DNA of 64,000 nt, from the NCBI GenBank assembly GCA_009908505.1, contig JAAAPD010000003.1, positions 145,282 through 209,281 on the forward strand, in the 5' to 3' direction. Numbering within the stretch: position 1 is the stretch's first letter; each line of letters begins with the position of its first letter. The stretch comes from Alphaproteobacteria bacterium (GTDB taxonomy: Bacteria > Pseudomonadota > Alphaproteobacteria > Rhodobacterales > Rhodobacteraceae). Made by a program: the position numbers and the translations under genes. The notes under the pieces were generated by a model. That model worked only from the letters and a program-made list of their open reading frames with translations. It did no database searches and was not told the DNA's origin. This document shows positions 1 to 64,000 of the stretch, one piece after another.

Positions 1-1
1 C

Positions 2-1594
<1,593 letters not shown>

Positions 1595-1705
1595 GGCGGC
1601 CTCCAACGGTTGACGTAACGGAATCATCTTCGGCGCTGGACGTTACGCGCACAAGTCAGATTACCCTGACCTGATCCATCGCTTTCGGGGAACCGTATCG
1701 CCAGC

Positions 1706-2419
1706 ATGAAACATGCGCTCGCCCTGCTCACGACAATCTTTACGCTGACCTTCGTGCTGTCGCCCCTGGTCACCGATCCGTTTTCCGGGTTTCGGTCCGA
1801 CCAGTTGCCCAATCCGCAGGTTGATCCGCCGGTGCAGCCGGCCGGCTATGCCTTCGCCATCTGGGGGCTGATCTATGCCTGGCTGACCGTGTCCGCGGTC
1901 TTCGGCCTTTGTAAACGGCGCGAGGATGCCGGCTGGAACCGGATGCGCGGGCCGCTGCTGGTCAGCCTAGTGATCGGCACGCCCTGGCTTTGGATCGCGA
2001 ACCAGAGCCCGATATGGGCCACCGTCACGATTTTCGCCATGGCCGGCGCCGCGATCCTCGCCGCGCGTCGCAGCCCCGATCACGACCGTTGGCTGGCCCA
2101 TGCGCCGGTGGCGATCTACGCGGGCTGGCTGACGGCCGCCTCTTTCGTTTCGCTGGGCAGCACGGCGGCGGGCCATGGCCTTCTGACCGGCGCGATGGGC
2201 TGGGCCTATATCGGTATCGCCGGGGCCACGCTGAGCGCGGTGGCCGTTCTATTCAGCCTGCGCTGGCGGCTGGAATACACGCTGACGCTGGCCTGGGCCC
2301 TGACCGGGATCATCGTGGCAAATGGCAGCCAAACACTGACCATCAGCCTTGCCGCCATGCTGGCCATCGCGCTGGTCGCCGGGGTCAGCCTGCTGCGGTC
2401 CCGGGCGTCTTCGGTGTGA
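1706..2419 (+). CDS. TspO/MBR-like (tryptophan-rich sensory protein-like) membrane protein
   Basis: A 237-residue, highly hydrophobic protein with about seven or eight candidate membrane segments. The segment PAGYAFAIWGLIYAWL resembles the P-x-x-x-F-x-x-W-x-x-L-Y signature of the TspO/MBR family, and there are further Trp-rich segments (TPWLWIANQSPIWA, WALTG). Classical TspO proteins are about 160 residues with five helices, so this belongs to the longer, more divergent branch usually annotated as tryptophan-rich sensory protein. Ligand and role are unknown; tetrapyrrole binding is a family property, not something the sequence proves. It is divergent from the DUF2235 gene and convergent with der. 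Confidence 0.7.
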   Translation: MKHALALLTTIFTLTFVLSPLVTDPFSGFRSDQLPNPQVDPPVQPAGYAFAIWGLIYAWLTVSAVFGLCKRREDAGWNRMRGPLLVSLVIGTPWLWIANQSPIWATVTIFAMAGAAILAARRSPDHDRWLAHAPVAIYAGWLTAASFVSLGSTAAGHGLLTGAMGWAYIGIAGATLSAVAVLFSLRWRLEYTLTLAWALTGIIVANGSQTLTISLAAMLAIALVAGVSLLRSRASSV

Positions 2420-2495
2420 AAAGGCCGATAAACCGATCCCAAAGGCGGCGCCCCGGGCGGCATCGGTGCGCGTCCCCGCGCGCTATAGGGGCGCC

Positions 2496-3965
2496 CTAGC
2501 TGTCGGCGGGACCCTTGCCCAGATGCTTGCGCAGCCGCGACGGCGTCGATTTCTTGCGGTTCTTGTAGGGGTTCTTGTCCCCCTGGGACCGCATGGTCAA
2601 CCGGATCGGCGTGCCGGGCATGTCGAAATCCTCGCGCAGGCCATTGACCAGGTAGCGGGTATAGCTTTCGGACAGTTTCTCGGGGTTGGAACACATCACC
2701 ACGAAGCCCGGCGGCCGGGTCTTGACCTGGGTCATGTAGCGCAGCTTGATGCGCCGCCCGCCGGGGGCCGGGGGCGGGTGCGCCTCCACCATGCCGGTCA
2801 GCCAGCGGTTCAGCTGCGCCGTGCTGACGCGCCGGTTCCAGACCTCGTAGGCCCGCAGAACGGCATCGTGCAGCCGGTCCAGGCCGCGGCACGTCTTGGC
2901 CGAAACGGTGATCAGGGGGGCGCCCCGCAGTTGCGGCAAAAGCCGATCGAACGCCTCTTTCAGCCCCTTCAGCTTGGCCTGCTTGTCATCCTCGATATCC
3001 CACTTGTTGACGGCCACGACCACCGCGCGACCCTCGCGCTCGGCGAGGTCGACGATGCGCAGGTCCTGCTGTTCGAAGGGGATCTGCGCGTCCAGCAGCA
3101 CGATCACCACCTCGGCGAACCTGACCGCGCGCAGCCCATCGGAAACCGACAGTTTCTCGACCTTGTCCTGCACCTTGGCACGCTTGCGCATCCCGGCAGT
3201 GTCGAACAGGCGTACCGGCGTGCCGCCCCAATCCATGCGCAGGGAAATGGAATCCCGCGTGATCCCGGCCTCGGGGCCGGTCAACAGGCGGTCCTCGCCC
3301 AGGATCTTGTTGATCAGCGTGGATTTTCCCGCGTTCGGGCGCCCGACCACGGCGACCTGCAGGGGCTTTTCCGGGGTCGGCATGCGCAAGGTGTCGCTGT
3401 CCTCGGCTGCCGTGTCCTCATCCACCGCGACATCAGTGTCCGGCGCATCGCGGGCGGCGCGGTCGGCGAAGTCATCGGCCAACGGCTGCAGGATCGACAA
3501 TAGCTCGCCCAGCCCTTCCCCATGTTCGGCCGACAGGCGCAGCGGCTCGCCCAGCCCCAGCGCATAGGCCTCCAGCACCCCGGCATCGGCGGCGCGTCCC
3601 TCGCCCTTGTTGGCGCCCAGGATCACATGAGCATTCTTGCGGCGCAGGATATCGGCGAAAACCTCGTCGGTGGGGGTCACGCCCTGGCGCGCGTCGATCA
3701 GGAACAGGCAGATATCGGCCATTTCCACCGCGTGCTCGGTCAGCCGCCGCATCCGGCCCTGAAGGCTGTCATCGGTGGCATCTTCCAGCCCGGCCGTGTC
3801 GATCACCGTGAAGCGCAAATCGCCCAGCCGCGCCTCGCCCTCGCGCAGGTCGCGCGTCACGCCCGGCTGGTCGTCGACCAGCGCCAGGCGCTTGCCCACC
3901 AGGCGGTTGAACAGGGTGGATTTGCCCACGTTGGGGCGGCCCACGATGGCGAGAGTGAAACTCAT
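2496..3965 (-). CDS. der: Ribosome-assembly GTPase Der (EngA)
   Basis: A 489-residue essential GTPase with two tandem G domains, acting in 50S subunit maturation. First G domain: GRPNVGKST at residues 9-17 and DTAGLED. Second G domain: GRPNAGKST near residue 210 and DTAGMRKR, followed by NKWD. A C-terminal KH-like domain ([28 protein letters not shown]) ends in a basic tail. An acidic linker rich in Asp/Glu/Ala separates the G domains. It is the last gene of a minus-strand group with bamB-like and yfgM-like genes, the same order as enterobacterial yfgM-bamB-der. Confidence 0.98.
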
Positions 3966-4012
3966 GGCAGTCGTCCTATCGGATCAGGGCTGCCCGATAC
4001 ACCCTTTGGCCG

Positions 4013-5332
4013 TCAACGGAAAGCCAGCAATTGCCCCCGCTTTGACAGGACAAAGAGCGTGCCGTTCGCCACGACCGGGTTCGAGGTGGCGCCGCCTGGA
4101 ATGTCCATCGTGCCGATCAGGCGGCCATCGACCGGGTCGAACTGGCGGACCAGCCCGTCGGACGAGGCGACGATCAATCGCCCGCCCGCCAGGATGGGGC
4201 CGTAATGCTCGTACCGGGTGCTTTGCCGGCGTTCGCGGGATTCCACGAAACCGGGCAGCTCGACGCGCCAGACCATGCTGCCATCGGTGGCATCCAGTCG
4301 CAGCAGCTCGCCCAGGTCATTGACCATGAAGACCGAACCGGCAACCGGCCAGACCGGCCCCACGGCGCCCTCGGTCACTGTCCAGATGCGGTCACCATCG
4401 GCCAGCCGCAGCGCCGCAAGACGGCCCGAGACATTGCCGACATAGACGCGGTCCGCGTCGATCACCGGATCGCCTGCCAGGTCCGAGATGGTCGAGGCGG
4501 CCTGCCCGGGCCGTTGCCCGGTGACGATCGAGGCCCAGCGCCGCAGCCCGCCCTGCGGGAAGGCGGCCAGGACCTCGCCCGTCGGGAAGGGAAAGATGGC
4601 AATGTCGGGGGTCACGGCAGCCCCGGCGCCGCCGGCGAAATTGGACGTGGGGGGCGTGCCCGACAGGGTCCAGCGCACGCGCCCGGTTTCCAGGTCCACG
4701 GCCCAGGCCCGGCTGTCGCGGGCCACGACATAGGCCAGGCCATCGCGGATCGTCGGCGCCGAGGTGCCCGGCGCATCCAGATCCTGCACCCAGAGCTCTG
4801 CACCGGTCGCTGCGTCCAGCGCCACCAGTTCGCCGAACCCCGTCGTGACCAGCACCGTGGTGCCGTCACTGGCCAGCCCGCCGCCCGACGCGTCGCGCAG
4901 ATTGTCCGAGGCCGGGGCCAGGCTGCGTGACCAGAGCGTTGCGCCGCCGGTCGAGGTCGCGACGACCTGGCTGCGGGAATCGAGTGTGAAGATGCGCCCG
5001 GCCGCCACGACAGGATCGGCCGTGATGCGGTGCCGCCGGCTGTCACCCTCTCCGATCTTGACGGAAAAGGCCGGGGCCAGCGTTCCGGGCAGCGCGGGAT
5101 GGGTGATCGCATGGTCGGGGCCGCCATTGCGATGGGTCCAGTCGGTGTTGGCGACCATCGCGGGCAGGGAAATTGGCCGCGCCTCGTTCGCCATGACCGC
5201 AACAGGCTGCGGATCGCCGTCCAGGTCGGCCCGGATGTCCAGGCGTTCGCCGGGCAGGATCACGTCGCGTTCGCCGCAGGCCGACAGGACTCCGAGGGCC
5301 AACAGCCCCGCCAGAAGTGATTTACCAGTCAC
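4013..5332 (-). CDS. bamB: BamB-like PQQ-type beta-propeller lipoprotein
   Basis: A 439-residue outer-membrane lipoprotein candidate. The N-terminus MTGKSLLAGLLALGVLSAC is a signal sequence ending in a lipobox (LSAC, lipidated Cys near residue 19). The rest consists of repeated beta-propeller blades with GxxxALDAxTGxxxW-type motifs (VALDAATGAELWVQDL, AVDLETGRVRWTL, LLRLDATDGSMVW), as in the PQQ-binding-like repeat family. By family and by its place between yfgM-like and der it is the counterpart of BamB, the scaffold lipoprotein of the beta-barrel assembly machine; it is not a PQQ dehydrogenase. The symbol is assigned from synteny and repeat family. Confidence 0.85.
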   Translation of the reverse strand: MTGKSLLAGLLALGVLSACGERDVILPGERLDIRADLDGDPQPVAVMANEARPISLPAMVANTDWTHRNGGPDHAITHPALPGTLAPAFSVKIGEGDSRRHRITADPVVAAGRIFTLDSRSQVVATSTGGATLWSRSLAPASDNLRDASGGGLASDGTTVLVTTGFGELVALDAATGAELWVQDLDAPGTSAPTIRDGLAYVVARDSRAWAVDLETGRVRWTLSGTPPTSNFAGGAGAAVTPDIAIFPFPTGEVLAAFPQGGLRRWASIVTGQRPGQAASTISDLAGDPVIDADRVYVGNVSGRLAALRLADGDRIWTVTEGAVGPVWPVAGSVFMVNDLGELLRLDATDGSMVWRVELPGFVESRERRQSTRYEHYGPILAGGRLIVASSDGLVRQFDPVDGRLIGTMDIPGGATSNPVVANGTLFVLSKRGQLLAFR

Positions 5333-5376
5333 GTTCGTCCCCCTGTCCCGGTTTCGCGGTCCGATCCTCGCACGGG

Positions 5377-6048
5377 TTACTGCCCGGCGGGCAGCGCCAG
5401 ATCACCGATCTCGCCCCCTAGCGCCACAATCATCTGCAGCGCCCGATCACGCAAGCCCCGCGTTGCCTCGGCATCCACGGCGATCGCGCCGAACTGGTCG
5501 ATGGCCGCCTGCCTGTTGCCCTGCTGTACCTCGATCAGCGCCAGTTGCTCCAGGGCCACCATACGGAACGGGGCCCCCGGCTGGGCCAGCCCGGACAGGA
5601 TCGCGCGGCGGCGATCGATGTCCTGGTCGCCGCCGTCGATCATCGCAGATTTCAGTGCGGCGAGATCGCGATAGACCGGCGGAACATCCGCGTTCTCTGC
5701 AACAGCGCCGAGCGCCTCCAGCGCGCCCTGCAGGTCGCCGGCCTCTTGCAGGTCGGCTGCGGCCAGAAGGTTTTTGAGGGCCCGGGCCGCGCCCTCGGTT
5801 TCCAAGGCCAGAAGCGACTCGGCGCGGGCCGTAGCGCTGTCCTGCTGGATCGCGGCCAGCATCGCGTCGCCGCGCGCCTGGGCATCGGCGCGGTTCTGGG
5901 CCTTGCGCCACTCGTTCCACGCGGTCCCGCCCACCAGCAAAAGCACGACCAGAACCGCGATCCAGCCATAGCGCCGCAGATACTGGAACAACTGGTCGCG
6001 GCGGACCTCTTCGCTCACTTCGTCGATGAAACTGTCGGTGTTGCTCAT
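5377..6048 (-). CDS. YfgM-like membrane-anchored TPR protein
   Basis: A 223-residue protein with a short cytoplasmic N-terminus (MSNTDSFIDEVSEEVRRDQ), one membrane helix (IAVLVVLLLVGGTAW, residues about 32-50) and a periplasmic Ala-rich helical domain of the TPR_21 type. In enterobacteria the homologue YfgM attaches to SecYEG and acts in periplasmic chaperoning. Start chosen at the ATG preceded by AGGGG; the ORF track adds 29 codons without support. It is the first gene of the yfgM-bamB-der group and is divergent from the RND efflux operon across a 253-base intergenic region. Confidence 0.82.
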   Translation of the reverse strand: MSNTDSFIDEVSEEVRRDQLFQYLRRYGWIAVLVVLLLVGGTAWNEWRKAQNRADAQARGDAMLAAIQQDSATARAESLLALETEGAARALKNLLAAADLQEAGDLQGALEALGAVAENADVPPVYRDLAALKSAMIDGGDQDIDRRRAILSGLAQPGAPFRMVALEQLALIEVQQGNRQAAIDQFGAIAVDAEATRGLRDRALQMIVALGGEIGDLALPAGQ

Positions 6049-6169
6049 GCAGGCCCCTATTGCCGCCGCGGACGCTGCGCCGCCGCGCTTTGGCCTCTCA
6101 TATCGCGAAGCTCGGCCAAGTGACAAGACCGCCACACGGCCCCGTCGTTTCGCACCCGCAGAAGAATGC

Positions 6170-6198
6170 TTGCGGCAGGGACAGGATTTTTCTAAACT
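6170..6198 (+). promoter_or_regulatory. Predicted sigma-70 promoter of the RND efflux operon
   Basis: TTGCGG at 6170-6175, a 17-base spacer, and TAAACT at 6193-6198 match the -35/-10 pattern well. The only downstream genes on this strand are the RND pair starting at 6302, leaving a leader of about 95 bases. The -10 box lies inside the palindrome listed separately. Confidence 0.55.
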
Positions 6199-6214
6199 GA
6201 ACTGATCGGTTTAG
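6192..6214. promoter_or_regulatory. 23-bp palindrome overlapping the RND -10 box; TetR-type operator candidate
   Basis: CTAAACTGAAC and GATCGGTTTAG are arms of a near-perfect inverted repeat around a central T; 9 of 11 positions pair. The form (AAAC...GATCGGTTT) is typical of operators of TetR-family repressors that control efflux pumps. No tetR-like gene lies in this window, so the repressor, if any, is encoded elsewhere. The rest of the 6049-6301 intergenic stretch shows nothing further that I can name. Confidence 0.55.
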
Positions 6215-6301
6215 CACCTGACCGCGTAAAACAAGTAATTTGGAATTCACGGCCGGCCTGACTATTTGCAAGGGGTCCGGACACGAAGGAAAGACCCGAT
6301 C

Positions 6302-7639
6302 ATGCGTTTGATGCCGATCCTCACCGCCGTCCTGGTGTCCTTGGTGCTGTATTTCCTGATCTTCGAGCGCGAAACCGTGCTGGCCATCGCCCAGGTCAGC
6401 CCCGCCGAAGAAAGCGAAGAGGCCGTCGAAACCGGCCCGGCCCCGGTTAGCGTGGTGGTCGAAACCTCGACCGCGCAACCGGTGGACAGTGCCGTTGTTC
6501 TGCGCGGCCGGACCGAGGCGGCGCGCCAGGTCACCGTGGCCGCCGAAACGGCAGGGCAGGTGATTTCCGACCCGATCCGCAAGGGCGCCTTCGTCGAGGC
6601 CGGCGACGTGATGTGCGAACTCGACCCGGGCACCCGCGAGACCAGCCTGGAGGAAACCCGCGGCCGCCTGCGCGAAGCCCGCGCCCGCCTGCCCGAGGCC
6701 CGCGCCCGCATTCCCGAGGCCGAGGCCGCCCGTGCCGAGGCCGCCGCCCGCCTGGCCGAGGCCAATTCGCGCCTGCTCGAAGCCCGTGCCCGGCTACGTG
6801 AGGCCGAGATCAACCAGAATGCCGCGGCGCGGCTGTCCGAGGACGGCTTCGCCTCGGAAACCCGGCTGGCCAATGCCGACGCGACCCTGGCCTCGGCGCA
6901 GGCCGGTGTCACTTCGGCCGAGGCCGCGGTCGAGGGCGCCCAGGCCCGCATCCGCAGCGCCGAGGCCGGGATCGAAAGCGCCCAGGCCGGGGTGGAAGGC
7001 GCCCGCGCCGGTATCCAGTCGGCGCAGGCCGCCGTGGCCGCCGCCGAACGCGAACTGGACCGGCTGACCATCACCGCGCCTTTCTCGGGCCTGCTGGAAA
7101 GCGACACGGCCGAGCTGGGCACGCTGATGCAGCCCGGATCGCCCTGTGCCACGGTGATCCAGCTGGACCCGATCAAGCTTGTGGGGTTCGTCCCCGAGGC
7201 CGAAGTGGCCAAGGTCGAGGTCGGGGCCATGGCCGGCGCTCGGCTGACCGACGGCGAACAGGTCCGCGGCGAGGTGACCTTCCTGTCGCGCTCGGCCGAC
7301 GAGAACACCCGCACCTTCCGCGTCGAGATCGAGGTCGCCAATGCGGACCTCGCGATCCGCGACGGCCAGACCGCCGAGATCCTGATCGAAGCGGCGGGCC
7401 GGTCCGCCCACCTCCTGGCCGGATCGTCCCTGACGCTGAATGATGACGGCGATATCGGAATTCGAGCCGTGGATTCGGACAATACGGCCAGTTTCATGCC
7501 GGTGAGTGTCCTGCGCGATACCGTCGAGGGCATCTGGGTAACGGGCCTGCCCGAAACGGTGGATGTCATCGTCGTGGGCCAGGAATATGTCCGCGACGGC
7601 GTGCCCGTCGAACCCACCTACCGGGAGGCAAAGGGATGA
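6302..7639 (+). CDS. RND efflux periplasmic adaptor (membrane fusion protein)
   Basis: A 445-residue HlyD/AcrA-type adaptor linking an inner-membrane RND pump to an outer-membrane channel. The N-terminus (MRLMPILTAVLVSLVLYFLIF) is an uncleaved anchor or signal. A lipoyl/barrel-sandwich half motif (GRTEAARQVTVAAETAGQV) precedes a long helical hairpin (residues about 120-255), then the second half motif (ITAPFSGLLES) and a beta-barrel domain. The hairpin is made of unusually regular seven-residue repeats. Start chosen at ATG 6302, preceded by AAGGAAAG; the ORF track adds 12 codons. It overlaps the permease gene by four bases (ATGA), so the two are translationally coupled. Confidence 0.93.
   Translation: MRLMPILTAVLVSLVLYFLIFERETVLAIAQVSPAEESEEAVETGPAPVSVVVETSTAQPVDSAVVLRGRTEAARQVTVAAETAGQVISDPIRKGAFVEAGDVMCELDPGTRETSLEETRGRLREARARLPEARARIPEAEAARAEAAARLAEANSRLLEARARLREAEINQNAAARLSEDGFASETRLANADATLASAQAGVTSAEAAVEGAQARIRSAEAGIESAQAGVEGARAGIQSAQAAVAAAERELDRLTITAPFSGLLESDTAELGTLMQPGSPCATVIQLDPIKLVGFVPEAEVAKVEVGAMAGARLTDGEQVRGEVTFLSRSADENTRTFRVEIEVANADLAIRDGQTAEILIEAAGRSAHLLAGSSLTLNDDGDIGIRAVDSDNTASFMPVSVLRDTVEGIWVTGLPETVDVIVVGQEYVRDGVPVEPTYREAKG
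6665..6811 (+). repeat. Seven in-gene heptad repeats (first arm of adaptor hairpin)
   Basis: Seven consecutive seven-codon units of the type R-L-x-E-A-R-A (RLREARA, RLPEARA, RIPEAEA and so on) within the RND adaptor. The DNA repeats with a 21-base period. It encodes the descending helix of the coiled-coil hairpin. Confidence 0.8.
6893..7060 (+). repeat. Eight in-gene heptad repeats (second arm of adaptor hairpin)
   Basis: Eight consecutive seven-codon units of the type S-A-[EQ]-A-x-[VI]-x (SAQAGVT, SAEAAVE, GAQARIR, SAEAGIE and so on) within the RND adaptor, again with a 21-base period. It encodes the returning helix of the hairpin. Confidence 0.8.
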
Positions 7640-10600
7640 CCGGCATCGTCGACTGGGCCGCAAACCACGCCCGCATGATCATCGCCTTCATCATCCTCTC
7701 GCTTACTGCGGGGGGCGCGGCCTATGTCGGGCTGCCCAAGGAAGGTGAGCCGGATATCGAGATCCCGGCGCTCTTCGTTTCGGTCCCCTTTCCCGGCATT
7801 TCGGCAGAAGACTCCGAGACCCTTCTGGTCAAGCCCATGGAGGCCGAGCTTCAGGATATAGACGGCCTCGATACCATGTCGTCCACCGCCGCCGAAGGCT
7901 ATGCCGGGGTGGCGCTGGAATTCGAGTTCGGTTGGGACAAGTCGCGCACCATGGCCGATGTCCGCGATGCCATGAACAGCGCCGAGGGCCAGTTCCCCGC
8001 CGGCGCCGATCAGTATTCCATCAACGAGATCAACTTTTCCGAATTCCCGATCATCATCGTCAACCTGACCGGCGAGGTGCCCGAGCGCACGCTGATCGAG
8101 GTTGCCGAGGATCTGCAGGACGAGGTCGAGGGGATCGACGCCGTGCTCGAGGCGCAGCTGACCGGTCAGCGCGAAGAGATGCTCGAGGTCGTGATCGACC
8201 CGCTCAAGCTGGAAAGCTACGACGTCACCGCCAATGACCTGATCAATGTCGTCACGCAGAACAACCTTCTGGTCGCCGCCGGGGAAGTGACCAGCGAAAC
8301 CGGCGATTTCTCGGTCAAGATCCCGTCCTCGTTCGACGACGCCCGCGATGTCTACGACCTGCCGGTGCGCACCAATGGCGACCGCGTCGTCACGTTGGGC
8401 GACCTGGCCGAGATCAAACTGACCTTCGAGGACCGCGACAGCACAGCCCGTTTCAACGGCACGACAACGGTCGCTTTGCAGGTGGTCAAGCGCAAGGGGT
8501 TCAACCTGATAGACACCGCAGCGCAGGTGCGCGACACGGTCGATGCCGCCGTGGCCGAGTGGCCCGAGGATCTGCGCCAGGCCGTGGAGGTGGGCTTTTC
8601 CAATGACCAGAGTCGCGTCGTGGCCTCGATGGTCAGCCAGCTGGAAGGCTCGGTTCTGACGGCCATCGCGCTGGTGATGATCGTCGTGCTGGCCGCGCTC
8701 GGCATCCGGCCGGCGCTGCTGGTCGGCTTCGCCATCCCGACCTCGTTCCTCTTGTGTTTCGCGCTGTTCGCCGTGCTGGACGTGACGATTTCCAACATCG
8801 TGATGTTCGGCCTTATCCTGGCGGTTGGTATTCTGGTCGACGGGGCCATCGTGGTGGTCGAATATGCCGACAAGCGCATTTCCGAGGGCACAGGCCCCAT
8901 GCACGCCTATGTCGAGGCCGCCCGCCGCATGTTCTGGCCCATCGTCAGTTCCACCGCGACCACGCTCTGTGCCTTCCTTCCGATGCTGTTCTGGCCGGGT
9001 GTCGCGGGCGAATTCATGGGGCTCTTGCCGGTCACCATCATCTTCGTCCTGACCGCCTCTTTGATCGTGGCGCTGATCTACCTGCCGGTGATGGGCGGCG
9101 TGACCGGCCGCATGAGCCGGGTTTTCGGGCGCTGGTCGGACGCGCTGGCGGCACGCCTGCCATGGCTGGCCCGCGCCGCCCTCGTCGTGCCGGCGATCCT
9201 GATCGCCTATGCCGGCGCAATGCTGACGCTGAACCCGGGCTATTTCTCGGGTCAGGCGGTGCAGACCGACGGGCTGGTCGCCTCATTGCCCGGGATTGCG
9301 CTGTTCCTGGCCGGGTGTGTGGCCGTGGCGATCACGGTCGGGTCGGCCAAGATCACCCGTGCTCCCGAACGCATCCGGGCCGGATATCGGCGCAGCCCAT
9401 TCGGCCACGTCATCAACTTCATCGCCGGCAACCCTGTTATGCCGATCGTGTCGATCGCCGTGATCGGCTTCCTGGTGGTCTCGGTCTTCACCTATTTCGG
9501 AGCCAACAACAACGGCGTGGAATTCTTCGCCGAAAGCGAACCGGAACAGGCCATCGTCTACGTCCAGGCCCGCGGCAACCTGTCGATCGAGGAAAAGGAT
9601 GCCCTTGTCGCCCAGGCCGAGCAACTGGTGCTGGATCAACATGGTGTCGACACCGTTTTCGCCTTTGCCGGCGAGGGCGGGCTGAACCAGAACACTGCAG
9701 GGGCACAGGGCCCGCGCGACACGATCGGTCAGCTTCAACTGGAACTGATCCCCTGGGAAGACCGCGCCGCCTATGCCCGCGAGCACGACGTGACGTTCGA
9801 AGAGCTCGACGGCGATGTCGTCATGGCGAATATCCAGGCGGCGCTGGACACCATCCCCGGCATCCAGTCCGAAATCCTCAACCTGTCGCGCGGCCCGGCC
9901 AGCGCCAAGCCCGTGCATCTGCGCCTGACCGGCGATGATTGGAGCGCCCTGCGCGATGCCGCGGCCATCGTGCGGGACCGGTTCGACCAAACCATCGGCC
10001 TGACCCAGATCGAGGACAGCCGCCCCCTGCCCGGCATCGACTGGGAAATCGACGTGGATGTCGAAAAGGCCGGCCGCTACGGCGCCAACGTCGCCTCGGT
10101 CGGCGGCATGCTGCAACTGGTCACGCGCGGCATCCTGCTGGACACCTACACGCCGCAAGGCAGCGATGAAGAGATCGAAATCCGCGTCCGCCTGCCGCGC
10201 GAGGATCGGGTTCTGTCCACCCTCGACAGCCTCAAGGTGCGCACGAATTCGGGGCTGATCCCGCTGTCAAATTTCGTCACCCGGTCCCCGGTGCCGAAGC
10301 TGGCCCAGATCGACCGCGTCGACCAGGAACGCTATTTCGACGTCAAGGCCGGGGTCGAAGAGGGGCTGGTGAATTTCGTCACCGACGGGCCGGATGGCGG
10401 CACGACGACCCTGGGCACATTCCGCGAACTGACGGAACCTGCCGGCGCCGAGGCCAACCGAACCGTCGAAAGCACGGATGGTACGGTCTATGCGCTGATC
10501 GAGTTGAGCGCGGCCGACACCCTCGGCGCCGTTCAGGAGGCCATCAACGACGGCGGCGCCCGGCCCGAGGTTCTCAATGGCAATGAACGGATCGCCCTCC

Positions 10601-11415
10601 TGACCGACTGGCTGGAGACGGAAAACCCTCTGCCGGCCGACATCGGATGGAAGTGGACCGGCGATCAGCAGGACCAGGCCGAAAGCCAGGAATTCCTGCA
10701 GGTGGCATTTGCCGGGGCGCTGGGGCTGATGTTCATCATCCTGCTGGCCCAGTTCAACAGCTTCTACAACGCGACACTGGTCCTGCTCGCGGTGGTTTTG
10801 TCCACAACCGGGGTGCTGATCGGCATGCTGGTCATGGATCAGCCCTTCTCGATCATCATGACGGGTACGGGCATCGTGGCGCTGGCCGGGATCGTGGTGA
10901 ACAACAATATCGTGCTGATCGACACCTACCAGGAATACGAAAGATACATGCCGCGCGCCGAGGCGATCACCCGCACGGCCGAGGACCGGATTCGGCCGGT
11001 CCTGCTGACAACGACGACCACAATGGCCGGCCTGTCGCCAATGATGTTCGGAATCAGCCTCGACTTCTTCGGCGGCGGCTATTCCATCGACAGCCCCACC
11101 GCGCTGTGGTGGAAACAGCTGGCCACTGCCGTCGTCTTCGGCCTGGGCATCGCGACGATGCTGACGTTGGTCTTCACGCCTGCGATGCTGGCGCTCAGGG
11201 TCTGGGTCACCACCTATGCCCGCTGGGCGGCGCAAGGCTTGGCCAAGCTGGGATCGGGCCGGGGTAGCCGCATCGCCCGCGACTGGGCGCTGGAGCGCGA
11301 GGCGCGCCGGACCAAGGTGCCGGAAATCCAGTGGGATGATTTCGACGGCTTCACCGAACCGGAAGAAGACCCGGTCATCGCCCCCGCATCGCCCCCCCTG
11401 CGCGCCGCCGAGTAG
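7636..11415 (+). CDS. RND-family efflux transporter permease
   Basis: A 1259-residue inner-membrane proton-driven efflux pump, longer than the usual 1020-1060. TM1 is near residues 12-32, followed by a large periplasmic domain, TM2-TM6 (about 335-495), a second periplasmic domain and a final helix group (from about 1025). TM4 has GILVDGAIVVVE, with one Asp where AcrB has two; TM10 has GIVVNNNIVLID where AcrB carries a Lys. Between TM6 and TM7 there is an insertion with two more hydrophobic stretches (about 513-530 and 552-568), and the C-terminus carries an extra polar tail of some 60 residues. Substrate cannot be read from the sequence. Confidence 0.93.
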   Translation: MTGIVDWAANHARMIIAFIILSLTAGGAAYVGLPKEGEPDIEIPALFVSVPFPGISAEDSETLLVKPMEAELQDIDGLDTMSSTAAEGYAGVALEFEFGWDKSRTMADVRDAMNSAEGQFPAGADQYSINEINFSEFPIIIVNLTGEVPERTLIEVAEDLQDEVEGIDAVLEAQLTGQREEMLEVVIDPLKLESYDVTANDLINVVTQNNLLVAAGEVTSETGDFSVKIPSSFDDARDVYDLPVRTNGDRVVTLGDLAEIKLTFEDRDSTARFNGTTTVALQVVKRKGFNLIDTAAQVRDTVDAAVAEWPEDLRQAVEVGFSNDQSRVVASMVSQLEGSVLTAIALVMIVVLAALGIRPALLVGFAIPTSFLLCFALFAVLDVTISNIVMFGLILAVGILVDGAIVVVEYADKRISEGTGPMHAYVEAARRMFWPIVSSTATTLCAFLPMLFWPGVAGEFMGLLPVTIIFVLTASLIVALIYLPVMGGVTGRMSRVFGRWSDALAARLPWLARAALVVPAILIAYAGAMLTLNPGYFSGQAVQTDGLVASLPGIALFLAGCVAVAITVGSAKITRAPERIRAGYRRSPFGHVINFIAGNPVMPIVSIAVIGFLVVSVFTYFGANNNGVEFFAESEPEQAIVYVQARGNLSIEEKDALVAQAEQLVLDQHGVDTVFAFAGEGGLNQNTAGAQGPRDTIGQLQLELIPWEDRAAYAREHDVTFEELDGDVVMANIQAALDTIPGIQSEILNLSRGPASAKPVHLRLTGDDWSALRDAAAIVRDRFDQTIGLTQIEDSRPLPGIDWEIDVDVEKAGRYGANVASVGGMLQLVTRGILLDTYTPQGSDEEIEIRVRLPREDRVLSTLDSLKVRTNSGLIPLSNFVTRSPVPKLAQIDRVDQERYFDVKAGVEEGLVNFVTDGPDGGTTTLGTFRELTEPAGAEANRTVESTDGTVYALIELSAADTLGAVQEAINDGGARPEVLNGNERIALLTDWLETENPLPADIGWKWTGDQQDQAESQEFLQVAFAGALGLMFIILLAQFNSFYNATLVLLAVVLSTTGVLIGMLVMDQPFSIIMTGTGIVALAGIVVNNNIVLIDTYQEYERYMPRAEAITRTAEDRIRPVLLTTTTTMAGLSPMMFGISLDFFGGGYSIDSPTALWWKQLATAVVFGLGIATMLTLVFTPAMLALRVWVTTYARWAAQGLAKLGSGRGSRIARDWALEREARRTKVPEIQWDDFDGFTEPEEDPVIAPASPPLRAAE

Positions 11416-11512
11416 CCTTTCTGGTCCGGATCGCGGGTAAGGACTGCCCCGGCAATGGCCGCTGGGGGCGACGGTGCGGCATGCGAATGGCGGCCAAAAG
11501 CCCAAAACAGCC

Positions 11513-11544
11513 GAATGCTGCACGGCGCCCGAGCGCCTGCATTC
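11513..11544. terminator. Stem-loop downstream of the RND operon
   Basis: Outer arms GAATGC/GCATTC and inner arms GGCGC/GCGCC with loop CCGA form a two-part hairpin about 100 bases after the RND permease stop. There is no U-tract, so a Rho-independent terminator is uncertain; it may be a transcript 3'-end or boundary hairpin before the ArsR gene. Confidence 0.35.
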
Positions 11545-11605
11545 CGCGGTGATATTCGTCGGTTTATACATTGTTAGATAGCTTTTTATCGATTAGTAGG
11601 ACTTC

Positions 11606-11911
11606 ATGACGGATCGACTCTCTCAATCAAAGGCGCTGGCGAATGAGCACCGGCTTGCGATTCTTGACTGGCTCAAGGACCCGCAAAAGCACTTCGGGCA
11701 TCAAGAAAGCGGCGATCCCGGCGAAATCGGGGTCTGTGTGACGTTGTTCGTGGAAAAGCTGGAGATGAGCCAGCCCACGGTGAGCAGGCATCTGGAGCTG
11801 CTGCAGCGCGCCGGGTTTCTGCGCGTTAGCCGCGTCGGGCGCTGGTCCTATTTTTCGCGCGATGAGGACGCCCTTGCGGGATATCGGAGATGGTTGAATG
11901 ATACCCTTTGA
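11606..11911 (+). CDS. ArsR/SmtB-family winged-helix regulator
   Basis: A 101-residue DNA-binding protein. It begins with the ArsR signature KALANEHRLAILDWL, has a recognition helix in EMSQPTVSRHLELLQRAGFL and a wing (VSRVGRWSYFSRDE). The single Cys (GVCVTL) does not make a classical metal site (no CxCxxC), so a metal-sensing role is doubtful; many such proteins sense other cues. Upstream DNA (11550-11600) is AT-rich, unlike the surroundings. The gene overlaps the following hydrolase gene by 14 bases, suggesting that the regulator controls its own two-gene operon. Confidence 0.88.
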   Translation: MTDRLSQSKALANEHRLAILDWLKDPQKHFGHQESGDPGEIGVCVTLFVEKLEMSQPTVSRHLELLQRAGFLRVSRVGRWSYFSRDEDALAGYRRWLNDTL

Positions 11912-12803
11912 CGAGATGGATCGGAAGCTGCTGCCGCAGTTCGAGCGCCGGACAGTTGCGACCGCCGACGGCCCTGTCCGCGCGCTTGTCGCCGGGAAGG
12001 GTCCGCCGCTTCTGATGTTGCATGGCGACCCGCAGACACATCTATGCTGGCATCAGGTCGCACCAGCACTGACAGCGACGCATACCGTTGTCCTGACTGA
12101 TCTCAGAGGGCGCGGCGAAAGCCACAAGCCCGGGCCGACGGATGACCATGAACCGTACTCCAAACGCGCCATGGCGGCGGAACAACTTGCGGTGATGCAG
12201 GCTCTCGGGTTCCGTCGGTTTTCCGTGGCGGGTCATGACCGAGGCGCTCGTGTCGCTCGGCGCATGGCGCTCGATCATCCGCAGAGCATCGAAAAGCTCG
12301 TCGTCATGGACATCGTCCCAGCCATCGATCTCTACGAAAACACGACCGCGGCGGTTGCGCAGGACTATTTCTACTTCTTCTTTCTGACCCAGCCACACCC
12401 GATCGCAGAGAGCCTGATCTCAGGCGATCCCCAGACCTTCATGGGGCAAATCCTGACCGGGCTGCCCGGCGCGACCGTGCCCTTCGATTCGGAGGCGCTG
12501 GAACTCTACATCAAGTCTTCTTCGCGGCCCGAGTCGATCACCGCCATGTGCGAATGTTTCCGCGCAGGCCGCACGCTCGACGTGAAAGCCGATGCGGCGG
12601 ATCGAGCGAACGGTCGAAAGATCGAGTGCCCCACGATGGTCGTCTGGGGAGCGAGAGGCGTTGTCGGACAGTGCTTTGACGTGACGTCTATCTGGTCGTC
12701 CTGGGCACCTGACGCTCAGTTCGAGCCGGTCGATTGCGGTCACTTCATCCCCGAGGAGGCGCCCGAGCACGCCGTCCGGTTGATCAAGTCGTTTCTAGGC
12801 TGA
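11898..12803 (+). CDS. Alpha/beta hydrolase of the haloacetate/fluoroacetate dehalogenase family
   Basis: A 301-residue enzyme (295 if the ATG at 11916 is used, which would avoid the overlap with the arsR-like gene). Family motifs are clear: HGDPQTH oxyanion region, DLRGRGES, nucleophile elbow GHDRGAR (Asp114, with Arg115 and Arg118 in the carboxylate-binding positions), VMDIVP acid (Asp138) and CGHFIPEE (His282). In fluoroacetate dehalogenase from Rhodopseudomonas palustris a His-Trp pair 45-46 residues after the nucleophile helps bind fluoride; here the aligned residues read Tyr159-Phe160. A C-F bond-cleaving role is therefore unlikely; a related hydrolase or chloro/bromoacetate role remains possible. 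Confidence 0.85.
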   Translation: MIPFDEMDRKLLPQFERRTVATADGPVRALVAGKGPPLLMLHGDPQTHLCWHQVAPALTATHTVVLTDLRGRGESHKPGPTDDHEPYSKRAMAAEQLAVMQALGFRRFSVAGHDRGARVARRMALDHPQSIEKLVVMDIVPAIDLYENTTAAVAQDYFYFFFLTQPHPIAESLISGDPQTFMGQILTGLPGATVPFDSEALELYIKSSSRPESITAMCECFRAGRTLDVKADAADRANGRKIECPTMVVWGARGVVGQCFDVTSIWSSWAPDAQFEPVDCGHFIPEEAPEHAVRLIKSFLG

Positions 12804-12927
12804 ACTCGGATACTTCACCGATAAGTGCTTCTCAGCACGCCAAAAAATCATCACGAGGAGTCGTACAAAGCCGACCTTGGCTCGGCATCGAAAGCGGTCT
12901 GCTTCGTCCCGCCACGCCGCCTTTCGA

Positions 12928-14748
12928 TCAAGCCGCCCGCTCCTCGGCCTGCTGGCGGGCCCAGAGCCGGGCATAGCGCCCGGCGCTCGACAATAGCGCG
13001 TCATGGGTGCCCTGTTCGACGATCTCGCCCTTTTCCAGCACCACGATACGGTCCGCATCCGCGATGGTAGAGAGGCGATGCGCGATGGTCAGCACCGTGC
13101 GGCCCTGTCCCATCGCCTTGAGCTCGGACTGGATGTCGCGCTCGGTATCGGTGTCCAGCGCGCTCGTCGCCTCGTCCAGCAGCAGGATCGGCGGGTTCTT
13201 GAGAAGGGTCCGGGCGATGCCCACGCGCTGTTTCTCGCCGCCAGAAAGTTTCAAACCCCGTTCGCCAACCTGCGTGTCATAGCCCCCGGGCAGGCCCGTG
13301 ATGAAATCGTGGATCTTGGCGGCCTTGGCCACCGCGATGATCTCGTCCTCGCTGGCCCCGTCCCGGCCATAGGCGATGTTGTAGCGGATCGTGTCGTTGA
13401 ACAGCACCGTGTCCTGCGGCACCACGCCGATCGCCTCGTGCAGGCTGTCCTGTGTCACGTCGCGGATATCCTGGCCGTCGATCCGGATCGCCCCGCCCGA
13501 GACATCGTAGAACCGGAACAGCAGGCGCCCGATGGTGGACTTGCCCGATCCCGAGGATCCCACGATGGCCACGGTCTCGCCCCCCGTTACGGTCAGCGAC
13601 ACGCCCTTGAGGATGGCCCGATCAGTGTCGTAGCCAAATGAAACCGTGTCAAAGGCCACCTCTCCGGATTTCACATTCAGAACCTTGGCGCCGGGCTTAT
13701 CGGACACATCAGACGGTTGCTCTAACAAATCGAACATTTCGCCCATATCGACCATGGCCTGGCGGATTTCCCGGTAAACCGAGCCGAGGAAGTTCAGCGG
13801 CATGGTGATCTGGATCATGTAGGCGTTGATCATGACGAAATCGCCGGTGGTCAGCGTGCCGTTCTGCACCCCGAAGGCGGCCATCACCATGACCAGGACC
13901 AGCCCCGTGGTGATCACGAAGGCCTGGCCGAAGTTCAACAAGCCCAGCGTGTAGGCGGTCTTGAGCGCCGCGGTCTCGTAAAGCGCCATGGCCCCGTCAT
14001 AGCGTCTGGCCTCACGCGACTCGGCGCCGAAATACTTGACGGTCTCGAAGTTCAGCAGGCTGTCGATGGCCTTCTGGTTGGCGTCGGTGTCCTGCTCGTT
14101 CATCTCCTTGCGGATGCGCACGCGCCATTCGGTCACCTTGAAGGTGAAATAGATATAGATCGCGATGGTCACGGCCACCACGCCCACGTAGCTGAACCCG
14201 AAATGCCACAGCAGGATCACCGCGATCATCATCAATTCGAGGATCAGCGGCCCGATGCTGAACAGCAGGAAGCGCAGCAGGAAATCCACGCCTTTGACCC
14301 CGCGCTCGATGATCCGGCTGAGGCCCCCGGTCTTGCGGGTGATGTGATAGCGCAAGGACAGGCGGTGGATATGGGTGAAGGTCTCCAGCGCCAGTTGCCG
14401 CAGCGCGCCCTGGCCCACCTTGGCGAAGATCATGTCGCGCAGCTGCTGGAACCCGTTGGTCATCAGCCGCGCCATTCCATAGGCCACGGTCAGCCCCACT
14501 GCGCCCAGCGCGAGCAACATCGCGTCGCCCGCCTCGCCCGACAGCGCATCGACAACCAGCTTGTAGAGCATCGGCCCGACCACCGCGACCAGCTTGGAGG
14601 CGAACAGCGCCATCATGGCCAGCACCACGCGGCGCTTCACCCAGGGCTTGTCGTCCGGCCACAGATAGGGGGCGACCCGGCGGATCACGTTCCAGCCCTC
14701 GATCGGCTGGTCGTTCAGGTTGGCATCGGTTTTGGGCAGGCGGCGCAT
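12928..14748 (-). CDS. Atm1/HMT1-type ABC exporter (fused permease and ATPase)
   Basis: A 606-residue half-transporter. An N-terminal six-helix domain (residues about 40-320, starting RRVVLAMMALFASKLVAVVGPMLYK) is followed by the nucleotide-binding domain: Walker A GSSGSGKST near 394, signature LSGGEKQR near 500, Walker B ILLLDEATSALD, H-loop IAHRLST. The ABCB-type features and PYLWPDDKPWVKRRV start match bacterial relatives of mitochondrial Atm1, which export glutathione- or thiol-bound compounds and help with metal tolerance. It lies 64 bases after coxE on the same strand and may be cotranscribed with moxR-coxE. Confidence 0.9.
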   Translation of the reverse strand: MRRLPKTDANLNDQPIEGWNVIRRVAPYLWPDDKPWVKRRVVLAMMALFASKLVAVVGPMLYKLVVDALSGEAGDAMLLALGAVGLTVAYGMARLMTNGFQQLRDMIFAKVGQGALRQLALETFTHIHRLSLRYHITRKTGGLSRIIERGVKGVDFLLRFLLFSIGPLILELMMIAVILLWHFGFSYVGVVAVTIAIYIYFTFKVTEWRVRIRKEMNEQDTDANQKAIDSLLNFETVKYFGAESREARRYDGAMALYETAALKTAYTLGLLNFGQAFVITTGLVLVMVMAAFGVQNGTLTTGDFVMINAYMIQITMPLNFLGSVYREIRQAMVDMGEMFDLLEQPSDVSDKPGAKVLNVKSGEVAFDTVSFGYDTDRAILKGVSLTVTGGETVAIVGSSGSGKSTIGRLLFRFYDVSGGAIRIDGQDIRDVTQDSLHEAIGVVPQDTVLFNDTIRYNIAYGRDGASEDEIIAVAKAAKIHDFITGLPGGYDTQVGERGLKLSGGEKQRVGIARTLLKNPPILLLDEATSALDTDTERDIQSELKAMGQGRTVLTIAHRLSTIADADRIVVLEKGEIVEQGTHDALLSSAGRYARLWARQQAEERAA

Positions 14749-14812
14749 GGACGGGTCCTTGTGGCAAGGCCTCTTAAGTAGGAGCGTTGGCCCGCAATGA
14801 CCAGAGCCGCCC

Positions 14813-16060
14813 TTAGATCATCCGCATCATCCGGGCTTTTTCCCCGGCATCCGCCGGGTCCGACAGGGCCTTTGCCAGCCCGTCCAGCGCGGTGATGTTG
14901 TGGCCCGCCCGCAAGGCATCCACATGGGGCAGCATCTCGCGGATGCCGCGCGCCTTCGGGGCGAACTCCTCCCAGCGCAGCAACGGGTTGAGCCAGATCA
15001 GCTGGCGACAGGACAGGCCCAGGCGTTCGACCTCGCGCCCCAGCGCACCGGTGTCGTCGCGGTCCAGCCCGTCGGTGATGAGCAAAACCACGGCACCCTG
15101 CCCCAGAACCCGGCGCGACCAGTCCCGGTTGAATTCGTGCAAGCAGGCGGCGATGCGGGTGCCGCCCTCCCAGTCCTGCGCCTCGGCCCCGGCGCGGGCC
15201 AGGGCCTCGTCCACGTCGCGGGCGCGCATGTGACGTGTGATGTTGCTCAGCCGCGTGCCGAAGGTGAAGGCATGAACGCGCGCCCAGCCCTGGCCCTTTG
15301 CATTGCTGATCGCGTGGACGAAATGCAGAACGGCCCGGGAATATTGCGACATCGACCCGGATATATCGCACAGAACGACCAGGTTCGGATAGCGGATGCG
15401 GCGGCGGCGCGTCTCGAAGGCGCGGATCTCGCCGCCATTGCGCATGGACCGGCGCATGGTGCGGCGCCAATCGGCCAATGGCCCGGCCAACGCCTCGGTG
15501 CGGCGGGATTTCACCGGGCGCACCGGCAGGGTCAGGCGCGCCAGTATCCGCTTGGCCCGGGCCATCTCCTCGGTGCTCATCTGTTCGAAATCGAGGGTCC
15601 GCAGCCGTTCCTCGGCGGAAATGGTGGCCGAGGCATCGATTTCGATCAGAGTTTCCTCGCCCGCCTCCTCGCTGTCCGGGCGGTCCGGCTCGATCCCGTC
15701 CAGCAGCGCCTCGGCCGCGCGTTTCTCGGCCGGTTTGGCCAGTTCCTCTTCCTGCACGCCGCGAATGGCGGGCAGCATCATGGACATCATCTGTTCAAGA
15801 AACCGCGGATCGCGCCAATACAGGCGAAAGACCTGCCCGAAGACTCGCAGGTGTTCGGGCCGCGAACAGAAACAGGCCTGGAGCGTCCAGTAGAAATCCT
15901 GCTTCTCGGAGAATCCCGCCACCTCGACCGCGCGGATCGCGTCGATCACCCGTCCCGGCCCCACCGGCAGCCCCGCCTTGCGCAGCGCGCGGGCGAAATG
16001 GGTGATGTTGCGCGCCAGCTTGCCATCCTCGGGCAGGTCGAGCGGGGGATAGTCCACCAT
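14813..16060 (-). CDS. CoxE-like VWA domain protein
   Basis: A 415-residue protein of the CoxE family. The N-terminal helical half is acidic (LLDGIEPDRPDSEEAGEETLIEIDA). The C-terminal von Willebrand A domain starts with YPNLVVLCDISGSMSQYS, giving a complete MIDAS motif DxSxS near residue 230, followed by GGTRIAACLHEF and LLITDGLDRDD. It is paired with a MoxR-type AAA+ ATPase with a 1-base overlap (TGATG). Such pairs act as chaperones that insert cofactors or remodel protein complexes; in the carbon monoxide dehydrogenase cluster CoxD/CoxE do this, but no such cluster is in this window. Confidence 0.9.
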   Translation of the reverse strand: MVDYPPLDLPEDGKLARNITHFARALRKAGLPVGPGRVIDAIRAVEVAGFSEKQDFYWTLQACFCSRPEHLRVFGQVFRLYWRDPRFLEQMMSMMLPAIRGVQEEELAKPAEKRAAEALLDGIEPDRPDSEEAGEETLIEIDASATISAEERLRTLDFEQMSTEEMARAKRILARLTLPVRPVKSRRTEALAGPLADWRRTMRRSMRNGGEIRAFETRRRRIRYPNLVVLCDISGSMSQYSRAVLHFVHAISNAKGQGWARVHAFTFGTRLSNITRHMRARDVDEALARAGAEAQDWEGGTRIAACLHEFNRDWSRRVLGQGAVVLLITDGLDRDDTGALGREVERLGLSCRQLIWLNPLLRWEEFAPKARGIREMLPHVDALRAGHNITALDGLAKALSDPADAGEKARMMRMI

Positions 16061-16959
16061 CAGGCCGGTGAAAGGTCCGCGCGGGCCTCGTCCAACAGGC
16101 GCCCGGCCTCGGAGCCCTCGATGCGGGCGATGTCATCCTGGTATTTCAGGATCGCGCCCAGCGTGTCCGCGATGACCTGGGGGGACAGGTCGATGGCGTC
16201 CAATGCCAGCAGGCACTTGGCCCAGTCGATGGTCTCGGCCACGCCCGGGCGCTTGAACAGGTCCTCGCGGCGCAGCCGCTGGACGAAGGCGACGATCTCG
16301 CGGCTGAGGGTCTCGGTCGCCTCGGGGGCGCGGGCCTGCAGGATCTCGATCTCGCGCTCGAAGCTCGGATAATCGACCCAATGATAAAGACAGCGCCGCT
16401 TGAGCGCGTCATGCACCTCGCGCGTGCGGTTCGAGGTCAGGATGACGAGGGGCGGCTGGGGGGCCTTGATCGTGCCCAGTTCGGGGATCGTCACCTGGAA
16501 ATCCGACAGCGCCTCCAGCAGGAAGGCCTCGAACGGTTCATCGGTGCGATCGATCTCGTCGATCAGCAGGACGGGCGCGCCGGCCCGATGCGGGCGCATG
16601 GCTTGAAGCAGGGGCCGCTCCACCAGGAAATCCCCAGAGAAAACAGAGCGTTGCAAAAGATTCTTGTCGGCATTCCCTTCTGCCTCGGCGGCCCGGATCG
16701 CGATCATCTGGGCGGGGAAGTTCCATTCGTAGACCGCGCTGGCCGAATCCAGCCCCTCGTAGCATTGAAGGCGGATCAGGTCGCGGCCGAGGGCGGCGGC
16801 AATGGCCTTGGCGATCTCGGTCTTGCCGGTGCCGGCCTCGCCCTCCAGGAACAGCGGCCGGCCCAGTTTCAGCGACAGGAACACCACTGTCGCCAGCGCC
16901 CGCCCGCAGACGTAATCCTGTGCGGCCAGGGCCGATTGCACCTCGTCAATGCTCTGCAT
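16060..16959 (-). CDS. MoxR-family AAA+ ATPase
   Basis: A 299-residue AAA+ protein. Walker [10 protein letters not shown] near residue 41, Walker [10 protein letters not shown] near 115, sensor 1 [22 protein letters not shown]. This is the MoxR/CoxD class that works with a VWA-domain partner, encoded directly downstream with a 1-base overlap. Start chosen at the ATG at 16959, which has an excellent ribosome binding site (GGAGGAGGCGAC); the ORF track adds 19 codons. Client complex unknown. Divergent from gcdH. Confidence 0.93.
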
Positions 16960-17070
16960 GTCGCCTCCTCCGATCCTTATGCTGCAAGGCGGGCGTGCCG
17001 GGGTCAAGCGACGCATTGCCCCGCCCCGCCCGACGCGCTAGGCCTTTGCCCGGATACAAAGGAGACCCAG

Positions 17071-18285
17071 ATGAGCGACCCGCACGCCCCCGGACATGGC
17101 CCTGAGCTTGGACAGTTCGACTGGGCCGACGCCCTGCGGCTCGAATCACAGCTGACCGAGGACGAGCGCATGTTGCGCGACGCGGCCCACGAATTCGCGC
17201 AAACTCAGTTGCAGCCGCGGGTGCGCGACGCCTACGCGATGGAGGCCGCCGACCCGGCCATCTTCCGCGAGATGGGCGAAGCGGGTCTTCTGGGCGTGAC
17301 CATACCCGAGGAATTCGGCGGTCTGGGCGCGGGTTACGTGACCTACGGGCTGGTCGCGCGCGAAATCGAGCGGGTCGATTCGGGCTATCGGTCGATGATG
17401 TCGGTGCAATCGAGCCTGGTCATGTATCCGATGCATGCCTATGGGTCCGACGAACAGAAACAGAAATACCTGCCGGGACTGGCCAGCGGTGAATTGATCG
17501 GCTGTTTCGGCCTGACCGAACCGGATGCCGGCAGCGATCCGGCGGGCATGAAGACCCGCGCCGAAAAGACCGCCGACGGCTACCGGCTGACCGGGTCGAA
17601 AACCTGGATTTCCAACGCGCCCTTCGCCGATGTCTTCGTGGTCTGGGCCAAGTCCGACGCCCATGACGGCAAGATCCGCGGCTTCGTGCTGGACGCGGGC
17701 ATGCCGGGCCTGTCCGCGCCCAAGATCGAGGGCAAGCTAAGCCTGCGCGCCTCGGTCACCGGCGAAATCGTCTTGGACGGCGTCGAGGTCGGTGAAGATG
17801 CACTCTTGCCCGGTGTTCAGGGGCTCAAGGGGCCGTTCGGCTGCCTCAACCGCGCGCGCTATGGCATCGCCTGGGGCGTTATGGGCGCGGCCGAGGCCTG
17901 CTGGCACGCGGCCCGCCAATACGGGCTGGACCGCAAGCAGTTCAACCGGCCCATCGCCCAGACCCAGTTGTTTCAGAAGAAACTTGCCGACATGCAGACC
18001 GAGATCACCCTGGGCCTGCAAGGCGCGCTACAACTGGGCCGCCTGATGGAGGCGGGACAGGCCGCGCCCGAGGGAATCAGCCTGATGAAACGCAACAATT
18101 GCGGCAAGGCGCTGGATGTCGCCCGCCACGCCCGCGACATGCACGGGGGCAACGGCATTTCCGGCGAATTCGACGTGATCCGCCACATGATCAACCTGGA
18201 AACGGTCAATACCTACGAGGGCACCCATGACGTGCACGCCCTGATCCTGGGCCGTGCGCAGACGGGTCTGCAGGCCTTTTTCTAG
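17071..18285 (+). CDS. gcdH: Glutaryl-CoA dehydrogenase
   Basis: A 404-residue acyl-CoA dehydrogenase that oxidises and decarboxylates glutaryl-CoA to crotonyl-CoA in lysine/tryptophan degradation, passing electrons to ETF. FAD-binding segments [12 protein letters not shown] and KTWISNAP are present, and the C-terminus has [18 protein letters not shown], with the catalytic Glu in the YEGT motif specific to this subfamily. The start is set at ATG 17071 behind AAAGGAG; the much longer ORF in the track (from 16381) is antisense to moxR and not real upstream of this point. It is transcribed divergently from moxR, with no neighbouring lysine-degradation genes. Confidence 0.93.
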
Positions 18286-18384
18286 GCGGATTTCGGCGCA
18301 TTCCCGAAAATGGCCCCGGTCTTGCAAATTCTGGCCGCATATCCAGATCATGAAGGCCCGGGCACGAAAAACAGGCGAGGACAC

Positions 18385-19344
18385 ATGGCCGACCAGGAAC
18401 AGCTATACGATTTGCAGCTGGAGGGGCTGGATGCCGAGGAGTGGCGGGCGCGCGTCGAGGAGGTCTGCCACCAGATCGGGCATTGCGAAACCCTGGGCAA
18501 GCATTACCTTGCCATGCAGCTGGATGCCGGCCCACGCCTGTTCGTAAGTTTCGAAAACATCCCCTCTGCACGCAAGTTCAACCCCGAGGCGGCCCCGCGT
18601 GGCTGGCTTCTGGCACGTGATCGCGGCTGGTCCTGCCTGACCATCCTGGCCAAGGATCCCGAGAACTGGTTCCGCGATCCGGCCATCTACGCCTTCTTCG
18701 ACCGGCTGATCGACGATGGCTATTTCGATGAATTCGAGGACGTGCTGTTCTACGGCGCGGGCGGTGCGGGCTATGCCGCCGCGGCCTTTTCGGTCAGCGC
18801 GCCCGAGGCACGGGTGCTGGCGCTGCGCCCGCAGGCCACGCTGGACCCGGCCCGCACGCCCTGGGATCGCCGCTTCATGGCGCAGCGCGCCAAGGATTTC
18901 ACCAGCCGGTTCGGCTATGCCCCCATGATGCTGGAAACCGCCAGCCAGGCCTGGATCGTCCATGACCCGCTGGTGCCCGAGGACGCGATGCACGCAACCC
19001 TGTTCGAGGCGCCGAACACGATACTGCTGCGCACGCCGCATCTGGGCCTGACACCGGAACGCGACCTGTCGCTCATGCGCGTGCTCGACGACATCATCGA
19101 CGAGGCGATGGACGGCACGCTCGATGCCGACAGCTTCGCCGGCTACTGGCGGGCGCGGCAGGGGCACCTGCCCTATCTGCGCACGCTTTTTCACATTCTG
19201 GAAGAAGATGGCCGCGATGGATTGCTGGCCCGGCTTTGCAGGTTCGTGCTGCGCGACACCAATCGCCCGCTCTTCGCCAAGAAACTGGCCCAGATCGAGG
19301 CCCGCACCGCCGAAGAGACGAGCACGGAAACCGAGAACGCCTAG
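18385..19344 (+). CDS. Conserved protein of unknown function, hydrolase-like core
   Basis: A 319-residue protein that I recognise only as a roseobacter-type conserved protein; relatives have carried the name phosphoadenosine phosphosulfate reductase, but I see neither the PAPS-binding loop nor the catalytic ECG-like Cys motif. It contains EDVLFYGAGGAGYAAAAFSVSAP, which looks like the strand-turn-helix of an alpha/beta hydrolase with the nucleophile Ser replaced, then VLALRPQATLDP. There is no signal peptide. The start at ATG 18385 is preceded by GCGAGG; the track start adds 25 codons. Tail-to-tail 4-base overlap with the next gene. Confidence 0.7.
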   Translation: MADQEQLYDLQLEGLDAEEWRARVEEVCHQIGHCETLGKHYLAMQLDAGPRLFVSFENIPSARKFNPEAAPRGWLLARDRGWSCLTILAKDPENWFRDPAIYAFFDRLIDDGYFDEFEDVLFYGAGGAGYAAAAFSVSAPEARVLALRPQATLDPARTPWDRRFMAQRAKDFTSRFGYAPMMLETASQAWIVHDPLVPEDAMHATLFEAPNTILLRTPHLGLTPERDLSLMRVLDDIIDEAMDGTLDADSFAGYWRARQGHLPYLRTLFHILEEDGRDGLLARLCRFVLRDTNRPLFAKKLAQIEARTAEETSTETENA

Positions 19345-19622
19345 CGCCCGCGCCGTTCCAGCGCGGCCTGTGCCGCCGCCAGAAGGCGCAGGGCGAAATA
19401 GCCCATGGCGGCCGCGATGGCGACGCCCAGCGGCGATCCGGTATCGAAGAGTGCGCACAACACGCCCGCCCCGACCAGCGCCAGCATGAAGGCCAGCAGG
19501 CGCGTTTCGCCCTCATCGAGCGGGATATGCGGGGCCATGGCCCGGGCCAAGGGCCGTGCCAGCGGGGCCTCAATATGCGGGGTCAGGAACCCCGCGACGA
19601 ATGCGATGATGAAACCGAACAT
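19341..19622 (-). CDS. Small membrane protein, unknown
   Basis: A 93-residue protein with an amphipathic or membrane N-terminus (MFGFIIAFVAGFLTPHIEAPLARPLARAM) and two later hydrophobic helices (LLAFMLALVGAGVLCALF, GVAIAAAMGYFALRLLAAA). Start at ATG 19622 is supported by GGAGGA; the track start is 25 codons longer. Transcribed divergently from pyrC. I do not recognise the family. Confidence 0.75.
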   Translation of the reverse strand: MFGFIIAFVAGFLTPHIEAPLARPLARAMAPHIPLDEGETRLLAFMLALVGAGVLCALFDTGSPLGVAIAAAMGYFALRLLAAAQAALERRGR

Positions 19623-19747
19623 GCCGTCCTCCGTGAACTGACATAGATTTGGGCAGGATGGCCCGCCGTTCAAGACGAAAACGCATCCCGCATCCATCGG
19701 AGGAATGCAGGCTGGAAAGCACGGGCGCGACGGTGTATGGCCACCCC

Positions 19748-20800
19748 ATGACCAAACCCGCTCCGACCCGGCTGACGATCCGCCGCCCCGATGATTGGCA
19801 CCTCCATCTGCGCGATGGCGAGATGCTCAGGGGTGTTCTGCCACATTCCGCCGCCCATTTCGGCCGCGCGATCATCATGCCCAACCTCGTGCCGCCGGTC
19901 GTCACCGGGGCGCAGGCCGCCGCCTATCGCGACCGGATCATGGCCGCCCTGCCCGAGGGCAGCGGATTTCGCCCGCTGATGACGCTCTACCTGACCGAGG
20001 ACACGGACCCCGAGGACGTGGCCCGTGCCCATGCTGACGGTCTGGTGACGGCGGTGAAACTCTATCCCGCGGGGGCGACTACGAATTCGGCCAGCGGCGT
20101 GCGCGATTTCGACAAGGTGCGCCCGGTGTTGGAAAAGATGGCCGAGATCGGCTGCCCCTTATGTGTTCATGGCGAAGTGACCGACCCCGAGGTGGACATT
20201 TTCGACCGCGAGGCGGTGTTCATCGACAAGGTGCTCAAGCCCATTCGCAAGAAGACCCCGGACCTGCGCGTAGTCATGGAACATGTCACGACGCAGGACG
20301 CGGTGGACTACGTCCGTGACACCCACAAGAACCTGGCCGCGACGATCACCACGCATCACCTGATCATCAACCGCAACGATATCCTGGTGGGCGGGATCAA
20401 GCCGCATTACTACTGCCTGCCCGTGGCCAAGCGCGAACGTCACCGCATCGCGCTGGTCCAGGCCGCCACCAGCGGCGACAAGCGGTTTTTCCTGGGCACC
20501 GACAGCGCCCCGCATACCGATGCCAACAAGTTGCAGCCCTGCGGTTGTGCAGGCTGTTTCACCGCGCCCAACACGATGTCTTGCTTGGCGGAAGTTTTCG
20601 AAGTTTCCAAGAAGCTCAACCAGCTGGAGGCCTTTGCCTCGCTCAATGGGCCGCGCTTCTACGGCCTTCCCGTCAACGAGGATACGATCACCCTGACCAA
20701 GGGCGATGCGGTGGACTACCCCACGCAGGTCGAAACCGGCGACGGGCCGGTCACGGTCTTCGATCCCGGCTTCCCGCTGCATTGGCGGGTCGAAGCCTGA
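19748..20800 (+). CDS. pyrC: Dihydroorotase (homodimeric, class II)
   Basis: A 350-residue zinc enzyme converting carbamoyl-aspartate to dihydroorotate in pyrimidine synthesis. Metal-binding HxH in WHLHLRDG (residues 18-20), the carbamylated Lys in [14 protein letters not shown], His in CVHGEV and in [14 protein letters not shown], and the catalytic Asp in GTDSAPH. Length and motifs match the E. coli PyrC type, distinct from the PyrC/PyrX forms linked to pyrB. Start chosen at ATG 19748. pyrE follows after 52 bases, so the two are probably cotranscribed. Confidence 0.96.
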
Positions 20801-20852
20801 GTCGCCGGGCCGTCAAAAGAATCGCACCGACAAAAACAGGAGTCCCGCGGCC

Positions 20853-21527
20853 ATGATCCCCGCCTCTTTCCCCGACAAGTCCGAGATCGCCCGCCTGACC
20901 GCACGGATGCTGATCGAGATCGAGGCCATCCATTTCAACGCGCGCGCGCCCTTTACCCATGCCAGCGGCAAGCGGGCCCCGACCTATATCGATTGCCGCA
21001 GGTTGATCTCCTACCCCCGGCTGCGGTCGGTCCTTATGGACTTCCTGGCGGTGACGGTGATGCGCGAGGCCGGCTTCGAGGCCTTCGACAACATCGCCGG
21101 CGGCGAAACTGCGGGAATCCCCTTTGCCGCCTTCGTGGCCGAGCGGCTGGCCCTGCCCATGACCTATGTGCGCAAGAAACCGAAAGGGTATGGCCGGAAC
21201 GCCAGGATCGAGGGCGCCATGTCGGATGGCGAGCGCGTGCTGCTGGTCGAGGACCTGACCACCGATGGCGGCTCGAAACTGTCCTTCGTGTATGCGATCC
21301 GCGACACCGGCGCGACATGCCGGCACACGGCCGTGGTCTTCTATTACGGCATCCATGCCGGGGTCGAGGAATCGCTGGCCGAGCATGACGTGAACCTCAT
21401 CCACCTGTGCACCTGGTGGGACGTCCTGGCCGAGGCCCGCGCAATGCAGGCCTTCGATGCCGAGACCCTGGACGAGGTCGAATCCTACCTGCGCGACCCT
21501 GCCGGCTGGGCCGAGGCCCGAGGATAA
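20853..21527 (+). CDS. pyrE: Orotate phosphoribosyltransferase
   Basis: A 224-residue enzyme forming OMP from orotate and PRPP. The PRPP-binding motif is [14 protein letters not shown], and the flexible loop [17 protein letters not shown] carries the catalytic Lys residues. Start at ATG 20853 is preceded by AGGAG; the ORF track start at 20706 lies inside pyrC. The neighbour pyrC supplies the previous step but one of the pathway. Confidence 0.95.
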
Positions 21528-21541
21528 GCGGAAATTTCTTG

Positions 21542-21575
21542 GGGAAAACCTGTGGGCGAAATCGCGGGTTTTCCC
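21542..21575. terminator. Stem-loop downstream of pyrE
   Basis: GGGAAAACC and GGTTTTCCC form a perfect 9-bp stem around a 16-base loop, 14 bases after the pyrE stop. No U-run follows, so its efficiency as a terminator is uncertain, but its position fits the end of a pyrCE transcript. Confidence 0.4.
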
Positions 21576-21611
21576 GGCATCCGCACACGGTTTGCCCATA
21601 TCTGGATGCTC

Positions 21612-21641
21612 TTGGACAGCGCCCCACCAGATATGCTATGA
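21612..21641 (+). promoter_or_regulatory. Possible dnaB promoter
   Basis: TTGGAC at 21612-21617 and CTATGA at 21636-21641, spaced by 18 bases, upstream of dnaB. The leader to the dnaB ATG would be about 110 bases. A moderate match only. Confidence 0.3.
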
Positions 21642-21760
21642 CCCATGCGACCCGTAGGCTTGCGCACAGCTTGACCACAGACTTTTGCAGATAGCATGCG
21701 CCGGGCGCTGCGGTTAAACCGTCAGCTTGGGACAGACGGGTCGGATTCGGGGCAGAGCAA

Positions 21761-23248
21761 ATGAACGAAATCTCCACATTCAATGCCAGCGGCACCGACA
21801 CCGAGGGCACCGAGCAAATGCCCCATTCGATCGAGGCCGAACAGCAACTTCTCGGCGCGATCCTGACCAATAACGATGTCTTCGACCGCATTGCCTCCAT
21901 CGTGCGGCCCGACCACTTCTACGACCCGGTCCATGCCCGGATCTTCGAGACCGCAGCCGCGCGGATCCAGAAGAACGCCCTCGCCTCTCCCGTGACGCTC
22001 AAGGCGTTCCTGGAGGACGACGAGGGTCTGAAGGAACTGGGCGGCCCGCCCTACCTGGCACGACTGGCCGGCGCCGCGATTTCGGCATTTGCGGCGCGCG
22101 ACTACGCGCAGATGATCTATGACCTCGCAGTGCGCCGCGAACTGATCCAGGTCGGGCAGGAAATCTCGTCCAAGGCAGCGCGGGTCAATGTGGACAGCGA
22201 GCCGAAAGAACAGATCGTCGAGGCCGAGCAGAAGCTATACCAGCTGGCCGAACAGGGCCAGTCCGAAAGCGGTTTTCAGAGCTTTCTCAAGGCTGTGACC
22301 GACGCGGTTAATGTCGCCAACGCGGCCTATCAGCGCGAGGGCGGGCTGGCGGGCGTGTCCACCGGCCTGGTCGACATGGACCAGAAGCTGGGCGGGCTGC
22401 ATTCCTCGGACCTGCTGATCCTTGCCGGTCGCCCGTCCATGGGGAAAACCTCGCTGGCAACCAATATCGCCTTCAACGTGGCCAAGGCCTACAAGCGCGG
22501 CAAGTTGACGGATGGCACCGAGGGCGCCGTGGATGGTGGCGTCGTGGGGTTCTTCAGCCTGGAGATGAGCGCCGAGCAGCTGGCCGGCCGGATCCTGGCC
22601 GAGGCCTCGGAAATCTCGTCCCACAAGATCCGCCAGGGCGACATGGACGAGGCCGAGTTCCGCCGCTTCGTGGATGCCGCCAAGGAACTGGAGGCCTGCC
22701 CGCTCTTCATCGACGACACCCCGGCCCTGCCGATTTCCCAGGTCGCCGCCCGCGCGCGGCGACTGAAACGGACCCACGGGCTGGACCTTCTGATCGTCGA
22801 CTACCTGCAATTGCTGCGGGGCAACGCCGACAACCGGGTCCAGGAGATCGCCGAGATCTCCATGGGCCTCAAGGCCATTGCCAAGGAGCTGGACATCCCC
22901 GTCGTGGCGCTGTCGCAGCTGTCGCGCCAGGTGGAAAGCCGTGACGACAAGCGGCCGCAGCTGTCCGACCTTCGCGAATCCGGTTCGATCGAGCAGGACG
23001 CGGACGTGGTCATGTTCGTCTTCCGCGAAGAGTATTACGTCGAACGGGAAAAACCCTCGGATGACCGGCTGGACGAAATGGCCGCCTGGCAGGAACGCAT
23101 GGCGCGTCTGCACGGCAAGGCCGAGGTGATCATCGGCAAGCAGCGGCACGGCCCCATCGGCACGGTCGAGCTGTCCTTCGAAAGCCAGTTCACCCGGTTC
23201 GGCAACCTCGTCAAACCGTGGCAGCAGGGCGGCGGCGATTTCGGCTGA
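21761..23248 (+). CDS. dnaB: Replicative DNA helicase DnaB
   Basis: A 495-residue hexameric 5'-3' helicase that loads and drives the replication fork. The N-terminal primase-interacting domain begins MPHSIEAEQQLLGAIL at about residue 20; the RecA-like domain has Walker A GRPSMGKTSLA near 223, Walker B LLIVDYLQLL and the arginine-finger region LSQLSRQVESR, ending in VIIGKQRHGP. Compared with E. coli DnaB (471 residues) there is a short N-terminal extension and an extra Gly-rich loop (KLTDGTEGAVDGGV) after Walker A, common in alphaproteobacteria. alr follows 57 bases later. Confidence 0.97.
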   Translation: MNEISTFNASGTDTEGTEQMPHSIEAEQQLLGAILTNNDVFDRIASIVRPDHFYDPVHARIFETAAARIQKNALASPVTLKAFLEDDEGLKELGGPPYLARLAGAAISAFAARDYAQMIYDLAVRRELIQVGQEISSKAARVNVDSEPKEQIVEAEQKLYQLAEQGQSESGFQSFLKAVTDAVNVANAAYQREGGLAGVSTGLVDMDQKLGGLHSSDLLILAGRPSMGKTSLATNIAFNVAKAYKRGKLTDGTEGAVDGGVVGFFSLEMSAEQLAGRILAEASEISSHKIRQGDMDEAEFRRFVDAAKELEACPLFIDDTPALPISQVAARARRLKRTHGLDLLIVDYLQLLRGNADNRVQEIAEISMGLKAIAKELDIPVVALSQLSRQVESRDDKRPQLSDLRESGSIEQDADVVMFVFREEYYVEREKPSDDRLDEMAAWQERMARLHGKAEVIIGKQRHGPIGTVELSFESQFTRFGNLVKPWQQGGGDFG

Positions 23249-23305
23249 GGCCGGCGCGCAAAACCGCGCTTGCCCCCTTGCCTGCCACCTGTCAAAACCG
23301 CGCCC

Positions 23306-24343
23306 ATGTCGACTGGTTTTTTGAATATTGATCTGACGGCGCTGGCCCATAACTGGCAGGCGCTGGATGCGATGACGAGTGTTGAGACCGCCGCCGTGGT
23401 CAAGGCCGACGCCTACGGGCTGGGGGTGGACAAGGTGGCGCGCGCCCTTGCGCGTGCGGGGGCCAAAACGTTCTTCGTGGCCGTGGCCGAGGAAGGCGTG
23501 AAACTGCGCCAGGCCCTTGGGCCGAACCCCACCATATGCGTCTTTTCCGGCCACATGCGCGGCGATACGGACATGATCGGCGACATGGGCCTGACGCCCA
23601 TGATCAACACGGTCGGCCAGCTGACCCGGCACCTTGAAAGCCTGCCGGGCCATCCCTTCGGCATCCAGCTGGATACCGGCATGAACCGCCTTGGCATGGA
23701 GATCGACGACTGGGCCAGCGTGGCCGAGATCGCGCTGGGGCAGAACTGCCGGCTTGTCATGAGCCACCTGGCCTGCGCCGACGAACCCGATCATCCGATG
23801 AACCGCCAGCAACTGGACCAGTTCCACCTGATGACCGACGGGATCGACGTGCCCCGCTCGCTGGCGCAGACCGGGGGGATCCTGCTGGGGCCCGAGTATC
23901 ATTTCGAGCTGACGCGGCCGGGGGTCGGGCTTTATGGTGGGCTGCCCTTCGCCGATGCGCAGCCCGTGGCCCATCTCGACCTGCCGGTGATCCAGCTGCG
24001 CGACGTGGCGCCGGGCGAAACCGTAGGCTACGGCAACACCTGGACGGCCGATCGGCCGACGAGGCTGGTCACGGTGGCGGCGGGCTATGCCGACGGCGTT
24101 CATCGTATCCTGTCGGGCAACCTTCAGCTTTGGCATGGCAGCCACCCGGTGCCCGTGGTGGGCCGCGTGTCGATGGACCTGATCACCGTGGATGTCACCG
24201 ACCTGGACGAGGTGCCGGGGTCGCTGTCGCTGTTATCCGCCAATCAGACGGTCGATCATATCGCCGACCGGGCCGGGACGATCGGCTACGAGGTACTGAC
24301 CTCGCTCGGCGGCCGCTACCAGCGGCGGTATTCCGGGCAATGA
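23306..24343 (+). CDS. alr: Alanine racemase
   Basis: A 345-residue PLP enzyme producing D-alanine for peptidoglycan. The PLP Lys is in [12 protein letters not shown] (near residue 36), the second catalytic base Tyr in ETVGYGNTW, and the [10 protein letters not shown] motif is conserved. Start at ATG 23306; the track start is 12 codons upstream. The stop overlaps the next gene start (ATGA), coupling it to the lipid transporter pair. Confidence 0.95.
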
Positions 24344-25116
24344 GGCGCCCTCTGGGTGCCATAGGGGCCACTGTGCTGGGCCTTCTGGCCGCGATCGGGC
24401 GGCTTGCGCTTTTCGTGGGCGAAACCGTGTCGCACCTGGTCCGGCCGCCCTTCTACCCGCGCGAATTTGGCCATGCCTTGGTCCAGATCGGCTATTTCTC
24501 GCTGCCCGTGGTCGGGTTGACCGCGCTGTTCACCGGCGGCGCGCTGGCCCTGCAGATCTATGCGGGCGGGTCGCGTTTCGATGCGCAGGCCGTGGTGCCG
24601 CAGATCGTGGCCATCGGCATGGTGCGCGAACTGGGCCCGGTCCTGGTGGGGCTGATGATCGCGGCGCGGGTGACATCCAGCATCGCCGCCGAGATCGCCA
24701 CCATGAAGGTGACCGAACAGATCGACGCGCTGGTGACGCTGTCGACCCATCCGATGAAATACCTCACCCTGCCGAGGGTGCTGGCCGCAACGCTGGTCAT
24801 GCCCGTGCTGGTCGGCATCGGCGACATCATCGGCATTTTCGGCGGCTATCTTGTCGGAACGGAACGGTTGGGCTTCAACTCTGCCGCCTATCTCAAGAAT
24901 ACCGCCGACTTCCTGACCCGGCTCGACATCATCTCGTCGCTGGTCAAGGGCGCGGTCTTCGGCTTCATCGCGGCGCTGATGGGATGTTATTACGGGATGC
25001 AATCGGACCGTGGTGCCATGGGCGTGGGCCGGGCCACGAAATCCTCGGTCGTGGCGGCCGCCGTGCTGATCCTGGCGGCCAACTTCCTTTTGACAGAGGC
25101 GTTCTTTTCCGCATGA
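24340..25116 (+). CDS. MlaE-family ABC transporter permease
   Basis: A 258-residue inner-membrane permease of the MlaE family, which moves phospholipids between the membranes together with an MlaF-type ATPase and an MCE-domain MlaD-type protein. It has the typical [35 protein letters not shown] start, the conserved [34 protein letters not shown] segment and several membrane helices. It starts within the alr stop (ATGA) and ends within the start of the ATPase gene (ATGA). No MCE-domain gene is nearby. Confidence 0.92.
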
Positions 25117-25859
25117 TCCTGCTGAGTGACCTGCACAAGACCTTTGGCACCAACGCAGTGCTGCGCGGCGTGGACCTGCACGTGCCCCGCGGTGAAAGCA
25201 TGGTGGTCATCGGCGGGTCGGGCACCGGCAAGTCGGTGCTGATCAAGTGCATTCTCGGGCTGATCACGCCCGACAGCGGCACAATCGCGGTCGACGGGCA
25301 GGACGTGACCCGCGCCGACCGCGATGCGTTCCTGGCTCGGTTCGGGATGCTGTTCCAGGGCGGGGCGCTGTTCGACAGCCTGCCGGTCTGGCAGAACGTC
25401 GCCTTCCGCCTGCTGCGCGGCAGCCTGAAACGGCCCAAACCCGAGGCGCGCGAGGTGGCCATCGAAAAACTGCGCCGGGTTGGCCTGTCCCCGGATGTGG
25501 CCGACCGCCTACCCGCCGAACTGTCGGGGGGCATGCAGAAACGCGTGGGGCTGGCCCGCGCAATCGCCGCCGAGCCCGAGATCATCTTTTTCGACGAACC
25601 CACCACGGGGCTGGACCCGATCATGGCGGGCGTCATCAACGACCTGATCCGCGAAATCGTGACCGAGATGGGCGCCACCGCCATCACCATTACCCATGAC
25701 ATGGCCAGCGTGCGGGCCATCGCAGATGACGTGGCCATGCTGCATGCGGGCAAGGTGCGCTGGTCCGGACCGGTGGGCCAGATGGACGACAGCGGCGATC
25801 CCTACCTGCACCAGTTCATCACCGGCAGCGCCGAGGGCCCGATCGAGGCGATAAGGTAA
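25113..25859 (+). CDS. MlaF-type ABC transporter ATPase
   Basis: A 248-residue ATP-binding subunit. Walker A GGSGTGKSV near residue 34, signature LSGGMQKRVGLARAI, Walker B IIFFDEPTTGLDP, H-loop ITHDMASV. The MQKR form of the signature and DEPTTGLDPI are typical of the MlaF/Ttg2A group. Coupled to the MlaE-type permease by a four-base overlap. The start at 25113 is set by this overlap; the track ORF starts further upstream inside the permease gene. Confidence 0.92.
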   Translation: MILLSDLHKTFGTNAVLRGVDLHVPRGESMVVIGGSGTGKSVLIKCILGLITPDSGTIAVDGQDVTRADRDAFLARFGMLFQGGALFDSLPVWQNVAFRLLRGSLKRPKPEAREVAIEKLRRVGLSPDVADRLPAELSGGMQKRVGLARAIAAEPEIIFFDEPTTGLDPIMAGVINDLIREIVTEMGATAITITHDMASVRAIADDVAMLHAGKVRWSGPVGQMDDSGDPYLHQFITGSAEGPIEAIR

Positions 25860-25865
25860 CCCCCG

Positions 25866-26030
25866 ATGGACCCGGCCCAGGCCCCGTTTCCGTCTTGGTT
25901 GGCCTTCGCGATATCCGCCCTTGCGGGTCTGGCGCTCGTCGGCTTCGCGGCCCGGACCATGCTACGCGTGCCGAAATGGGCGGGGGTTCTTGGTCGGCGT
26001 GGTGGTGGTCTGGCCGGTTCGGAGGCGTAG
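25866..26030 (+). CDS. Possible 54-residue membrane protein
   Basis: A short frame six bases after the ATPase stop, absent from the ORF track because of its length. It encodes MDPAQAPFPSWLAFAISALA and continues as a hydrophobic helix GLALVGFAARTML with a basic C-terminus (RVPKWAGVLGRRGG). Position and the membrane helix suggest a real small gene of the Mla-like operon, but the ribosome binding site is weak and I know no family. Confidence 0.35.
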   Translation: MDPAQAPFPSWLAFAISALAGLALVGFAARTMLRVPKWAGVLGRRGGGLAGSEA

Positions 26031-26242
26031 AACCATTTCTGGGGGATCGCCCAGGCATTCGCCGGCCCCTGACCCCGCTCGAACGATTCGCGCGGCCCGG
26101 CCGTTTGCCCCAAACCGTGATTTTCCGGGCGAACAATGGACTCGCTTGGCCGGCATCGTTGCGATTTGGTAAACTCGTCACGCTCTTCACCAGATTTTGC
26201 GCGCCATTGGCTGGCCTGAGACACGGCGTGAGATTTTCCCCT

Positions 26243-26271
26243 TTGGTAATCGGCGGAACATTGCCTATCAT
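26243..26271 (+). promoter_or_regulatory. Predicted sigma-70 promoter for the coiled-coil membrane protein gene
   Basis: TTGGTA at 26243-26248, a 17-base spacer and TATCAT at 26266-26271, giving a leader of about 35 bases before the ATG at 26315. The rest of the 26031-26314 intergenic stretch shows no credible gene. Confidence 0.5.
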
Positions 26272-26314
26272 GAAGCGTTAAGGGTCTGCTCGTTTCGGAC
26301 TTGGGGGTTTTGTC

Positions 26315-27067
26315 ATGACTGGTTTGCTGAATCACGCGCAACGCGCGATGCATGTCGTTTCTCTGGCATTGTTAACCACGATCGGCGCGGCGGTGCTGGC
26401 CTATACCATCGCCTGTGCCCTTGGGCTCGCGCCTTGGCTGTCGCTGTCGCTCACCTTCGGGGAAACGACGATACCTCAGGCGGGCACCTATGTTCAGATC
26501 GCGCTGACCGGGATCCTTGTCTCGCTGGCCTTCTTCATTCCGGCCAACCGGCGGATCCTCGGGCTTGAACGGGCGCATCGCGATTTCCGCATCTCGATGG
26601 AGGATGTCGCCCGCGCCTACCACCTGTGCCACAGTGCCGACCGCACCGGGGTCTTCACCCTGTCGAGCGAGTTCGACGCGGTGCGCGAACGCCTGTCTTA
26701 CCTGCGCGACCACCCCGACCTGGACAGTCTGGAGCCGCAGGTGCTGGAACTGGCCGCCCAGATGAGCCAGCAATCGCGCGAGCTGGCCGATATCTACAGC
26801 GATGAAAAGGTCGCGCGGGCCAAGACGTTCCTGCGCCAGCGCCAGCAAGAGGCCGAACGCCAGCAACAGTTGATCGTCGAAGCCCTGCATGCCTGCCGCG
26901 ACCTGCGCAAATGGACCCAGCAGATTGAACTGGAGGAAAGCGTCGTGGCAAGCCAGCTGGCGCAACTCGAAGAACAGCTCGAGGCGACCCTGCCCGCCTT
27001 GGGCTATTCGCTGGGCCGCGATGGCGCCAATGTCGTGCCGCTGGGCGAACGGCCCGCGGCGGAATAG
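26315..27067 (+). CDS. Membrane protein with long coiled-coil domain, unknown
   Basis: A 250-residue protein. Two N-terminal membrane segments (LALLTTIGAAVLAYTIACAL and YVQIALTGILVSLAFFIPA) are followed by a cytoplasmic, charged helical region with strong coiled-coil character (KTFLRQRQQEAERQQQLIVEAL, LRKWTQQIELEESVVASQLAQLEEQLE). Relatives in this family of bacteria have been labelled DNA repair protein, but I see no nuclease, helicase or DNA-binding motif that supports this. It has its own predicted promoter; the PqiA-like gene follows 41 bases downstream. Confidence 0.75.
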   Translation: MTGLLNHAQRAMHVVSLALLTTIGAAVLAYTIACALGLAPWLSLSLTFGETTIPQAGTYVQIALTGILVSLAFFIPANRRILGLERAHRDFRISMEDVARAYHLCHSADRTGVFTLSSEFDAVRERLSYLRDHPDLDSLEPQVLELAAQMSQQSRELADIYSDEKVARAKTFLRQRQQEAERQQQLIVEALHACRDLRKWTQQIELEESVVASQLAQLEEQLEATLPALGYSLGRDGANVVPLGERPAAE

Positions 27068-27108
27068 GGCTTGCATCCGGGGCGGTCCCGGCATCACTTG
27101 GGCCGGCC

Positions 27109-27570
27109 ATGGAAAAGACATCCCCGACACTCTGGGTCCTGCGTGGCCTGAACCTCGCCTTGCTGGTCCTGTTTCCCGTGGCCTGGTTCGCGCCGCTGCT
27201 GCGGGCGGCGTTCCTGCCGCTGTTCGGCCTGAACGAAATCTCCATCGTCTCAGGCCTGCAATCATTGTGGGACAGCGACGTGTTCCTGGCCGTGATCGTG
27301 ACCGCGCTGGCCCTCTTCGCGCCCTATCTCAAGACCATCGGGCTGGCGCTGGTGCAATTCCGGCTGCTTGATGTCCGCGCCCTGCCCGCGATCGGCTACC
27401 TTGGCAAGCTGGCGATGGCCGACATCTTCCTGATCGCGCTTTACGTCGTGGTCGTCCGCGGCGTCAGCCGCGCCCATGTCGAGGGCGCCTGGGGGCTTTA
27501 CCTGTTCACTATCTGCGTGCTGGCGTCGATCCTTCTTTCGATCCTGACAGAGCGGCAGATGAAGCGCTGA
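27109..27570 (+). CDS. Paraquat-inducible protein A (PqiA)-family membrane protein
   Basis: A 153-residue inner-membrane protein with four hydrophobic helices. The motifs LVLFPVAWFAPLL, NEISIVSGLQSLW, PYLKTIGLALVQ and YLGKLAMADIFLIALYVVVV match the single-domain PqiA family (E. coli PqiA has two copies). In enterobacteria PqiA works with the MCE protein PqiB in lipid transport between the membranes; no pqiB is present here. radA follows 45 bases downstream. Confidence 0.85.
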   Translation: MEKTSPTLWVLRGLNLALLVLFPVAWFAPLLRAAFLPLFGLNEISIVSGLQSLWDSDVFLAVIVTALALFAPYLKTIGLALVQFRLLDVRALPAIGYLGKLAMADIFLIALYVVVVRGVSRAHVEGAWGLYLFTICVLASILLSILTERQMKR

Positions 27571-27615
27571 CGGCGGCCCATGGACAGGGCGCGAGAATTG
27601 GTCCAAAAGGTGAAC

Positions 27616-28980
27616 ATGGCCAAGGATCTGACGTTTATCTGCACCGCCTGCAACGCCGCCCATTCCAAATGGTCGGGCCAATGCGATGCCTGCGGGGCGT
27701 GGAACAGGATCGAAGAGGCCAAGCCGCTGTCCTCGGGGCCGAAGTCCAAGGGGCTGGGCGCGAAACGGGGCCGCGCACTGGACCTGACCGATCTGGCCAC
27801 CGAGCAACCCGAACCGCCCCGCACCCTGGCCGGTGTCGACGAACTGGACCGGGTCCTGGGCGGCGGGCTGGTCAAGGCCAGCGCCCTGCTGGTGGGCGGC
27901 GATCCGGGCATCGGTAAATCCACGCTGTTGTTGCAGGCCGCCGCGCGGTTCGCGCGCAACGGGCTGAAGGTGCTGTATGTCTCGGGCGAGGAATCGGCCG
28001 CGCAGGTGCAGATGCGCGCGCGGCGGCTGGAACTGACCGAAAGCCCGGTGCGCCTGGCCAGCGAAACCAACCTGCGCGACATCCTGACCACGCTGGAGGA
28101 ACAGACCCCCGACCTTGTCATCATCGATTCCATCCAGACCATGTGGCTGGACACTGTCGAGGCCGCACCCGGGTCGGTCAGCCAGGTGCGGTCGGCCGCG
28201 CATGAGCTGACGACCTTCGCCAAGCGGCGCGGCATCGCCGTGGTCATGGTCGGCCATGTCACCAAGGAAGGCCAGATCGCCGGCCCCCGCGTAGTCGAGC
28301 ACATGGTCGACACGGTTCTCTATTTCGAGGGCGAGCGCGGCCATCAGTTCCGGATCCTGCGCGCGGTCAAGAACCGCTTCGGCCCCGCCGACGAGATCGG
28401 CGTGTTCGAGATGACTGGCCGCGGCCTCGTTGAGGTCAAGAACCCTTCGGCGCTGTTTTTGTCCGAACGGGGCGAGCCGGCGCCGGGTTCGGTGGTTTTC
28501 GCCGGGATCGAGGGGTCGCGCCCGATGCTGTGCGAGTTCCAGGCGCTGGTCGCCCCCTCGCCCCATTCCCAACCCCGCCGCACCGTCGTGGGCTGGGATG
28601 GCGGGCGGCTGGCAATGATCTTGGCGGTGCTCGAATCCCGCGCGGGCATCCCCTTTACCGGGCTCGATGTCTACCTGAACGTGGCCGGTGGCCTGCGGGT
28701 GGGCGAACCGGCCGCCGATCTGGCCGTCGCCGCGGCGCTGATCTCGGCGCGCGAGGACGCGGCTCTGCCCAAGGATTGCGTCGTCTTCGGGGAAATCTCG
28801 CTCTCGGGGGCGCTACGCCCGGTGGGCCAGGCCGAAAATCGGTTGAAAGAAGCCGCAAAACTTGGTTTTAGAACGGCGGTAACCCCGGTGCGGGCAAAAC
28901 GCGTGGGGTCCGGCGGCGTCGAGTTGCGCGAAATGCGGGACCTGCCGGAATTCGTCGAAGGGGTCTTCGGGGCACGATAG
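27616..28980 (+). CDS. radA: DNA repair protein RadA (Sms)
   Basis: A 454-residue RecA-like branch-migration protein for recombinational repair. An N-terminal zinc finger (FICTACNAAHSKWSGQCDACG), Walker A GGDPGIGKST near residue 99, the RadA-specific KNRFG motif and a C-terminal Lon-protease-like domain (LDVYLNVAGGLRVGEPAADLAVAAALISA) are all visible. Start at ATG 27616; the track adds 12 codons upstream. Confidence 0.97.
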   Translation: MAKDLTFICTACNAAHSKWSGQCDACGAWNRIEEAKPLSSGPKSKGLGAKRGRALDLTDLATEQPEPPRTLAGVDELDRVLGGGLVKASALLVGGDPGIGKSTLLLQAAARFARNGLKVLYVSGEESAAQVQMRARRLELTESPVRLASETNLRDILTTLEEQTPDLVIIDSIQTMWLDTVEAAPGSVSQVRSAAHELTTFAKRRGIAVVMVGHVTKEGQIAGPRVVEHMVDTVLYFEGERGHQFRILRAVKNRFGPADEIGVFEMTGRGLVEVKNPSALFLSERGEPAPGSVVFAGIEGSRPMLCEFQALVAPSPHSQPRRTVVGWDGGRLAMILAVLESRAGIPFTGLDVYLNVAGGLRVGEPAADLAVAAALISAREDAALPKDCVVFGEISLSGALRPVGQAENRLKEAAKLGFRTAVTPVRAKRVGSGGVELREMRDLPEFVEGVFGAR

Positions 28981-29015
28981 GCCCCAAAGCCCACCAAAAC
29001 AGGAAGGGCCGGCAC

Positions 29016-29570
29016 ATGGGCGAATTCACCCTTATTGATGGCATCGTCGCCGTCGTCATCGTCTTGTCGTCCCTGCTGGCCTACAGTCGCGGCTTCGTGC
29101 GCGAGGCATTGGCCATCGCGGGCTGGATCGTGGCCGCCGTGCTGGCCTTCATCTTCGCCGATCAGGTGCAGCCGCTGGTGCGCCAAATCCCTGTGCTGGG
29201 TGAATTTATCGGCGACAGTTGCGAATTGTCGATTATCGCCGCCTTCGCCGCGGTCTTCGCGGTGGTGCTGGTGATCGTCTCGATCTTCACGCCGCTGTTT
29301 TCCTCGCTGGTGCAGCGATCGGTCCTCGGTGGGCTGGACCAGGGGGTCGGGTTCCTTTTCGGGGCGCTGCGGGGGATCCTTCTGGTTGCGGTGGCCTTCT
29401 TCGTCTACGACACGATCCTGGAAAGCCAGAATGTCGAGATGGTCGAGGACAGCCGCGCCAAGGCGGTTTTCGGCAACTTCACCGACCGCCTGCAATCAGA
29501 AGACCCCGAACAGGCCCTGGGCTGGATCACCACGCAGTACGAACAGCTTGTCGGGGGATGCGCGCCGTAG
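29016..29570 (+). CDS. cvpA: CvpA-family membrane protein
   Basis: A 184-residue inner-membrane protein with four helices and the family signature GFVREALAIAGWIVA near residue 27, then GLDQGVGFLFGALRGILLVAV. CvpA is known for its role in colicin V production and envelope stress tolerance; its exact activity is not known. It directly precedes purF, the same arrangement as cvpA-purF in E. coli. Confidence 0.9.
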   Translation: MGEFTLIDGIVAVVIVLSSLLAYSRGFVREALAIAGWIVAAVLAFIFADQVQPLVRQIPVLGEFIGDSCELSIIAAFAAVFAVVLVIVSIFTPLFSSLVQRSVLGGLDQGVGFLFGALRGILLVAVAFFVYDTILESQNVEMVEDSRAKAVFGNFTDRLQSEDPEQALGWITTQYEQLVGGCAP

Positions 29571-29669
29571 CGACCGCGCATCGATTCTTGTGATAGTTTC
29601 GTGACAGAGCGGCCGCATGCCACTATGACGGGGCCAAGGTTCAATCCGTGAGATTCGGAGGGTCCATAC

Positions 29670-31139
29670 GTGACCAAGGTGCTGCCGCCCGCCCACCCAT
29701 TCGACGATGACAAACTGAAAGAAGAGTGCGGGGTGTTCGGCACCGTCGGCGTATCCGACGCCGCCTCGATCGTGGCCCTGGGCCTTCATGCCCTGCAACA
29801 TCGCGGGCAAGAAGCCGGGGGCATCGTCACCCATGATCCCGAACACGGGTTCAATTCCGCCCGGCGCTTCGGACTGGTGCGTGACAACTTCACCTCGGAA
29901 AAGCTGCTCAACACCCTGCCCGGCCCGATCGGGATCGGCCATGTGCGCTATTCCACCGCCGGGTCAAAGGGCGGCACCCAGATCCGCGACGTGCAGCCTT
30001 TCTTCGGGGAATTCGCCATGGGCGGCGCGGCCATCGCCCATAACGGCAACATCACCAACGCCCTGCAATTGCGCAAGGAACTGATCGAGCGCGGATCGAT
30101 CTTTCAAAGCTCCAGCGACAGCGAATGCATCATCCACCTGATGGCGCGGTCCATGGGCCGCACCATTCCCGACCGCATGGAAGAGGCGCTGCGCAAGGTC
30201 GAAGGCGCCTTTTCCGTGGTCGCCATGACCCGCACCAAGCTGATCGGCTGCCGCGATCCGCTCGGCGTGCGCCCCCTGGTTCTGGGCAAGCTGGGCGAAG
30301 GCTGGGTCCTGGCCAGCGAAACCTGCGCGCTGGACATCATCGGTGCCGAGTTCCTGCGCGAGATCGAGCCGGGCGAGATGGTCGTCATCTCGGCCGAGCA
30401 TGGCATCCAGAGCCATTATCCCTTCCGCCCCGCCAAGTCGCGCTTTTGCATCTTCGAGCACGTCTATTTCAGCCGCCCCGACAGCATCCTTGGCGGCCAG
30501 TCCGTCTATTCGACGCGCGAGAACATCGGCCGCGAACTGGCCAAGGAAAGCCCGGTCGAGGCCGACCTGGTCTGCCCCGTCCCCGACAGCGGCACGCCGG
30601 CGGCCATCGGCTATGCCCTGCAAAGCGGCATTCCCTACGCAATGGGGATCATCCGCAACCAGTATATGGGCCGCACCTTCATCGAGCCGACCGAGCAGAT
30701 CCGCAACATGGGCGTTCGCCTGAAACTGAACGTCAACCGCGCGCTGATCCGGGGCAAGCGGGTGATCCTGGTCGATGACAGCGTCGTGCGCGGCACCACC
30801 AGCCGCAAGATCAAGGACATGATCCTCGATGCCGGCGCCGCCGAGGTGCACTTCCGCATCGCCAGCCCGCCCACGGCCTGGCCCTGCTTCTACGGCGTGG
30901 ACACGCCGCAGCGCGAAAAGCTGCTGGCCGCGACAATGTCCGAGGACGAGATGCGCGAGCACCTGGGCGTCAACAGCCTGAGATTCATCTCGCTCGACGG
31001 GCTGTATCGCGCCGTCGGCGAGGCACAGGGCCGCGACGCCTCGAGCCCGCAATATTGCGATGCCTGCTTTTCGGGCGAATATCCGGTGGAACCGTCTGAT
31101 ATGCTGGATCAGGGCTTTCGGATGAAGGCTGCTGAATAG
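29670..31139 (+). CDS. purF: Amidophosphoribosyltransferase
   Basis: A 489-residue enzyme for the first step of purine synthesis. It is of the Bacillus type: an N-terminal propeptide (MTKVLPPAHPFDDDKLKEE) must be removed to expose the catalytic Cys of CGVFGTVG. The Cys residues that bind a 4Fe-4S cluster in the Bacillus enzyme are all present (SRFCIFEHVYFSR, WPCFYGVDTP, QYCDACFSGEYP). PRPP-binding motif VILVDDSVVRGTT. The start is GTG at 29670 with a strong GGAGGG site. Confidence 0.97.
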   Translation: MTKVLPPAHPFDDDKLKEECGVFGTVGVSDAASIVALGLHALQHRGQEAGGIVTHDPEHGFNSARRFGLVRDNFTSEKLLNTLPGPIGIGHVRYSTAGSKGGTQIRDVQPFFGEFAMGGAAIAHNGNITNALQLRKELIERGSIFQSSSDSECIIHLMARSMGRTIPDRMEEALRKVEGAFSVVAMTRTKLIGCRDPLGVRPLVLGKLGEGWVLASETCALDIIGAEFLREIEPGEMVVISAEHGIQSHYPFRPAKSRFCIFEHVYFSRPDSILGGQSVYSTRENIGRELAKESPVEADLVCPVPDSGTPAAIGYALQSGIPYAMGIIRNQYMGRTFIEPTEQIRNMGVRLKLNVNRALIRGKRVILVDDSVVRGTTSRKIKDMILDAGAAEVHFRIASPPTAWPCFYGVDTPQREKLLAATMSEDEMREHLGVNSLRFISLDGLYRAVGEAQGRDASSPQYCDACFSGEYPVEPSDMLDQGFRMKAAE

Positions 31140-31218
31140 GCGATCGGCCGGTTTCCGCTGCATCGCGGCATTCCCCACCAACCCCCCTTTTCAACGCCCG
31201 CTCGCAGGCCTATGTGCC

Positions 31219-31234
31219 GTCCGTTCGCACGGAC
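31219..31234 (+). other. Stem-loop between purF and the 84-residue gene
   Basis: GTCCGT and ACGGAC form a perfect 6-bp stem with loop TCGC; flanking bases (TGTGCC and GGTGCACA) extend it with a bulge. It lies 26 bases before the next start codon, in the probable leader. Function unknown; a purF 3'-end structure or leader element are both possible. Confidence 0.35.
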
Positions 31235-31260
31235 AGGTGCACACGGAAAAGGCTTTCCAA

Positions 31261-31515
31261 ATGACCCAAACGACCAACGAGGTCACCGCCCAGGCGGCGA
31301 CCGAACCCGACGCGCTGCCGCTGCATGGCACACGGCTGATCGGCACGATGACGGGCAATGACCCGGCCCGCGCCCTGCTGCGCGACAGCAATGGCAAAAT
31401 CCTCTCGGTCGCCGCCGGGCAGGAGACGCGCGCGGGCAAGGTTCATGCCATCCACGCGGATCACATCATCCTGCACCGCCGGGACCGGTTGCATCGGCTG
31501 GCGCTTGCCGGCTGA
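31261..31515 (+). CDS. Small protein resembling a GspC/PilP-type HR domain
   Basis: An 84-residue protein. The N-terminal third is polar; the rest (LPLHGTRLIGTMTGNDPARALLRDSNGKILSVAAGQETRAGKVHAIHADHIILHRRDRLHRLAL) has the pattern of the small beta domain in PilP and GspC, in which a GxGxxxxA-type strand is followed by G-K/R-x-x-x-V-x-x-G-x-x and V-x-x-I-x-x-x-x-I-x-L. There is no signal peptide. Start chosen at ATG 31261 behind AAAAGG. The assignment rests on pattern only. Confidence 0.6.
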   Translation: MTQTTNEVTAQAATEPDALPLHGTRLIGTMTGNDPARALLRDSNGKILSVAAGQETRAGKVHAIHADHIILHRRDRLHRLALAG

Positions 31516-31564
31516 GACACCGCGCGGGATTGCCAAGGCCGTGCCGCTGTCATAACAGCGGCTC

Positions 31565-32206
31565 ATGACCAAGATCGCCCTCATCACCGGCGCCAGCCGC
31601 GGCCTTGGCGCCGCCCTGGCCGAAGCCCTGTCCCCCGTGCACCATGTCGTCGCCGTGGCCCGCACCACCGGCGCGCTGGAAGAGCTGGACGACCGCATAA
31701 AGGCCAAGGGCGGCGATGCCACGCTGGCGCCGATGGACATCACTACCGATCCGGCCATGCAGCAGCTGTGCCGGTCGATCCATGACCGCTGGGGCAAGGT
31801 CGAACTTTGGGTTCACGCGGCGGTTCATGCCGCGCCGCTATCGCCCGCTGCGGCCACGGGCGCCAAGGATTTCGACAAGTCGATAGAGGTCAACGTGACC
31901 GCCACGCAGCGCCTGATCGGCTATGTCGCGCCGCTTCTGGGCACCGACGGCCGCGCCGTGTTCTTCGACGATCCGCGGGGGGGCGAAACCTATTTCGGCT
32001 CCTACGGGGCGTCGAAGGCCGCGCAGATCGCCTTGGCCCGGTCTTGGCAACGCGAAAGCGAACGCACCGGTCCGCAGGTTCGCATCCTGACGCCCAAGGC
32101 GATGCCGACAGGCACGCGGGCCCGGTTCTACCCCGGCGAAGATCGCAGCGGACTGGCCAGCCCCGCCGACGAGGCCGCCCGGCTGTTGCCCGAAATCATC
32201 GGCTGA
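31565..32206 (+). CDS. Short-chain dehydrogenase/reductase family protein with altered active site
   Basis: A 213-residue Rossmann protein. The nucleotide motif TGASRGLG (residues 8-15) and an Arg after strand 2 (VAVARTT) suggest NADP(H). The YxxxK pair is present (GSYGASKAAQ), but the catalytic Ser that lies 13 residues before the Tyr in classical SDRs is replaced (the segment reads VFFDDPRGGETYFGSY), and NNAG reads HAAV. It may be a reductase with unusual chemistry or a binding protein. Substrate unknown. Confidence 0.85.
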   Translation: MTKIALITGASRGLGAALAEALSPVHHVVAVARTTGALEELDDRIKAKGGDATLAPMDITTDPAMQQLCRSIHDRWGKVELWVHAAVHAAPLSPAAATGAKDFDKSIEVNVTATQRLIGYVAPLLGTDGRAVFFDDPRGGETYFGSYGASKAAQIALARSWQRESERTGPQVRILTPKAMPTGTRARFYPGEDRSGLASPADEAARLLPEIIG

Positions 32207-32273
32207 CCCCTTCCGCCACAGGTCCTTGCCGCCCACGCCGCCCTGAATTACTAGGGCTGTAAAGGGGGCGGAT

Positions 32274-33062
32274 ATGCGCATTCTCATCACCAATGACGAC
32301 GGGATCAACGCGCCGGGCCTGGCGGTTCTGCACGACATTGCGACCCGGATCGCGGGGCCCGAGGGCGAGGTCTGGACCGTGGCCCCCGCCTTCGAGCAAT
32401 CCGGCGTCGGGCATTGCATTTCCTACACGCACCCCACCATGATCGCCGAGCTGGGCGAACGCCGCTTCGCCGCCGAGGGCTCGCCCGCCGATTGCGTCTT
32501 GGCGGGGATACACGACGTGATGGTCGATGCGCGGCCCGATCTTGTCCTTTCCGGCGTCAACCGCGGCAACAATGCCGCCGAGAACACGCTCTATTCCGGC
32601 ACGGTGGGCGGCGCGATGGAAGCGGCCCTGCAAGGCCTGCCCGCCATCGCCCTGTCACAGTTCTACGGCCCCGCCAATGCCAGCCTGCCCAACCCGTTCG
32701 AGGCGACCGCCGGTCACGGCGTGGCCACGATCCGCGCCCTACTTGACCGCGCCCATTGGGACAACGGCGTCGATTACCGCCTGTTCTACAACGTGAACTT
32801 TCCCCCAGTCCCGGCCGCCGAGGTCAAGGGGATGCGCGCCACGACGCAAGGCTATCGCGCCAACACGTCCTTTTCCGTGGAACCGACCCATTCGCCCTCG
32901 GGCCGGCGGTTTCTTTGGATCAAGGGCGGCGCCCAGCACGAGCCAACCGCGCCGGGTAGCGATGCGGCGGCCAATCTGGACGGCTATATCTCGGTCACAC
33001 CCATGCGCGCGGACCTGACCGCCCATGACCATATCGCCGCCCTGAAGGAGGCGCTGGAGTGA
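32274..33062 (+). CDS. surE: 5'/3'-nucleotidase SurE
   Basis: A 262-residue metal-dependent phosphatase acting on nucleoside monophosphates, linked to stationary-phase survival. The N-terminal [13 protein letters not shown] has the metal-binding Asp pair, with [13 protein letters not shown] and [28 protein letters not shown] following, as in the family. It overlaps pcm by four bases (GTGA). Confidence 0.97.
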
Positions 33063-33694
33063 CCCCCGAAGAGCAGATGCAGTTCGTCTACGCGCTGCGC
33101 TCCAAGGGGGTGACGGATGCCCGCACGCTGGTCGCGATGGAACGCACCGACCGGGCGCGGTTCGTCAAGGGCCATTTCGCCGACCGCGCCTACGAGGACA
33201 TGCCCCTGCCCATCGCCTGCGGCCAGACCATCAGCCAGCCGTCCGTCGTCGGGCTGATGACCCAGGCGCTAAACGTGCAGCCCCGCGACAAGGTTCTGGA
33301 AGTCGGCACCGGGTCCGGCTACCAGGCTGTGATCCTGAGCCACCTGGCGCGGCGCGTCTACACGGTGGACCGGCACAAGCGGCTGGTCCAGGAGGCGCGC
33401 AAGCTCTTCGACGAGATGGACCTGACCAATATCACCGCCATCACCACCGATGGCAGCCACGGCCTGCCTGAACAGGCGCCTTTCGACCGCATCGTGGTGA
33501 CCGCTGCGGCCGAGGACCCGCCGGGGCCGCTGCTGGCGCAGCTCAAGCCCGGCGGCATCATGGTCCTTCCCGTGGGCCAGTCGGACGCGGTGCAGTCGCT
33601 GATCCGCGTGACACGCACCGAGGACGGGTTCGACTACCAGGAATTGCGCCCGGTGCGCTTCGTGCCGCTTGTTGAGGGCTTGGGCGCCGATTGA
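33059..33694 (+). CDS. pcm: Protein-L-isoaspartate O-methyltransferase
   Basis: A 211-residue SAM-dependent repair enzyme for damaged Asp/Asn residues. It has the family N-terminal region with [24 protein letters not shown], the SAM motif [15 protein letters not shown] and the [12 protein letters not shown] strand. The start is a GTG within the surE stop. surE-pcm-nlpD is a widely conserved order. Confidence 0.96.
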
Positions 33695-33762
33695 TTTTCC
33701 CCTATAGTCGCGCCAACAGGCGACGCTAGGATAAGATCGCCCCAGTCCCGAGGATCGAGCCG

Positions 33763-34944
33763 ATGTCAAACCGAACCCTGTCCCGTCCCGTGCGCTGTCT
33801 ACTTGCCGGCACCGCGCTGGTGGCTCTTGCTGCCTGCGACTCCGACGGCAACCTGGCCGATTTCGACCTGCGAGACCTTGGCGGTGGCTTCGATACCTCC
33901 GAGGCGGTGGCCAACCTGCCCAACCGCCCCCGGCCGGATGATCGCGGCGTGATTTCCTATCCTGGCTATCAGGTGGTGGTGGCACGGCAGGGCGAAACCG
34001 TACGCCAGATCGCGGGCCGGCTGGGCGTGAATGCCGAGCAATTGGCCAATTACAACGCTATCGACCCGGACACGCCCCTGCGGCGCGATGAAATCGTCGC
34101 CCTGCCTGGCCGTGTCGCCGAACCGTCCCCGGCGACCGGGGCCGTGGCGACCGGGCCGATCCAACCCCCCAGCCAGGTGGACGTGACGACGCTGGCCTCG
34201 GATGCGATCGACCGTGCGGGTGACCAGCGCAGCACGCCCGCGTCGCAGCCCGCGACGCCTTCGGACGCGCCCACGGGAGTCGAACCCTTGCGCCACCAGG
34301 TGCAACGCGGTGAAACCGTGTATTCCATCGCCCGGCTTTATGACGTGCCGGTGCGCGGCCTGGCCGAATGGAACGGGCTGGGCGCAGACCTGACGATCCG
34401 CGAGGGCCAGCAATTGCTGATCCCCGCAAGCGGAACATCGCGCCCAGCGCCCGCGGCGGTCACCAATCCGGGCGAAGGCACCCAGACGCCGACCCCGCCC
34501 AGCGCAGCCCAGCCGTTGCCGGCGGAAACGCCGGAGGTGGCGCCAGAGGCCCCCCCGGCCCCCGATATCGGTCAACAGAGCAGCGCCGCCACGGACGCGC
34601 CCCTGATCTACCCGATCTCGGGCAGCATTATTCGCGAATACAGCCCCGGCCGAAACGAGGGCATCGACATCGCCGCCGATGCCGGCACGCCCGTCAAGGC
34701 CGCCGCCGACGGAACCGTTGCCGCCATCACCGAGAATACGAACGGCGCCAAGATCGTCGTGCTGCGCCATACCGGCAACATCCTGACCGTCTACGTGAAC
34801 GTTCAGGACCTGACCGTGTCCAAGGATGACCGCGTGTCCCAGGGCCAGTCCATCGCCACGGTCGCCGCCGGATCGCCCAGCGCGCTGCATTTCGAGGTGC
34901 GTGACGGATTGGAAAGCGTTGATCCGGCCGACTACCTGCCGTGA
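33763..34944 (+). CDS. nlpD: NlpD-like lipoprotein: two LysM domains and a degenerate M23 domain
   Basis: A 393-residue outer-membrane lipoprotein. The signal ends in LAACDS (lipobox). Two LysM domains (about residues 66-112 and 180-225) bind peptidoglycan; a Pro/Ala/Thr-rich linker leads to a C-terminal M23 (LytM) domain from about 281. Its zinc ligands are largely missing: the first His of HxxxD is Asn298, the first His of HxH is Ala374 and the YxH position reads VYVN; Asp302 and His376 remain. This matches NlpD, which activates amidases instead of cutting peptidoglycan. It follows surE-pcm as in gammaproteobacteria. Confidence 0.9.
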   Translation: MSNRTLSRPVRCLLAGTALVALAACDSDGNLADFDLRDLGGGFDTSEAVANLPNRPRPDDRGVISYPGYQVVVARQGETVRQIAGRLGVNAEQLANYNAIDPDTPLRRDEIVALPGRVAEPSPATGAVATGPIQPPSQVDVTTLASDAIDRAGDQRSTPASQPATPSDAPTGVEPLRHQVQRGETVYSIARLYDVPVRGLAEWNGLGADLTIREGQQLLIPASGTSRPAPAAVTNPGEGTQTPTPPSAAQPLPAETPEVAPEAPPAPDIGQQSSAATDAPLIYPISGSIIREYSPGRNEGIDIAADAGTPVKAAADGTVAAITENTNGAKIVVLRHTGNILTVYVNVQDLTVSKDDRVSQGQSIATVAAGSPSALHFEVRDGLESVDPADYLP

Positions 34945-34966
34945 TCGAAATCCCGGATTTTTGATC
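34943..34966. terminator. Stem-loop between convergent nlpD and the DUF815 gene
   Basis: GATC-g-AAATCC and GGATTT-tt-GATC pair as a hairpin with a minimal loop immediately after the nlpD stop; the T-run in the second arm could serve as part of a terminator. It lies between two convergent genes. Confidence 0.35.
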
Positions 34967-34992
34967 GCCCCAGCGAGTTTCCCGAAATTCGT

Positions 34993-35835
34993 CTAAAGCC
35001 GCACGCCCTGGCGTCCGGCCAGATCCGTGAAGAACTGCCAGGCGACGCGGCCCGATCGCGCGCCGCGCGTTGCCTGCCACTCAATCGCCTCGGCGCGCAG
35101 AGTCTCGGGGTCGATGGTCACGTCATAGGCCGCGCAATAGCCCTCGATCATCGCCAGGTACTCATCCTGGTCGCAGGGATGAAAGCCCAGCCAGAGGCCG
35201 AAGCGGTCGGACAGCGAAACCTTCTCCTCAACCGCCTCCGCCGGATTGATGGCGGTGGACCGTTCGTTCTCGATCATGTCACGGGGCATCAGGTGGCGCC
35301 GGTTCGAAGTCGCATAAAGCACCACGTTGTCCGGCCGCCCCTCGATCCCGCCGTCCAGCACCGCCTTGAGCGCCTTGTAATGCTGGTCGTCATGGGAAAA
35401 CGACAGGTCGTCGCAGAACAGGATGAAACGTTCCTCGCGTCCCCGCAGCAGGTCCAGGCAGCGGCCGATGCTGGGCAGGTCCTCGCGCTGGATCTCGACG
35501 ATCTTCAGGCTGGCATGGTCCTGCGCGACAGCCCCGTGCACCGCCTTGACGAGCGAGGATTTTCCCATCCCCCGCGCCCCCCAGAGCAGGGCGTTGTTGG
35601 CGGGCATGCCGCGGGCGAATTGCCCGGTGTTGCGCAGCAGCGTGTCGCGGGACCGGTCGATGCCCAACAGCAGGTCGATCTCGACCCGGTTCACCTTGTC
35701 CACCGGCATCAGGCGATCCGGGTCAGGCTGCCAGAGAAAGGCCGGCGCGGTTCTGAAATCCGGGGCCGGGATGGGCGCCGGAGCCATCCGCTCCAGCGCC
35801 CCCGCGATGCGAAGAAGGGCCTCCTCCCCGCTCAC
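34993..35835 (-). CDS. DUF815-family AAA+ ATPase
   Basis: A 280-residue P-loop protein. Walker A LLWGARGMGKSSLVKA near residue 84, Walker B FILFCDDLSFSHDD near 138 and sensor VVLYATSNRRHLMPRDM near 172 match the DUF815 family, whose function is unknown. The start overlaps the tatC stop by four bases, so it is translationally coupled to the tat operon, which suggests but does not prove a link to envelope or export functions. Confidence 0.9.
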   Translation of the reverse strand: MSGEEALLRIAGALERMAPAPIPAPDFRTAPAFLWQPDPDRLMPVDKVNRVEIDLLLGIDRSRDTLLRNTGQFARGMPANNALLWGARGMGKSSLVKAVHGAVAQDHASLKIVEIQREDLPSIGRCLDLLRGREERFILFCDDLSFSHDDQHYKALKAVLDGGIEGRPDNVVLYATSNRRHLMPRDMIENERSTAINPAEAVEEKVSLSDRFGLWLGFHPCDQDEYLAMIEGYCAAYDVTIDPETLRAEAIEWQATRGARSGRVAWQFFTDLAGRQGVRL

Positions 35836-36761
35836 TTCTTCGCCTCATCCTCGTCGTCGCCCAAAAGCTCGTCGGTGGCGGCGTCGAATTCCTCGTCGGC
35901 CTCATCGGCCTCGTTGGCCTCGTCCTCGTCGTCTTCGAACCACAGCCCCTCGGCGCGCAGGCGTTCCTCGCGCTTGCGCTCGACCCGGGCGACCAGGTGG
36001 ATCGAGATCTCGTAAAGGCCATAGACCACGACGAACAGGATCGCCTGGGTGATGACATCCGGCGGCGTCACCAGTGCGGCCAAGACCAGGATGCCGACAA
36101 CGGCATATTTGCGCACGGTACGCAGGCCCGGCGCGCTGACCAGGCCGGCCTTGCCCATCAGGGTCAGCAGAACCGGCAATTGGAAGCAAAGACCGAAGGC
36201 CACGATGAACTTGATCGTCAGGTTAAGATATTCTTGGGCCGACCCCTGGAAAACAACGGACAGGCCCTGTTCGACCTCTTCGCCGACGACGGCCTCGCCC
36301 TCGGCGCCGAATTGCTGGAAGCCCAGGAAGAAATCATAGGCCAACGGCGTCACAACGTAGAAGGCAAAGGACGCGCCCAGGAAGAACATGAAGGGCGAGG
36401 CGACCAGAAAGGGCAGGAAGGCGCCCTTTTCCGACTTGTAAAGGCCCGGCGCCACGAAGCGCCACATCTGGTGGGCGATGGCCGGGAAGGCCAGGATGAA
36501 GCCGCCCAGCAACGACACCTTGATCGCCACGAAGAAGCCCTCTTGCGGCGAGATGAAGATCAGGTCGCAATCCTGGCCGCGCTGGTCCAGCACCTGGCAC
36601 AGGGGATCGGTCAGGAAGTTGAAGATCGGCGTGGCCACGGTGAAACAGATCACCATCCCGATCAGGAAGGCGATGACCGATCGGATCAGCCGGGTCCGCA
36701 ATTCCGTCAGATGCTCGATCAGCGGGGCCGCGCTGTCCTCGATCTCGTCCTGGGTGCTCAT
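35832..36761 (-). CDS. tatC: Sec-independent protein translocase TatC
   Basis: A 309-residue inner-membrane core of the twin-arginine translocase, with six membrane helices. The N-terminal LIEHLTELRTRLIRS is the signal-peptide recognition site; FVAPGLYKSEK is the conserved P1 loop. The protein is longer than E. coli TatC (258) because of a periplasmic insertion (FGAEGEAVVGEEVEQG) and a strongly acidic C-terminal tail (FEDDEDEANEADEADEEFD). It overlaps tatB and the DUF815 gene by four bases each. Confidence 0.97.
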   Translation of the reverse strand: MSTQDEIEDSAAPLIEHLTELRTRLIRSVIAFLIGMVICFTVATPIFNFLTDPLCQVLDQRGQDCDLIFISPQEGFFVAIKVSLLGGFILAFPAIAHQMWRFVAPGLYKSEKGAFLPFLVASPFMFFLGASFAFYVVTPLAYDFFLGFQQFGAEGEAVVGEEVEQGLSVVFQGSAQEYLNLTIKFIVAFGLCFQLPVLLTLMGKAGLVSAPGLRTVRKYAVVGILVLAALVTPPDVITQAILFVVVYGLYEISIHLVARVERKREERLRAEGLWFEDDEDEANEADEADEEFDAATDELLGDDEDEAKK

Positions 36762-37219
36762 GCACTGTCCTTCGTGGATTTGGCCGGGGTGTCGGACGCG
36801 GGCTCGCCACTCTTTTCCGCTTCGGATGCCGCTGTGTCGGCCTCGGCGGCCTCGCGGGCCATGCGCTCTTCGGCCACGCGGGCGGCATTTTCGCGGATCT
36901 TCTCGGCAGCCTCCTTGCGCTCTTTGGACAGGCGCTCGGTCTCGCCGCCGGGCTTCATGGCGGACTTGGCCGTATCCTTGACCGCGTCGCTTGCGGTCTT
37001 GGCCGGGTTGGCGGCCGCGCGAATGGTCTTGTCGATATCACGCACGCCCGATTCATCGGCGGCCGCGTTCATGGCCGAGGAAAACTCGCGCGCCATCCGC
37101 CGCATCTTGCCGGTGAAGCGCCCAAAGGCGCGAAACAGGCCCGGCAGATCCTTGGGGCCGACCACGATCAGCGCCACGATTCCGATTACCAGAAGCTCGG
37201 TCCAGCCAATATCAGGCAT
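36758..37219 (-). CDS. tatB: Sec-independent protein translocase TatB
   Basis: A 153-residue Tat subunit that receives the signal peptide with TatC. N-terminal membrane helix MPDIGWTELLVIGIVALIVVGPKDLP, the conserved Glu at residue 8 and Gly-Pro hinge, then an amphipathic helix and a charged Ala/Glu/Lys-rich tail. It lies 14 bases after tatA and overlaps tatC by four bases. Confidence 0.96.
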   Translation of the reverse strand: MPDIGWTELLVIGIVALIVVGPKDLPGLFRAFGRFTGKMRRMAREFSSAMNAAADESGVRDIDKTIRAAANPAKTASDAVKDTAKSAMKPGGETERLSKERKEAAEKIRENAARVAEERMAREAAEADTAASEAEKSGEPASDTPAKSTKDSA

Positions 37220-37233
37220 GTCGGTTCAGCCGT

Positions 37234-37452
37234 TCAGGCTTTGGTGTCTTCGTCTTCGGGGGTGACATCCTTGGTCGCCTCGTCAGACATCTGTTCATCC
37301 AGCTCTTTCTTGCCGTCATCCACGCCCTTCTTGAAGGCGGTGATGCCCTTGCCGACCTCGCCCATCAGGGACGAGATCTTGCCGCGCCCGAAAAGCACCA
37401 GCACCACGACGGCGATCAGAAGCAGGCCGGGAAGGCCGATATTGTTGAGCAT
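37234..37452 (-). CDS. tatA: Sec-independent protein translocase TatA
   Basis: A 72-residue pore-forming Tat subunit. [26 protein letters not shown] followed by the amphipathic helix [18 protein letters not shown] with the FGRGKIS hinge and an acidic tail. Start at ATG 37452 has GGAGAG upstream; the track start adds 17 codons. First gene of tatA-tatB-tatC-DUF815. Confidence 0.96.
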
Positions 37453-37600
37453 GTGTTCTCTCCGCTCTTGCGGGTCCGGGTGACCCGTCTTGTTGAATAC
37501 CAAGGCCGAGGATTAGGCCCATCACGCGGCCGGGGAAAGTCACAATTTCCCGCTCGGGGGCAATAAAAGCAGGGGTTTGCCGTTTTTCGTGCCATAAACT

Positions 37601-37624
37601 TGTCAACTGACCAAAAAATGTCAA
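37601..37624. promoter_or_regulatory. Direct repeat TGTCAA with 18-base period between tatA and the WYL regulator gene
   Basis: TGTCAA at 37601-37606 and 37619-37624; on the opposite strand both read TTGACA, the consensus -35 hexamer, facing tatA. On the plus strand they lie 26 bases before the regulator start. They could be tatA promoter elements, an operator for the adjacent regulator, or both. Confidence 0.4.
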
Positions 37625-37649
37625 AACTGGCGCGACCTAAGGGGGAAAG

Positions 37650-38294
37650 ATGCGCCGAGCCGACCGATTGATGACCCTGATTCGCCTGCTGCGCGGCGGC
37701 ACAATGCACAAGGCGGGCGACCTGGCCCGGGCAACCGGCGTGTCCTTGCGCACCATCTATCGCGACATGGAAACGCTGGCCGCCTCGGGCGTGCCGATCG
37801 AGGGCGAACGCGGCATCGGCTACCGGGTCACGGCGGCGATCACCCTGCCCCCGCTGAACCTGACCAACGACGAGCTCGAGGCGCTGCATGTGGGGCTTGC
37901 CGCCATGGGCCAGGCCGAAGACCCGGACCTGTCGCGCGCCGCCCGGTCGCTGGCGGCCAAGCTGGACGCGGTCCTGCCCGAGGACCGCCCCGCCCGCCAC
38001 AGCGCCCTGGCCGTCTATCCCTTTGCCGATGCCGCGCGCGGTTTCCAGCACCTGCCCCGCATCCGCCAGGCGATCCGCGCTCAGCAGAAACTGGAGCTGA
38101 CCCATGACGGGCACAGCCGCACGGTCCGCCCGCTGGCGCTGGACTACTGGGGACGGCTCTGGACGGTCGTGGTCTGGTGCGAAAAGGCGCGCGGCTTCGA
38201 TGAGTTGCGCGTGGACCGGATCAGCGCGCTCCGTGTCCTGCCCAGCCTGTTCGTCGAGGAAGAGGGCAAGCGCCTGTCCGACTACCGGTCCTAG
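37650..38294 (+). CDS. YafY-type transcriptional regulator (HTH plus WYL domain)
   Basis: A 214-residue regulator. N-terminal winged helix (RRADRLMTLIRLLRGGTMHKAGDLARATGVSLRTIYRDMETLAASGVPIEGERGIGYRV) followed by a WYL-domain half (LALDYWGRLWTVVVWCEKARGFDELRVDRISALRVL). It is shorter than the usual 230-330 residues because it lacks the C-terminal WCX extension. Divergent from tatA; targets unknown. GC-rich inverted repeats in the 49-base gap to the convergent ABC gene may serve as a terminator. Confidence 0.9.
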   Translation: MRRADRLMTLIRLLRGGTMHKAGDLARATGVSLRTIYRDMETLAASGVPIEGERGIGYRVTAAITLPPLNLTNDELEALHVGLAAMGQAEDPDLSRAARSLAAKLDAVLPEDRPARHSALAVYPFADAARGFQHLPRIRQAIRAQQKLELTHDGHSRTVRPLALDYWGRLWTVVVWCEKARGFDELRVDRISALRVLPSLFVEEEGKRLSDYRS

Positions 38295-38343
38295 CGCCGG
38301 CAAAACAACCGGCCCGGGCCGCAAACCCGGCCGTCATACGGCC

Positions 38344-39429
38344 CTAGCCCGCGTGCGGAAAGACGAAACAGCGATCCCGGCGAATCATCAGCCAAAGGGC
38401 CGTGCCCGGCTTGGGCAGGAACACCGACGGCACCGCAGCCTTCAGGACCGAGCCGTCATAGTCCATCCGGAATTCCACCAGGCTCTCCGAGCCCATGAAC
38501 CGCGCCCGCTCGACCACGCCGCGCGCCGGGGTGCCGTCCTGGGCGGTCGGGTTGGGGCCGCGCCCGTCGCGGTCGAAGTCGATCTTCAGGTGCTGGGGCC
38601 GGATGACAATATCCAGTTCGGTGCCGTCTGGCGTGCCGGGCGCCAGGAACTGACCGAAGGCGGTTTCGGTCAGCGCATTGCGCACCGTGCCCCGGATCAC
38701 GTTGATATCGCTGAAAAAGGCCGCGGCCTCTTTGTCGGCGGGGGCGTTGTAGACATTGTAGGGCGCGCCGCGCTGCACGATGTGCCCGTCGCGCATCAGC
38801 GCGATCTCGTCGGCCATGCGCATCGCCTCGGCCGGCTCATGCGTGACCAGAAGCACCGCCGCCCCGGCCTCTTTCAGCAGGTCCAGGGTTTCGTCGCGGA
38901 TGCCGTCGCGCAGACGGTTGTCCAGCCCGCTGAACGGTTCGTCCATCAGCATGATCGAAGGTTTCGGCGCCAGCGCCCGGGCCAGCGCCACGCGCTGTTG
39001 TTCGCCGCCCGACAGCTCGTGCGGGTAATTGTCGGCATAGGCCAGCATCCCGACCTTATCCAGCTGCGCCTCGGCCTGTTGCCGCAGCACGCCGCGCGGG
39101 CCGCGCAGGCCGAAGGCCACGTTCTGCGCCACGCTCAGATGCGGAAACAGGGCGAAATCCTGGAACATCAAACCGATGCCGCGCCCTTCGGGCGGAATGC
39201 GATGAACGGTATCGCACAGCAGCTTGCCATCGGCCCAGATCTCGCCGCGGTCCTGCATCTCGATCCCAGCGATCATCCGCAGCGTCGTGGACTTGCCACA
39301 GCCCGATGGCCCCAGCAGGCAGGTCACCTGCCCCGGCTGCACCGCAAGCGACACGTCATCGACCACGCGCCGCCCCTGGTAGGACTTCACGAGCGACTTG
39401 ATCTCCAGCCTCGGGGTCAGCGATGCCAC
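38344..39429 (-). CDS. ABC transporter ATPase of the FbpC/PotA (CUT1-like) group
   Basis: A 361-residue importer ATPase. Walker A LGPSGCGKSTT near residue 41, signature LSGGEQQRVALARAL, Walker B IMLMDEPFSGLD, H-loop VTHEPAEAMRMAD, and a C-terminal TOBE-type domain (IRPQHLKIDF, ARGVVERARFMGSESLVEFRMDYD). The group imports iron(III), spermidine or sugars; an iron-like substrate is a guess. No permease or binding protein gene is adjacent in this window, so it is an orphan subunit here. Confidence 0.88.
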   Translation of the reverse strand: MASLTPRLEIKSLVKSYQGRRVVDDVSLAVQPGQVTCLLGPSGCGKSTTLRMIAGIEMQDRGEIWADGKLLCDTVHRIPPEGRGIGLMFQDFALFPHLSVAQNVAFGLRGPRGVLRQQAEAQLDKVGMLAYADNYPHELSGGEQQRVALARALAPKPSIMLMDEPFSGLDNRLRDGIRDETLDLLKEAGAAVLLVTHEPAEAMRMADEIALMRDGHIVQRGAPYNVYNAPADKEAAAFFSDINVIRGTVRNALTETAFGQFLAPGTPDGTELDIVIRPQHLKIDFDRDGRGPNPTAQDGTPARGVVERARFMGSESLVEFRMDYDGSVLKAAVPSVFLPKPGTALWLMIRRDRCFVFPHAG

Positions 39430-39502
39430 CTGCGCCTCATTCTCCGACCGAAAAAATCGGGTATCCGGGCGCAGATAGCAACCCGCGTCCCCGGGAACAA
39501 GG

Positions 39503-40282
39503 TCAAAGCGTGGCGTTCACCGCGCCGCCATCGAGCAGAATGTTCTGGCCGACGATGAACCCGGCCTTGTCGGAACACAGAAAGGCGCACATGGCCCCGA
39601 ATTCCTGCGCCGTGCCATAGCGGCGGGCGGGAATCGTGGCCTGACGCTGGGCCCGGGCCTCGTCCATGGAAATGCCCTGGCTTTCGCTGACCCCCTTGTC
39701 CAGGCTGTCGGCCCGGTCGGTGGCGTGGATGCCGGGCAGAAGGTTGTTGATGGTGACGCCATGGGGCGCCACCTGCCGCGACGTTCCCGCCACGTAGCCC
39801 GTAAGCCCCGCGCGCGCCGAATTGGACAGCCCCAGCACCGGGATCGGCGATTTCACCGATTGAGAGGTGATGTTCACCACCCGGCCCCAGCCGCGTTCCA
39901 TCATCCCCGGCAACAGCGCCTTCATCAGCGCGATCGGGGTCAGCATGTTGGCATCCAGCGCGGCGATGAAATCGTCTCGGTCCCAATCCGTCCACATGCC
40001 GGGCGGCGGGCCACCGGCATTCGTCACAAGGATATCAATGCCCTGGGCTGCCTCGATCACCTGCGCCTGGCCCTCTTGCGTGGTGACATCGGCCTCGACG
40101 GTCATCACCTCGACCCCGTGTGCCGCGCGAATCTCGGCCGCCGTTGCATCCAGCGCCTCGGCGCCGCGGGCATTGAGGATCAGATCGACCCCTTCCGCCG
40201 CCAGCGCCTCGGCACAGCCGCGCCCCAGCCCCTTGGACGAGGCGCAGACCAGCGCCCGCTTGCCCTTGATCCCGTACTCCAT
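39503..40282 (-). CDS. SDR-family protein of the atypical FabG-like subgroup
   Basis: A 259-residue Rossmann protein with a FabG-like overall layout: cofactor loop CASSKGLGRG in place of TGxxxGIG, VTNAGGPPPG, catalytic-type Ser in NITSQSVKSPIP, and a typical C-terminal FIVGQNILLDGG. The YxxxK active-site pair is replaced by LSNSARAGL. This fits a known subgroup (BKR-like SDR) described as lacking a perfect match to the NAD motif and the catalytic tetrad. It may not be a conventional reductase. Divergent from the Hint gene. Confidence 0.88.
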   Translation of the reverse strand: MEYGIKGKRALVCASSKGLGRGCAEALAAEGVDLILNARGAEALDATAAEIRAAHGVEVMTVEADVTTQEGQAQVIEAAQGIDILVTNAGGPPPGMWTDWDRDDFIAALDANMLTPIALMKALLPGMMERGWGRVVNITSQSVKSPIPVLGLSNSARAGLTGYVAGTSRQVAPHGVTINNLLPGIHATDRADSLDKGVSESQGISMDEARAQRQATIPARRYGTAQEFGAMCAFLCSDKAGFIVGQNILLDGGAVNATL

Positions 40283-40410
40283 CGCAATTCTCCCTTCTCG
40301 ATGTGTCGCCGGTCACAATCGCCCCGGATCGGGCGGATCGTTGACCAGCTTTCGCCCCAATCCTTATGTAGTGTCGATGAAATTCACCAGAACCATGTTA
40401 TCGAGGCTTC

Positions 40411-41418
40411 ATGTCCACACGCGCCAGCCACACGATTCCGGCCTTTCCCTGTGAAAGCTTCCGCGTGAGCTATGGCGTGGCCGAGGGCGACCCGGTCTCC
40501 TTCATGGAAGAACTGGTGATGGACGATATCTACCAGCTGTCGAAATCCGCGCGGCGGGTTTCGCTGGCCTATCGACCGGACCCGGACAACCAGTGCTTCC
40601 GGATCGAGGACGGGTCCGAGGCGGGCGGTGTCGGCAACGCGCTCTACCTTGATTGCTGCCTGACCTTCATGGCCAGCGACGGCACTACGCTCGAAGCCAT
40701 CGTGCTGGTCGAGGTCGAGGATGGCGACGCGGCCGACATCTACCTGCTACCCTTGGCCACGTTGAATGCCGAAAGCGATTACCGCCTCGTTGGCGCCGAT
40801 CGCGCCGTCGCCCAGGCCAAGTTCGGCGAGGTCGCCTTTTGCAGCTTTGCCCGGGGCACCCACATCACGCTTGCCTCGGGCGCTCAGGTGCCCATCGAGG
40901 CCCTCAAGGTCGGTGACAAGGTCCTGACCCGCGACAGCGGCCCGCAAGAGGTGCGCTGGATCGGCCAGACGACCTTGCGCGCGGTGGGCGATTTCGCCCC
41001 GGTGGTTATTCGTGAAGGGGCGCTCTTCAACACCCGCGACCTGCTCTTGTCACCCGAACACCGTTTGTTCATCTACCAACGCCGGGACGATTTCGGCGTG
41101 GGCCGGGCCGAGGTTCTGGTCAAGGTGCGGCACCTGATCAACGGTGAAACCGTCTATCAGCGCGATGGCGGATTCGTGGATTACTTTCAGCTGCTGTTCG
41201 ACGACCACCAGATCATCTATGCTGAAGGCATCGCCGCCGAGACACTTCTGGTCGACAGCCGCACCCGCGCCGCCCTGCCCGGCGACCTGGCCGCGCGCCT
41301 TGGCGACAACCCGCCCGGCCACGCGGCCCGGCCGCACCTGGATTTCGAAGTCCAGGAGGACGTTGTCGGCACCCCGGACGCCGTGGACAGGCTCAGGCGC
41401 GCCTCGTCGTCGAGCTAA
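40411..41418 (+). CDS. Hint-domain (hedgehog/intein) protein
   Basis: A 335-residue protein of a family very common in Rhodobacteraceae. The N-terminal half has a beta-rich region of unknown role; the Hint domain starts at about residue 145 (FCSFARGTHITLASGAQVPIEALKVGDKVLTRDSGPQEVRWIG) and contains LLLSPEHRLFIY with the conserved His. The usual first Cys of CFxxGT is Ser here, with a Cys one residue earlier. There is no signal peptide, homing endonuclease or visible secretion signal. Function unknown; the family is thought to include self-processing proteins. Confidence 0.85.
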   Translation: MSTRASHTIPAFPCESFRVSYGVAEGDPVSFMEELVMDDIYQLSKSARRVSLAYRPDPDNQCFRIEDGSEAGGVGNALYLDCCLTFMASDGTTLEAIVLVEVEDGDAADIYLLPLATLNAESDYRLVGADRAVAQAKFGEVAFCSFARGTHITLASGAQVPIEALKVGDKVLTRDSGPQEVRWIGQTTLRAVGDFAPVVIREGALFNTRDLLLSPEHRLFIYQRRDDFGVGRAEVLVKVRHLINGETVYQRDGGFVDYFQLLFDDHQIIYAEGIAAETLLVDSRTRAALPGDLAARLGDNPPGHAARPHLDFEVQEDVVGTPDAVDRLRRASSSS

Positions 41419-41454
41419 GTTGCCCTTTGCCGCGCCGCGGGCTATGGGGGCGCC

Positions 41455-43050
<1,596 letters not shown>

Positions 43051-43093
43051 CCCCGCCCCGGGGCGCGCTTGGCCCGGAAACGGGCGGCTCCGG

Positions 43094-43513
43094 TCACACG
43101 ATCCGGGCGTCCATCGTGATCTCGCAATCCAACAACTGCGAGATGGGGCATCCGGTCTCGGCGGCCTTGGCCGCCTTAATGATGGTGTCTTCGTCGCCCG
43201 CGGCATTGATCGTGACATCCAGGTGTGCCTTGACCACCTTGGGACCGCCCTCCATCGACAGATGAATGGTCGACGTCGTGGAGATCTTGTCGGGGACGAT
43301 GTCGCTTTCGCCAAGAATATTGGACAAGGCCATCGAAAAACAGGCCGCATGGGCCGCGCCGATCAACTCTTCGGGGTTGGTGCCCGGCTGATCCTCGAAT
43401 CGGGTGTTGAAGCCATAGCCAAGGCTCTGCAAGGCGCCGCTTTCGGTGCTGACCTCGCCCTTGCCGTCCTGCAATCCGCCGCTCCAGACGGCGCTTCCGT
43501 GCTTGTTGATCAT
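43094..43513 (-). CDS. osmC: OsmC-family thiol peroxidase
   Basis: A 139-residue OsmC-type hydroperoxide-reducing enzyme. The two redox-active Cys are in EELIGAAHAACFSMALS and AAETGCPISQLL, as in OsmC/Ohr proteins; length and the NPEELIGAAHA motif favour the OsmC branch. Convergent with prfC and divergent from the DEAD-box helicase gene. Confidence 0.9.
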   Translation of the reverse strand: MINKHGSAVWSGGLQDGKGEVSTESGALQSLGYGFNTRFEDQPGTNPEELIGAAHAACFSMALSNILGESDIVPDKISTTSTIHLSMEGGPKVVKAHLDVTINAAGDEDTIIKAAKAAETGCPISQLLDCEITMDARIV

Positions 43514-43583
43514 GGTGAGGGTCCTTTCCTTGTCTGTCAGCGCCTGTTCGTCAACCTAGGGCATTCTCGGAAACTGTCGATTT

Positions 43584-43614
43584 CCTTGACCTTTCAAGGC
43601 ACCCGGCGTATGCC
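43584..43614 (+). promoter_or_regulatory. Predicted promoter of the DEAD-box helicase gene, with inverted repeat on the -35
   Basis: TTGACC at 43586-43591, a 17-base spacer and TATGCC at 43609-43614. The -35 box lies in a 16-base inverted repeat CCTTGA-N4-TCAAGG (43584-43599), a possible operator. The leader to the TTG start is about 90 bases. Confidence 0.5.
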
Positions 43615-43706
43615 CGCTCCACAAAGACGTTCCGGCAATCTGGCCGGGCGGGCCGCCTGCGTTTCTGCGGCCGATTCAAACGCCGCATCCACGCGAAAGG
43701 CCTGAT

Positions 43707-45140
43707 TTGACAAAGTTTTCCGACCTGAAACTCGACCCCAAGGTCCTCAAGGCCATTGAGGAAACCGGGTACGAAACCCCCACCCCGATCCAGGCTGGCG
43801 CGATTCCGCCCGCGCTGGAAGGCCGCGATGTCCTGGGCATCGCCCAGACCGGCACCGGCAAGACCGCCAGTTTTACCCTGCCGATGATCACCATGCTCAA
43901 GCGGGGCCGCGCCCGGGCGCGGATGCCGCGCAGCCTGGTGCTGTGCCCGACGCGCGAACTGGCAGCCCAGGTGGCGGAAAACTTCGACACCTATGCCAAG
44001 CACACCAAGCTGACCAAGGCGCTGCTGATCGGCGGTGTCAGCTTCAAGGAACAGGACCAGCTGATCGACAAGGGCGTCGACGTGCTGATCGCCACGCCGG
44101 GCCGCCTGCTGGACCATTTCGAGCGCGGCAAGCTGATCCTGTCGGACGTCAAGGTCATGGTCGTGGACGAGGCCGACCGGATGCTCGACATGGGGTTCAT
44201 TCCCGATATCGAGAAGATCTTCGGCCTGACGCCCTTTACCCGCCAGACGCTGTTCTTCTCGGCCACCATGGCCAACGAGATCGAACGGATCACCAACACC
44301 TTCCTGTCCAACCCCGCCCGCATCGAGGTGGCCCGCCAGGCCACCGCCTCCGAGACGATCGAACAGGGCGTGGTGATGTTCAAGGGCTCGCGCCGCGACC
44401 GGGCCGACAGCGAAAAGCGCAAGCTTCTGCGCGCCCTGATCGACGCCGAGGGCGAGGCCTGCACCAACGCGATCATCTTCTGCAACCGCAAGATGGACGT
44501 GGATGTGGTCGCCAAATCGCTGAAGAAATACGGCTATGACGCCGCGCCGATCCATGGCGACCTGGACCAATCCCAGCGCACCAGGACGTTGGAAGGGTTC
44601 CGCGAAGGCACGATCCGCCTTCTGGTCGCCTCGGACGTGGCCGCGCGGGGCTTGGATATTCCGGCCGTCAGCCACGTGTTCAATTTCGACGTGCCCAGCC
44701 ATGCCGAGGATTACGTTCACCGCATCGGCCGGACCGGCCGCGCCGGACGCTCGGGCAAGGCGGTGATGATCTGCGGCCCGCGCGACGACAAGTATTTCGA
44801 AGCGGTCGAAAAGCTGCTCGAAAAGGACATCCCGCGGCTCGAGAATCCGCTGGCCCAAGGAAAGCCGGAGCCTGCGCAAGCAGATGCACCCGCCGAGGAC
44901 AAGCCCAAGCGCAGCCGCAGCCGATCGCGCAAGAAGGACGAGCCCCCCAAAGAGGCAGAGACCGCCCCCCGGACCGATACGACCAAGCCCGAGCCCGAGC
45001 CGGCGGCCAAAAAGCCCGAAAGCCGCGCCAAGCGCGGCCGTGGCGGGCGTGGGCGCGACCGAGACGACCAGGTGGTCGGCATGGGCGACGACGCCCCGGC
45101 CTTCATCCGCAAGAGTTTTGCCGAACGCAGTGCGGACTAG
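43707..45140 (+). CDS. DEAD-box RNA helicase (RhlE-like)
   Basis: A 477-residue ATP-dependent RNA helicase. Motifs in order: Q motif TPTPIQAGAIP, I AQTGTGKT, Ia PTRELAAQ, II VVDEADRMLDMGF, III FFSATM, V SDVAARGLDIP, VI HRIGRTGRAGR. The C-terminal tail after residue 385 is basic and low-complexity (KRSRSRSRKK, RAKRGRGGRGRDR), typical of RNA-binding tails of the RhlE group. The start is TTG at 43707, six bases after GAAAGG; no ATG is better placed. Confidence 0.92.
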   Translation: MTKFSDLKLDPKVLKAIEETGYETPTPIQAGAIPPALEGRDVLGIAQTGTGKTASFTLPMITMLKRGRARARMPRSLVLCPTRELAAQVAENFDTYAKHTKLTKALLIGGVSFKEQDQLIDKGVDVLIATPGRLLDHFERGKLILSDVKVMVVDEADRMLDMGFIPDIEKIFGLTPFTRQTLFFSATMANEIERITNTFLSNPARIEVARQATASETIEQGVVMFKGSRRDRADSEKRKLLRALIDAEGEACTNAIIFCNRKMDVDVVAKSLKKYGYDAAPIHGDLDQSQRTRTLEGFREGTIRLLVASDVAARGLDIPAVSHVFNFDVPSHAEDYVHRIGRTGRAGRSGKAVMICGPRDDKYFEAVEKLLEKDIPRLENPLAQGKPEPAQADAPAEDKPKRSRSRSRKKDEPPKEAETAPRTDTTKPEPEPAAKKPESRAKRGRGGRGRDRDDQVVGMGDDAPAFIRKSFAERSAD

Positions 45141-45146
45141 GATGGT

Positions 45147-45188
45147 AATTCCAGAATTTCCATGCCCGCGGGCAAAAAATCTGGAATT
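45147..45188. terminator. Bidirectional terminator between the helicase gene and rnj
   Basis: Perfect 9-bp outer arms AATTCCAGA (45147-45155) and TCTGGAATT (45180-45188) enclose a 10-bp palindrome GCCCGCGGGC (45164-45173) and an A6 run. The position between the two convergent stop codons fits a shared terminator. Confidence 0.65.
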
Positions 45189-45198
45189 TTGCCCATTC

Positions 45199-46860
45199 CT
45201 AGCTTAGCCGGCTGACGACGACCGTCACTTCCGGCTTTTTGCCGATCTCGTTCTCGGCGGTCCGCCGGGTCAGGATTCGCAGATCCTTTTCAAGGGTTTC
45301 GTCATCCCGCAGGACCTTGGCGTCGGCCCTTTGCAGCCAGGCCCCCAGCGCGCTTTCGAGCGTTTCGACCAGGTCGGCATTGTTGCGCCCCGTTTCCGGC
45401 AGGCCCATCAGCTCGCACCAGGGATCCCCCAGCGGTTCGTGCTCTTCGTCCAGGATCAGCGTCACCGTCACATGGCCGTTAAGGGCCATGCGGATGCGGT
45501 CGCGGATGATGCCGTCGAACTGGCCCACATGGGCGCGACCATCCAGGTAGACGCGGCCGGTTTCGATGAACTCCACGGGCTTGCCCGCCCCGATATCGAC
45601 CGTGGTGCCATTCACGGCCAGAACGCCGGGATAGTCGTTTTCCCCGGCCAGTTTCACGTGTTCGCGCAGATGGCGATGTTCGCCATGCATCGGAATCACC
45701 GTTTCGGGGTGACAGATCTCGTGCATCGTCTTCAGGTCAGGACGGTTGGCATGGCCCGAGACATGGTAGCGGTCCGCGCTGTCGTCGATCACGTCCACGC
45801 CCATTTCCGAGAGCTGGTTCATGATGCGGATCACGCCGCGTTCATTGCCCGGGATCGTCTTCGACGAAAACAGGAAGGTGTCCCCCTCTTTCAGCCGCAG
45901 CCCCATGTATTTGCCATTGGCCAGCTGGGCGCTGGCGGCACGGCGTTCGCCCTGGCTCCCGGTGACCAGCAGCAGCAGGTTTTCTCGCGGGATATCCTTG
46001 GCCTCTTCGGGGCTGACGACCTTGGGGAAATCCTCCAGGATGCCGGTTTCCAGCGCCGCCTCGATCATCCGGCGCATGGCCCGCCCCAGCAGGCAGACCG
46101 ACCGGCCCGCTGTAACCGCCGCCTGCGCGATGGTGCGCACCCGGCTGATATTTGAGGCGAAGGTGGTCGCCACCACCATGCCGGGCTGGGCCTTCATCAG
46201 TTTTTCGATCTCGGGGCCGACACTGGCCTCGGAGCGGCCGGGATGATCGGAGAACACGTTGGTGCTGTCACAGACCAGCGCCTTGACGCCCGGCTCAGCC
46301 ACCTGCGCCCAAAGCGCCCTGTCAAAGGGTTCGCCCACACCCGGCGTTTCGTCGATCTTGAAATCGCCGGTATGCACCAGGCGCCCCCCGGCGGTGTCGA
46401 TCACCAGCCCCGAGCTTTCGGGGATCGAGTGGCTGATCGGCACGAAGCCCACGGTGAAGGGCCCGGCGGCAACGGTTTCAGGCCAGGCCGCGACGGTGCG
46501 CACGCTCTTTTCGGAATAGCCGTGTTCGTCCATCTTGCGCCGGGCGATATTAGCCGTGAAGGCGCGCGCGTAGATGGGCGCGCCCAGCTTTTCCCAAAGG
46601 TGCCCGACCGCGCCCACGTGATCTTCGTGCGCATGGGTGATGAAAATCGCCTCGATCCGGTCCTTGCGCGCCTCGAGCCAGGAGATATCGGGAAAGATCA
46701 GGTCGACCCCCGGCGTGGTGTCCATGTCAGGAAAGGTCACGCCCAGGTCGACGACGATCAGGCGTTCTTCGTCCGGCTTGCCATATCCGTAGACATAGCA
46801 ATTCATCCCGATCTCCCCCGCGCCGCCGAGGGGAAGGTAAATCAATCTATCACTGCTCAT
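45199..46860 (-). CDS. rnj: Ribonuclease J
   Basis: A 553-residue metallo-beta-lactamase/beta-CASP RNase with endo- and 5'-exonuclease activity. The zinc motif is THAHEDHVGA near residue 76, followed by PISHSIPESSG, HTGDFKID, the beta-CASP DSTNVFSDHPGRSE and VTGSQGE, and HVSGHANRPDL and PMHGEHRHL in the C-terminal part. It is the last gene of the nuo-birA-coaX-rnj run, with only two bases between the coaX stop and this ATG. Confidence 0.96.
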   Translation of the reverse strand: MSSDRLIYLPLGGAGEIGMNCYVYGYGKPDEERLIVVDLGVTFPDMDTTPGVDLIFPDISWLEARKDRIEAIFITHAHEDHVGAVGHLWEKLGAPIYARAFTANIARRKMDEHGYSEKSVRTVAAWPETVAAGPFTVGFVPISHSIPESSGLVIDTAGGRLVHTGDFKIDETPGVGEPFDRALWAQVAEPGVKALVCDSTNVFSDHPGRSEASVGPEIEKLMKAQPGMVVATTFASNISRVRTIAQAAVTAGRSVCLLGRAMRRMIEAALETGILEDFPKVVSPEEAKDIPRENLLLLVTGSQGERRAASAQLANGKYMGLRLKEGDTFLFSSKTIPGNERGVIRIMNQLSEMGVDVIDDSADRYHVSGHANRPDLKTMHEICHPETVIPMHGEHRHLREHVKLAGENDYPGVLAVNGTTVDIGAGKPVEFIETGRVYLDGRAHVGQFDGIIRDRIRMALNGHVTVTLILDEEHEPLGDPWCELMGLPETGRNNADLVETLESALGAWLQRADAKVLRDDETLEKDLRILTRRTAENEIGKKPEVTVVVSRLS

Positions 46861-46862
46861 TT

Positions 46863-47636
46863 TCAGGTGTTTTCCTTGTTGTGTTGATGGATGACCGTCA
46901 GGCCATGCATGGTCAGGTCATCCTCGATCGTATCGAATAGCGCCTCGCCCGTGCCGAACAACGGGGCGAGGCCGCCGGTTCCTATGACTTTCATGGGGCG
47001 GTCATATTCGCCCTTTATCCGGTTGCAGATTCCGTTGACGAGGCCGACATAGCCCCAGAACACGCCCGATTGCATGCAGTCGACCGTGTTGGTTCCGATC
47101 ACCCTTTGCGGTTTGGTCACGTCGACATGCGGCAGGGCCGCGGCGGCGCTGTGCAGCGCCTCGAGGCTCAGGTTCACGCCCGGGGCGATCACGCCGCCCA
47201 CATAAGCCCCGTCCTGCGCCACCACGTCGAAGGTGGTCGCGGTGCCGAAATCCACCACGATAAGGTCGCCGCCATGCCGGTCGAAGGCCCCCGCGCTATT
47301 GACCAGCCGGTCGGGCCCCACCGCCGTGCCCTCGTCCACCCGCGGCTGGATCGGCAGGGCGCATTCGGGCTTGCCCACAACGATGGGGCGGCAGCCGAAG
47401 AACCTGTCGGCGAAGACGCGCAGGTTGAAGACCACGCGGGGCACGGTCGAACTGATGATGACATCACCGATGTCCGGGTCGATCCTGTAATGGTTCAGCA
47501 GGGTCGAAAACCATGTGAAATAGGCATCGGCCGTGCGCGCATGATGGGTGCTTGTGCGCAGGGTGCAGAGGAATTCCTCGCCATCCCAGAGCGCAAAGAC
47601 CGTGTTCGTGTTCCCGCAGTCGATACAGAGAAGCAT
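46863..47636 (-). CDS. coaX: Type III pantothenate kinase
   Basis: A 257-residue CoA-biosynthesis enzyme of the ASKHA fold. The N-terminal P-loop LLCIDCGNTNTVFALWDG, the pantothenate-site GPDRLVNSAGAFDRHGG and VVDFGTATTFDVV are diagnostic; PGVNLSLEALHSAAAALP follows. Start set at ATG 47636 (MLLCID), with GAAAGGCG upstream; the track begins six codons earlier at a TTG inside the birA end. It sits in the conserved birA-coaX-rnj order. Confidence 0.95.
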   Translation of the reverse strand: MLLCIDCGNTNTVFALWDGEEFLCTLRTSTHHARTADAYFTWFSTLLNHYRIDPDIGDVIISSTVPRVVFNLRVFADRFFGCRPIVVGKPECALPIQPRVDEGTAVGPDRLVNSAGAFDRHGGDLIVVDFGTATTFDVVAQDGAYVGGVIAPGVNLSLEALHSAAAALPHVDVTKPQRVIGTNTVDCMQSGVFWGYVGLVNGICNRIKGEYDRPMKVIGTGGLAPLFGTGEALFDTIEDDLTMHGLTVIHQHNKENT

Positions 47637-47650
47637 ACGCGTTTCGCCTT

Positions 47651-48403
47651 TCAAAAGAACACGTCCGCAGCCGCGATCTGCCGGGGCCCCTTGGCCGTTG
47701 CAAGAACCAGATAGCCGTTTTCGTCAAGGGTTTCAAAGGTTCCGGAAATCTCTTCACCCGTCAGCCGCGCGGTGATGACTTCGCCCAGCCGCGCGGCGGC
47801 CTGCAACCATGCCTCGCGGATCGGCGCGAAGCCATAGGTCGTGAAATCCGCCTCGCGCACGGCATAGGCCCGGGCGAGATGTCCCAGGAACGCCTCGTCG
47901 CCGATGCTGACCCCGGTTTGCGCATGCAACGACACCGGCGGCACCGCGCCGGGTTCCAGCGTCGCGGGGTCCGGCGCGGCGAAAAGGTTGACCCCCACGC
48001 CGATGGCCAGCCCAGCGATACGGCCCTGGACCGTGACGCTTTCCAAAAGGATGCCCGCCAGCTTGCCGCCCGACAGCAAAACGTCATTGGGCCATTTCAG
48101 CGCCAAAAGGTCGGCCCGCCCTGTCACCTCGGCCAGTGCGTCGCGCAGGGCCAGGGCCATGACGAAACTGCGCAGCGCCGCCTCGCCCGCCGGGCGGTCC
48201 AGCGCCATGACATAGGTCGCGGCGAAATTGCCTTGCGGGTTGGCCCAGGCCCGGCCCCGCCGCCCTCGGGCGGCGGTCTGTTCATGGGCCAGGATCCATG
48301 CCGGGCCGGAAAGCGTGGGAAAGGCCCTCGCGGCCTCGGACAGGGTGCTGTCGGTGCGGGGCAGGATGATGCGGCCGACCCCGCCCGGCCAATCAGTTGG
48401 CAA
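47651..48403 (-). CDS. birA: Biotin-[acetyl-CoA-carboxylase] ligase
   Basis: A 250-residue biotin protein ligase without the N-terminal DNA-binding domain, so it is an enzyme only, not a repressor. Biotin/ATP-site motifs: [13 protein letters not shown] near residue 41, [18 protein letters not shown] and GVGVNLF. A C-terminal SH3-like domain is present. The start is TTG at 48403, inside the last 11 bases of nuoN, because no ATG or GTG lies in frame before the conserved WPGGVGRII segment. birA directly after the last nuo gene is also known from Paracoccus. Confidence 0.93.
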
Positions 48404-49832
48404 GGGCCAGCGCAGCCGCTTCGGCGATGGGTTCCACGCCGAACAGGTTCACCACGCCCACGAGCATGACCACCGCCGATCCCATGAGGAAGGTCCACAG
48501 CACGGGCGAGCCGTTCCTGTCCAGCGCCTCGTCCTGGTCCTTGCCGAAATACATGTAGTAGACGATGCGCAGGTAGTAGAAGGCCCCGATGACCGAGGCC
48601 ACGACACCGGCAATGGCCAGCCAGACCAGCCCGGCCTCGACCGCGGCGCGCAGCACGTAGAACTTGCCGAAAAAGCCCAGCATAGGCGGCACGCCCGCCA
48701 GGCTGAACAGCAGAACCAGCATGGCCAGCGCCTTGCCCGGTTCGACCTTGGAATACATATTGAGCGAGGCGAGGTCGGTGACGGGGCGCCCGTCCTTCTC
48801 CATCGAGATGATGAAGGCGAAGGTGCCCACGTTCATCGCGATGTAGATCGCCATGTAGATCAGCATGGCCTGAACGCCGAAAGCGGTGCCGGCAGCCAGG
48901 CCCATCAGGGCGAACCCCATATGCGCGATCGAGGAATAGGCCATCAGGCGCTTGATGTCGGTCTGCCCGATCGCGGCGATCCCGCCGATGAACATCGACG
49001 CGACCGAGAGGAATGCGACGATCTGCTGCCAGTCCTCCACTGTGCCGCCGAAAGCGTCATGCACGACGCGGGCGAAAAGCGCCATGGCGGCCATCTTGGG
49101 CGCGGTGGCGAAAAAGGCCGTAACGGGCGTGGGCGCGCCTTCGTAGACATCCGGTGTCCACATGTGGAAGGGCGCCGCCGAGACCTTGAAGGCGAAGCCG
49201 GCCAAAAGGAAGACCAGGCCGAAGAGCAGGCCCAGCGACACGCCGTCCGAGGTCGCCTCGATGATGCCCGAGAACAGGGTCGTGCCCGCATAGCCATAGG
49301 TCAGCGATGCACCATAAAGCAGCAGGCCGGAACTCAGCGCGCCCAGCACGAAATATTTCAGGCCCGCCTCGGTCGATTTGACGTTGTCACGCCGCAGCGA
49401 GGCGACGACGTATAGAGCGAGTGACTGCAATTCCAGCCCCATGTAGAGCGCCATCAGGTCGCCGGCCGAGACCATGACCATCATGCCGACCATGGCCAGC
49501 GCAATCAGCAGCGGGTATTCGAAGCGCAGAAGGTTGCGCCGCGCCATGTAATTCTCGCTCATGACAAGGATCGCGGCGGCCGAGGCCAGGATTACCACCT
49601 TGGCGAAGCGGGCAAAGGCGTCGTCCACGATCATGCCACCAAAGGCCGCGGTCGTGCCCTGGCCGGCAAAGCCGATCCACAGCGCAAGCGCCAGGAACAG
49701 CGCCGCGGTGACCCAGGTCAGAAGGCCCGCCATCTTGTCCTTGGTCGTGTAGACGGCCAGCAGCAGCGCGGCCATCGCGTAAACGGCCAGGATGATTTCG
49801 GGAAGGATGGTATTCAGATCGGCAGAGATCAT
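48393..49832 (-). CDS. nuoN: NADH-quinone oxidoreductase subunit N
   Basis: A 479-residue antiporter-like membrane subunit of complex I with about 14 helices. The conserved Lys- and Glu-containing helices appear in [36 protein letters not shown] and in [15 protein letters not shown]. It starts 12 bases after the nuoM stop and is the last structural nuo gene. Confidence 0.97.
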
Positions 49833-49844
49833 CGCGCGAAATCC

Positions 49845-51386
49845 TTAGTGCTGGGCCATCAGGGTGACGGGCTCGAACGCCGCTTGCGCGGTCGTGACCT
49901 GGCCCACCAGCGCCTCGACCGAGGGGCCGATAATGTCGGTGACAAGGCTGGGATAGACACCCAGCAGAAGGGTCATGACCACCAGCGGCGCGAAGATCCA
50001 GCGTTCGCGGGGGGTCATGTCGGTGATGGATTTCAGGCTTTCCTTGATCAGGTCGCCCATGACCACCCGGCGATAGAGCCAGAGCGCATAGGCCGCCGAC
50101 AGGATCACGCCCGTGGTGGCCACGGCGGCGACCCAGGTATTGGCCTTGAAGACCCCCATCAGGGTCAGGAATTCCCCGATGAAGCCACTGGTGCCGGGCA
50201 GGCCGACATTGGCCATGGTGAACAGCATGAAGATCAGCGCATAGGCCGGCATCCGGTTCACCAACCCGCCATAGGCGTCGATCTCACGGGTGTGCATCCG
50301 GTCATAGATCACGCCGACACACAGGAACAGCGCGCCCGAGATGAAACCGTGGCTGAGCATCTGGAAGATAGCCCCGTCGATGCCCTGCTGATTGACCGCG
50401 AAGATGCCCATGGTGACATAGCCCATATGCGCCACGGAACTGTAGGCGATCAGCTTTTTCATGTCCTCCTGAACCAGCGCGACAAGCGAGGTGTAGACGA
50501 TGGCGATGGCCGAGAGCCACAGCACCAGATCGCCCAGAACCTCGGTCCCCGCGGGGAACATCGGAAGGGAAAAGCGCAGGAAGCCATAGCCGCCCATTTT
50601 CAATAGGATCGCGGCCAGCACCACCGACCCGGCGGTCGGGGCCTGGACGTGGGCATCGGGCAGCCAGGTATGGACCGGCCACATCGGCATCTTGACCGCG
50701 AAGCTGGCAAAAAAGGCCAGCCAGAGCAGCGTCTGCAGCCCGCCGATCACATGGATGCCCATGACCTTAATGGTCTCGGACTCGAAGGAGAAGGTCAGCA
50801 GGGTTTCGATATCCGTGGTGCCCGACTGGTAGAACATGGTGACCATGGCCACCAGCATCAGGACCGACCCAAGGAAGGTGTAAAGGAAGAACTTGAACGC
50901 CGCGTAGATGCGGTCCTTGCCGCCCCAGATGCCGATGATCAGGAACATCGGGATCAGGCCCGCCTCGAAGAACAGGTAGAACAGCACCAGGTCCAGCGCC
51001 ATGAAGACGCCCAGCATGAGCGTTTCCAACAGCAAAAAGGCTATCATGTATTCCTTGACGCGGGTCGTCACGTTCCAGCAGGCCGCGATGGTGATCGGCA
51101 TCAAGAAGGTCGTCAGCATCACGAACAGCACGCTGATTCCGTCGACGCCCATCTTGTATTCCAAGCCCAACAGCCATTCGCGTTCCTCGACGAACTGGAA
51201 ACCGGTGTCGGCGGGGTCGAAGCCGAACAGGATGAACAGCGACACCACGAAGGTCATGATCGTGGCGGCCATGGCCACCCATTTGGCGTTGCGCTGCGCC
51301 GCCTCGTCCTCGCCCCGCAGAAAGATCGCCAGGATCAGCGCCGCGATGGTCGGGATGAAGGTGGTGATGGTCAGAAGATTGCCCAT
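49845..51386 (-). CDS. nuoM: NADH-quinone oxidoreductase subunit M
   Basis: A 513-residue antiporter-like membrane subunit of complex I. The diagnostic [21 protein letters not shown] and [36 protein letters not shown] blocks are present. Start at ATG 51386 overlaps the nuoL stop by one base (TAATG); the track start is 32 codons longer and lies within nuoL. Confidence 0.97.
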
Positions 51387-53458
51387 TACTCGACCCCCCC
51401 GGTGATCGTGACATAGGTGAGGATCAGCACGATCCCGAGCACCATGGCGAAGGCATAGGTAAAGACATAGCCGGACTGCCACCGCCCCGCGAGCCGGGTG
51501 AAGAAGGGCACCACGCCCAGTGCCAGCCCGTTGATCCCGCCGTCGATGACGTTGCCGTCACCGCGCTTCCACAGCACGCCCCCCACGGCTTTGGCGGGCC
51601 GGACGAAGACAAGGTCGTAAAGCTCGTCGAAATACCACTTGTTGAGCAGGAATTCGTAGAGCGGTCGCTGGTTCTCGGCCAGTTTGCCCGGAAGGTCCGG
51701 ACGCCGGATATACATCTGGTAAGCCGTGCCCAGCCCGATCAGCATGGCGATGAAGGGCGCCAGCTTGACCCAGGTGGGGACGTAATGCGCCTCGTGCAGG
51801 ACGGTGTTCTCGGGGCGGATGTAGATGCCCGCCTCGCCCGGCGCGCTTTCCATCACGTAGTGCAGCTCGGATGCCTTGGGGCTGCGTTCGGCCACGGCCT
51901 CGACCAACTCGGCGGTGGGTTCGCCGTAGTTGCCGCCGAAGAATTTCACCACCTCGTTGGTCTTGCCGAAGAAGCTGGAATACCAGATCGCGCCGGCGAA
52001 GATCGCCCCGATGGCCAGCACCCCCAGCGGGATCAGCATGACATTAGGGCTTTCATGGGCGTGTTCATGCGTGTGCTTGTCGCCACGCGGCTTGCCCCAG
52101 AAGGTCATGAACATCAGGCGCCAACTGTAGAAGCTGGTGAACAGCGCGGCCACGACCAGAAGCCAGAAAGCATAGCCGCCAGCACTGCCGACATAGGCGC
52201 TTTCGATCACCGCATCCTTGGAGGCGAAACCGGCGAACCCGATCCAGCCGGTCAGCGGGATGCCGACACCGGTAATGGCCAGGGTGCCGATCAGCATCGC
52301 CCAAAAGGTCTTGGGCAGCTTGTGGCGCAGACCGCCATAGTTGCGCATGTCCTGTTCGTGGTGCATCCCGTGGATGACAGACCCGGCCCCGAGGAACAGC
52401 ATCGCCTTGAAGAAGGCGTGGGTCAGCAGGTGGAACATGGCGACCGAGTAGACGCCGACGCCCGCGGCCACGAACATGTAGCCCAGCTGCGAACAAGTCG
52501 AATAGGCGATAACGCGCTTGATGTCGTTCTGCACCAGGCCCACGGTTGCCGCGAAAAAGGCGGTGGTGGCGCCCAGGAAGACGATGAAAGCCTGCGCATC
52601 GGGGGCGAATTCGTAGATCGGCGACATGCGGCAGACCAGGAACACGCCCGCCGTCACCATTGTCGCCGCGTGGATAAGGGCCGAAACCGGGGTCGGGCCC
52701 TCCATCGCGTCGGGCAGCCAGGTGTGCAGGATCAACTGGGCCGATTTGCCCATGGCCCCGATGAATAGCAGCACGCCGATCAGGTTGGCCGCGTTCCATT
52801 CGGTCCAGAGAAAGGATATTTGCGTCTCGGCCAGTTCGGGCGCGGCGGCGAAGACATCGTCCAGCTTGATCGAGTCGACGAGGAAAAAGATCGCGAAGAT
52901 GCCCAGGGCAAAGCCGAAATCCCCGACACGGTTGACCACGAAGGCCTTGATGGCGGCGGCATTGGCGGTCGGCTTGCGGTAGTAGAAGCCGATCAGCAGG
53001 TAAGAGGCGACGCCGACGCCCTCCCAGCCGAAGAACATCTGCACCAGGTTGTCGGCCGTCACCAGCATCAGCATGGCGAAGGTGAAGAAGGACAGGTAGG
53101 CGAAGAAGCGGGCCTTGTAATGCTCGCCTTCCTTGAAATTCTCGTCATGGGCCATGTAGCCGAAGGAATACAGGTGGACCAGCGCGGAAACCGTGGTGAT
53201 CACGATCAGCATGATCGTGGTCAGCCGGTCCATGCGGATGCCCCAGCTGGTGTCCAGCGTGCCCGACTGGATCCAGCGAAGGATCTCGATGCTTTGGGTG
53301 GTGCCGTCAAAGGTCAGGAAGACGATCCAGGACAGCAGCGCCGACAGGAACAAGAGCCCTGTGGCGACCCATTGGGCGGCCGCCTCGCCGATCATCTTCC
53401 AGCCGAAGCCCGCGATGATGGCCCCGACGAGGGGGGCGAATAGGAGGATGGTTTCCAT
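51386..53458 (-). CDS. nuoL: NADH-quinone oxidoreductase subunit L
   Basis: A 690-residue antiporter-like subunit at the tip of the complex I membrane arm, with the long lateral helix at its C-terminal end. Motifs: [67 protein letters not shown] and a His-rich loop ([11 protein letters not shown]). It starts six bases after the nuoK stop. Confidence 0.98.
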
Positions 53459-53464
53459 ATTCTA

Positions 53465-53770
53465 TCAGCCTTTCATCACGTTGACGTCTTCGACGTCGAT
53501 GGTGCCGCGGTTGCGGAAGAAGCAGACCAGTATGGCAAGGCCGATGGCGGCCTCGGCCGCGGCCACGGTCAGCACGAACAGGGTAAAGACCTGTCCCACC
53601 ATGTCTTGAAGATGGCTCGAGAAGGCCACGAAATTGATGTTCACGGCCAGCAGCATCAATTCGATGCTCATCAGCAGGATGATGATGTTCTTGCGGTTCA
53701 GGAACAGCCCGAAAATGCCGATCACGAACAGGGCCGCGGCGACGGAAAGGTAGTGCTCAAGTCCAATCAT
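53465..53770 (-). CDS. nuoK: NADH-quinone oxidoreductase subunit K
   Basis: A 101-residue subunit with three membrane helices. Conserved Glu residues in [16 protein letters not shown] and [12 protein letters not shown] take part in proton transfer. Spacing to nuoJ is two bases. Confidence 0.98.
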
Positions 53771-53772
53771 GA

Positions 53773-54381
53773 TTACAGCCCCTGCCCCGGTTTCACGTCT
53801 TTCAATTCCATCGCCTTGGCTGGATCCCGATACATCTGGGCCAGGATATCCTGGCGCTTAATGTGGGTGCGGTGGCGCAGCGTCAGGACGATGGCCCCGA
53901 TCATGGCGACCAGCAGGATCAGACCGGCAAGCTGGAACAGGATGAAATACTTGTCATAGATCAGTAGCCCCAGCCCGGCGGTGTTCTGGATGCCGCCCTC
54001 GACCGGGGCGGCCAGGCGGCCCTGCGCCCCCTCGTCAAAGCCCCAGGCGCCAAATGCGATGGCCAGCTGCATCAGAAGGATCACGCCGATCACCAGCGCC
54101 AGCGGCATGTATTTCGCCATCTCGGCCTTGAGCTCGGAAAAGTCGACATCCAGCATCATGACCACGAAGAGGAACAGAACCGCGACCGCGCCGACATAGA
54201 CGATCATCAGCAGCATCGCGATGAATTCGGCCCCCAGCAGCACGAACAGGCCCGCCGAAGACAGGAAGGCCAAGATCAGCCAGAGGACCGAATGCACGGG
54301 GTTGCGGCTTATGACGGTCATCAGCCCGCCCGCAAGCGTCGTGGTCGCGAAGGCATAGAATGCCAGAATCATGGGTGTCAT
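53773..54381 (-). CDS. nuoJ: NADH-quinone oxidoreductase subunit J
   Basis: A 202-residue membrane subunit with five helices; the third helix holds the conserved [22 protein letters not shown]. It starts within the stop codon of the CMD-like gene (ATGA overlap), so it is coupled to that inserted gene, not directly to nuoI. Confidence 0.96.
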
Positions 54382-54776
54382 GTGTCACCGTCCTTTTCCA
54401 TGACGTCGCTGGCGATTTCCATCGCCTTTGTCATTGCCGGAACGCCGCCGAACATCCCCGCAAGGGCAATGGTTTCGGCCACCTCCTGTTGTGTCGCGCC
54501 AGCCTCGAGCGCGTGGCGCAATGTCAGCCTGATCTGGGCCTCGGCCTGGGCGCCCATGATGGTCAGCCCCTGAAGCGTCAGCATAAGCCGCGTTTTCGAA
54601 TCCAAACCGTCGGGGTTGAACCCCTTGCCCATGGTCGCTTCCATCAGGTCGCGGGGCATGGTGGGGAACAGGGCCTCGAACCCTTTGGGCGTAAACGACT
54701 CAAGCGCGGGATTGAGCGCCTTGGCCCAATCCTGCCCGGCCTTCATCATGGCCTCGAAGGGATTGTCGCTGCTCAT
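54378..54776 (-). CDS. Carboxymuconolactone decarboxylase (CMD)-like protein inserted between nuoI and nuoJ
   Basis: A 132-residue helical protein of the CMD/AhpD superfamily. It has the fold pattern [65 protein letters not shown]. It contains no Cys, so the AhpD CxxC redox site is absent, and the usual His is Ala (ETIALAGMF). It is coupled on both sides by four-base overlaps (nuoI stop, nuoJ start), so its dosage tracks complex I. Enzymatic role unknown; an assembly or structural role is possible. The start is set at ATG 54776; the longer frame in the track lies in nuoI. Confidence 0.88.
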
Positions 54777-55267
54777 CGGTAGGGGGCGTCCAGTTCGAGG
54801 TTCCGGGCGATCTCGGCTTCCCAGCGGTCGCCGTTGGCCAGCAGCTTCTCCTTGTCGTAGTAAAGCTCTTCGCGGGTCTCGGTCGAGAACTCGAAATTGG
54901 GCCCCTCGACGATGGCATCCACCGGGCAGGCCTCTTCGCAGAAACCGCAATAGATGCATTTCGTCATGTCGATGTCATAGCGGGTGGTCCGGCGGCTTCC
55001 ATCCTCGCGCGGTTCGGCGTCGATGGTGATGGCCTGGGCCGGGCAGATCGCCTCGCACAGCTTGCAGGCGATGCAGCGCTCTTCTCCGTTGGGATAGCGG
55101 CGCAGGGCGTGTTCCCCGCGAAAACGCGGCGAAAGCGGGCCCTTTTCATGCGGGTAGTTGATCGTCGCCTTGGGCGCGAAGAAGTAGCGAAGGCCCAACT
55201 TGAATCCCTTCAGGAAGTCCACCAGCAGGAAGTATTTCGCAGCCCTCGTATAGTCCATCTGGGTCAT
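54773..55267 (-). CDS. nuoI: NADH-quinone oxidoreductase subunit I
   Basis: A 164-residue ferredoxin-type subunit that carries clusters N6a and N6b. Two 4Fe-4S motifs: [12 protein letters not shown] and [12 protein letters not shown]. The N-terminal [23 protein letters not shown] anchors it to the membrane arm. Start at ATG 55267, one base after the nuoH stop; the track start is 23 codons too long. Confidence 0.97.
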
Positions 55268-55268
55268 A

Positions 55269-56309
55269 TCAGCCCCCCATCGCGTAGCGGGCCCAGAAGG
55301 ACCCGAGGATTTCGAACTTGGCCAGGAACGCCACAAGCACCACCCAGGCCAGGCTGAACGGCAGGAAGACCTTCCAGCCCAGGCGCATCAGCTGGTCGTA
55401 GCGGTAGCGCGGCGTGATCGCCTTGACCATCGCGAAGATGAAGAAGAAGACCCCCATCTTGAGCACCAGCCACATGACCCCGTCGGGCAGGCCCGGAATG
55501 GGCGACAGCCAGCCACCGAAGAACAGCAGCGACACCAGCGCACACATCAGAAGGACCGACATCAGCTCGCCGATCATGAACAGCAGGAACGGCGTCGAGG
55601 AATACTCGGTCTGGTAGCCCGCCACCAGTTCCGATTCCGCCTCGGGCAGGTCGAAGGGCGGGCGGTTCGTCTCGGCCAGGGCCGAGATGAAGAACAGGAA
55701 GACCATCGGGAAATGCGGTAGCCAGTACCAGTTGAAGATACCATAGGCCCCGTCCTGCGCCGCGACGATCTCGCCGAAATTAAGCGACCCGGTCGAAATG
55801 ATGACACCCACGATGATCAGGCCGATGGAAACCTCGTAGGAAATCATCTGCGCGGCCGAGCGCAACGAGCCAAGGAACGGGTATTTGGAATTCGACGCCC
55901 AGCCGCCCATGATGACGCCATAGACTTCCAGCGAAGAGATCGCGAAGACATAGAGAATGGCCACGTTGATATCGGCCAGGACCCAGCCATCGTTGAACGG
56001 GATCACCGCCCAGGCGATCACCGCCAGCACGAACGTGATCATCGGCGCCATGAGGAAGACGAACTTGTCCGCCCCGGCGGGGATCACCACCTCCTTGAAG
56101 ATGTACTTGATGAAGTCGGCAAAGCTTTGCAGCAGGCCAAAGGCGCCCACGACATTGGGCCCCCGGCGCATCATGACCGCGGCCCAGATCTTGCGGTCGG
56201 CCAGCAGCAGAAAGGCCAGCGCCACCAGCAGCGGCACCAGCACCAGAAGGCACTGGCCGATCACCAGCAGCACGATCCCGAGATTTGTGGTTGTGAAGAA
56301 CTCGACCAT
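55269..56309 (-). CDS. nuoH: NADH-quinone oxidoreductase subunit H
   Basis: A 346-residue membrane subunit that forms much of the quinone site, with eight helices. Motifs: [32 protein letters not shown] and [26 protein letters not shown]. Start at ATG 56309; the track start adds 22 codons from the adjoining lipoprotein gene. Confidence 0.97.
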
Positions 56310-56319
56310 TGATGTCCCC

Positions 56320-56694
56320 TCAGACCGTCGGGATGCCGTTTCGCCCGCATTCGGCGACGGCAACCTCGGCGTCAATCGTTCTTAGCCCATCCGGCAAGGC
56401 CGGGGAAATCGTGTAGACCGCGTCCCCCGTCCAGAGTCTGCCGTCCTGTTCAATCTGTGTGCGGACATGGCGGGCAAAGCCGTATCCGCGGATCAGTGCA
56501 TATTGCGCGGCGGCGCATTCGGCATAGCGCGCCACCTGGTCCCGGCCTTCGGGGTTCTCCACGCGCACCAGGAAATTCACCAGGTCACCGTCCAGCAGCC
56601 GGGTTTCGACCCCCGCATAGCGCATCGCACCGCCCTGGGCAGTGCTCTCGCAGCCCGCCAGCGCCATCGCCGCTATGAGACCCGCACGACCCAT
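56320..56694 (-). CDS. Small lipoprotein inserted between nuoG and nuoH
   Basis: A 124-residue predicted lipoprotein: [17 protein letters not shown] ends in a lipobox (LAGC, Cys near residue 15). The mature part is small and soluble with two further Cys ([10 protein letters not shown] and VAECGRNG) that could form a disulfide. It begins four bases after the nuoG stop and ends ten bases before nuoH, so it is expressed with complex I but would act outside the cytoplasm. No named domain recognised. Confidence 0.8.
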
Positions 56695-56698
56695 AAGC

Positions 56699-58684
56699 CT
56701 ATTCCGCCGCCAACGTGGCGCTGGCCCGCGCCTTGGTATCCGCCGAAAGCTGCGCCATTAGCTCGCTGGCCCGCGCGATCGGGTTGGTCAGGTAGAAATC
56801 CTTGATCGCGTTCCGGAAATCCGCCTTGCCCAGCGTTTTGGACTTGAGCGGCTGCCAGTCGTTTTCCGGCACCTCGTCGATGAATTCCAGGTGCGGAACC
56901 TCGGCCACCAGCGCCTGGCGCAGCTGGGCCAGCGAATCCCACGGCTGTGTCGCGTCCAGCTCGGCAGACAGGGCGCGCAGGATGGCCCAGTTTTCCTTGG
57001 CCTCGCCCGGCGCGAACCCGGCCCGGAGCGCCAGTTGCGGGCGCCCTTCGGTGTTCACGAACAGCCCCTGTTCTTCGGTATAGGCGGCGCCCGGCAGGAT
57101 GACGTCGGCGCGGTGCGCGCCCCGGTCACCATGACTGCCCTGGTAGATGACGAAAGCGCCCTCGGCGATCTCGACCTCGTCGCCGCCAAGGTTGTAGACC
57201 ACGTCGGCGCCGTCGATATCGGCCATGCCATTGGGGGCCACGGCGCCCGCATCCATGGCGCCCACCCGCGCGGCGGCGGTGTGAAGCACCAGCATCCGGC
57301 CCGACAGCCCCATGGCGGCGGCCAGAACGGCCTCGCCATCGGCCTCGGTCAGCGCGCCCTGGCCGACGATCACGATGGTGTCCTCATCGGTCTTGGCCGT
57401 GGCCAGCGCCGCCCGGTCGGTGCCCAGGTGCTCGTATTCATAGGTCAGGTCCACGGACTGGCCGACCAGGGCGACATTCGCCCCTTTGAGCCAGGCCTTG
57501 CGGATACGGGCATTCAGAACCGGCGCCTCGTCACGCGGGTTGGTGCCGACCAGCAGGATGGACCTGGCATCGTCGATCTCTTCGATGGCGACATTGCCGA
57601 CATAGCCCGACCGGTTGCCGGCTGGCAGCTTCGCCCCATCGGTGCGGCATTCCACGACACCGCCCTGCCCTTCGATCAGCTGCTTGAGGCCATAGGCCGC
57701 CTCGACCGGGGCAAGATCGCCCACGAGACCGGCCAGTTTGGACGCGCCCTTGATCTTGCCGGCGGCCACGGACAGCGCCTCGGGCCAGGTCGCGGCGCGC
57801 AGCTTGCCGTTTTCCCGGACATAGGGCCGGTCAAGCCGCTGGCGCCGCAGCCCGTCCCAGACGAAACGCGTCTTGTCGGAAATCCATTCCTCGTTCACGC
57901 CGTCATGGTTGCGCGGCAGAAAGCGCATGACCTCGCGCCCCTTGGTGTCCACCCGGATGCTCGACCCCAGCGCATCCATCACGTCGATGGATTCGGTCTT
58001 GGTCAGTTCCCACGGGCGGGCGGTAAAGGCATAGGGCTTCGACACCAGCGCGCCCACCGGGCAAAGGTCGATGATGTTACCCTGCAGGTTCGAATCCAGC
58101 GTCTCGCCCAGATAGGCGGTGATCTCGGCATCCTCGCCACGGCCGGTCTGGCCCATCTGGTGAATGCCCGCGACCTCGGTCGTGAAGCGCACGCAGCGGG
58201 TGCAGGAAATGCAACGGGTCATATGGGTTTCGACGAGCGGGCCGAGATCCAGGTCGTCCACCGCGCGCTTGGGTTCGCGGAAGCGGCTGAAATCCACGCC
58301 ATAGGCCATGGCCTGGTCCTGCAGGTCGCATTCGCCGCCCTGGTCGCAGATCGGGCAATCCAGCGGATGGTTGATCAGCAGGAATTCCATCACCCCCTCG
58401 CGGGCCTTCTTGACCATGGGGGAGTTCGTCTTGACCACCGGCGGCTGACCTTCCGGGCCCGGGCGCAGGTCCTTGACCTGCATCGCGCAGGAGGCGGCGG
58501 GCTTGGGGGGGCCGCCCACGACCTCGACCAGGCACATGCGGCAGTTGCCGGCAATGGACAGACGTTCGTGATAGCAGAAACGCGGGATTTCGATGCCGGC
58601 CTCTTCACAGGCCTGGATGAGCGTCATCGCCCCCGGCACCTCGATTTCCTGACCGTCGATAATGACCTTGCGCAGATCGGACAT
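56699..58684 (-). CDS. nuoG: NADH-quinone oxidoreductase subunit G (75-kDa type)
   Basis: A 661-residue iron-sulfur subunit of the peripheral arm. N-terminal 2Fe-2S motif [21 protein letters not shown], the His-Cys3 motif [18 protein letters not shown] and a 4Fe-4S motif [14 protein letters not shown] lead into a molybdopterin-oxidoreductase-like domain. The length matches mitochondrial and alphaproteobacterial forms, shorter than E. coli NuoG. Of two adjacent ATG codons (58690, 58684) the second is better spaced from AGGGA. Confidence 0.96.
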
Positions 58685-58782
58685 GGGCATTTCCCTGTAG
58701 CCGTTTGCGTCCCGGATTGCCTTGGGCCGACCCGGGGCGGTTGCAGGGCGTTCTAACGCGGGACGCCTTGGTTTGCCAGCGC

Positions 58783-58804
58783 TTCCCGGGCAAAAAACCG
58801 GGAA
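58783..58804. repeat. Inverted repeat between the DUF5333 gene and nuoG
   Basis: TTCCCGG and CCGGGAA form a perfect 7-bp stem with an 8-base loop. On the operon strand the loop is T-rich and no U-run follows the stem. It may be a processing or stability element in the leader of nuoG; the 171-base gap is one of the widest inside the nuo run. Confidence 0.4.
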
Positions 58805-58855
58805 AAATCGGCGCGAACCGGGCCGCTTGACCGAGTGTTTTGGTCGGGATTTTCC

Positions 58856-59251
58856 CTAGCGCAACAGGCGCCCGATCTGGGAACCTGCCACGATCTCGCG
58901 CCGGCCCACGTCACAATAGGTTTCGGGCTCGCCGTCCACGGCGCCCATATCGGCCAGCCGCGCCCGGGCGATGGCCTCCAGCCGGTCAGCCTCTTGCTTG
59001 TCGTCGATATAGGCATCAACCTCGTCGCGGCTATAGCCGATCTCCAGCGCGTGCCGTTCCAGCGACAACAGGAAGCCCAGGCCGCGCAGGGTGCGCGCCC
59101 GGATCGTGTCGCACACCTCGCTGATCTCGTAGGCGATGCCGGTGTTGATCAGCCCCTCGGTGATGCGGGGCACTTCGCTCAGGGGCGGTTTCGCCGCCAG
59201 CGGCGTCGCAACGAGCGTCAGGCCAAGGGCCAGGGCGGGAATCGGTTTCAT
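58856..59251 (-). CDS. Secreted DUF5333-like protein in the nuo operon
   Basis: A 131-residue protein with a signal peptide (MKPIPALALGLTLVATPLAA, cleavage after about residue 20). The mature part, PPLSEVPRITEGLINTGIAYEISEVCDTIRARTLRGLGFLLSLE, is helical with two Cys (EVCDTI and ETYCDVG) likely in a disulfide, as expected in the periplasm. I associate it with the DUF5333 family of Rhodobacteraceae; function unknown. Start set at the ATG directly before the signal peptide, 56 codons inside the track ORF. Confidence 0.8.
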   Translation of the reverse strand: MKPIPALALGLTLVATPLAAKPPLSEVPRITEGLINTGIAYEISEVCDTIRARTLRGLGFLLSLERHALEIGYSRDEVDAYIDDKQEADRLEAIARARLADMGAVDGEPETYCDVGRREIVAGSQIGRLLR

Positions 59252-59363
59252 GTCGATCGGCCTCTTTTTAACGTGGGACGCGCCCCCGTCCGTTGCCCAA
59301 GAGGTCGCCCTTGCGCGGCTGATATTCAATAGCGCGGCCACGATCGGGCCCGAAACGGCGGAT

Positions 59364-59852
59364 TCAGGCGCAGGACCGGGTCTTCCACATCTCGGCCCGC
59401 GACAGGTCGGCCCAGCCAAAGGCGCGGTCGGATGCGCCGTGCGCGCGGTAATGGGCCAATCGGTCCAGCGCCTCGTCCAGGGTCGGGCGATGCCCCTCTT
59501 CCACCCACCACATGACGAAATGCTGGTCGCCCATCACCTCGAACCACTCGCGGCGCCGGTCGTAGAACTGCTTGTGAATGGTGCCGAAAACAAAGCGTTC
59601 CAGGCTTGCGACGTCTTCCCAGACGGTCAGGTTGGCGACGAACTGCGGATCATCCCCGATGCTGTTCTCGGTATTGCCGGTGCCCGGCTCGCCCGAGCCT
59701 TCCATCATCCAGACGAATCCCGGCATGCGTTTGCCAAGGCCATTCACCCTGTCGAGATTGTCCATGAACTCCTTGACCCGCGGGTCGTCCGTGGGGGCCA
59801 GAAGGCGCCCGACATTCAGTTCGGCGAGGTGAAAGTGGGGCGCATCGGACAT
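59364..59852 (-). CDS. DUF3291-family protein
   Basis: A 162-residue protein with the family pattern FHLAELNVGRLLAPTDDPRVKEFMDNLDRVNGLGKRMPGFVWMM, then NLTVWEDVASLERFVF and HFVMWWVEEGHRPTLDEALDRL. It resembles antibiotic-biosynthesis-monooxygenase-type ferredoxin-like folds, but no enzymatic activity is established. The gene starts nine bases after the stop of the zinc-ribbon miniprotein. Confidence 0.85.
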   Translation of the reverse strand: MSDAPHFHLAELNVGRLLAPTDDPRVKEFMDNLDRVNGLGKRMPGFVWMMEGSGEPGTGNTENSIGDDPQFVANLTVWEDVASLERFVFGTIHKQFYDRRREWFEVMGDQHFVMWWVEEGHRPTLDEALDRLAHYRAHGASDRAFGWADLSRAEMWKTRSCA

Positions 59853-59861
59853 GGGATACTC

Positions 59862-60056
59862 TCAGGTAAAGATCAGGATAAAAAAGAGGATAGGCACAAG
59901 GCAGGCGAGTGCAAAGACCGCAAGCGCCAGCCAGCTGAGCCGCCGCTCCAATGCCTTGTATTTCGAGGGTGGTTCTCCGACGAGACCGCACTCCGCGCAA
60001 GCCCGGCCTTCGGGGTAGGGTTTCGCCCCGCAAGACGGGCAAGTGTTGGGCCGGAT
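59862..60056 (-). CDS. Zinc-ribbon membrane miniprotein without a standard start codon
   Basis: A frame of about 64 codons missed by the ORF track because it has no ATG, GTG or TTG at its head; the in-frame stop lies about 15 codons further up. It encodes two CxxC pairs (NTCPSCGAK and RACAECGLV) followed by a membrane helix (LSWLALAVFALACLVPILFFILIF), a zinc-ribbon-plus-anchor design common in Rhodobacteraceae. The coordinate end is set at ATC (60054-60056), where related proteins would plausibly read MRPNTCPSCG; initiation at ATC, a lost start or a sequencing error are the options. Confidence 0.5.
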   Translation of the reverse strand: MRPNTCPSCGAKPYPEGRACAECGLVGEPPSKYKALERRLSWLALAVFALACLVPILFFILIFT

Positions 60057-60116
60057 CGGAGATACCGCCCAACCATCACGCCGCCCTGGATATCCTCAGG
60101 AGCATTCGTCTCCGGC

Positions 60117-60527
60117 TCACGATCCTAACGGGACAAAGACGAAATCACCCCAGAACTCGTAGGTTGAGGTCCCGATAGTTTGGGTGCCGCTGACCGTGTT
60201 TTCCCCCAGCTCGACGGTATAGAGTGAAGCGATGGCCGAGGGCGCCCGCGCAAGGAGGTCTCGATGGTCTGTCGTTCGCAGCCTCTGGCCTGCGGCGTTG
60301 GTACAGATCAGAACGGACTGGTCCACCGCACCGCGGGCCGAGATTCCCTTACCCATGATGTTCTGGTTGCCGGACACGGTGATATCGGGGCCGCTGAACT
60401 GGCAATCTGCCGAGCGGGGAACGCCCAGCAGGAGGCTCTGTTCACCGGGGGCGAGGGGTTCCCCGCCGAGACAACCGGCCAAAACTAGGAAGGCGGCCGC
60501 GGCCGCGAGTGGGCTTCTGAAATTCAC
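60117..60527 (-). CDS. Small lipoprotein between nuoF and the DUF3291 block
   Basis: A 136-residue predicted lipoprotein; MNFRSPLAAAAAFLVLAGCLGG ends in a lipobox (LAGC, Cys near 19). The mature part has two Cys (ADCQFSG and LICTNAAG) and a beta-rich appearance (TVELGENTVSGTQTIGTSTYEFWGDFVFV). No family recognised. It starts 28 bases after the nuoF stop. Confidence 0.78.
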   Translation of the reverse strand: MNFRSPLAAAAAFLVLAGCLGGEPLAPGEQSLLLGVPRSADCQFSGPDITVSGNQNIMGKGISARGAVDQSVLICTNAAGQRLRTTDHRDLLARAPSAIASLYTVELGENTVSGTQTIGTSTYEFWGDFVFVPLGS

Positions 60528-60555
60528 GAAAACAGTCCTTTCAACAGTTTACTTG

Positions 60556-61836
60556 TTACTCCGCCGCGATGGCCTTGCCCTTTACGCGGTCCTCGATCTC
60601 GTCGCGGAAGTTACGGATCAGGCCCTGGATCGGCCAGGCCGCCGCGTCGCCCAGCGCGCAGATCGTGTGGCCTTCGACCTGCTTGGTCACGTCCCAGAGC
60701 ATGTCGATTTCCTCGACGCTGGCCTCGCCCTTAACCAGGCGGTCCATAACGCGCATCATCCAGCCGGTGCCTTCGCGGCAGGGCGTGCACTGGCCACAGC
60801 TTTCGTGCTTGTAGAATTTCGACAAGCGCCAGATCGCCTTGATGATGTCGGTCGACTTGTCCATCACGATCACCGCCGCGGTCCCAAGGCCCGAGCCCAG
60901 CTCGCCGCGCAGGTAATCGAAATCCATGATCGCGTCTTTCATGTTCTCGCCGCGCACGCAGGGTACGGACGAGCCGCCGGGAATCACCGCCTTGAGGTTG
61001 TCCCAGCCACCGCGAACCCCGCCGCAATGCTTCTCGATCAGTTCCTCGAAGGAGATGCTCATCGCCTCTTCGACGACGCAGGGGTTGTTCACGTGACCCG
61101 AGATCGCGAAAAGCTTGGTGCCCGCGTTGTTCTGGCGGCCGAAACCGGCGAACCATTCCGGGCCGCGACGCAGGATGGTCGGGACAACCGCGATCGATTC
61201 GACGTTGTTCACGGTGGTCGGGCAACCATACAGCCCCGCGCCCGCCGGGAACGGCGGCTTCATGCGCGGCATGCCTTTCTTGCCCTCGAGACTTTCCAGC
61301 AGCGCGGTTTCCTCGCCGCAGATATAGGCCCCGGCCCCATGATGCAGGTAAAGGTCGAAATCCCAATCACTGCCGGCGGCGTTCTTACCCAGAAGGCCCG
61401 CGTCATAGGCTTCGTCGATGGCGGCTTGAAGCGCCTCGCGCTCACGGATGTATTCGCCGCGGATGTAGATATAGCAGGCATGCGCATTCATCGCGAAACT
61501 GGCGATCAGGCAGCCCTCGATCAGCGTATGCGGATCGTGGCGCATGATCTCTCGGTCCTTGCAGGTGCCCGGCTCGGATTCGTCGGCATTGACGACAAGA
61601 TAGGCCGGGCGACCGTCGCTTTCCTTGGGCATGAAGGACCACTTCAGCCCTGTCGGAAAACCGGCGCCGCCGCGTCCGCGCAGGCCGCTGGCCTTCATCT
61701 GGTCCACGATCCAGTCGCGGCCTTTCTGGATGATCCCCGCGGTGCCGTCCCAATGGCCACGGGCCTGGGCGCCTTTCAGCGTCCGGTCGTGCATGCCGTA
61801 GATATTGGTGAAGATGCGGTCCTTGTCTGCAAGCAT
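60556..61836 (-). CDS. nuoF: NADH-quinone oxidoreductase subunit F
   Basis: A 426-residue flavoprotein that takes electrons from NADH. FMN/NADH motifs [16 protein letters not shown] near residue 60 and [23 protein letters not shown]3 cluster motif [12 protein letters not shown] near 345. Start at ATG 61836; the track adds 26 codons. Together with NuoE and NuoG it forms the NADH dehydrogenase module. Confidence 0.98.
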
Positions 61837-61873
61837 CGGCGGGTTCCCTATCCTGCCCCTGTCGGGGTGCACC

Positions 61874-62092
61874 TCATTTCTCGCGGGTCTTTTGCCAGAG
61901 TTTGAACGTGACAACCAGACACCAAATGAACCCCGCCAGCGCGAAGAGCGTCAACAGCACCGCGAAGCGCGGGGCGAGGCCCAGCGCATCGACGATGGCG
62001 GGCGCGAACATCGACAGAAGCGCCGAGGCCACCATCACGAGGGCGATCCGGCGGCCGGCGGCGGCAATGGCGTGTCTGTCCTGATCGGCCAA
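61874..62092 (-). CDS. Small two-helix membrane protein (DUF5337-like)
   Basis: A 72-residue protein with two membrane helices ([22 protein letters not shown] and [21 protein letters not shown]) and a basic C-terminus. I associate it with the DUF5337 family, found next to nuo genes in Rhodobacteraceae. It sits 37 bases upstream of nuoF and seven bases after the Lys/Ala/Pro-rich gene. Function unknown. Confidence 0.75.
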
Positions 62093-62099
62093 ATCGATC

Positions 62100-62762
62100 C
62101 TACTGTTTATCTGTCTTCTTCTCCGGGGCGGGCATGGCGGCCAGCGTCACGGACCCTGTCTTACCAGTGTTGGATTTGGCTTTGTAGACCGTGGTTTCAA
62201 CCTTCTTGGACGACCTGCTGCCCTTGGCCGCAGGCTTCGATCGCGTTTTGCTGGCCGTCGCGGTTGCGGATTTCGGCTTTGCCTTGGCGCGCTTGGCCGT
62301 CCCCCCCGCCTTGGTCGTACCTGGGCGCGACGCGGCCTCTGGCTTGGGTGCTGGGTCCGAACCTGCCGCAGGTTCCGGCGTCGCGGCCGGCCCTGCTGCC
62401 TTGGTCTTGGACGCGGCTTTGGGGGCCGGCTTGGCGGCGGACTTGGGCTTGGACGCGGTCGGCTTGGGGGCCGCGGGCTTGGCCGGATCGGGCGCCGCGG
62501 TCCGCGCGGCAGGCTTGGGATCCGGGCGCTTGGCTTTATCGGCGGCCTTGGCAGGCTTGGGTTGCGCCGTGGTCCCGGTCTTCTGCGCCGGCTCGGCCGC
62601 CGGCATGATCGCCCGTGGACGCAGCGCCACCGCGGCGGGCGCAACGGCCCATTTCACCAGGCTGGCCTGACTGGCCAGCATGGCCGCGGCAGGGGCCGAG
62701 GATTGCAGCCCAAGGCGCAGCATCGCATTCGGCAAGGTCACCAGGGAGTCGGAGGAGAACAT
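62100..62762 (-). CDS. Lys/Ala/Pro-rich low-complexity protein in the nuo operon
   Basis: A 220-residue protein. A short N-terminal region with hydrophobic patches (MFSSDSLVTLPNAMLRLGLQ, ASQASLVKWAVAPAAVALRP) is followed by about 160 residues of repeated A/P/K-rich sequence (KPAAPKPTASKPKSAAKPAPK, KTKAAGPAA), resembling histone H1 tails or the linker of TonB-like proteins. No catalytic domain. The start at ATG 62762 is spaced about nine bases from GGAAAGG. The reading frame is real by position and spacing, but low complexity makes its homology uninformative. Confidence 0.65.
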   Translation of the reverse strand: MFSSDSLVTLPNAMLRLGLQSSAPAAAMLASQASLVKWAVAPAAVALRPRAIMPAAEPAQKTGTTAQPKPAKAADKAKRPDPKPAARTAAPDPAKPAAPKPTASKPKSAAKPAPKAASKTKAAGPAATPEPAAGSDPAPKPEAASRPGTTKAGGTAKRAKAKPKSATATASKTRSKPAAKGSRSSKKVETTVYKAKSNTGKTGSVTLAAMPAPEKKTDKQ

Positions 62763-62891
62763 CGCAAACATCCTTTCCGGGTCCGTCACGAACCCGTTGT
62801 CATGATCCGCGCCGATCCTCCCCGATCGGTGCAAGTCGGCCTGCCCACGTCACGCCGGGCAGGTCGATTGTTGCACTGCAGCATCCATCTT

Positions 62892-63611
62892 TCAATAGAC
62901 GTCGCCCTTTTTCACCTTGTCCGAAAAGTCGGTTGTGCCGCCCTTGGCAAGAACCTTGGCCTGCTTGACCCATTCGTCGCGACTGACACGGCCCTTGAAG
63001 CCTTCGAGGTTCTGATCCACCCATTCGACCTCTTTCTTGCGCCACCCGGCGATCTGGTCGAAATGGTAGACACCCATCGAGTTGAGCAGCTTTTCCAGCT
63101 TGGGTCCGACACCCTTGATCTGCTTGAGATCGTCAGCACCGCCTTCGCGCGGCGCGCTCAGCATCTCGGGCTTGCCGTCCGCGGCCACGGGCTTGGCCGC
63201 CGGTTTGGGTTTTTCCGCCTGCATGGGCGTCTCGGGCTCTGCCGCCTTCTTCGCTTCGGCCGGGGCCGCGTCCGCCGGCTCGGGCTTGGGCATCGGCGCG
63301 GGGTCCGGGGCCGGTGGGGCCACCGTGGCGGCTCGGGTCGCAGCCGCGGCCGAGGTCGGCTCCGAACGGGGCGACGGGTCCTTCGCATGGGCGTCCGCGC
63401 CTTGCCGGGACATATCCTGGCCTCCGGTCGCCGCCGCGCCATTGCCGCCCATCATCAGCAGCCACCAGACGATCACGCCGATGATGACGCCGATCAAGAA
63501 CGAGAGGAAGCCCCCGAAATCGATGCCGAACCTGGCGATCGCGAAGGCCACGACGCCACACAAAATCGCGATGATGATCGCGAAAGTCGATCCGATTGGT
63601 CTGTCACTCAT
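62892..63611 (-). CDS. Membrane-anchored protein with the NuoE-tail HHH-like domain
   Basis: A 239-residue protein. Two N-terminal membrane helices (FAIIIAILCGVVAFAIARF, residues about 10-28, and FLSFLIGVIIGVIVWWLLMM, 35-54), a Pro/Ala/Lys-rich linker to about 157, and a C-terminal domain that begins GADDLKQIKGVGPKLEKLLN, a helix-hairpin-helix-like motif, and continues YHFDQIAGWRKKEVEWVDQNL. The same domain ends the adjacent NuoE, with about 44 of 67 aligned residues identical by eye. The start is supported by GGGAAAGG. Likely a complex I accessory or assembly protein; inferred from context only. Confidence 0.85.
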   Translation of the reverse strand: MSDRPIGSTFAIIIAILCGVVAFAIARFGIDFGGFLSFLIGVIIGVIVWWLLMMGGNGAAATGGQDMSRQGADAHAKDPSPRSEPTSAAAATRAATVAPPAPDPAPMPKPEPADAAPAEAKKAAEPETPMQAEKPKPAAKPVAADGKPEMLSAPREGGADDLKQIKGVGPKLEKLLNSMGVYHFDQIAGWRKKEVEWVDQNLEGFKGRVSRDEWVKQAKVLAKGGTTDFSDKVKKGDVY

Positions 63612-63783
63612 TGGTCTACCTTTCCCTGTCGTGACTGTCCGGCCTGCGGACAGCGAGCATGGGTCGCGGGCTCATGCCCCGACCTTGACAACAGCTTAGG
63701 CAGACACGCCGCGTTTGATAAGGGACTTAATCGGTGCCGGCGGCGATGTTGGCATTCTGGCCACGCCGAAGGTGGCCACTGCC

Positions 63784-64000
63784 CTATTTTTCGGCAAGCT
63801 TGCGGGCCTGTTCGACCCAGTCGTCCCGTTCGATCCGGCCCTTGAACTTCAGGCGGCTATCGACCCAGGCGATCTCTTGGGGACCCCATTTGGCGATCTG
63901 GTCGAAATGCCAGAAGCCCATTTCATTCAAAACGCCCTCCAGCTTGGGGCCCACGCCCGTAATCTGCTTGAGGTCATCGGCCCCGGACATGCGCGGCGCT
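63784..64000 (-). CDS. nuoE: NADH-quinone oxidoreductase subunit E, C-terminal extension (rest outside window)
   Basis: The frame is open to the window edge, so the ATG at 63990 given in the track is probably internal. Upstream codons read APR, matching the APREGGADDLKQ junction of the neighbouring membrane-anchored protein. The visible 71 residues are an HHH-like domain (SGADDLKQITGVGPKLEGVLNEMGFWHFDQIAKWGPQEIAWVDSRL). Rhodobacteraceae NuoE proteins carry such a tail after the thioredoxin-like 2Fe-2S domain; position before nuoF supports nuoE. A free-standing small protein cannot be excluded. Confidence 0.75.
   Translation of the reverse strand, partial: APRMSGADDLKQITGVGPKLEGVLNEMGFWHFDQIAKWGPQEIAWVDSRLKFKGRIERDDWVEQARKLAEK

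Follow-up and report, generated by a model that had tools for sequence, protein, structure and literature searches.

Reading frames between nuoF and nuoG in a Rhodobacteraceae genome as the probable present content of a family-wide operon slot with DUF5333 as its resident gene

The complex I gene clusters of Paracoccus and Rhodobacter contain unidentified reading frames (URFs) between the nuo/nqo genes, and the nuo operon in the 64,000-nucleotide stretch of Rhodobacteraceae DNA analyzed here (the window) has several frames of this kind between nuoF and nuoG. What are these frames, and do they belong together? An earlier note, made from the letters of the window, had described them as a four-gene accessory block of the complex I operon with mostly exported products. 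Our best reading, to which we assign a probability of about 0.75, is that the block represents what currently fills a slot at a fixed address in the nuo operon, in which DUF5333 is the resident, complex I-linked gene, and not a four-part module. The features of the interval are collected in Table 1.

Table 1. Reading frames between nuoF and nuoG in the window, with the two genes that border them
Feature	Position	Strand	Remark
nuoF	60556-61914	-	upstream border of slot
Lipoprotein, 136 aa, GTG start, lipobox LAGC at Cys19	60117-60527	-	near-orphan; no Pfam or NCBIfam family
Zinc ribbon and one hydrophobic segment	59862-60095	-	open stop-to-stop frame without usable start codon
DUF3291 protein, 162 aa, cytoplasmic, antibiotic-biosynthesis-monooxygenase-like fold	59364-59852	-	PF11695, E 1.7e-49
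DUF5333 protein, 131 aa, signal peptide, all-helical, two invariant Cys	58856-59251	-	PF17267, E 4.1e-35; slot resident
nuoG, ORF of 663 aa	56699-58690	-	downstream border of slot

The presence of four reading frames between nuoF and nuoG was confirmed, and all of them lie on the nuo strand. Codon statistics favoured the lipoprotein, DUF3291 and DUF5333 frames as genes, and each of these begins with an ordinary start codon; genes were called and signal peptides assigned with simple purpose-written scripts, and the window genome is a draft that is 92% complete. Regarding export, the description as mostly exported applies to two of the four products, the lipoprotein and DUF5333, as the DUF3291 protein carries no signal peptide. 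The Cys pairs that had also been pointed out are present in DUF5333 (C27 and C93 of the mature protein) and in the lipoprotein (C42 and C75), while DUF3291 has no conserved pair. An Rfam search of positions 56000-64000 gave no match to an RNA element, and sites for a promoter or terminator of its own were no more numerous within the block than in shuffled sequences. A phage or defence origin was considered and set aside: PHROG matches were marginal (E 0.02 or worse), and PADLOC gave one generic 2OG match, which belonged to a gap gene of another genus.

The two frames next to nuoF are near-orphan passengers. The lipoprotein has a bacterial lipoprotein signal sequence with a lipobox ending in Cys, MNFRSPLAAAAAFLVLAGC, and its only relatives were found at loci L114 and L146, which represent one species; the lipobox Cys is conserved in the relative, and C42 and C75 are also common to both. 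It was absent from 117 of the 119 family gaps described below and from three other genomes of the window's genus. When 84,980 species genomes were searched with two peptide patterns only, one record was returned, which is 99% identical to L114 over 15.7 kb, so that this record and L114 are one species. Homology of the lipoprotein to the other lipoproteins of the operon (families C2 and C4 and the one between nuoG and nuoH) was rejected, as only matches of signal-peptide length were obtained. The zinc-ribbon frame, which the earlier note took for a membrane miniprotein, has two CxxC pairs and one C-terminal hydrophobic segment, and there is no in-frame ATG, GTG or TTG ahead of the first CxxC when the frame is followed from its upstream stop; a short way upstream an ATG is present in a different frame. 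Codon usage of the frame weakly favours coding (+3.4 log units; the two remaining forward frames score −45 and −39), its match to the DZR profile is weak and below the cut-off, and among the 119 family gaps it was seen at the window locus and in one possible distant relative, L016. The missing start could reflect a frameshift or an assembly indel, the use of a rare start codon, or decay, and we regard the frame as an unproven gene. If it is translated, basic residues before the hydrophobic segment would place the ribbon in the cytoplasm by the positive-inside rule.

The nuoF-nuoG junction was then compared among 131 genomes of the family (Rhodobacteraceae-type), a set with nearly one genome per genus in which turnover within a genus is hidden. 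nuoF was found in 130 of the 131 genomes (E<=1e-120), and 140 operon loci were read, 20 of them from other Alphaproteobacteria. Of 120 family loci, 119 had nuoG downstream of nuoF and gave a readable gap, whose length was 1209 bp in the median (range 2-9178 bp) and exceeded 300 bp in 93% of the loci. The median gap in the other Alphaproteobacteria was 19 bp (15 of 19 loci at 3-76 bp; the rest at 489, 377, 805 and 250 bp). Within the family a near-empty state also occurs, seven members having a gap of less than 120 bp. By measuring all junctions from nuoD to nuoN, the extra DNA of the family was located mainly at D-E, E-F, F-G, G-H and I-J, and the K-N end was compact. At the locus L014, which belongs to the window's genus, three similar small secreted proteins stand in tandem upstream of nuoE (oriented 1384-2451).

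A codon-based call of genes of at least 40 aa in the 119 family gaps yielded 282 genes, which fell into 61 clusters, mostly singletons, and 276 of the 282 point in the same direction as nuo. Iterated profiles detected DUF5333 in 92 of the 119 gaps, the C2 lipoprotein family in 49, DUF3291 in 46 and the lipoprotein of the window in 2. Among the passengers of other genera are Methyltransf_24, MAPEG, EF-hand, pentapeptide, SnoaL, esterase and TM2 proteins. At L023 the nuo operon contains a sugar ABC transporter set with isomerase-like and oxidoreductase genes (oriented 9815-15991), which separates DUF5333 from nuoG. No transposase or integrase Pfam family was found among 46 representative gap genes. 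The contents are ordered: the usual arrangement is DUF3291 - C2 - DUF5333 - nuoG, and in 31 of the 33 loci that could be resolved DUF5333 is the one nearer to nuoG, with DUF3291 upstream of it. The junction combines conserved flanks, cargo that varies among relatives and an empty state in relatives, as in a fixed-address insertion slot; it is a family-wide slot, open in more than 90% of the genera, with small co-directional genes that change by genus.

Among these occupants DUF5333 stands out by its linkage. The protein of the window matches PF17267 with 120.7 bits (cut-off 27) over profile positions 1-110 of 110. We found 117 copies in the 131 whole genomes, and 117/117 are located downstream of nuoF on the same strand, or beside nuoG if the contigs differ; in other alphaproteobacterial families it was found in 0 of 60 sampled. 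The operon of locus L052 (genome G017) is split between nuoF and nuoG: nuoF is followed by trp-type genes, whereas DUF5333 has kept its place upstream of nuoG, on another contig. The distance from the DUF5333 stop to the nuoG start had a median of 54 bp and a lower quartile of −1, a quarter of the loci being at overlap distance. A detected copy was absent from 27 of the 119 gaps, where nuo is intact, and thus the gene is kept in 77% of the family gaps. C27 and C93 do not vary among the 86 sequences compared. AF2 models the protein as an all-helical bundle (pLDDT 97.9), and a known fold could not be assigned to it, as the best Foldseek match, Rap2a (E 2.3, TM 0.24), was unconvincing.

The DUF3291 protein matches PF11695 with 167.5 bits (cut-off 23.5), and of its 57 copies in family genomes 46 lie in the nuoF-nuoG gap, always in nuo direction. 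Its AF2 model (pLDDT 84) has a ferredoxin-like alpha+beta (ABM) fold according to Foldseek (prob 1.00, TM 0.46 by query and 0.71 by target), with SnoaB, YgiN and other ABM proteins as the best matches (E 6.6e-5 to 2.4e-4), and the conserved residues include H93 and several Trp. The protein thus resembles the dimeric alpha+beta proteins of the ABM type, although the identity is 7-17%, it has extra length and a Pfam family of its own, and the likeness is one of the model fold.

Inheritance of the three frequent families was evaluated against a FastTree tree of nuo. The number of parsimony changes was 9 for the C2 lipoprotein family (shuffled mean 38.0, minimum 27), 15 for DUF5333 (shuffled mean 24.5, minimum 18) and 30 for DUF3291 (shuffled mean 36.7, minimum 28). 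Mantel correlations with nuo distances were r = 0.34 (p 0.001) for DUF5333, 0.43 (p 0.001) for C2 and 0.01 (p 0.44) for DUF3291. The fraction of gene-tree signal explained by the nuo topology was 0.63, 0.58 and 0.34 for DUF5333, C2 and DUF3291 type A, respectively; since the nuo topology was formally rejected for all three, only their ranking is informative. DUF5333 is mostly inherited with the nuo operon and coupled to nuoG.

DUF3291, a frequent but labile occupant, we read as exchanged and lost at a fixed address, to judge from its sequence distances and its distribution: type A distances showed no relation to those of nuo (Spearman −0.09), and pairs with excess DUF3291 identity were found, although many of these include L105, one locus with divergent nuo genes, and so count less for exchange. 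An alternative is that the family ancestor already had DUF3291, DUF5333 and C2 together in its slot, that many losses of these genes followed, and that the orphans alone are new. The regular slot order would follow from such a history, and because of it the loss-alone reading stays viable for DUF3291; C2 and DUF5333 track the nuo tree, and the DUF3291 tree retains a partial nuo signal. On the other hand, DUF3291 is distributed almost at random over the tree, with distances that do not track nuo, C2 is limited to few clades as its 9 changes indicate, and many gene families are limited to one genus. We consider ancestral presence followed by loss to be rather unlikely.

Does the block nevertheless act as one unit, a dedicated complex I accessory module for assembly or for periplasmic redox quality control? 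Its four frames share a strand, are compact and sit between two complex I genes, two of the products are exported and carry Cys pairs, and the linkage of DUF5333 is absolute. However, a comparative map of the extra genes across Rhodobacteraceae, one of the kinds of check that the earlier note had proposed, found the full four-gene set in the window genome only, and the four genes have four distributions. DUF5333 and DUF3291 did not co-vary on the nuo tree: over 13 pairs their changes went the same way 1.9 times and the opposite way 4.2 times. Furthermore, one of the four is the zinc-ribbon frame, which has no start codon. A single four-gene module is thus very improbable. It had been said at the outset that content restricted to a strain or varying at random would mean passive insertion; by this measure the block fails as a module, and DUF5333, being in 92 of the 119 gaps, passes. 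What survives of the proposed accessory block is DUF5333 by itself, which on its nuoG linkage is the candidate complex I link among the four genes.

Comparison with complex I of known structure bears on what kind of link this may be. In the cryo-EM structure of the P. denitrificans enzyme, 17 known subunits and CI-PIMT were modelled (PMC11522691), and no solved PDB chain matched DUF5333 or DUF3291 by sequence; a role as subunits of the solved Paracoccus enzyme was rejected accordingly. Provided that P. denitrificans carries DUF5333 or DUF3291, the structure argues against a permanent complex I subunit. The supernumerary subunits of that enzyme (NDUFS4, NDUFS6, NDUFA12 and CI-PIMT; PMC11522691) are likewise lineage-specific alphaproteobacterial additions to the 14-subunit core; unlike them, DUF5333 and DUF3291 match no solved chain. 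The isoaspartyl methyltransferase encoded at 33059-33694 of the window was considered as CI-PIMT and rejected, as its hits were ordinary PIMT entries and included none from complex I. A search of the open literature on DUF5333, on DUF3291 in complex I and on the Paracoccus/Rhodobacter URFs returned nothing usable.

The same structural result would be expected if the slot genes, DUF5333 included, were neutral debris, that is, passive insertions on their way to being lost and devoid of complex I function, and the turnover of the content and unrelated passengers such as the sugar transporter set of L023 would fit this as well. Purifying selection argues the other way. In a rough comparison, in which L046, a truncated locus, enters several pairs and dS is high in many cases, dN/dS was 0.10, 0.10 and 0.23 in the few informative pairs of DUF5333 and about 0.14-0.22 for most pairs of DUF3291, well below 1, and both genes appear to be under purifying selection. 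DUF5333 is moreover kept in most gaps and never found elsewhere, and has an invariant Cys pair and a confident fold. That all slot genes are debris seems improbable to us.

In the preferred reading, that of a fixed-address slot with DUF5333 as resident, a gene that inserts co-directionally would leave nuoF and nuoG intact and would itself gain steady co-transcription, and insertions would therefore be tolerated. The conserved nuoF and nuoG may serve as homology arms, through which the whole or part of the slot contents could be swapped between related genomes and lost again. DUF5333 would be exported and form a periplasmic, disulfide-bonded helical bundle, and its part would be that of a lineage-specific factor in the biogenesis or stability of complex I, not that of a permanent subunit. 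A bolder version, which we put forward as speculation and think unlikely, is that DUF5333 is a family-specific periplasmic complex I factor, a disulfide-bonded helical bundle translated with nuoG and needed for assembly or stability, and that the slot is a platform on which genera exchange respiration-linked genes by nuoF-nuoG recombination.

Chromosomal integration hotspots are known for a fixed address and turnover of content, and the slot is like them in its conserved flanking genes, variable cargo and a position common to genera. It is unlike them in lying inside a highly conserved respiratory operon, in its small co-directional cargo and in the lack of any recombinase or IS family in the scanned gap genes. 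It is also like the URFs of Paracoccus and Rhodobacter, which likewise are additional genes without a known role that stand among the nuo/nqo genes of this bacterial group; unlike a fixed set of URFs, it consists of one resident and changing passengers, resolved by family over 119 genomes.

Other extra genes were noted in the same operon. A small DUF5337 membrane protein between nuoE and nuoF (61874-62092) has a member in 110 of 119 family loci and is therefore another candidate complex I-linked gene. A lipoprotein without Pfam family between nuoG and nuoH (56320-56694) and a carboxymuconolactone-decarboxylase-like gene between nuoI and nuoJ (54378-54815) were each found in 92 of 119 family loci. 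A C-terminal helix-hairpin-helix domain occurs at both 62892-63611 and 63784-63990, one small domain on unrelated proteins, and it matches models of the C-terminal part of NuoE, ribosomal L21, ribosomal S2 and phasin PhaH.

These results turn the vague notion of URFs in complex I operons into a testable split between a nuoG-tied DUF5333 and a turnover slot. As Paracoccus complex I serves as a genetic model of its mitochondrial counterpart (PMC8115037), a lineage-specific periplasmic complex I factor, if true, would be directly useful. The slot, if true, would represent a case in which genes turn over within an operon that is otherwise conserved, with no mobile elements visible.

Follow-up and report, generated by a model that had tools for sequence, protein, structure and literature searches.

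A C-terminal HhH module shared by NuoE and a membrane-anchored protein-O orthologue in Rhodobacteraceae, with nucleoid DNA as a candidate ligand

The closest described system comes from Dinoroseobacter shibae, in whose RC-LH1 complex (8YY9; Wang et al. 2025, PMC12079452) cryo-EM revealed the 239-residue protein-O, with its N-terminal hairpin lying between reaction-centre subunit L and LH1 alpha 11/12 and its C-terminal domain invisible in the structure. The D. shibae gene lies between nuoE and nuoF, the C-terminus of its product resembles that of NuoE, and the authors left both the function of protein-O and the shared NuoE domain unexplained (PMC12079452); the core of the observation made in the initial annotation of our locus was already in print for this orthologous one. 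The same hairpin is named 'Protein LRC' in the D. shibae entries 9lts and 9ltv, whereas 9ltu, of the same RC-LH1 series, lists no LRC chain, and occupancy by protein-O may vary. A second reaction-centre structure with a homologue of protein-O, 9wqv, also holds a reaction-centre M chain. For complex I of P. denitrificans, solved at 2.3 A, the extra subunits NDUFS4, NDUFS6, NDUFA12 and a methyltransferase are listed and no protein-O-like subunit is among them; its NuoE is only 29 residues longer than mammalian NuoE (PMC11522691). The phasin PhaH binds PHB by its N-terminus and, nonspecifically, DNA by its C-terminal HhH domain, according to a review (PMC13052382, citing Salinas 2023).

The window, by which we mean the whole stretch of 64,000 nucleotides analysed, holds two adjacent genes ending in near-copies of one domain (Table 1). 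By BLASTP the last 71 residues of NuoE and residues 153-223 of its 239-residue anchored neighbour are identical at 46 of 71 positions (65%, one gap, E = 2e-30), and over the 66-column core we counted 43 identities, close to the 44 or so previously estimated by eye. NuoE had only been presumed at first because the contig ends at the window edge: the last base of the window is the final base (209281) of contig C38, with the main body of NuoE outside. The remainder of the gene opens contig C51 (1-864, minus strand), runs off the contig edge with matching linker, and is the stronger of the two NuoE family matches in this genome; the tailed-NuoE model NF009040 gave the split gene 464.6 bits on the C51 part and 117 on the tail, set against a whole-protein cut-off of 514. 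The same order is unbroken in Salibaculum griseiflavum, with a 371-residue NuoE bearing the module at its end, the anchored gene, a Lys/Pro/Ala-rich gene and nuoF, and the anchored protein has its nearest named relative in this species (75% identity over 232 residues). In the AF2 model of the neighbour two helices are followed by disorder to about residue 150, and residues from about 160 to 234 form a helical domain predicted with confidence. The module fills only part of the gene, and the long flexible tether to two membrane helices that had been proposed is upheld. The third gene of the cluster, lying between protein-O and DUF5337, gave no match in family profile searches and lacks the HhH module here, as it does in two Salibaculum species.

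Table 1. Features at the nuoE-nuoF junction of the window
Feature	Position	Strand	Basis or remark
C-terminal HhH module of NuoE	63784..64000	-	last 71 residues and stop codon; gene runs on into contig C51; NCBIfam NF009040 positions 318-385, E=1.7e-33
Protein-O/LRC orthologue, 239 aa, between nuoE and nuoF	62892..63611	-	8yy9_O E=2.6e-44 over residues 19-239; 9wqv_a E=3.5e-37
Protein-O two-helix membrane hairpin, residues 6-59	63435..63596	-	AF2 helices 6-29 and 34-59; Foldseek to 8yy9_O, 9lts_A
Protein-O flexible linker, Pro/Ala/Lys/Glu-rich, residues 60-155	63147..63434	-	sequence; low pLDDT
Protein-O HhH module, residues 156-234, ahead of KKGDVY end	62910..63146	-	BLASTP, AF2, profile A1/A2 matches
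Third gene: hydrophobic N-terminus, Lys/Pro/Ala-rich tail, without HhH domain	62100..62771	-	positional equivalent of HhH-bearing third gene in 7 other genera
DUF5337, two predicted membrane helices, ahead of nuoF	61877..62092	-	PF17272 E=1e-18
nuoF	60556..61836	-	identified in window

A PDB sequence search with the anchored protein returned two matches, the 'Reaction center protein O chain' 8yy9_O and 9wqv_a, and on homology and synteny we identify it as the orthologue of D. shibae protein-O (ABV93056.1). The predicted hairpin superimposes on 8yy9_O with a TM(target) of 0.72 (rmsd 1.6) and on 9lts_A with 0.62, the Foldseek E-values being weak. The window organism is itself phototrophic, with nuoE and pufL-pufM together on contig C51. 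A further contig of the same genome, C3 (L012, 1-5563), carries a second cluster of partial pufL, pufM and dxs followed by a protein-O-like gene at 3859-4611, the only such gene that we observed beside puf. A conserved arrangement of a puf-linked second protein-O was considered and rejected, as it was not found in three congeners and as C3, only 5.6 kb long and part of a draft whose contamination is put at 1.5%, may be foreign DNA.

Whether protein-O belongs to photosynthesis was addressed across 61 genera of Rhodobacteraceae, each represented by one genome, 23 of them with reaction-centre genes. With a domain search that stopped at weak scores and may have missed a few degenerate copies, a domain-bearing gene was found directly after nuoE in 37 of the 61, namely in 15 of the 23 phototrophs and 22 of the 38 remaining genera, and six further genera have at this position a protein of 100-145 residues with the hairpin and without the domain. 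Taken together, with membrane helices called from hydropathy only, 16/23 phototrophs and 27/38 non-phototrophs possess the hairpin gene (p = 1), and therefore protein-O cannot be a part of photosynthesis only and needs a photosynthesis-independent role; a reaction-centre-specific subunit as its main role was rejected on this equal frequency. The proposal made for D. shibae, that protein-O serves mainly as an assembly or quinone-channel subunit of RC-LH1, which would leave the HhH end incidental, draws on the resolved position of the hairpin (PMC12079452), on its recurrence in 9wqv and as LRC in 9lts/9ltv, and on the puf genes of the window organism with the one protein-O-like gene right after pufM-dxs. 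We nevertheless judge it improbable, since the cysteine pair of the D. shibae disulfide is as frequent outside phototrophs as within (14/22 versus 9/15), every protein-O-type gene observed apart from that on C3 belongs to the nuo operon, 9ltu is without the chain, and no HhH domain was found by the survey search in three phototrophic genera (G025, G026 and G046). The pair is absent in 14 of the 37 surveyed orthologues, that of the window among them, and because of this Cys10-Cys59 does not define the protein-O family.

The module also occurs on carriers other than these two. Four copies were found in the window genome, on NuoE, protein-O, ribosomal L21 and the protein-O-like protein encoded after pufM-dxs on C3, and the window domain is recognised by the NCBIfam models for PhaH and for the tailed forms of NuoE, L21 and S2 (E 1e-16 to 1e-44). 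NuoE, present in all 61 surveyed genera, is tailed in 49 and L21 in 39, and because six genera are without the domain altogether it is dispensable. Further carriers in these genera are a third nuo-cluster gene with an amphipathic N-terminus (7 genera) and one-helix coiled-coil proteins, and tandem arrays reach four domains in two genera; L026 (876-3491) and L027 (742-4797) encode single-helix membrane proteins with four HhH modules apart on long linkers. The same C-terminal module is shared by a five-helix membrane protein (L022, 1961-3292, minus strand) and an HTH protein (L029, 2225-3910, minus strand). Outside Rhodobacteraceae it stands at the end of NuoE, L21, S2, an ABC ATPase and membrane proteins. 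Ribosomal S2 carries it in three genomes of three families (L241, L242 and L243), and at L245 the ATPase of an ABC transporter, judged LivG-like by eye, has it as its C-terminus. In all 7 loci read from a Rhizobiaceae-like family (group f133), nuoF and nuoG have a second HhH-bearing gene between them; its product has a hydrophobic N-terminus and the C-terminal HhH domain, an architecture resembling that of PhaH, and a tailed NuoE lies upstream (L230-L236). The domain is not restricted to complex I, and a linker confined to complex I was ruled out by the distribution over genera and by the other carriers.

This bears on the suggestion that the domains of NuoE and protein-O pair with one another and thereby fasten the NADH module to the membrane, serving complex I in its assembly or its stability. 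The two genes are adjacent in the nuo operon and their occurrence is associated, with protein-O present in 40 and absent from 9 of the genera with tailed NuoE and present in 3 and absent from 9 of those without the tail (p=0.0004, kinship ignored). The anchored copy does not always accompany a tailed NuoE, however: the domain-bearing neighbour is missing in 15 of the 49 tailed genera and is found beside an untailed NuoE in 3. In six tailed genera the neighbour has the hairpin and no domain, and a single copy of the domain is found on NuoE in G023 and G029 and on the neighbour in G020. With ribosomal and granule proteins also bearing this domain, and with protein-O known from reaction-centre complexes, a dedicated link between NuoE and the membrane is unlikely, and we would give the pairing reading little weight. 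Of the initial annotation, the HhH domain on two carriers, the linker and the possibility that a common partner or nucleic acid is the ligand hold. Its proposal that the NADH module is tied to the membrane finds no support as the sole role: against it stand the distribution, the single-copy genera, the other carriers, the reaction-centre finds and the subunit list of P. denitrificans complex I, which has no such protein.

Comparison of the copies between genomes gave nearly the same identity whether NuoE was set against NuoE (0.633), protein-O against protein-O (0.637) or one against the other (0.629). Within genomes the identity of NuoE and protein-O copies rises to 0.677, a value reached by 0 of 2000 permutations, and in the same comparison no within-genome excess was seen against L21 copies. 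On a maximum-likelihood tree, in which columns are few and most forks unresolved, the label changes 4 times for L21, 25 for NuoE and 22 for protein-O; same-genome copies are sisters in G001, G003 and G012, and the two nuo copies of G078 are both placed within the L21 copies. In G003 (L019) the NuoE tail and the protein-O domain share 65 identical aligned residues (96%). Third codon positions there agree in 0.62 of identical codons compared with a between-genome background of 0.54, so any conversion at this locus was not recent, and recent gene conversion was discarded as the sole cause of the likeness of neighbouring tails. Neither recent conversion nor slow evolution is a simple explanation of the G003 likeness. 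The common ancestry of the domain, its shared family with PhaH, L21 and S2, and the mixing of NuoE and protein-O copies are plain from these data. Exchange and co-selection would both imply that the NuoE and protein-O copies are equivalent in function, and such interchangeable copies point to a common ligand or to an interface that is symmetric, rather than to complementary NuoE-O surfaces; within-genome likeness could be counted in favour of pairing, but the sequences are homogenised and not complementary.

The isolated domain is modelled by AF2 as five helices (pLDDT 88). Foldseek matched it to the N-terminal domain of RadA/RAD51 (TM 0.70, rmsd 2.0), the C-terminal part of NusA and SAM domains including Eph SAM, none significantly (best E 0.17), and in profile searches RadA (E 0.0024) and NusA AR2 (E ~0.005) were matched. 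A connection to trypanosome mitoribosomal bL21m through the top fold match, 6yxx_BS, was dismissed, bL21m being chain AV in that entry. The window copies lie below the gathering cut-offs of the Pfam HhH families, HHH_5 and others (at most 17.7 bits), and the L21 copy of the same genome exceeds that of HHH_5 (30.3 versus 27). The COG assignment of this domain is probably COG3743 (predicted H3TH, FEN1-like); a literature search under COG or H3TH names brought nothing useful. Basic residues are conserved around the GVGPK hairpin (K11, K14 and K19) and beyond it (K53, R55 and R58), and on average the domain carries a negative net charge (NuoE -1.9, protein-O -0.8, L21 -3.1), which does not suit DNA binding.

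HhH domains of the NusA AR2 type bind proteins, and the module may likewise bind a common protein or itself, in the manner of SAM or NusA AR domains, and so cluster complex I, membrane sites and ribosomes. The acidic to neutral charge, the matches to NusA and Eph SAM domains, the tandem arrays and the homogeneity of the NuoE and protein-O copies, which fits a symmetric or common interface, all speak for this. The matches are weak, however, an obligatory pair of different carriers is excluded by the single-copy genera (G020, G023, G029 and G040), and the PhaH precedent, as given in the review, favours DNA; we hold this alternative to be a minority possibility, though a serious one. Nonspecific DNA, described for PhaH, is the sole ligand with a reported experimental precedent in the domain family. 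Nucleoid DNA is the leading but unproven candidate ligand, with a protein ligand as its main rival; a shared protein or RNA ligand for the module is possible.

We put at about even the chance that the module is a mobile C-terminal HhH docking tag on a flexible leash with one shared ligand. As a tether, we infer, this domain of about 70 residues on its disordered leash would allow carriers that are large or fixed in the membrane to attach to one shared ligand on the cytoplasmic side. In complex I the tip of the peripheral arm would hold the NuoE copy, and the protein-O copy would hang by its linker from the membrane hairpin, which could pack inside RC-LH1 or, in organisms without photosynthesis, elsewhere. 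Were the ligand DNA, as for PhaH, the tag would be a nucleoid contact. More speculatively, and in our estimate rather doubtful, one exchangeable HhH address tag in Alphaproteobacteria would attach complex I, photosynthetic or other membrane sites, PHB granules and, through L21 and S2, ribosomes to one scaffold, either the nucleoid or a hub protein. If true, such a tag would organise the interface of cytoplasm and membrane and co-position energy conversion with translation, and protein-O would be its membrane version, borrowed by RC-LH1. Given the kinship with PhaH, L21 and S2 and the frequency in non-phototrophs, the matter becomes less one of photosynthesis than one of a general tethering module whose ligand can be tested. 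Complex I of many alphaproteobacteria would carry a docking domain missing from available structures, and no HhH module was found in PDB chains of NuoE, L21 or S2.

Like D. shibae protein-O/LRC (8YY9, 8YZ2, 9JPB; PMC12079452), the window protein has a two-helix hairpin, a long linker, the same C-terminal domain, a GDVY end and a position between nuoE and nuoF; unlike it, it lacks the Cys10-Cys59 disulfide pair, and its place in RC-LH1 is putative in this organism. RadA and NusA AR2 share the HhH fold, with the first ~40 residues of the domain aligning, but the profile alignments end before the conserved F-K-G-R-x-x-R-D-x-W of the second half of the module. Caulobacter crescentus PhaH (NF045508) has a homologous C-terminal HhH domain (positions 169-233/234, E=1e-21) behind a different N-terminal anchor; the window proteins reach only 78 and 67 bits against its 250-bit whole-protein cut-off, their N-terminal part being a membrane hairpin or NuoE instead of a granule-binding part, and a class-wide search for PhaH proper yielded no protein above that cut-off apart from the Caulobacter control. 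Tailed NuoE (NF009040), L21 (NF008915/NF008916) and S2 (NF008966) bear the same C-terminal module on a Lys/Ala/Pro-rich linker; they differ from one another in the carrier protein, and the L21 copies form a subgroup of their own.
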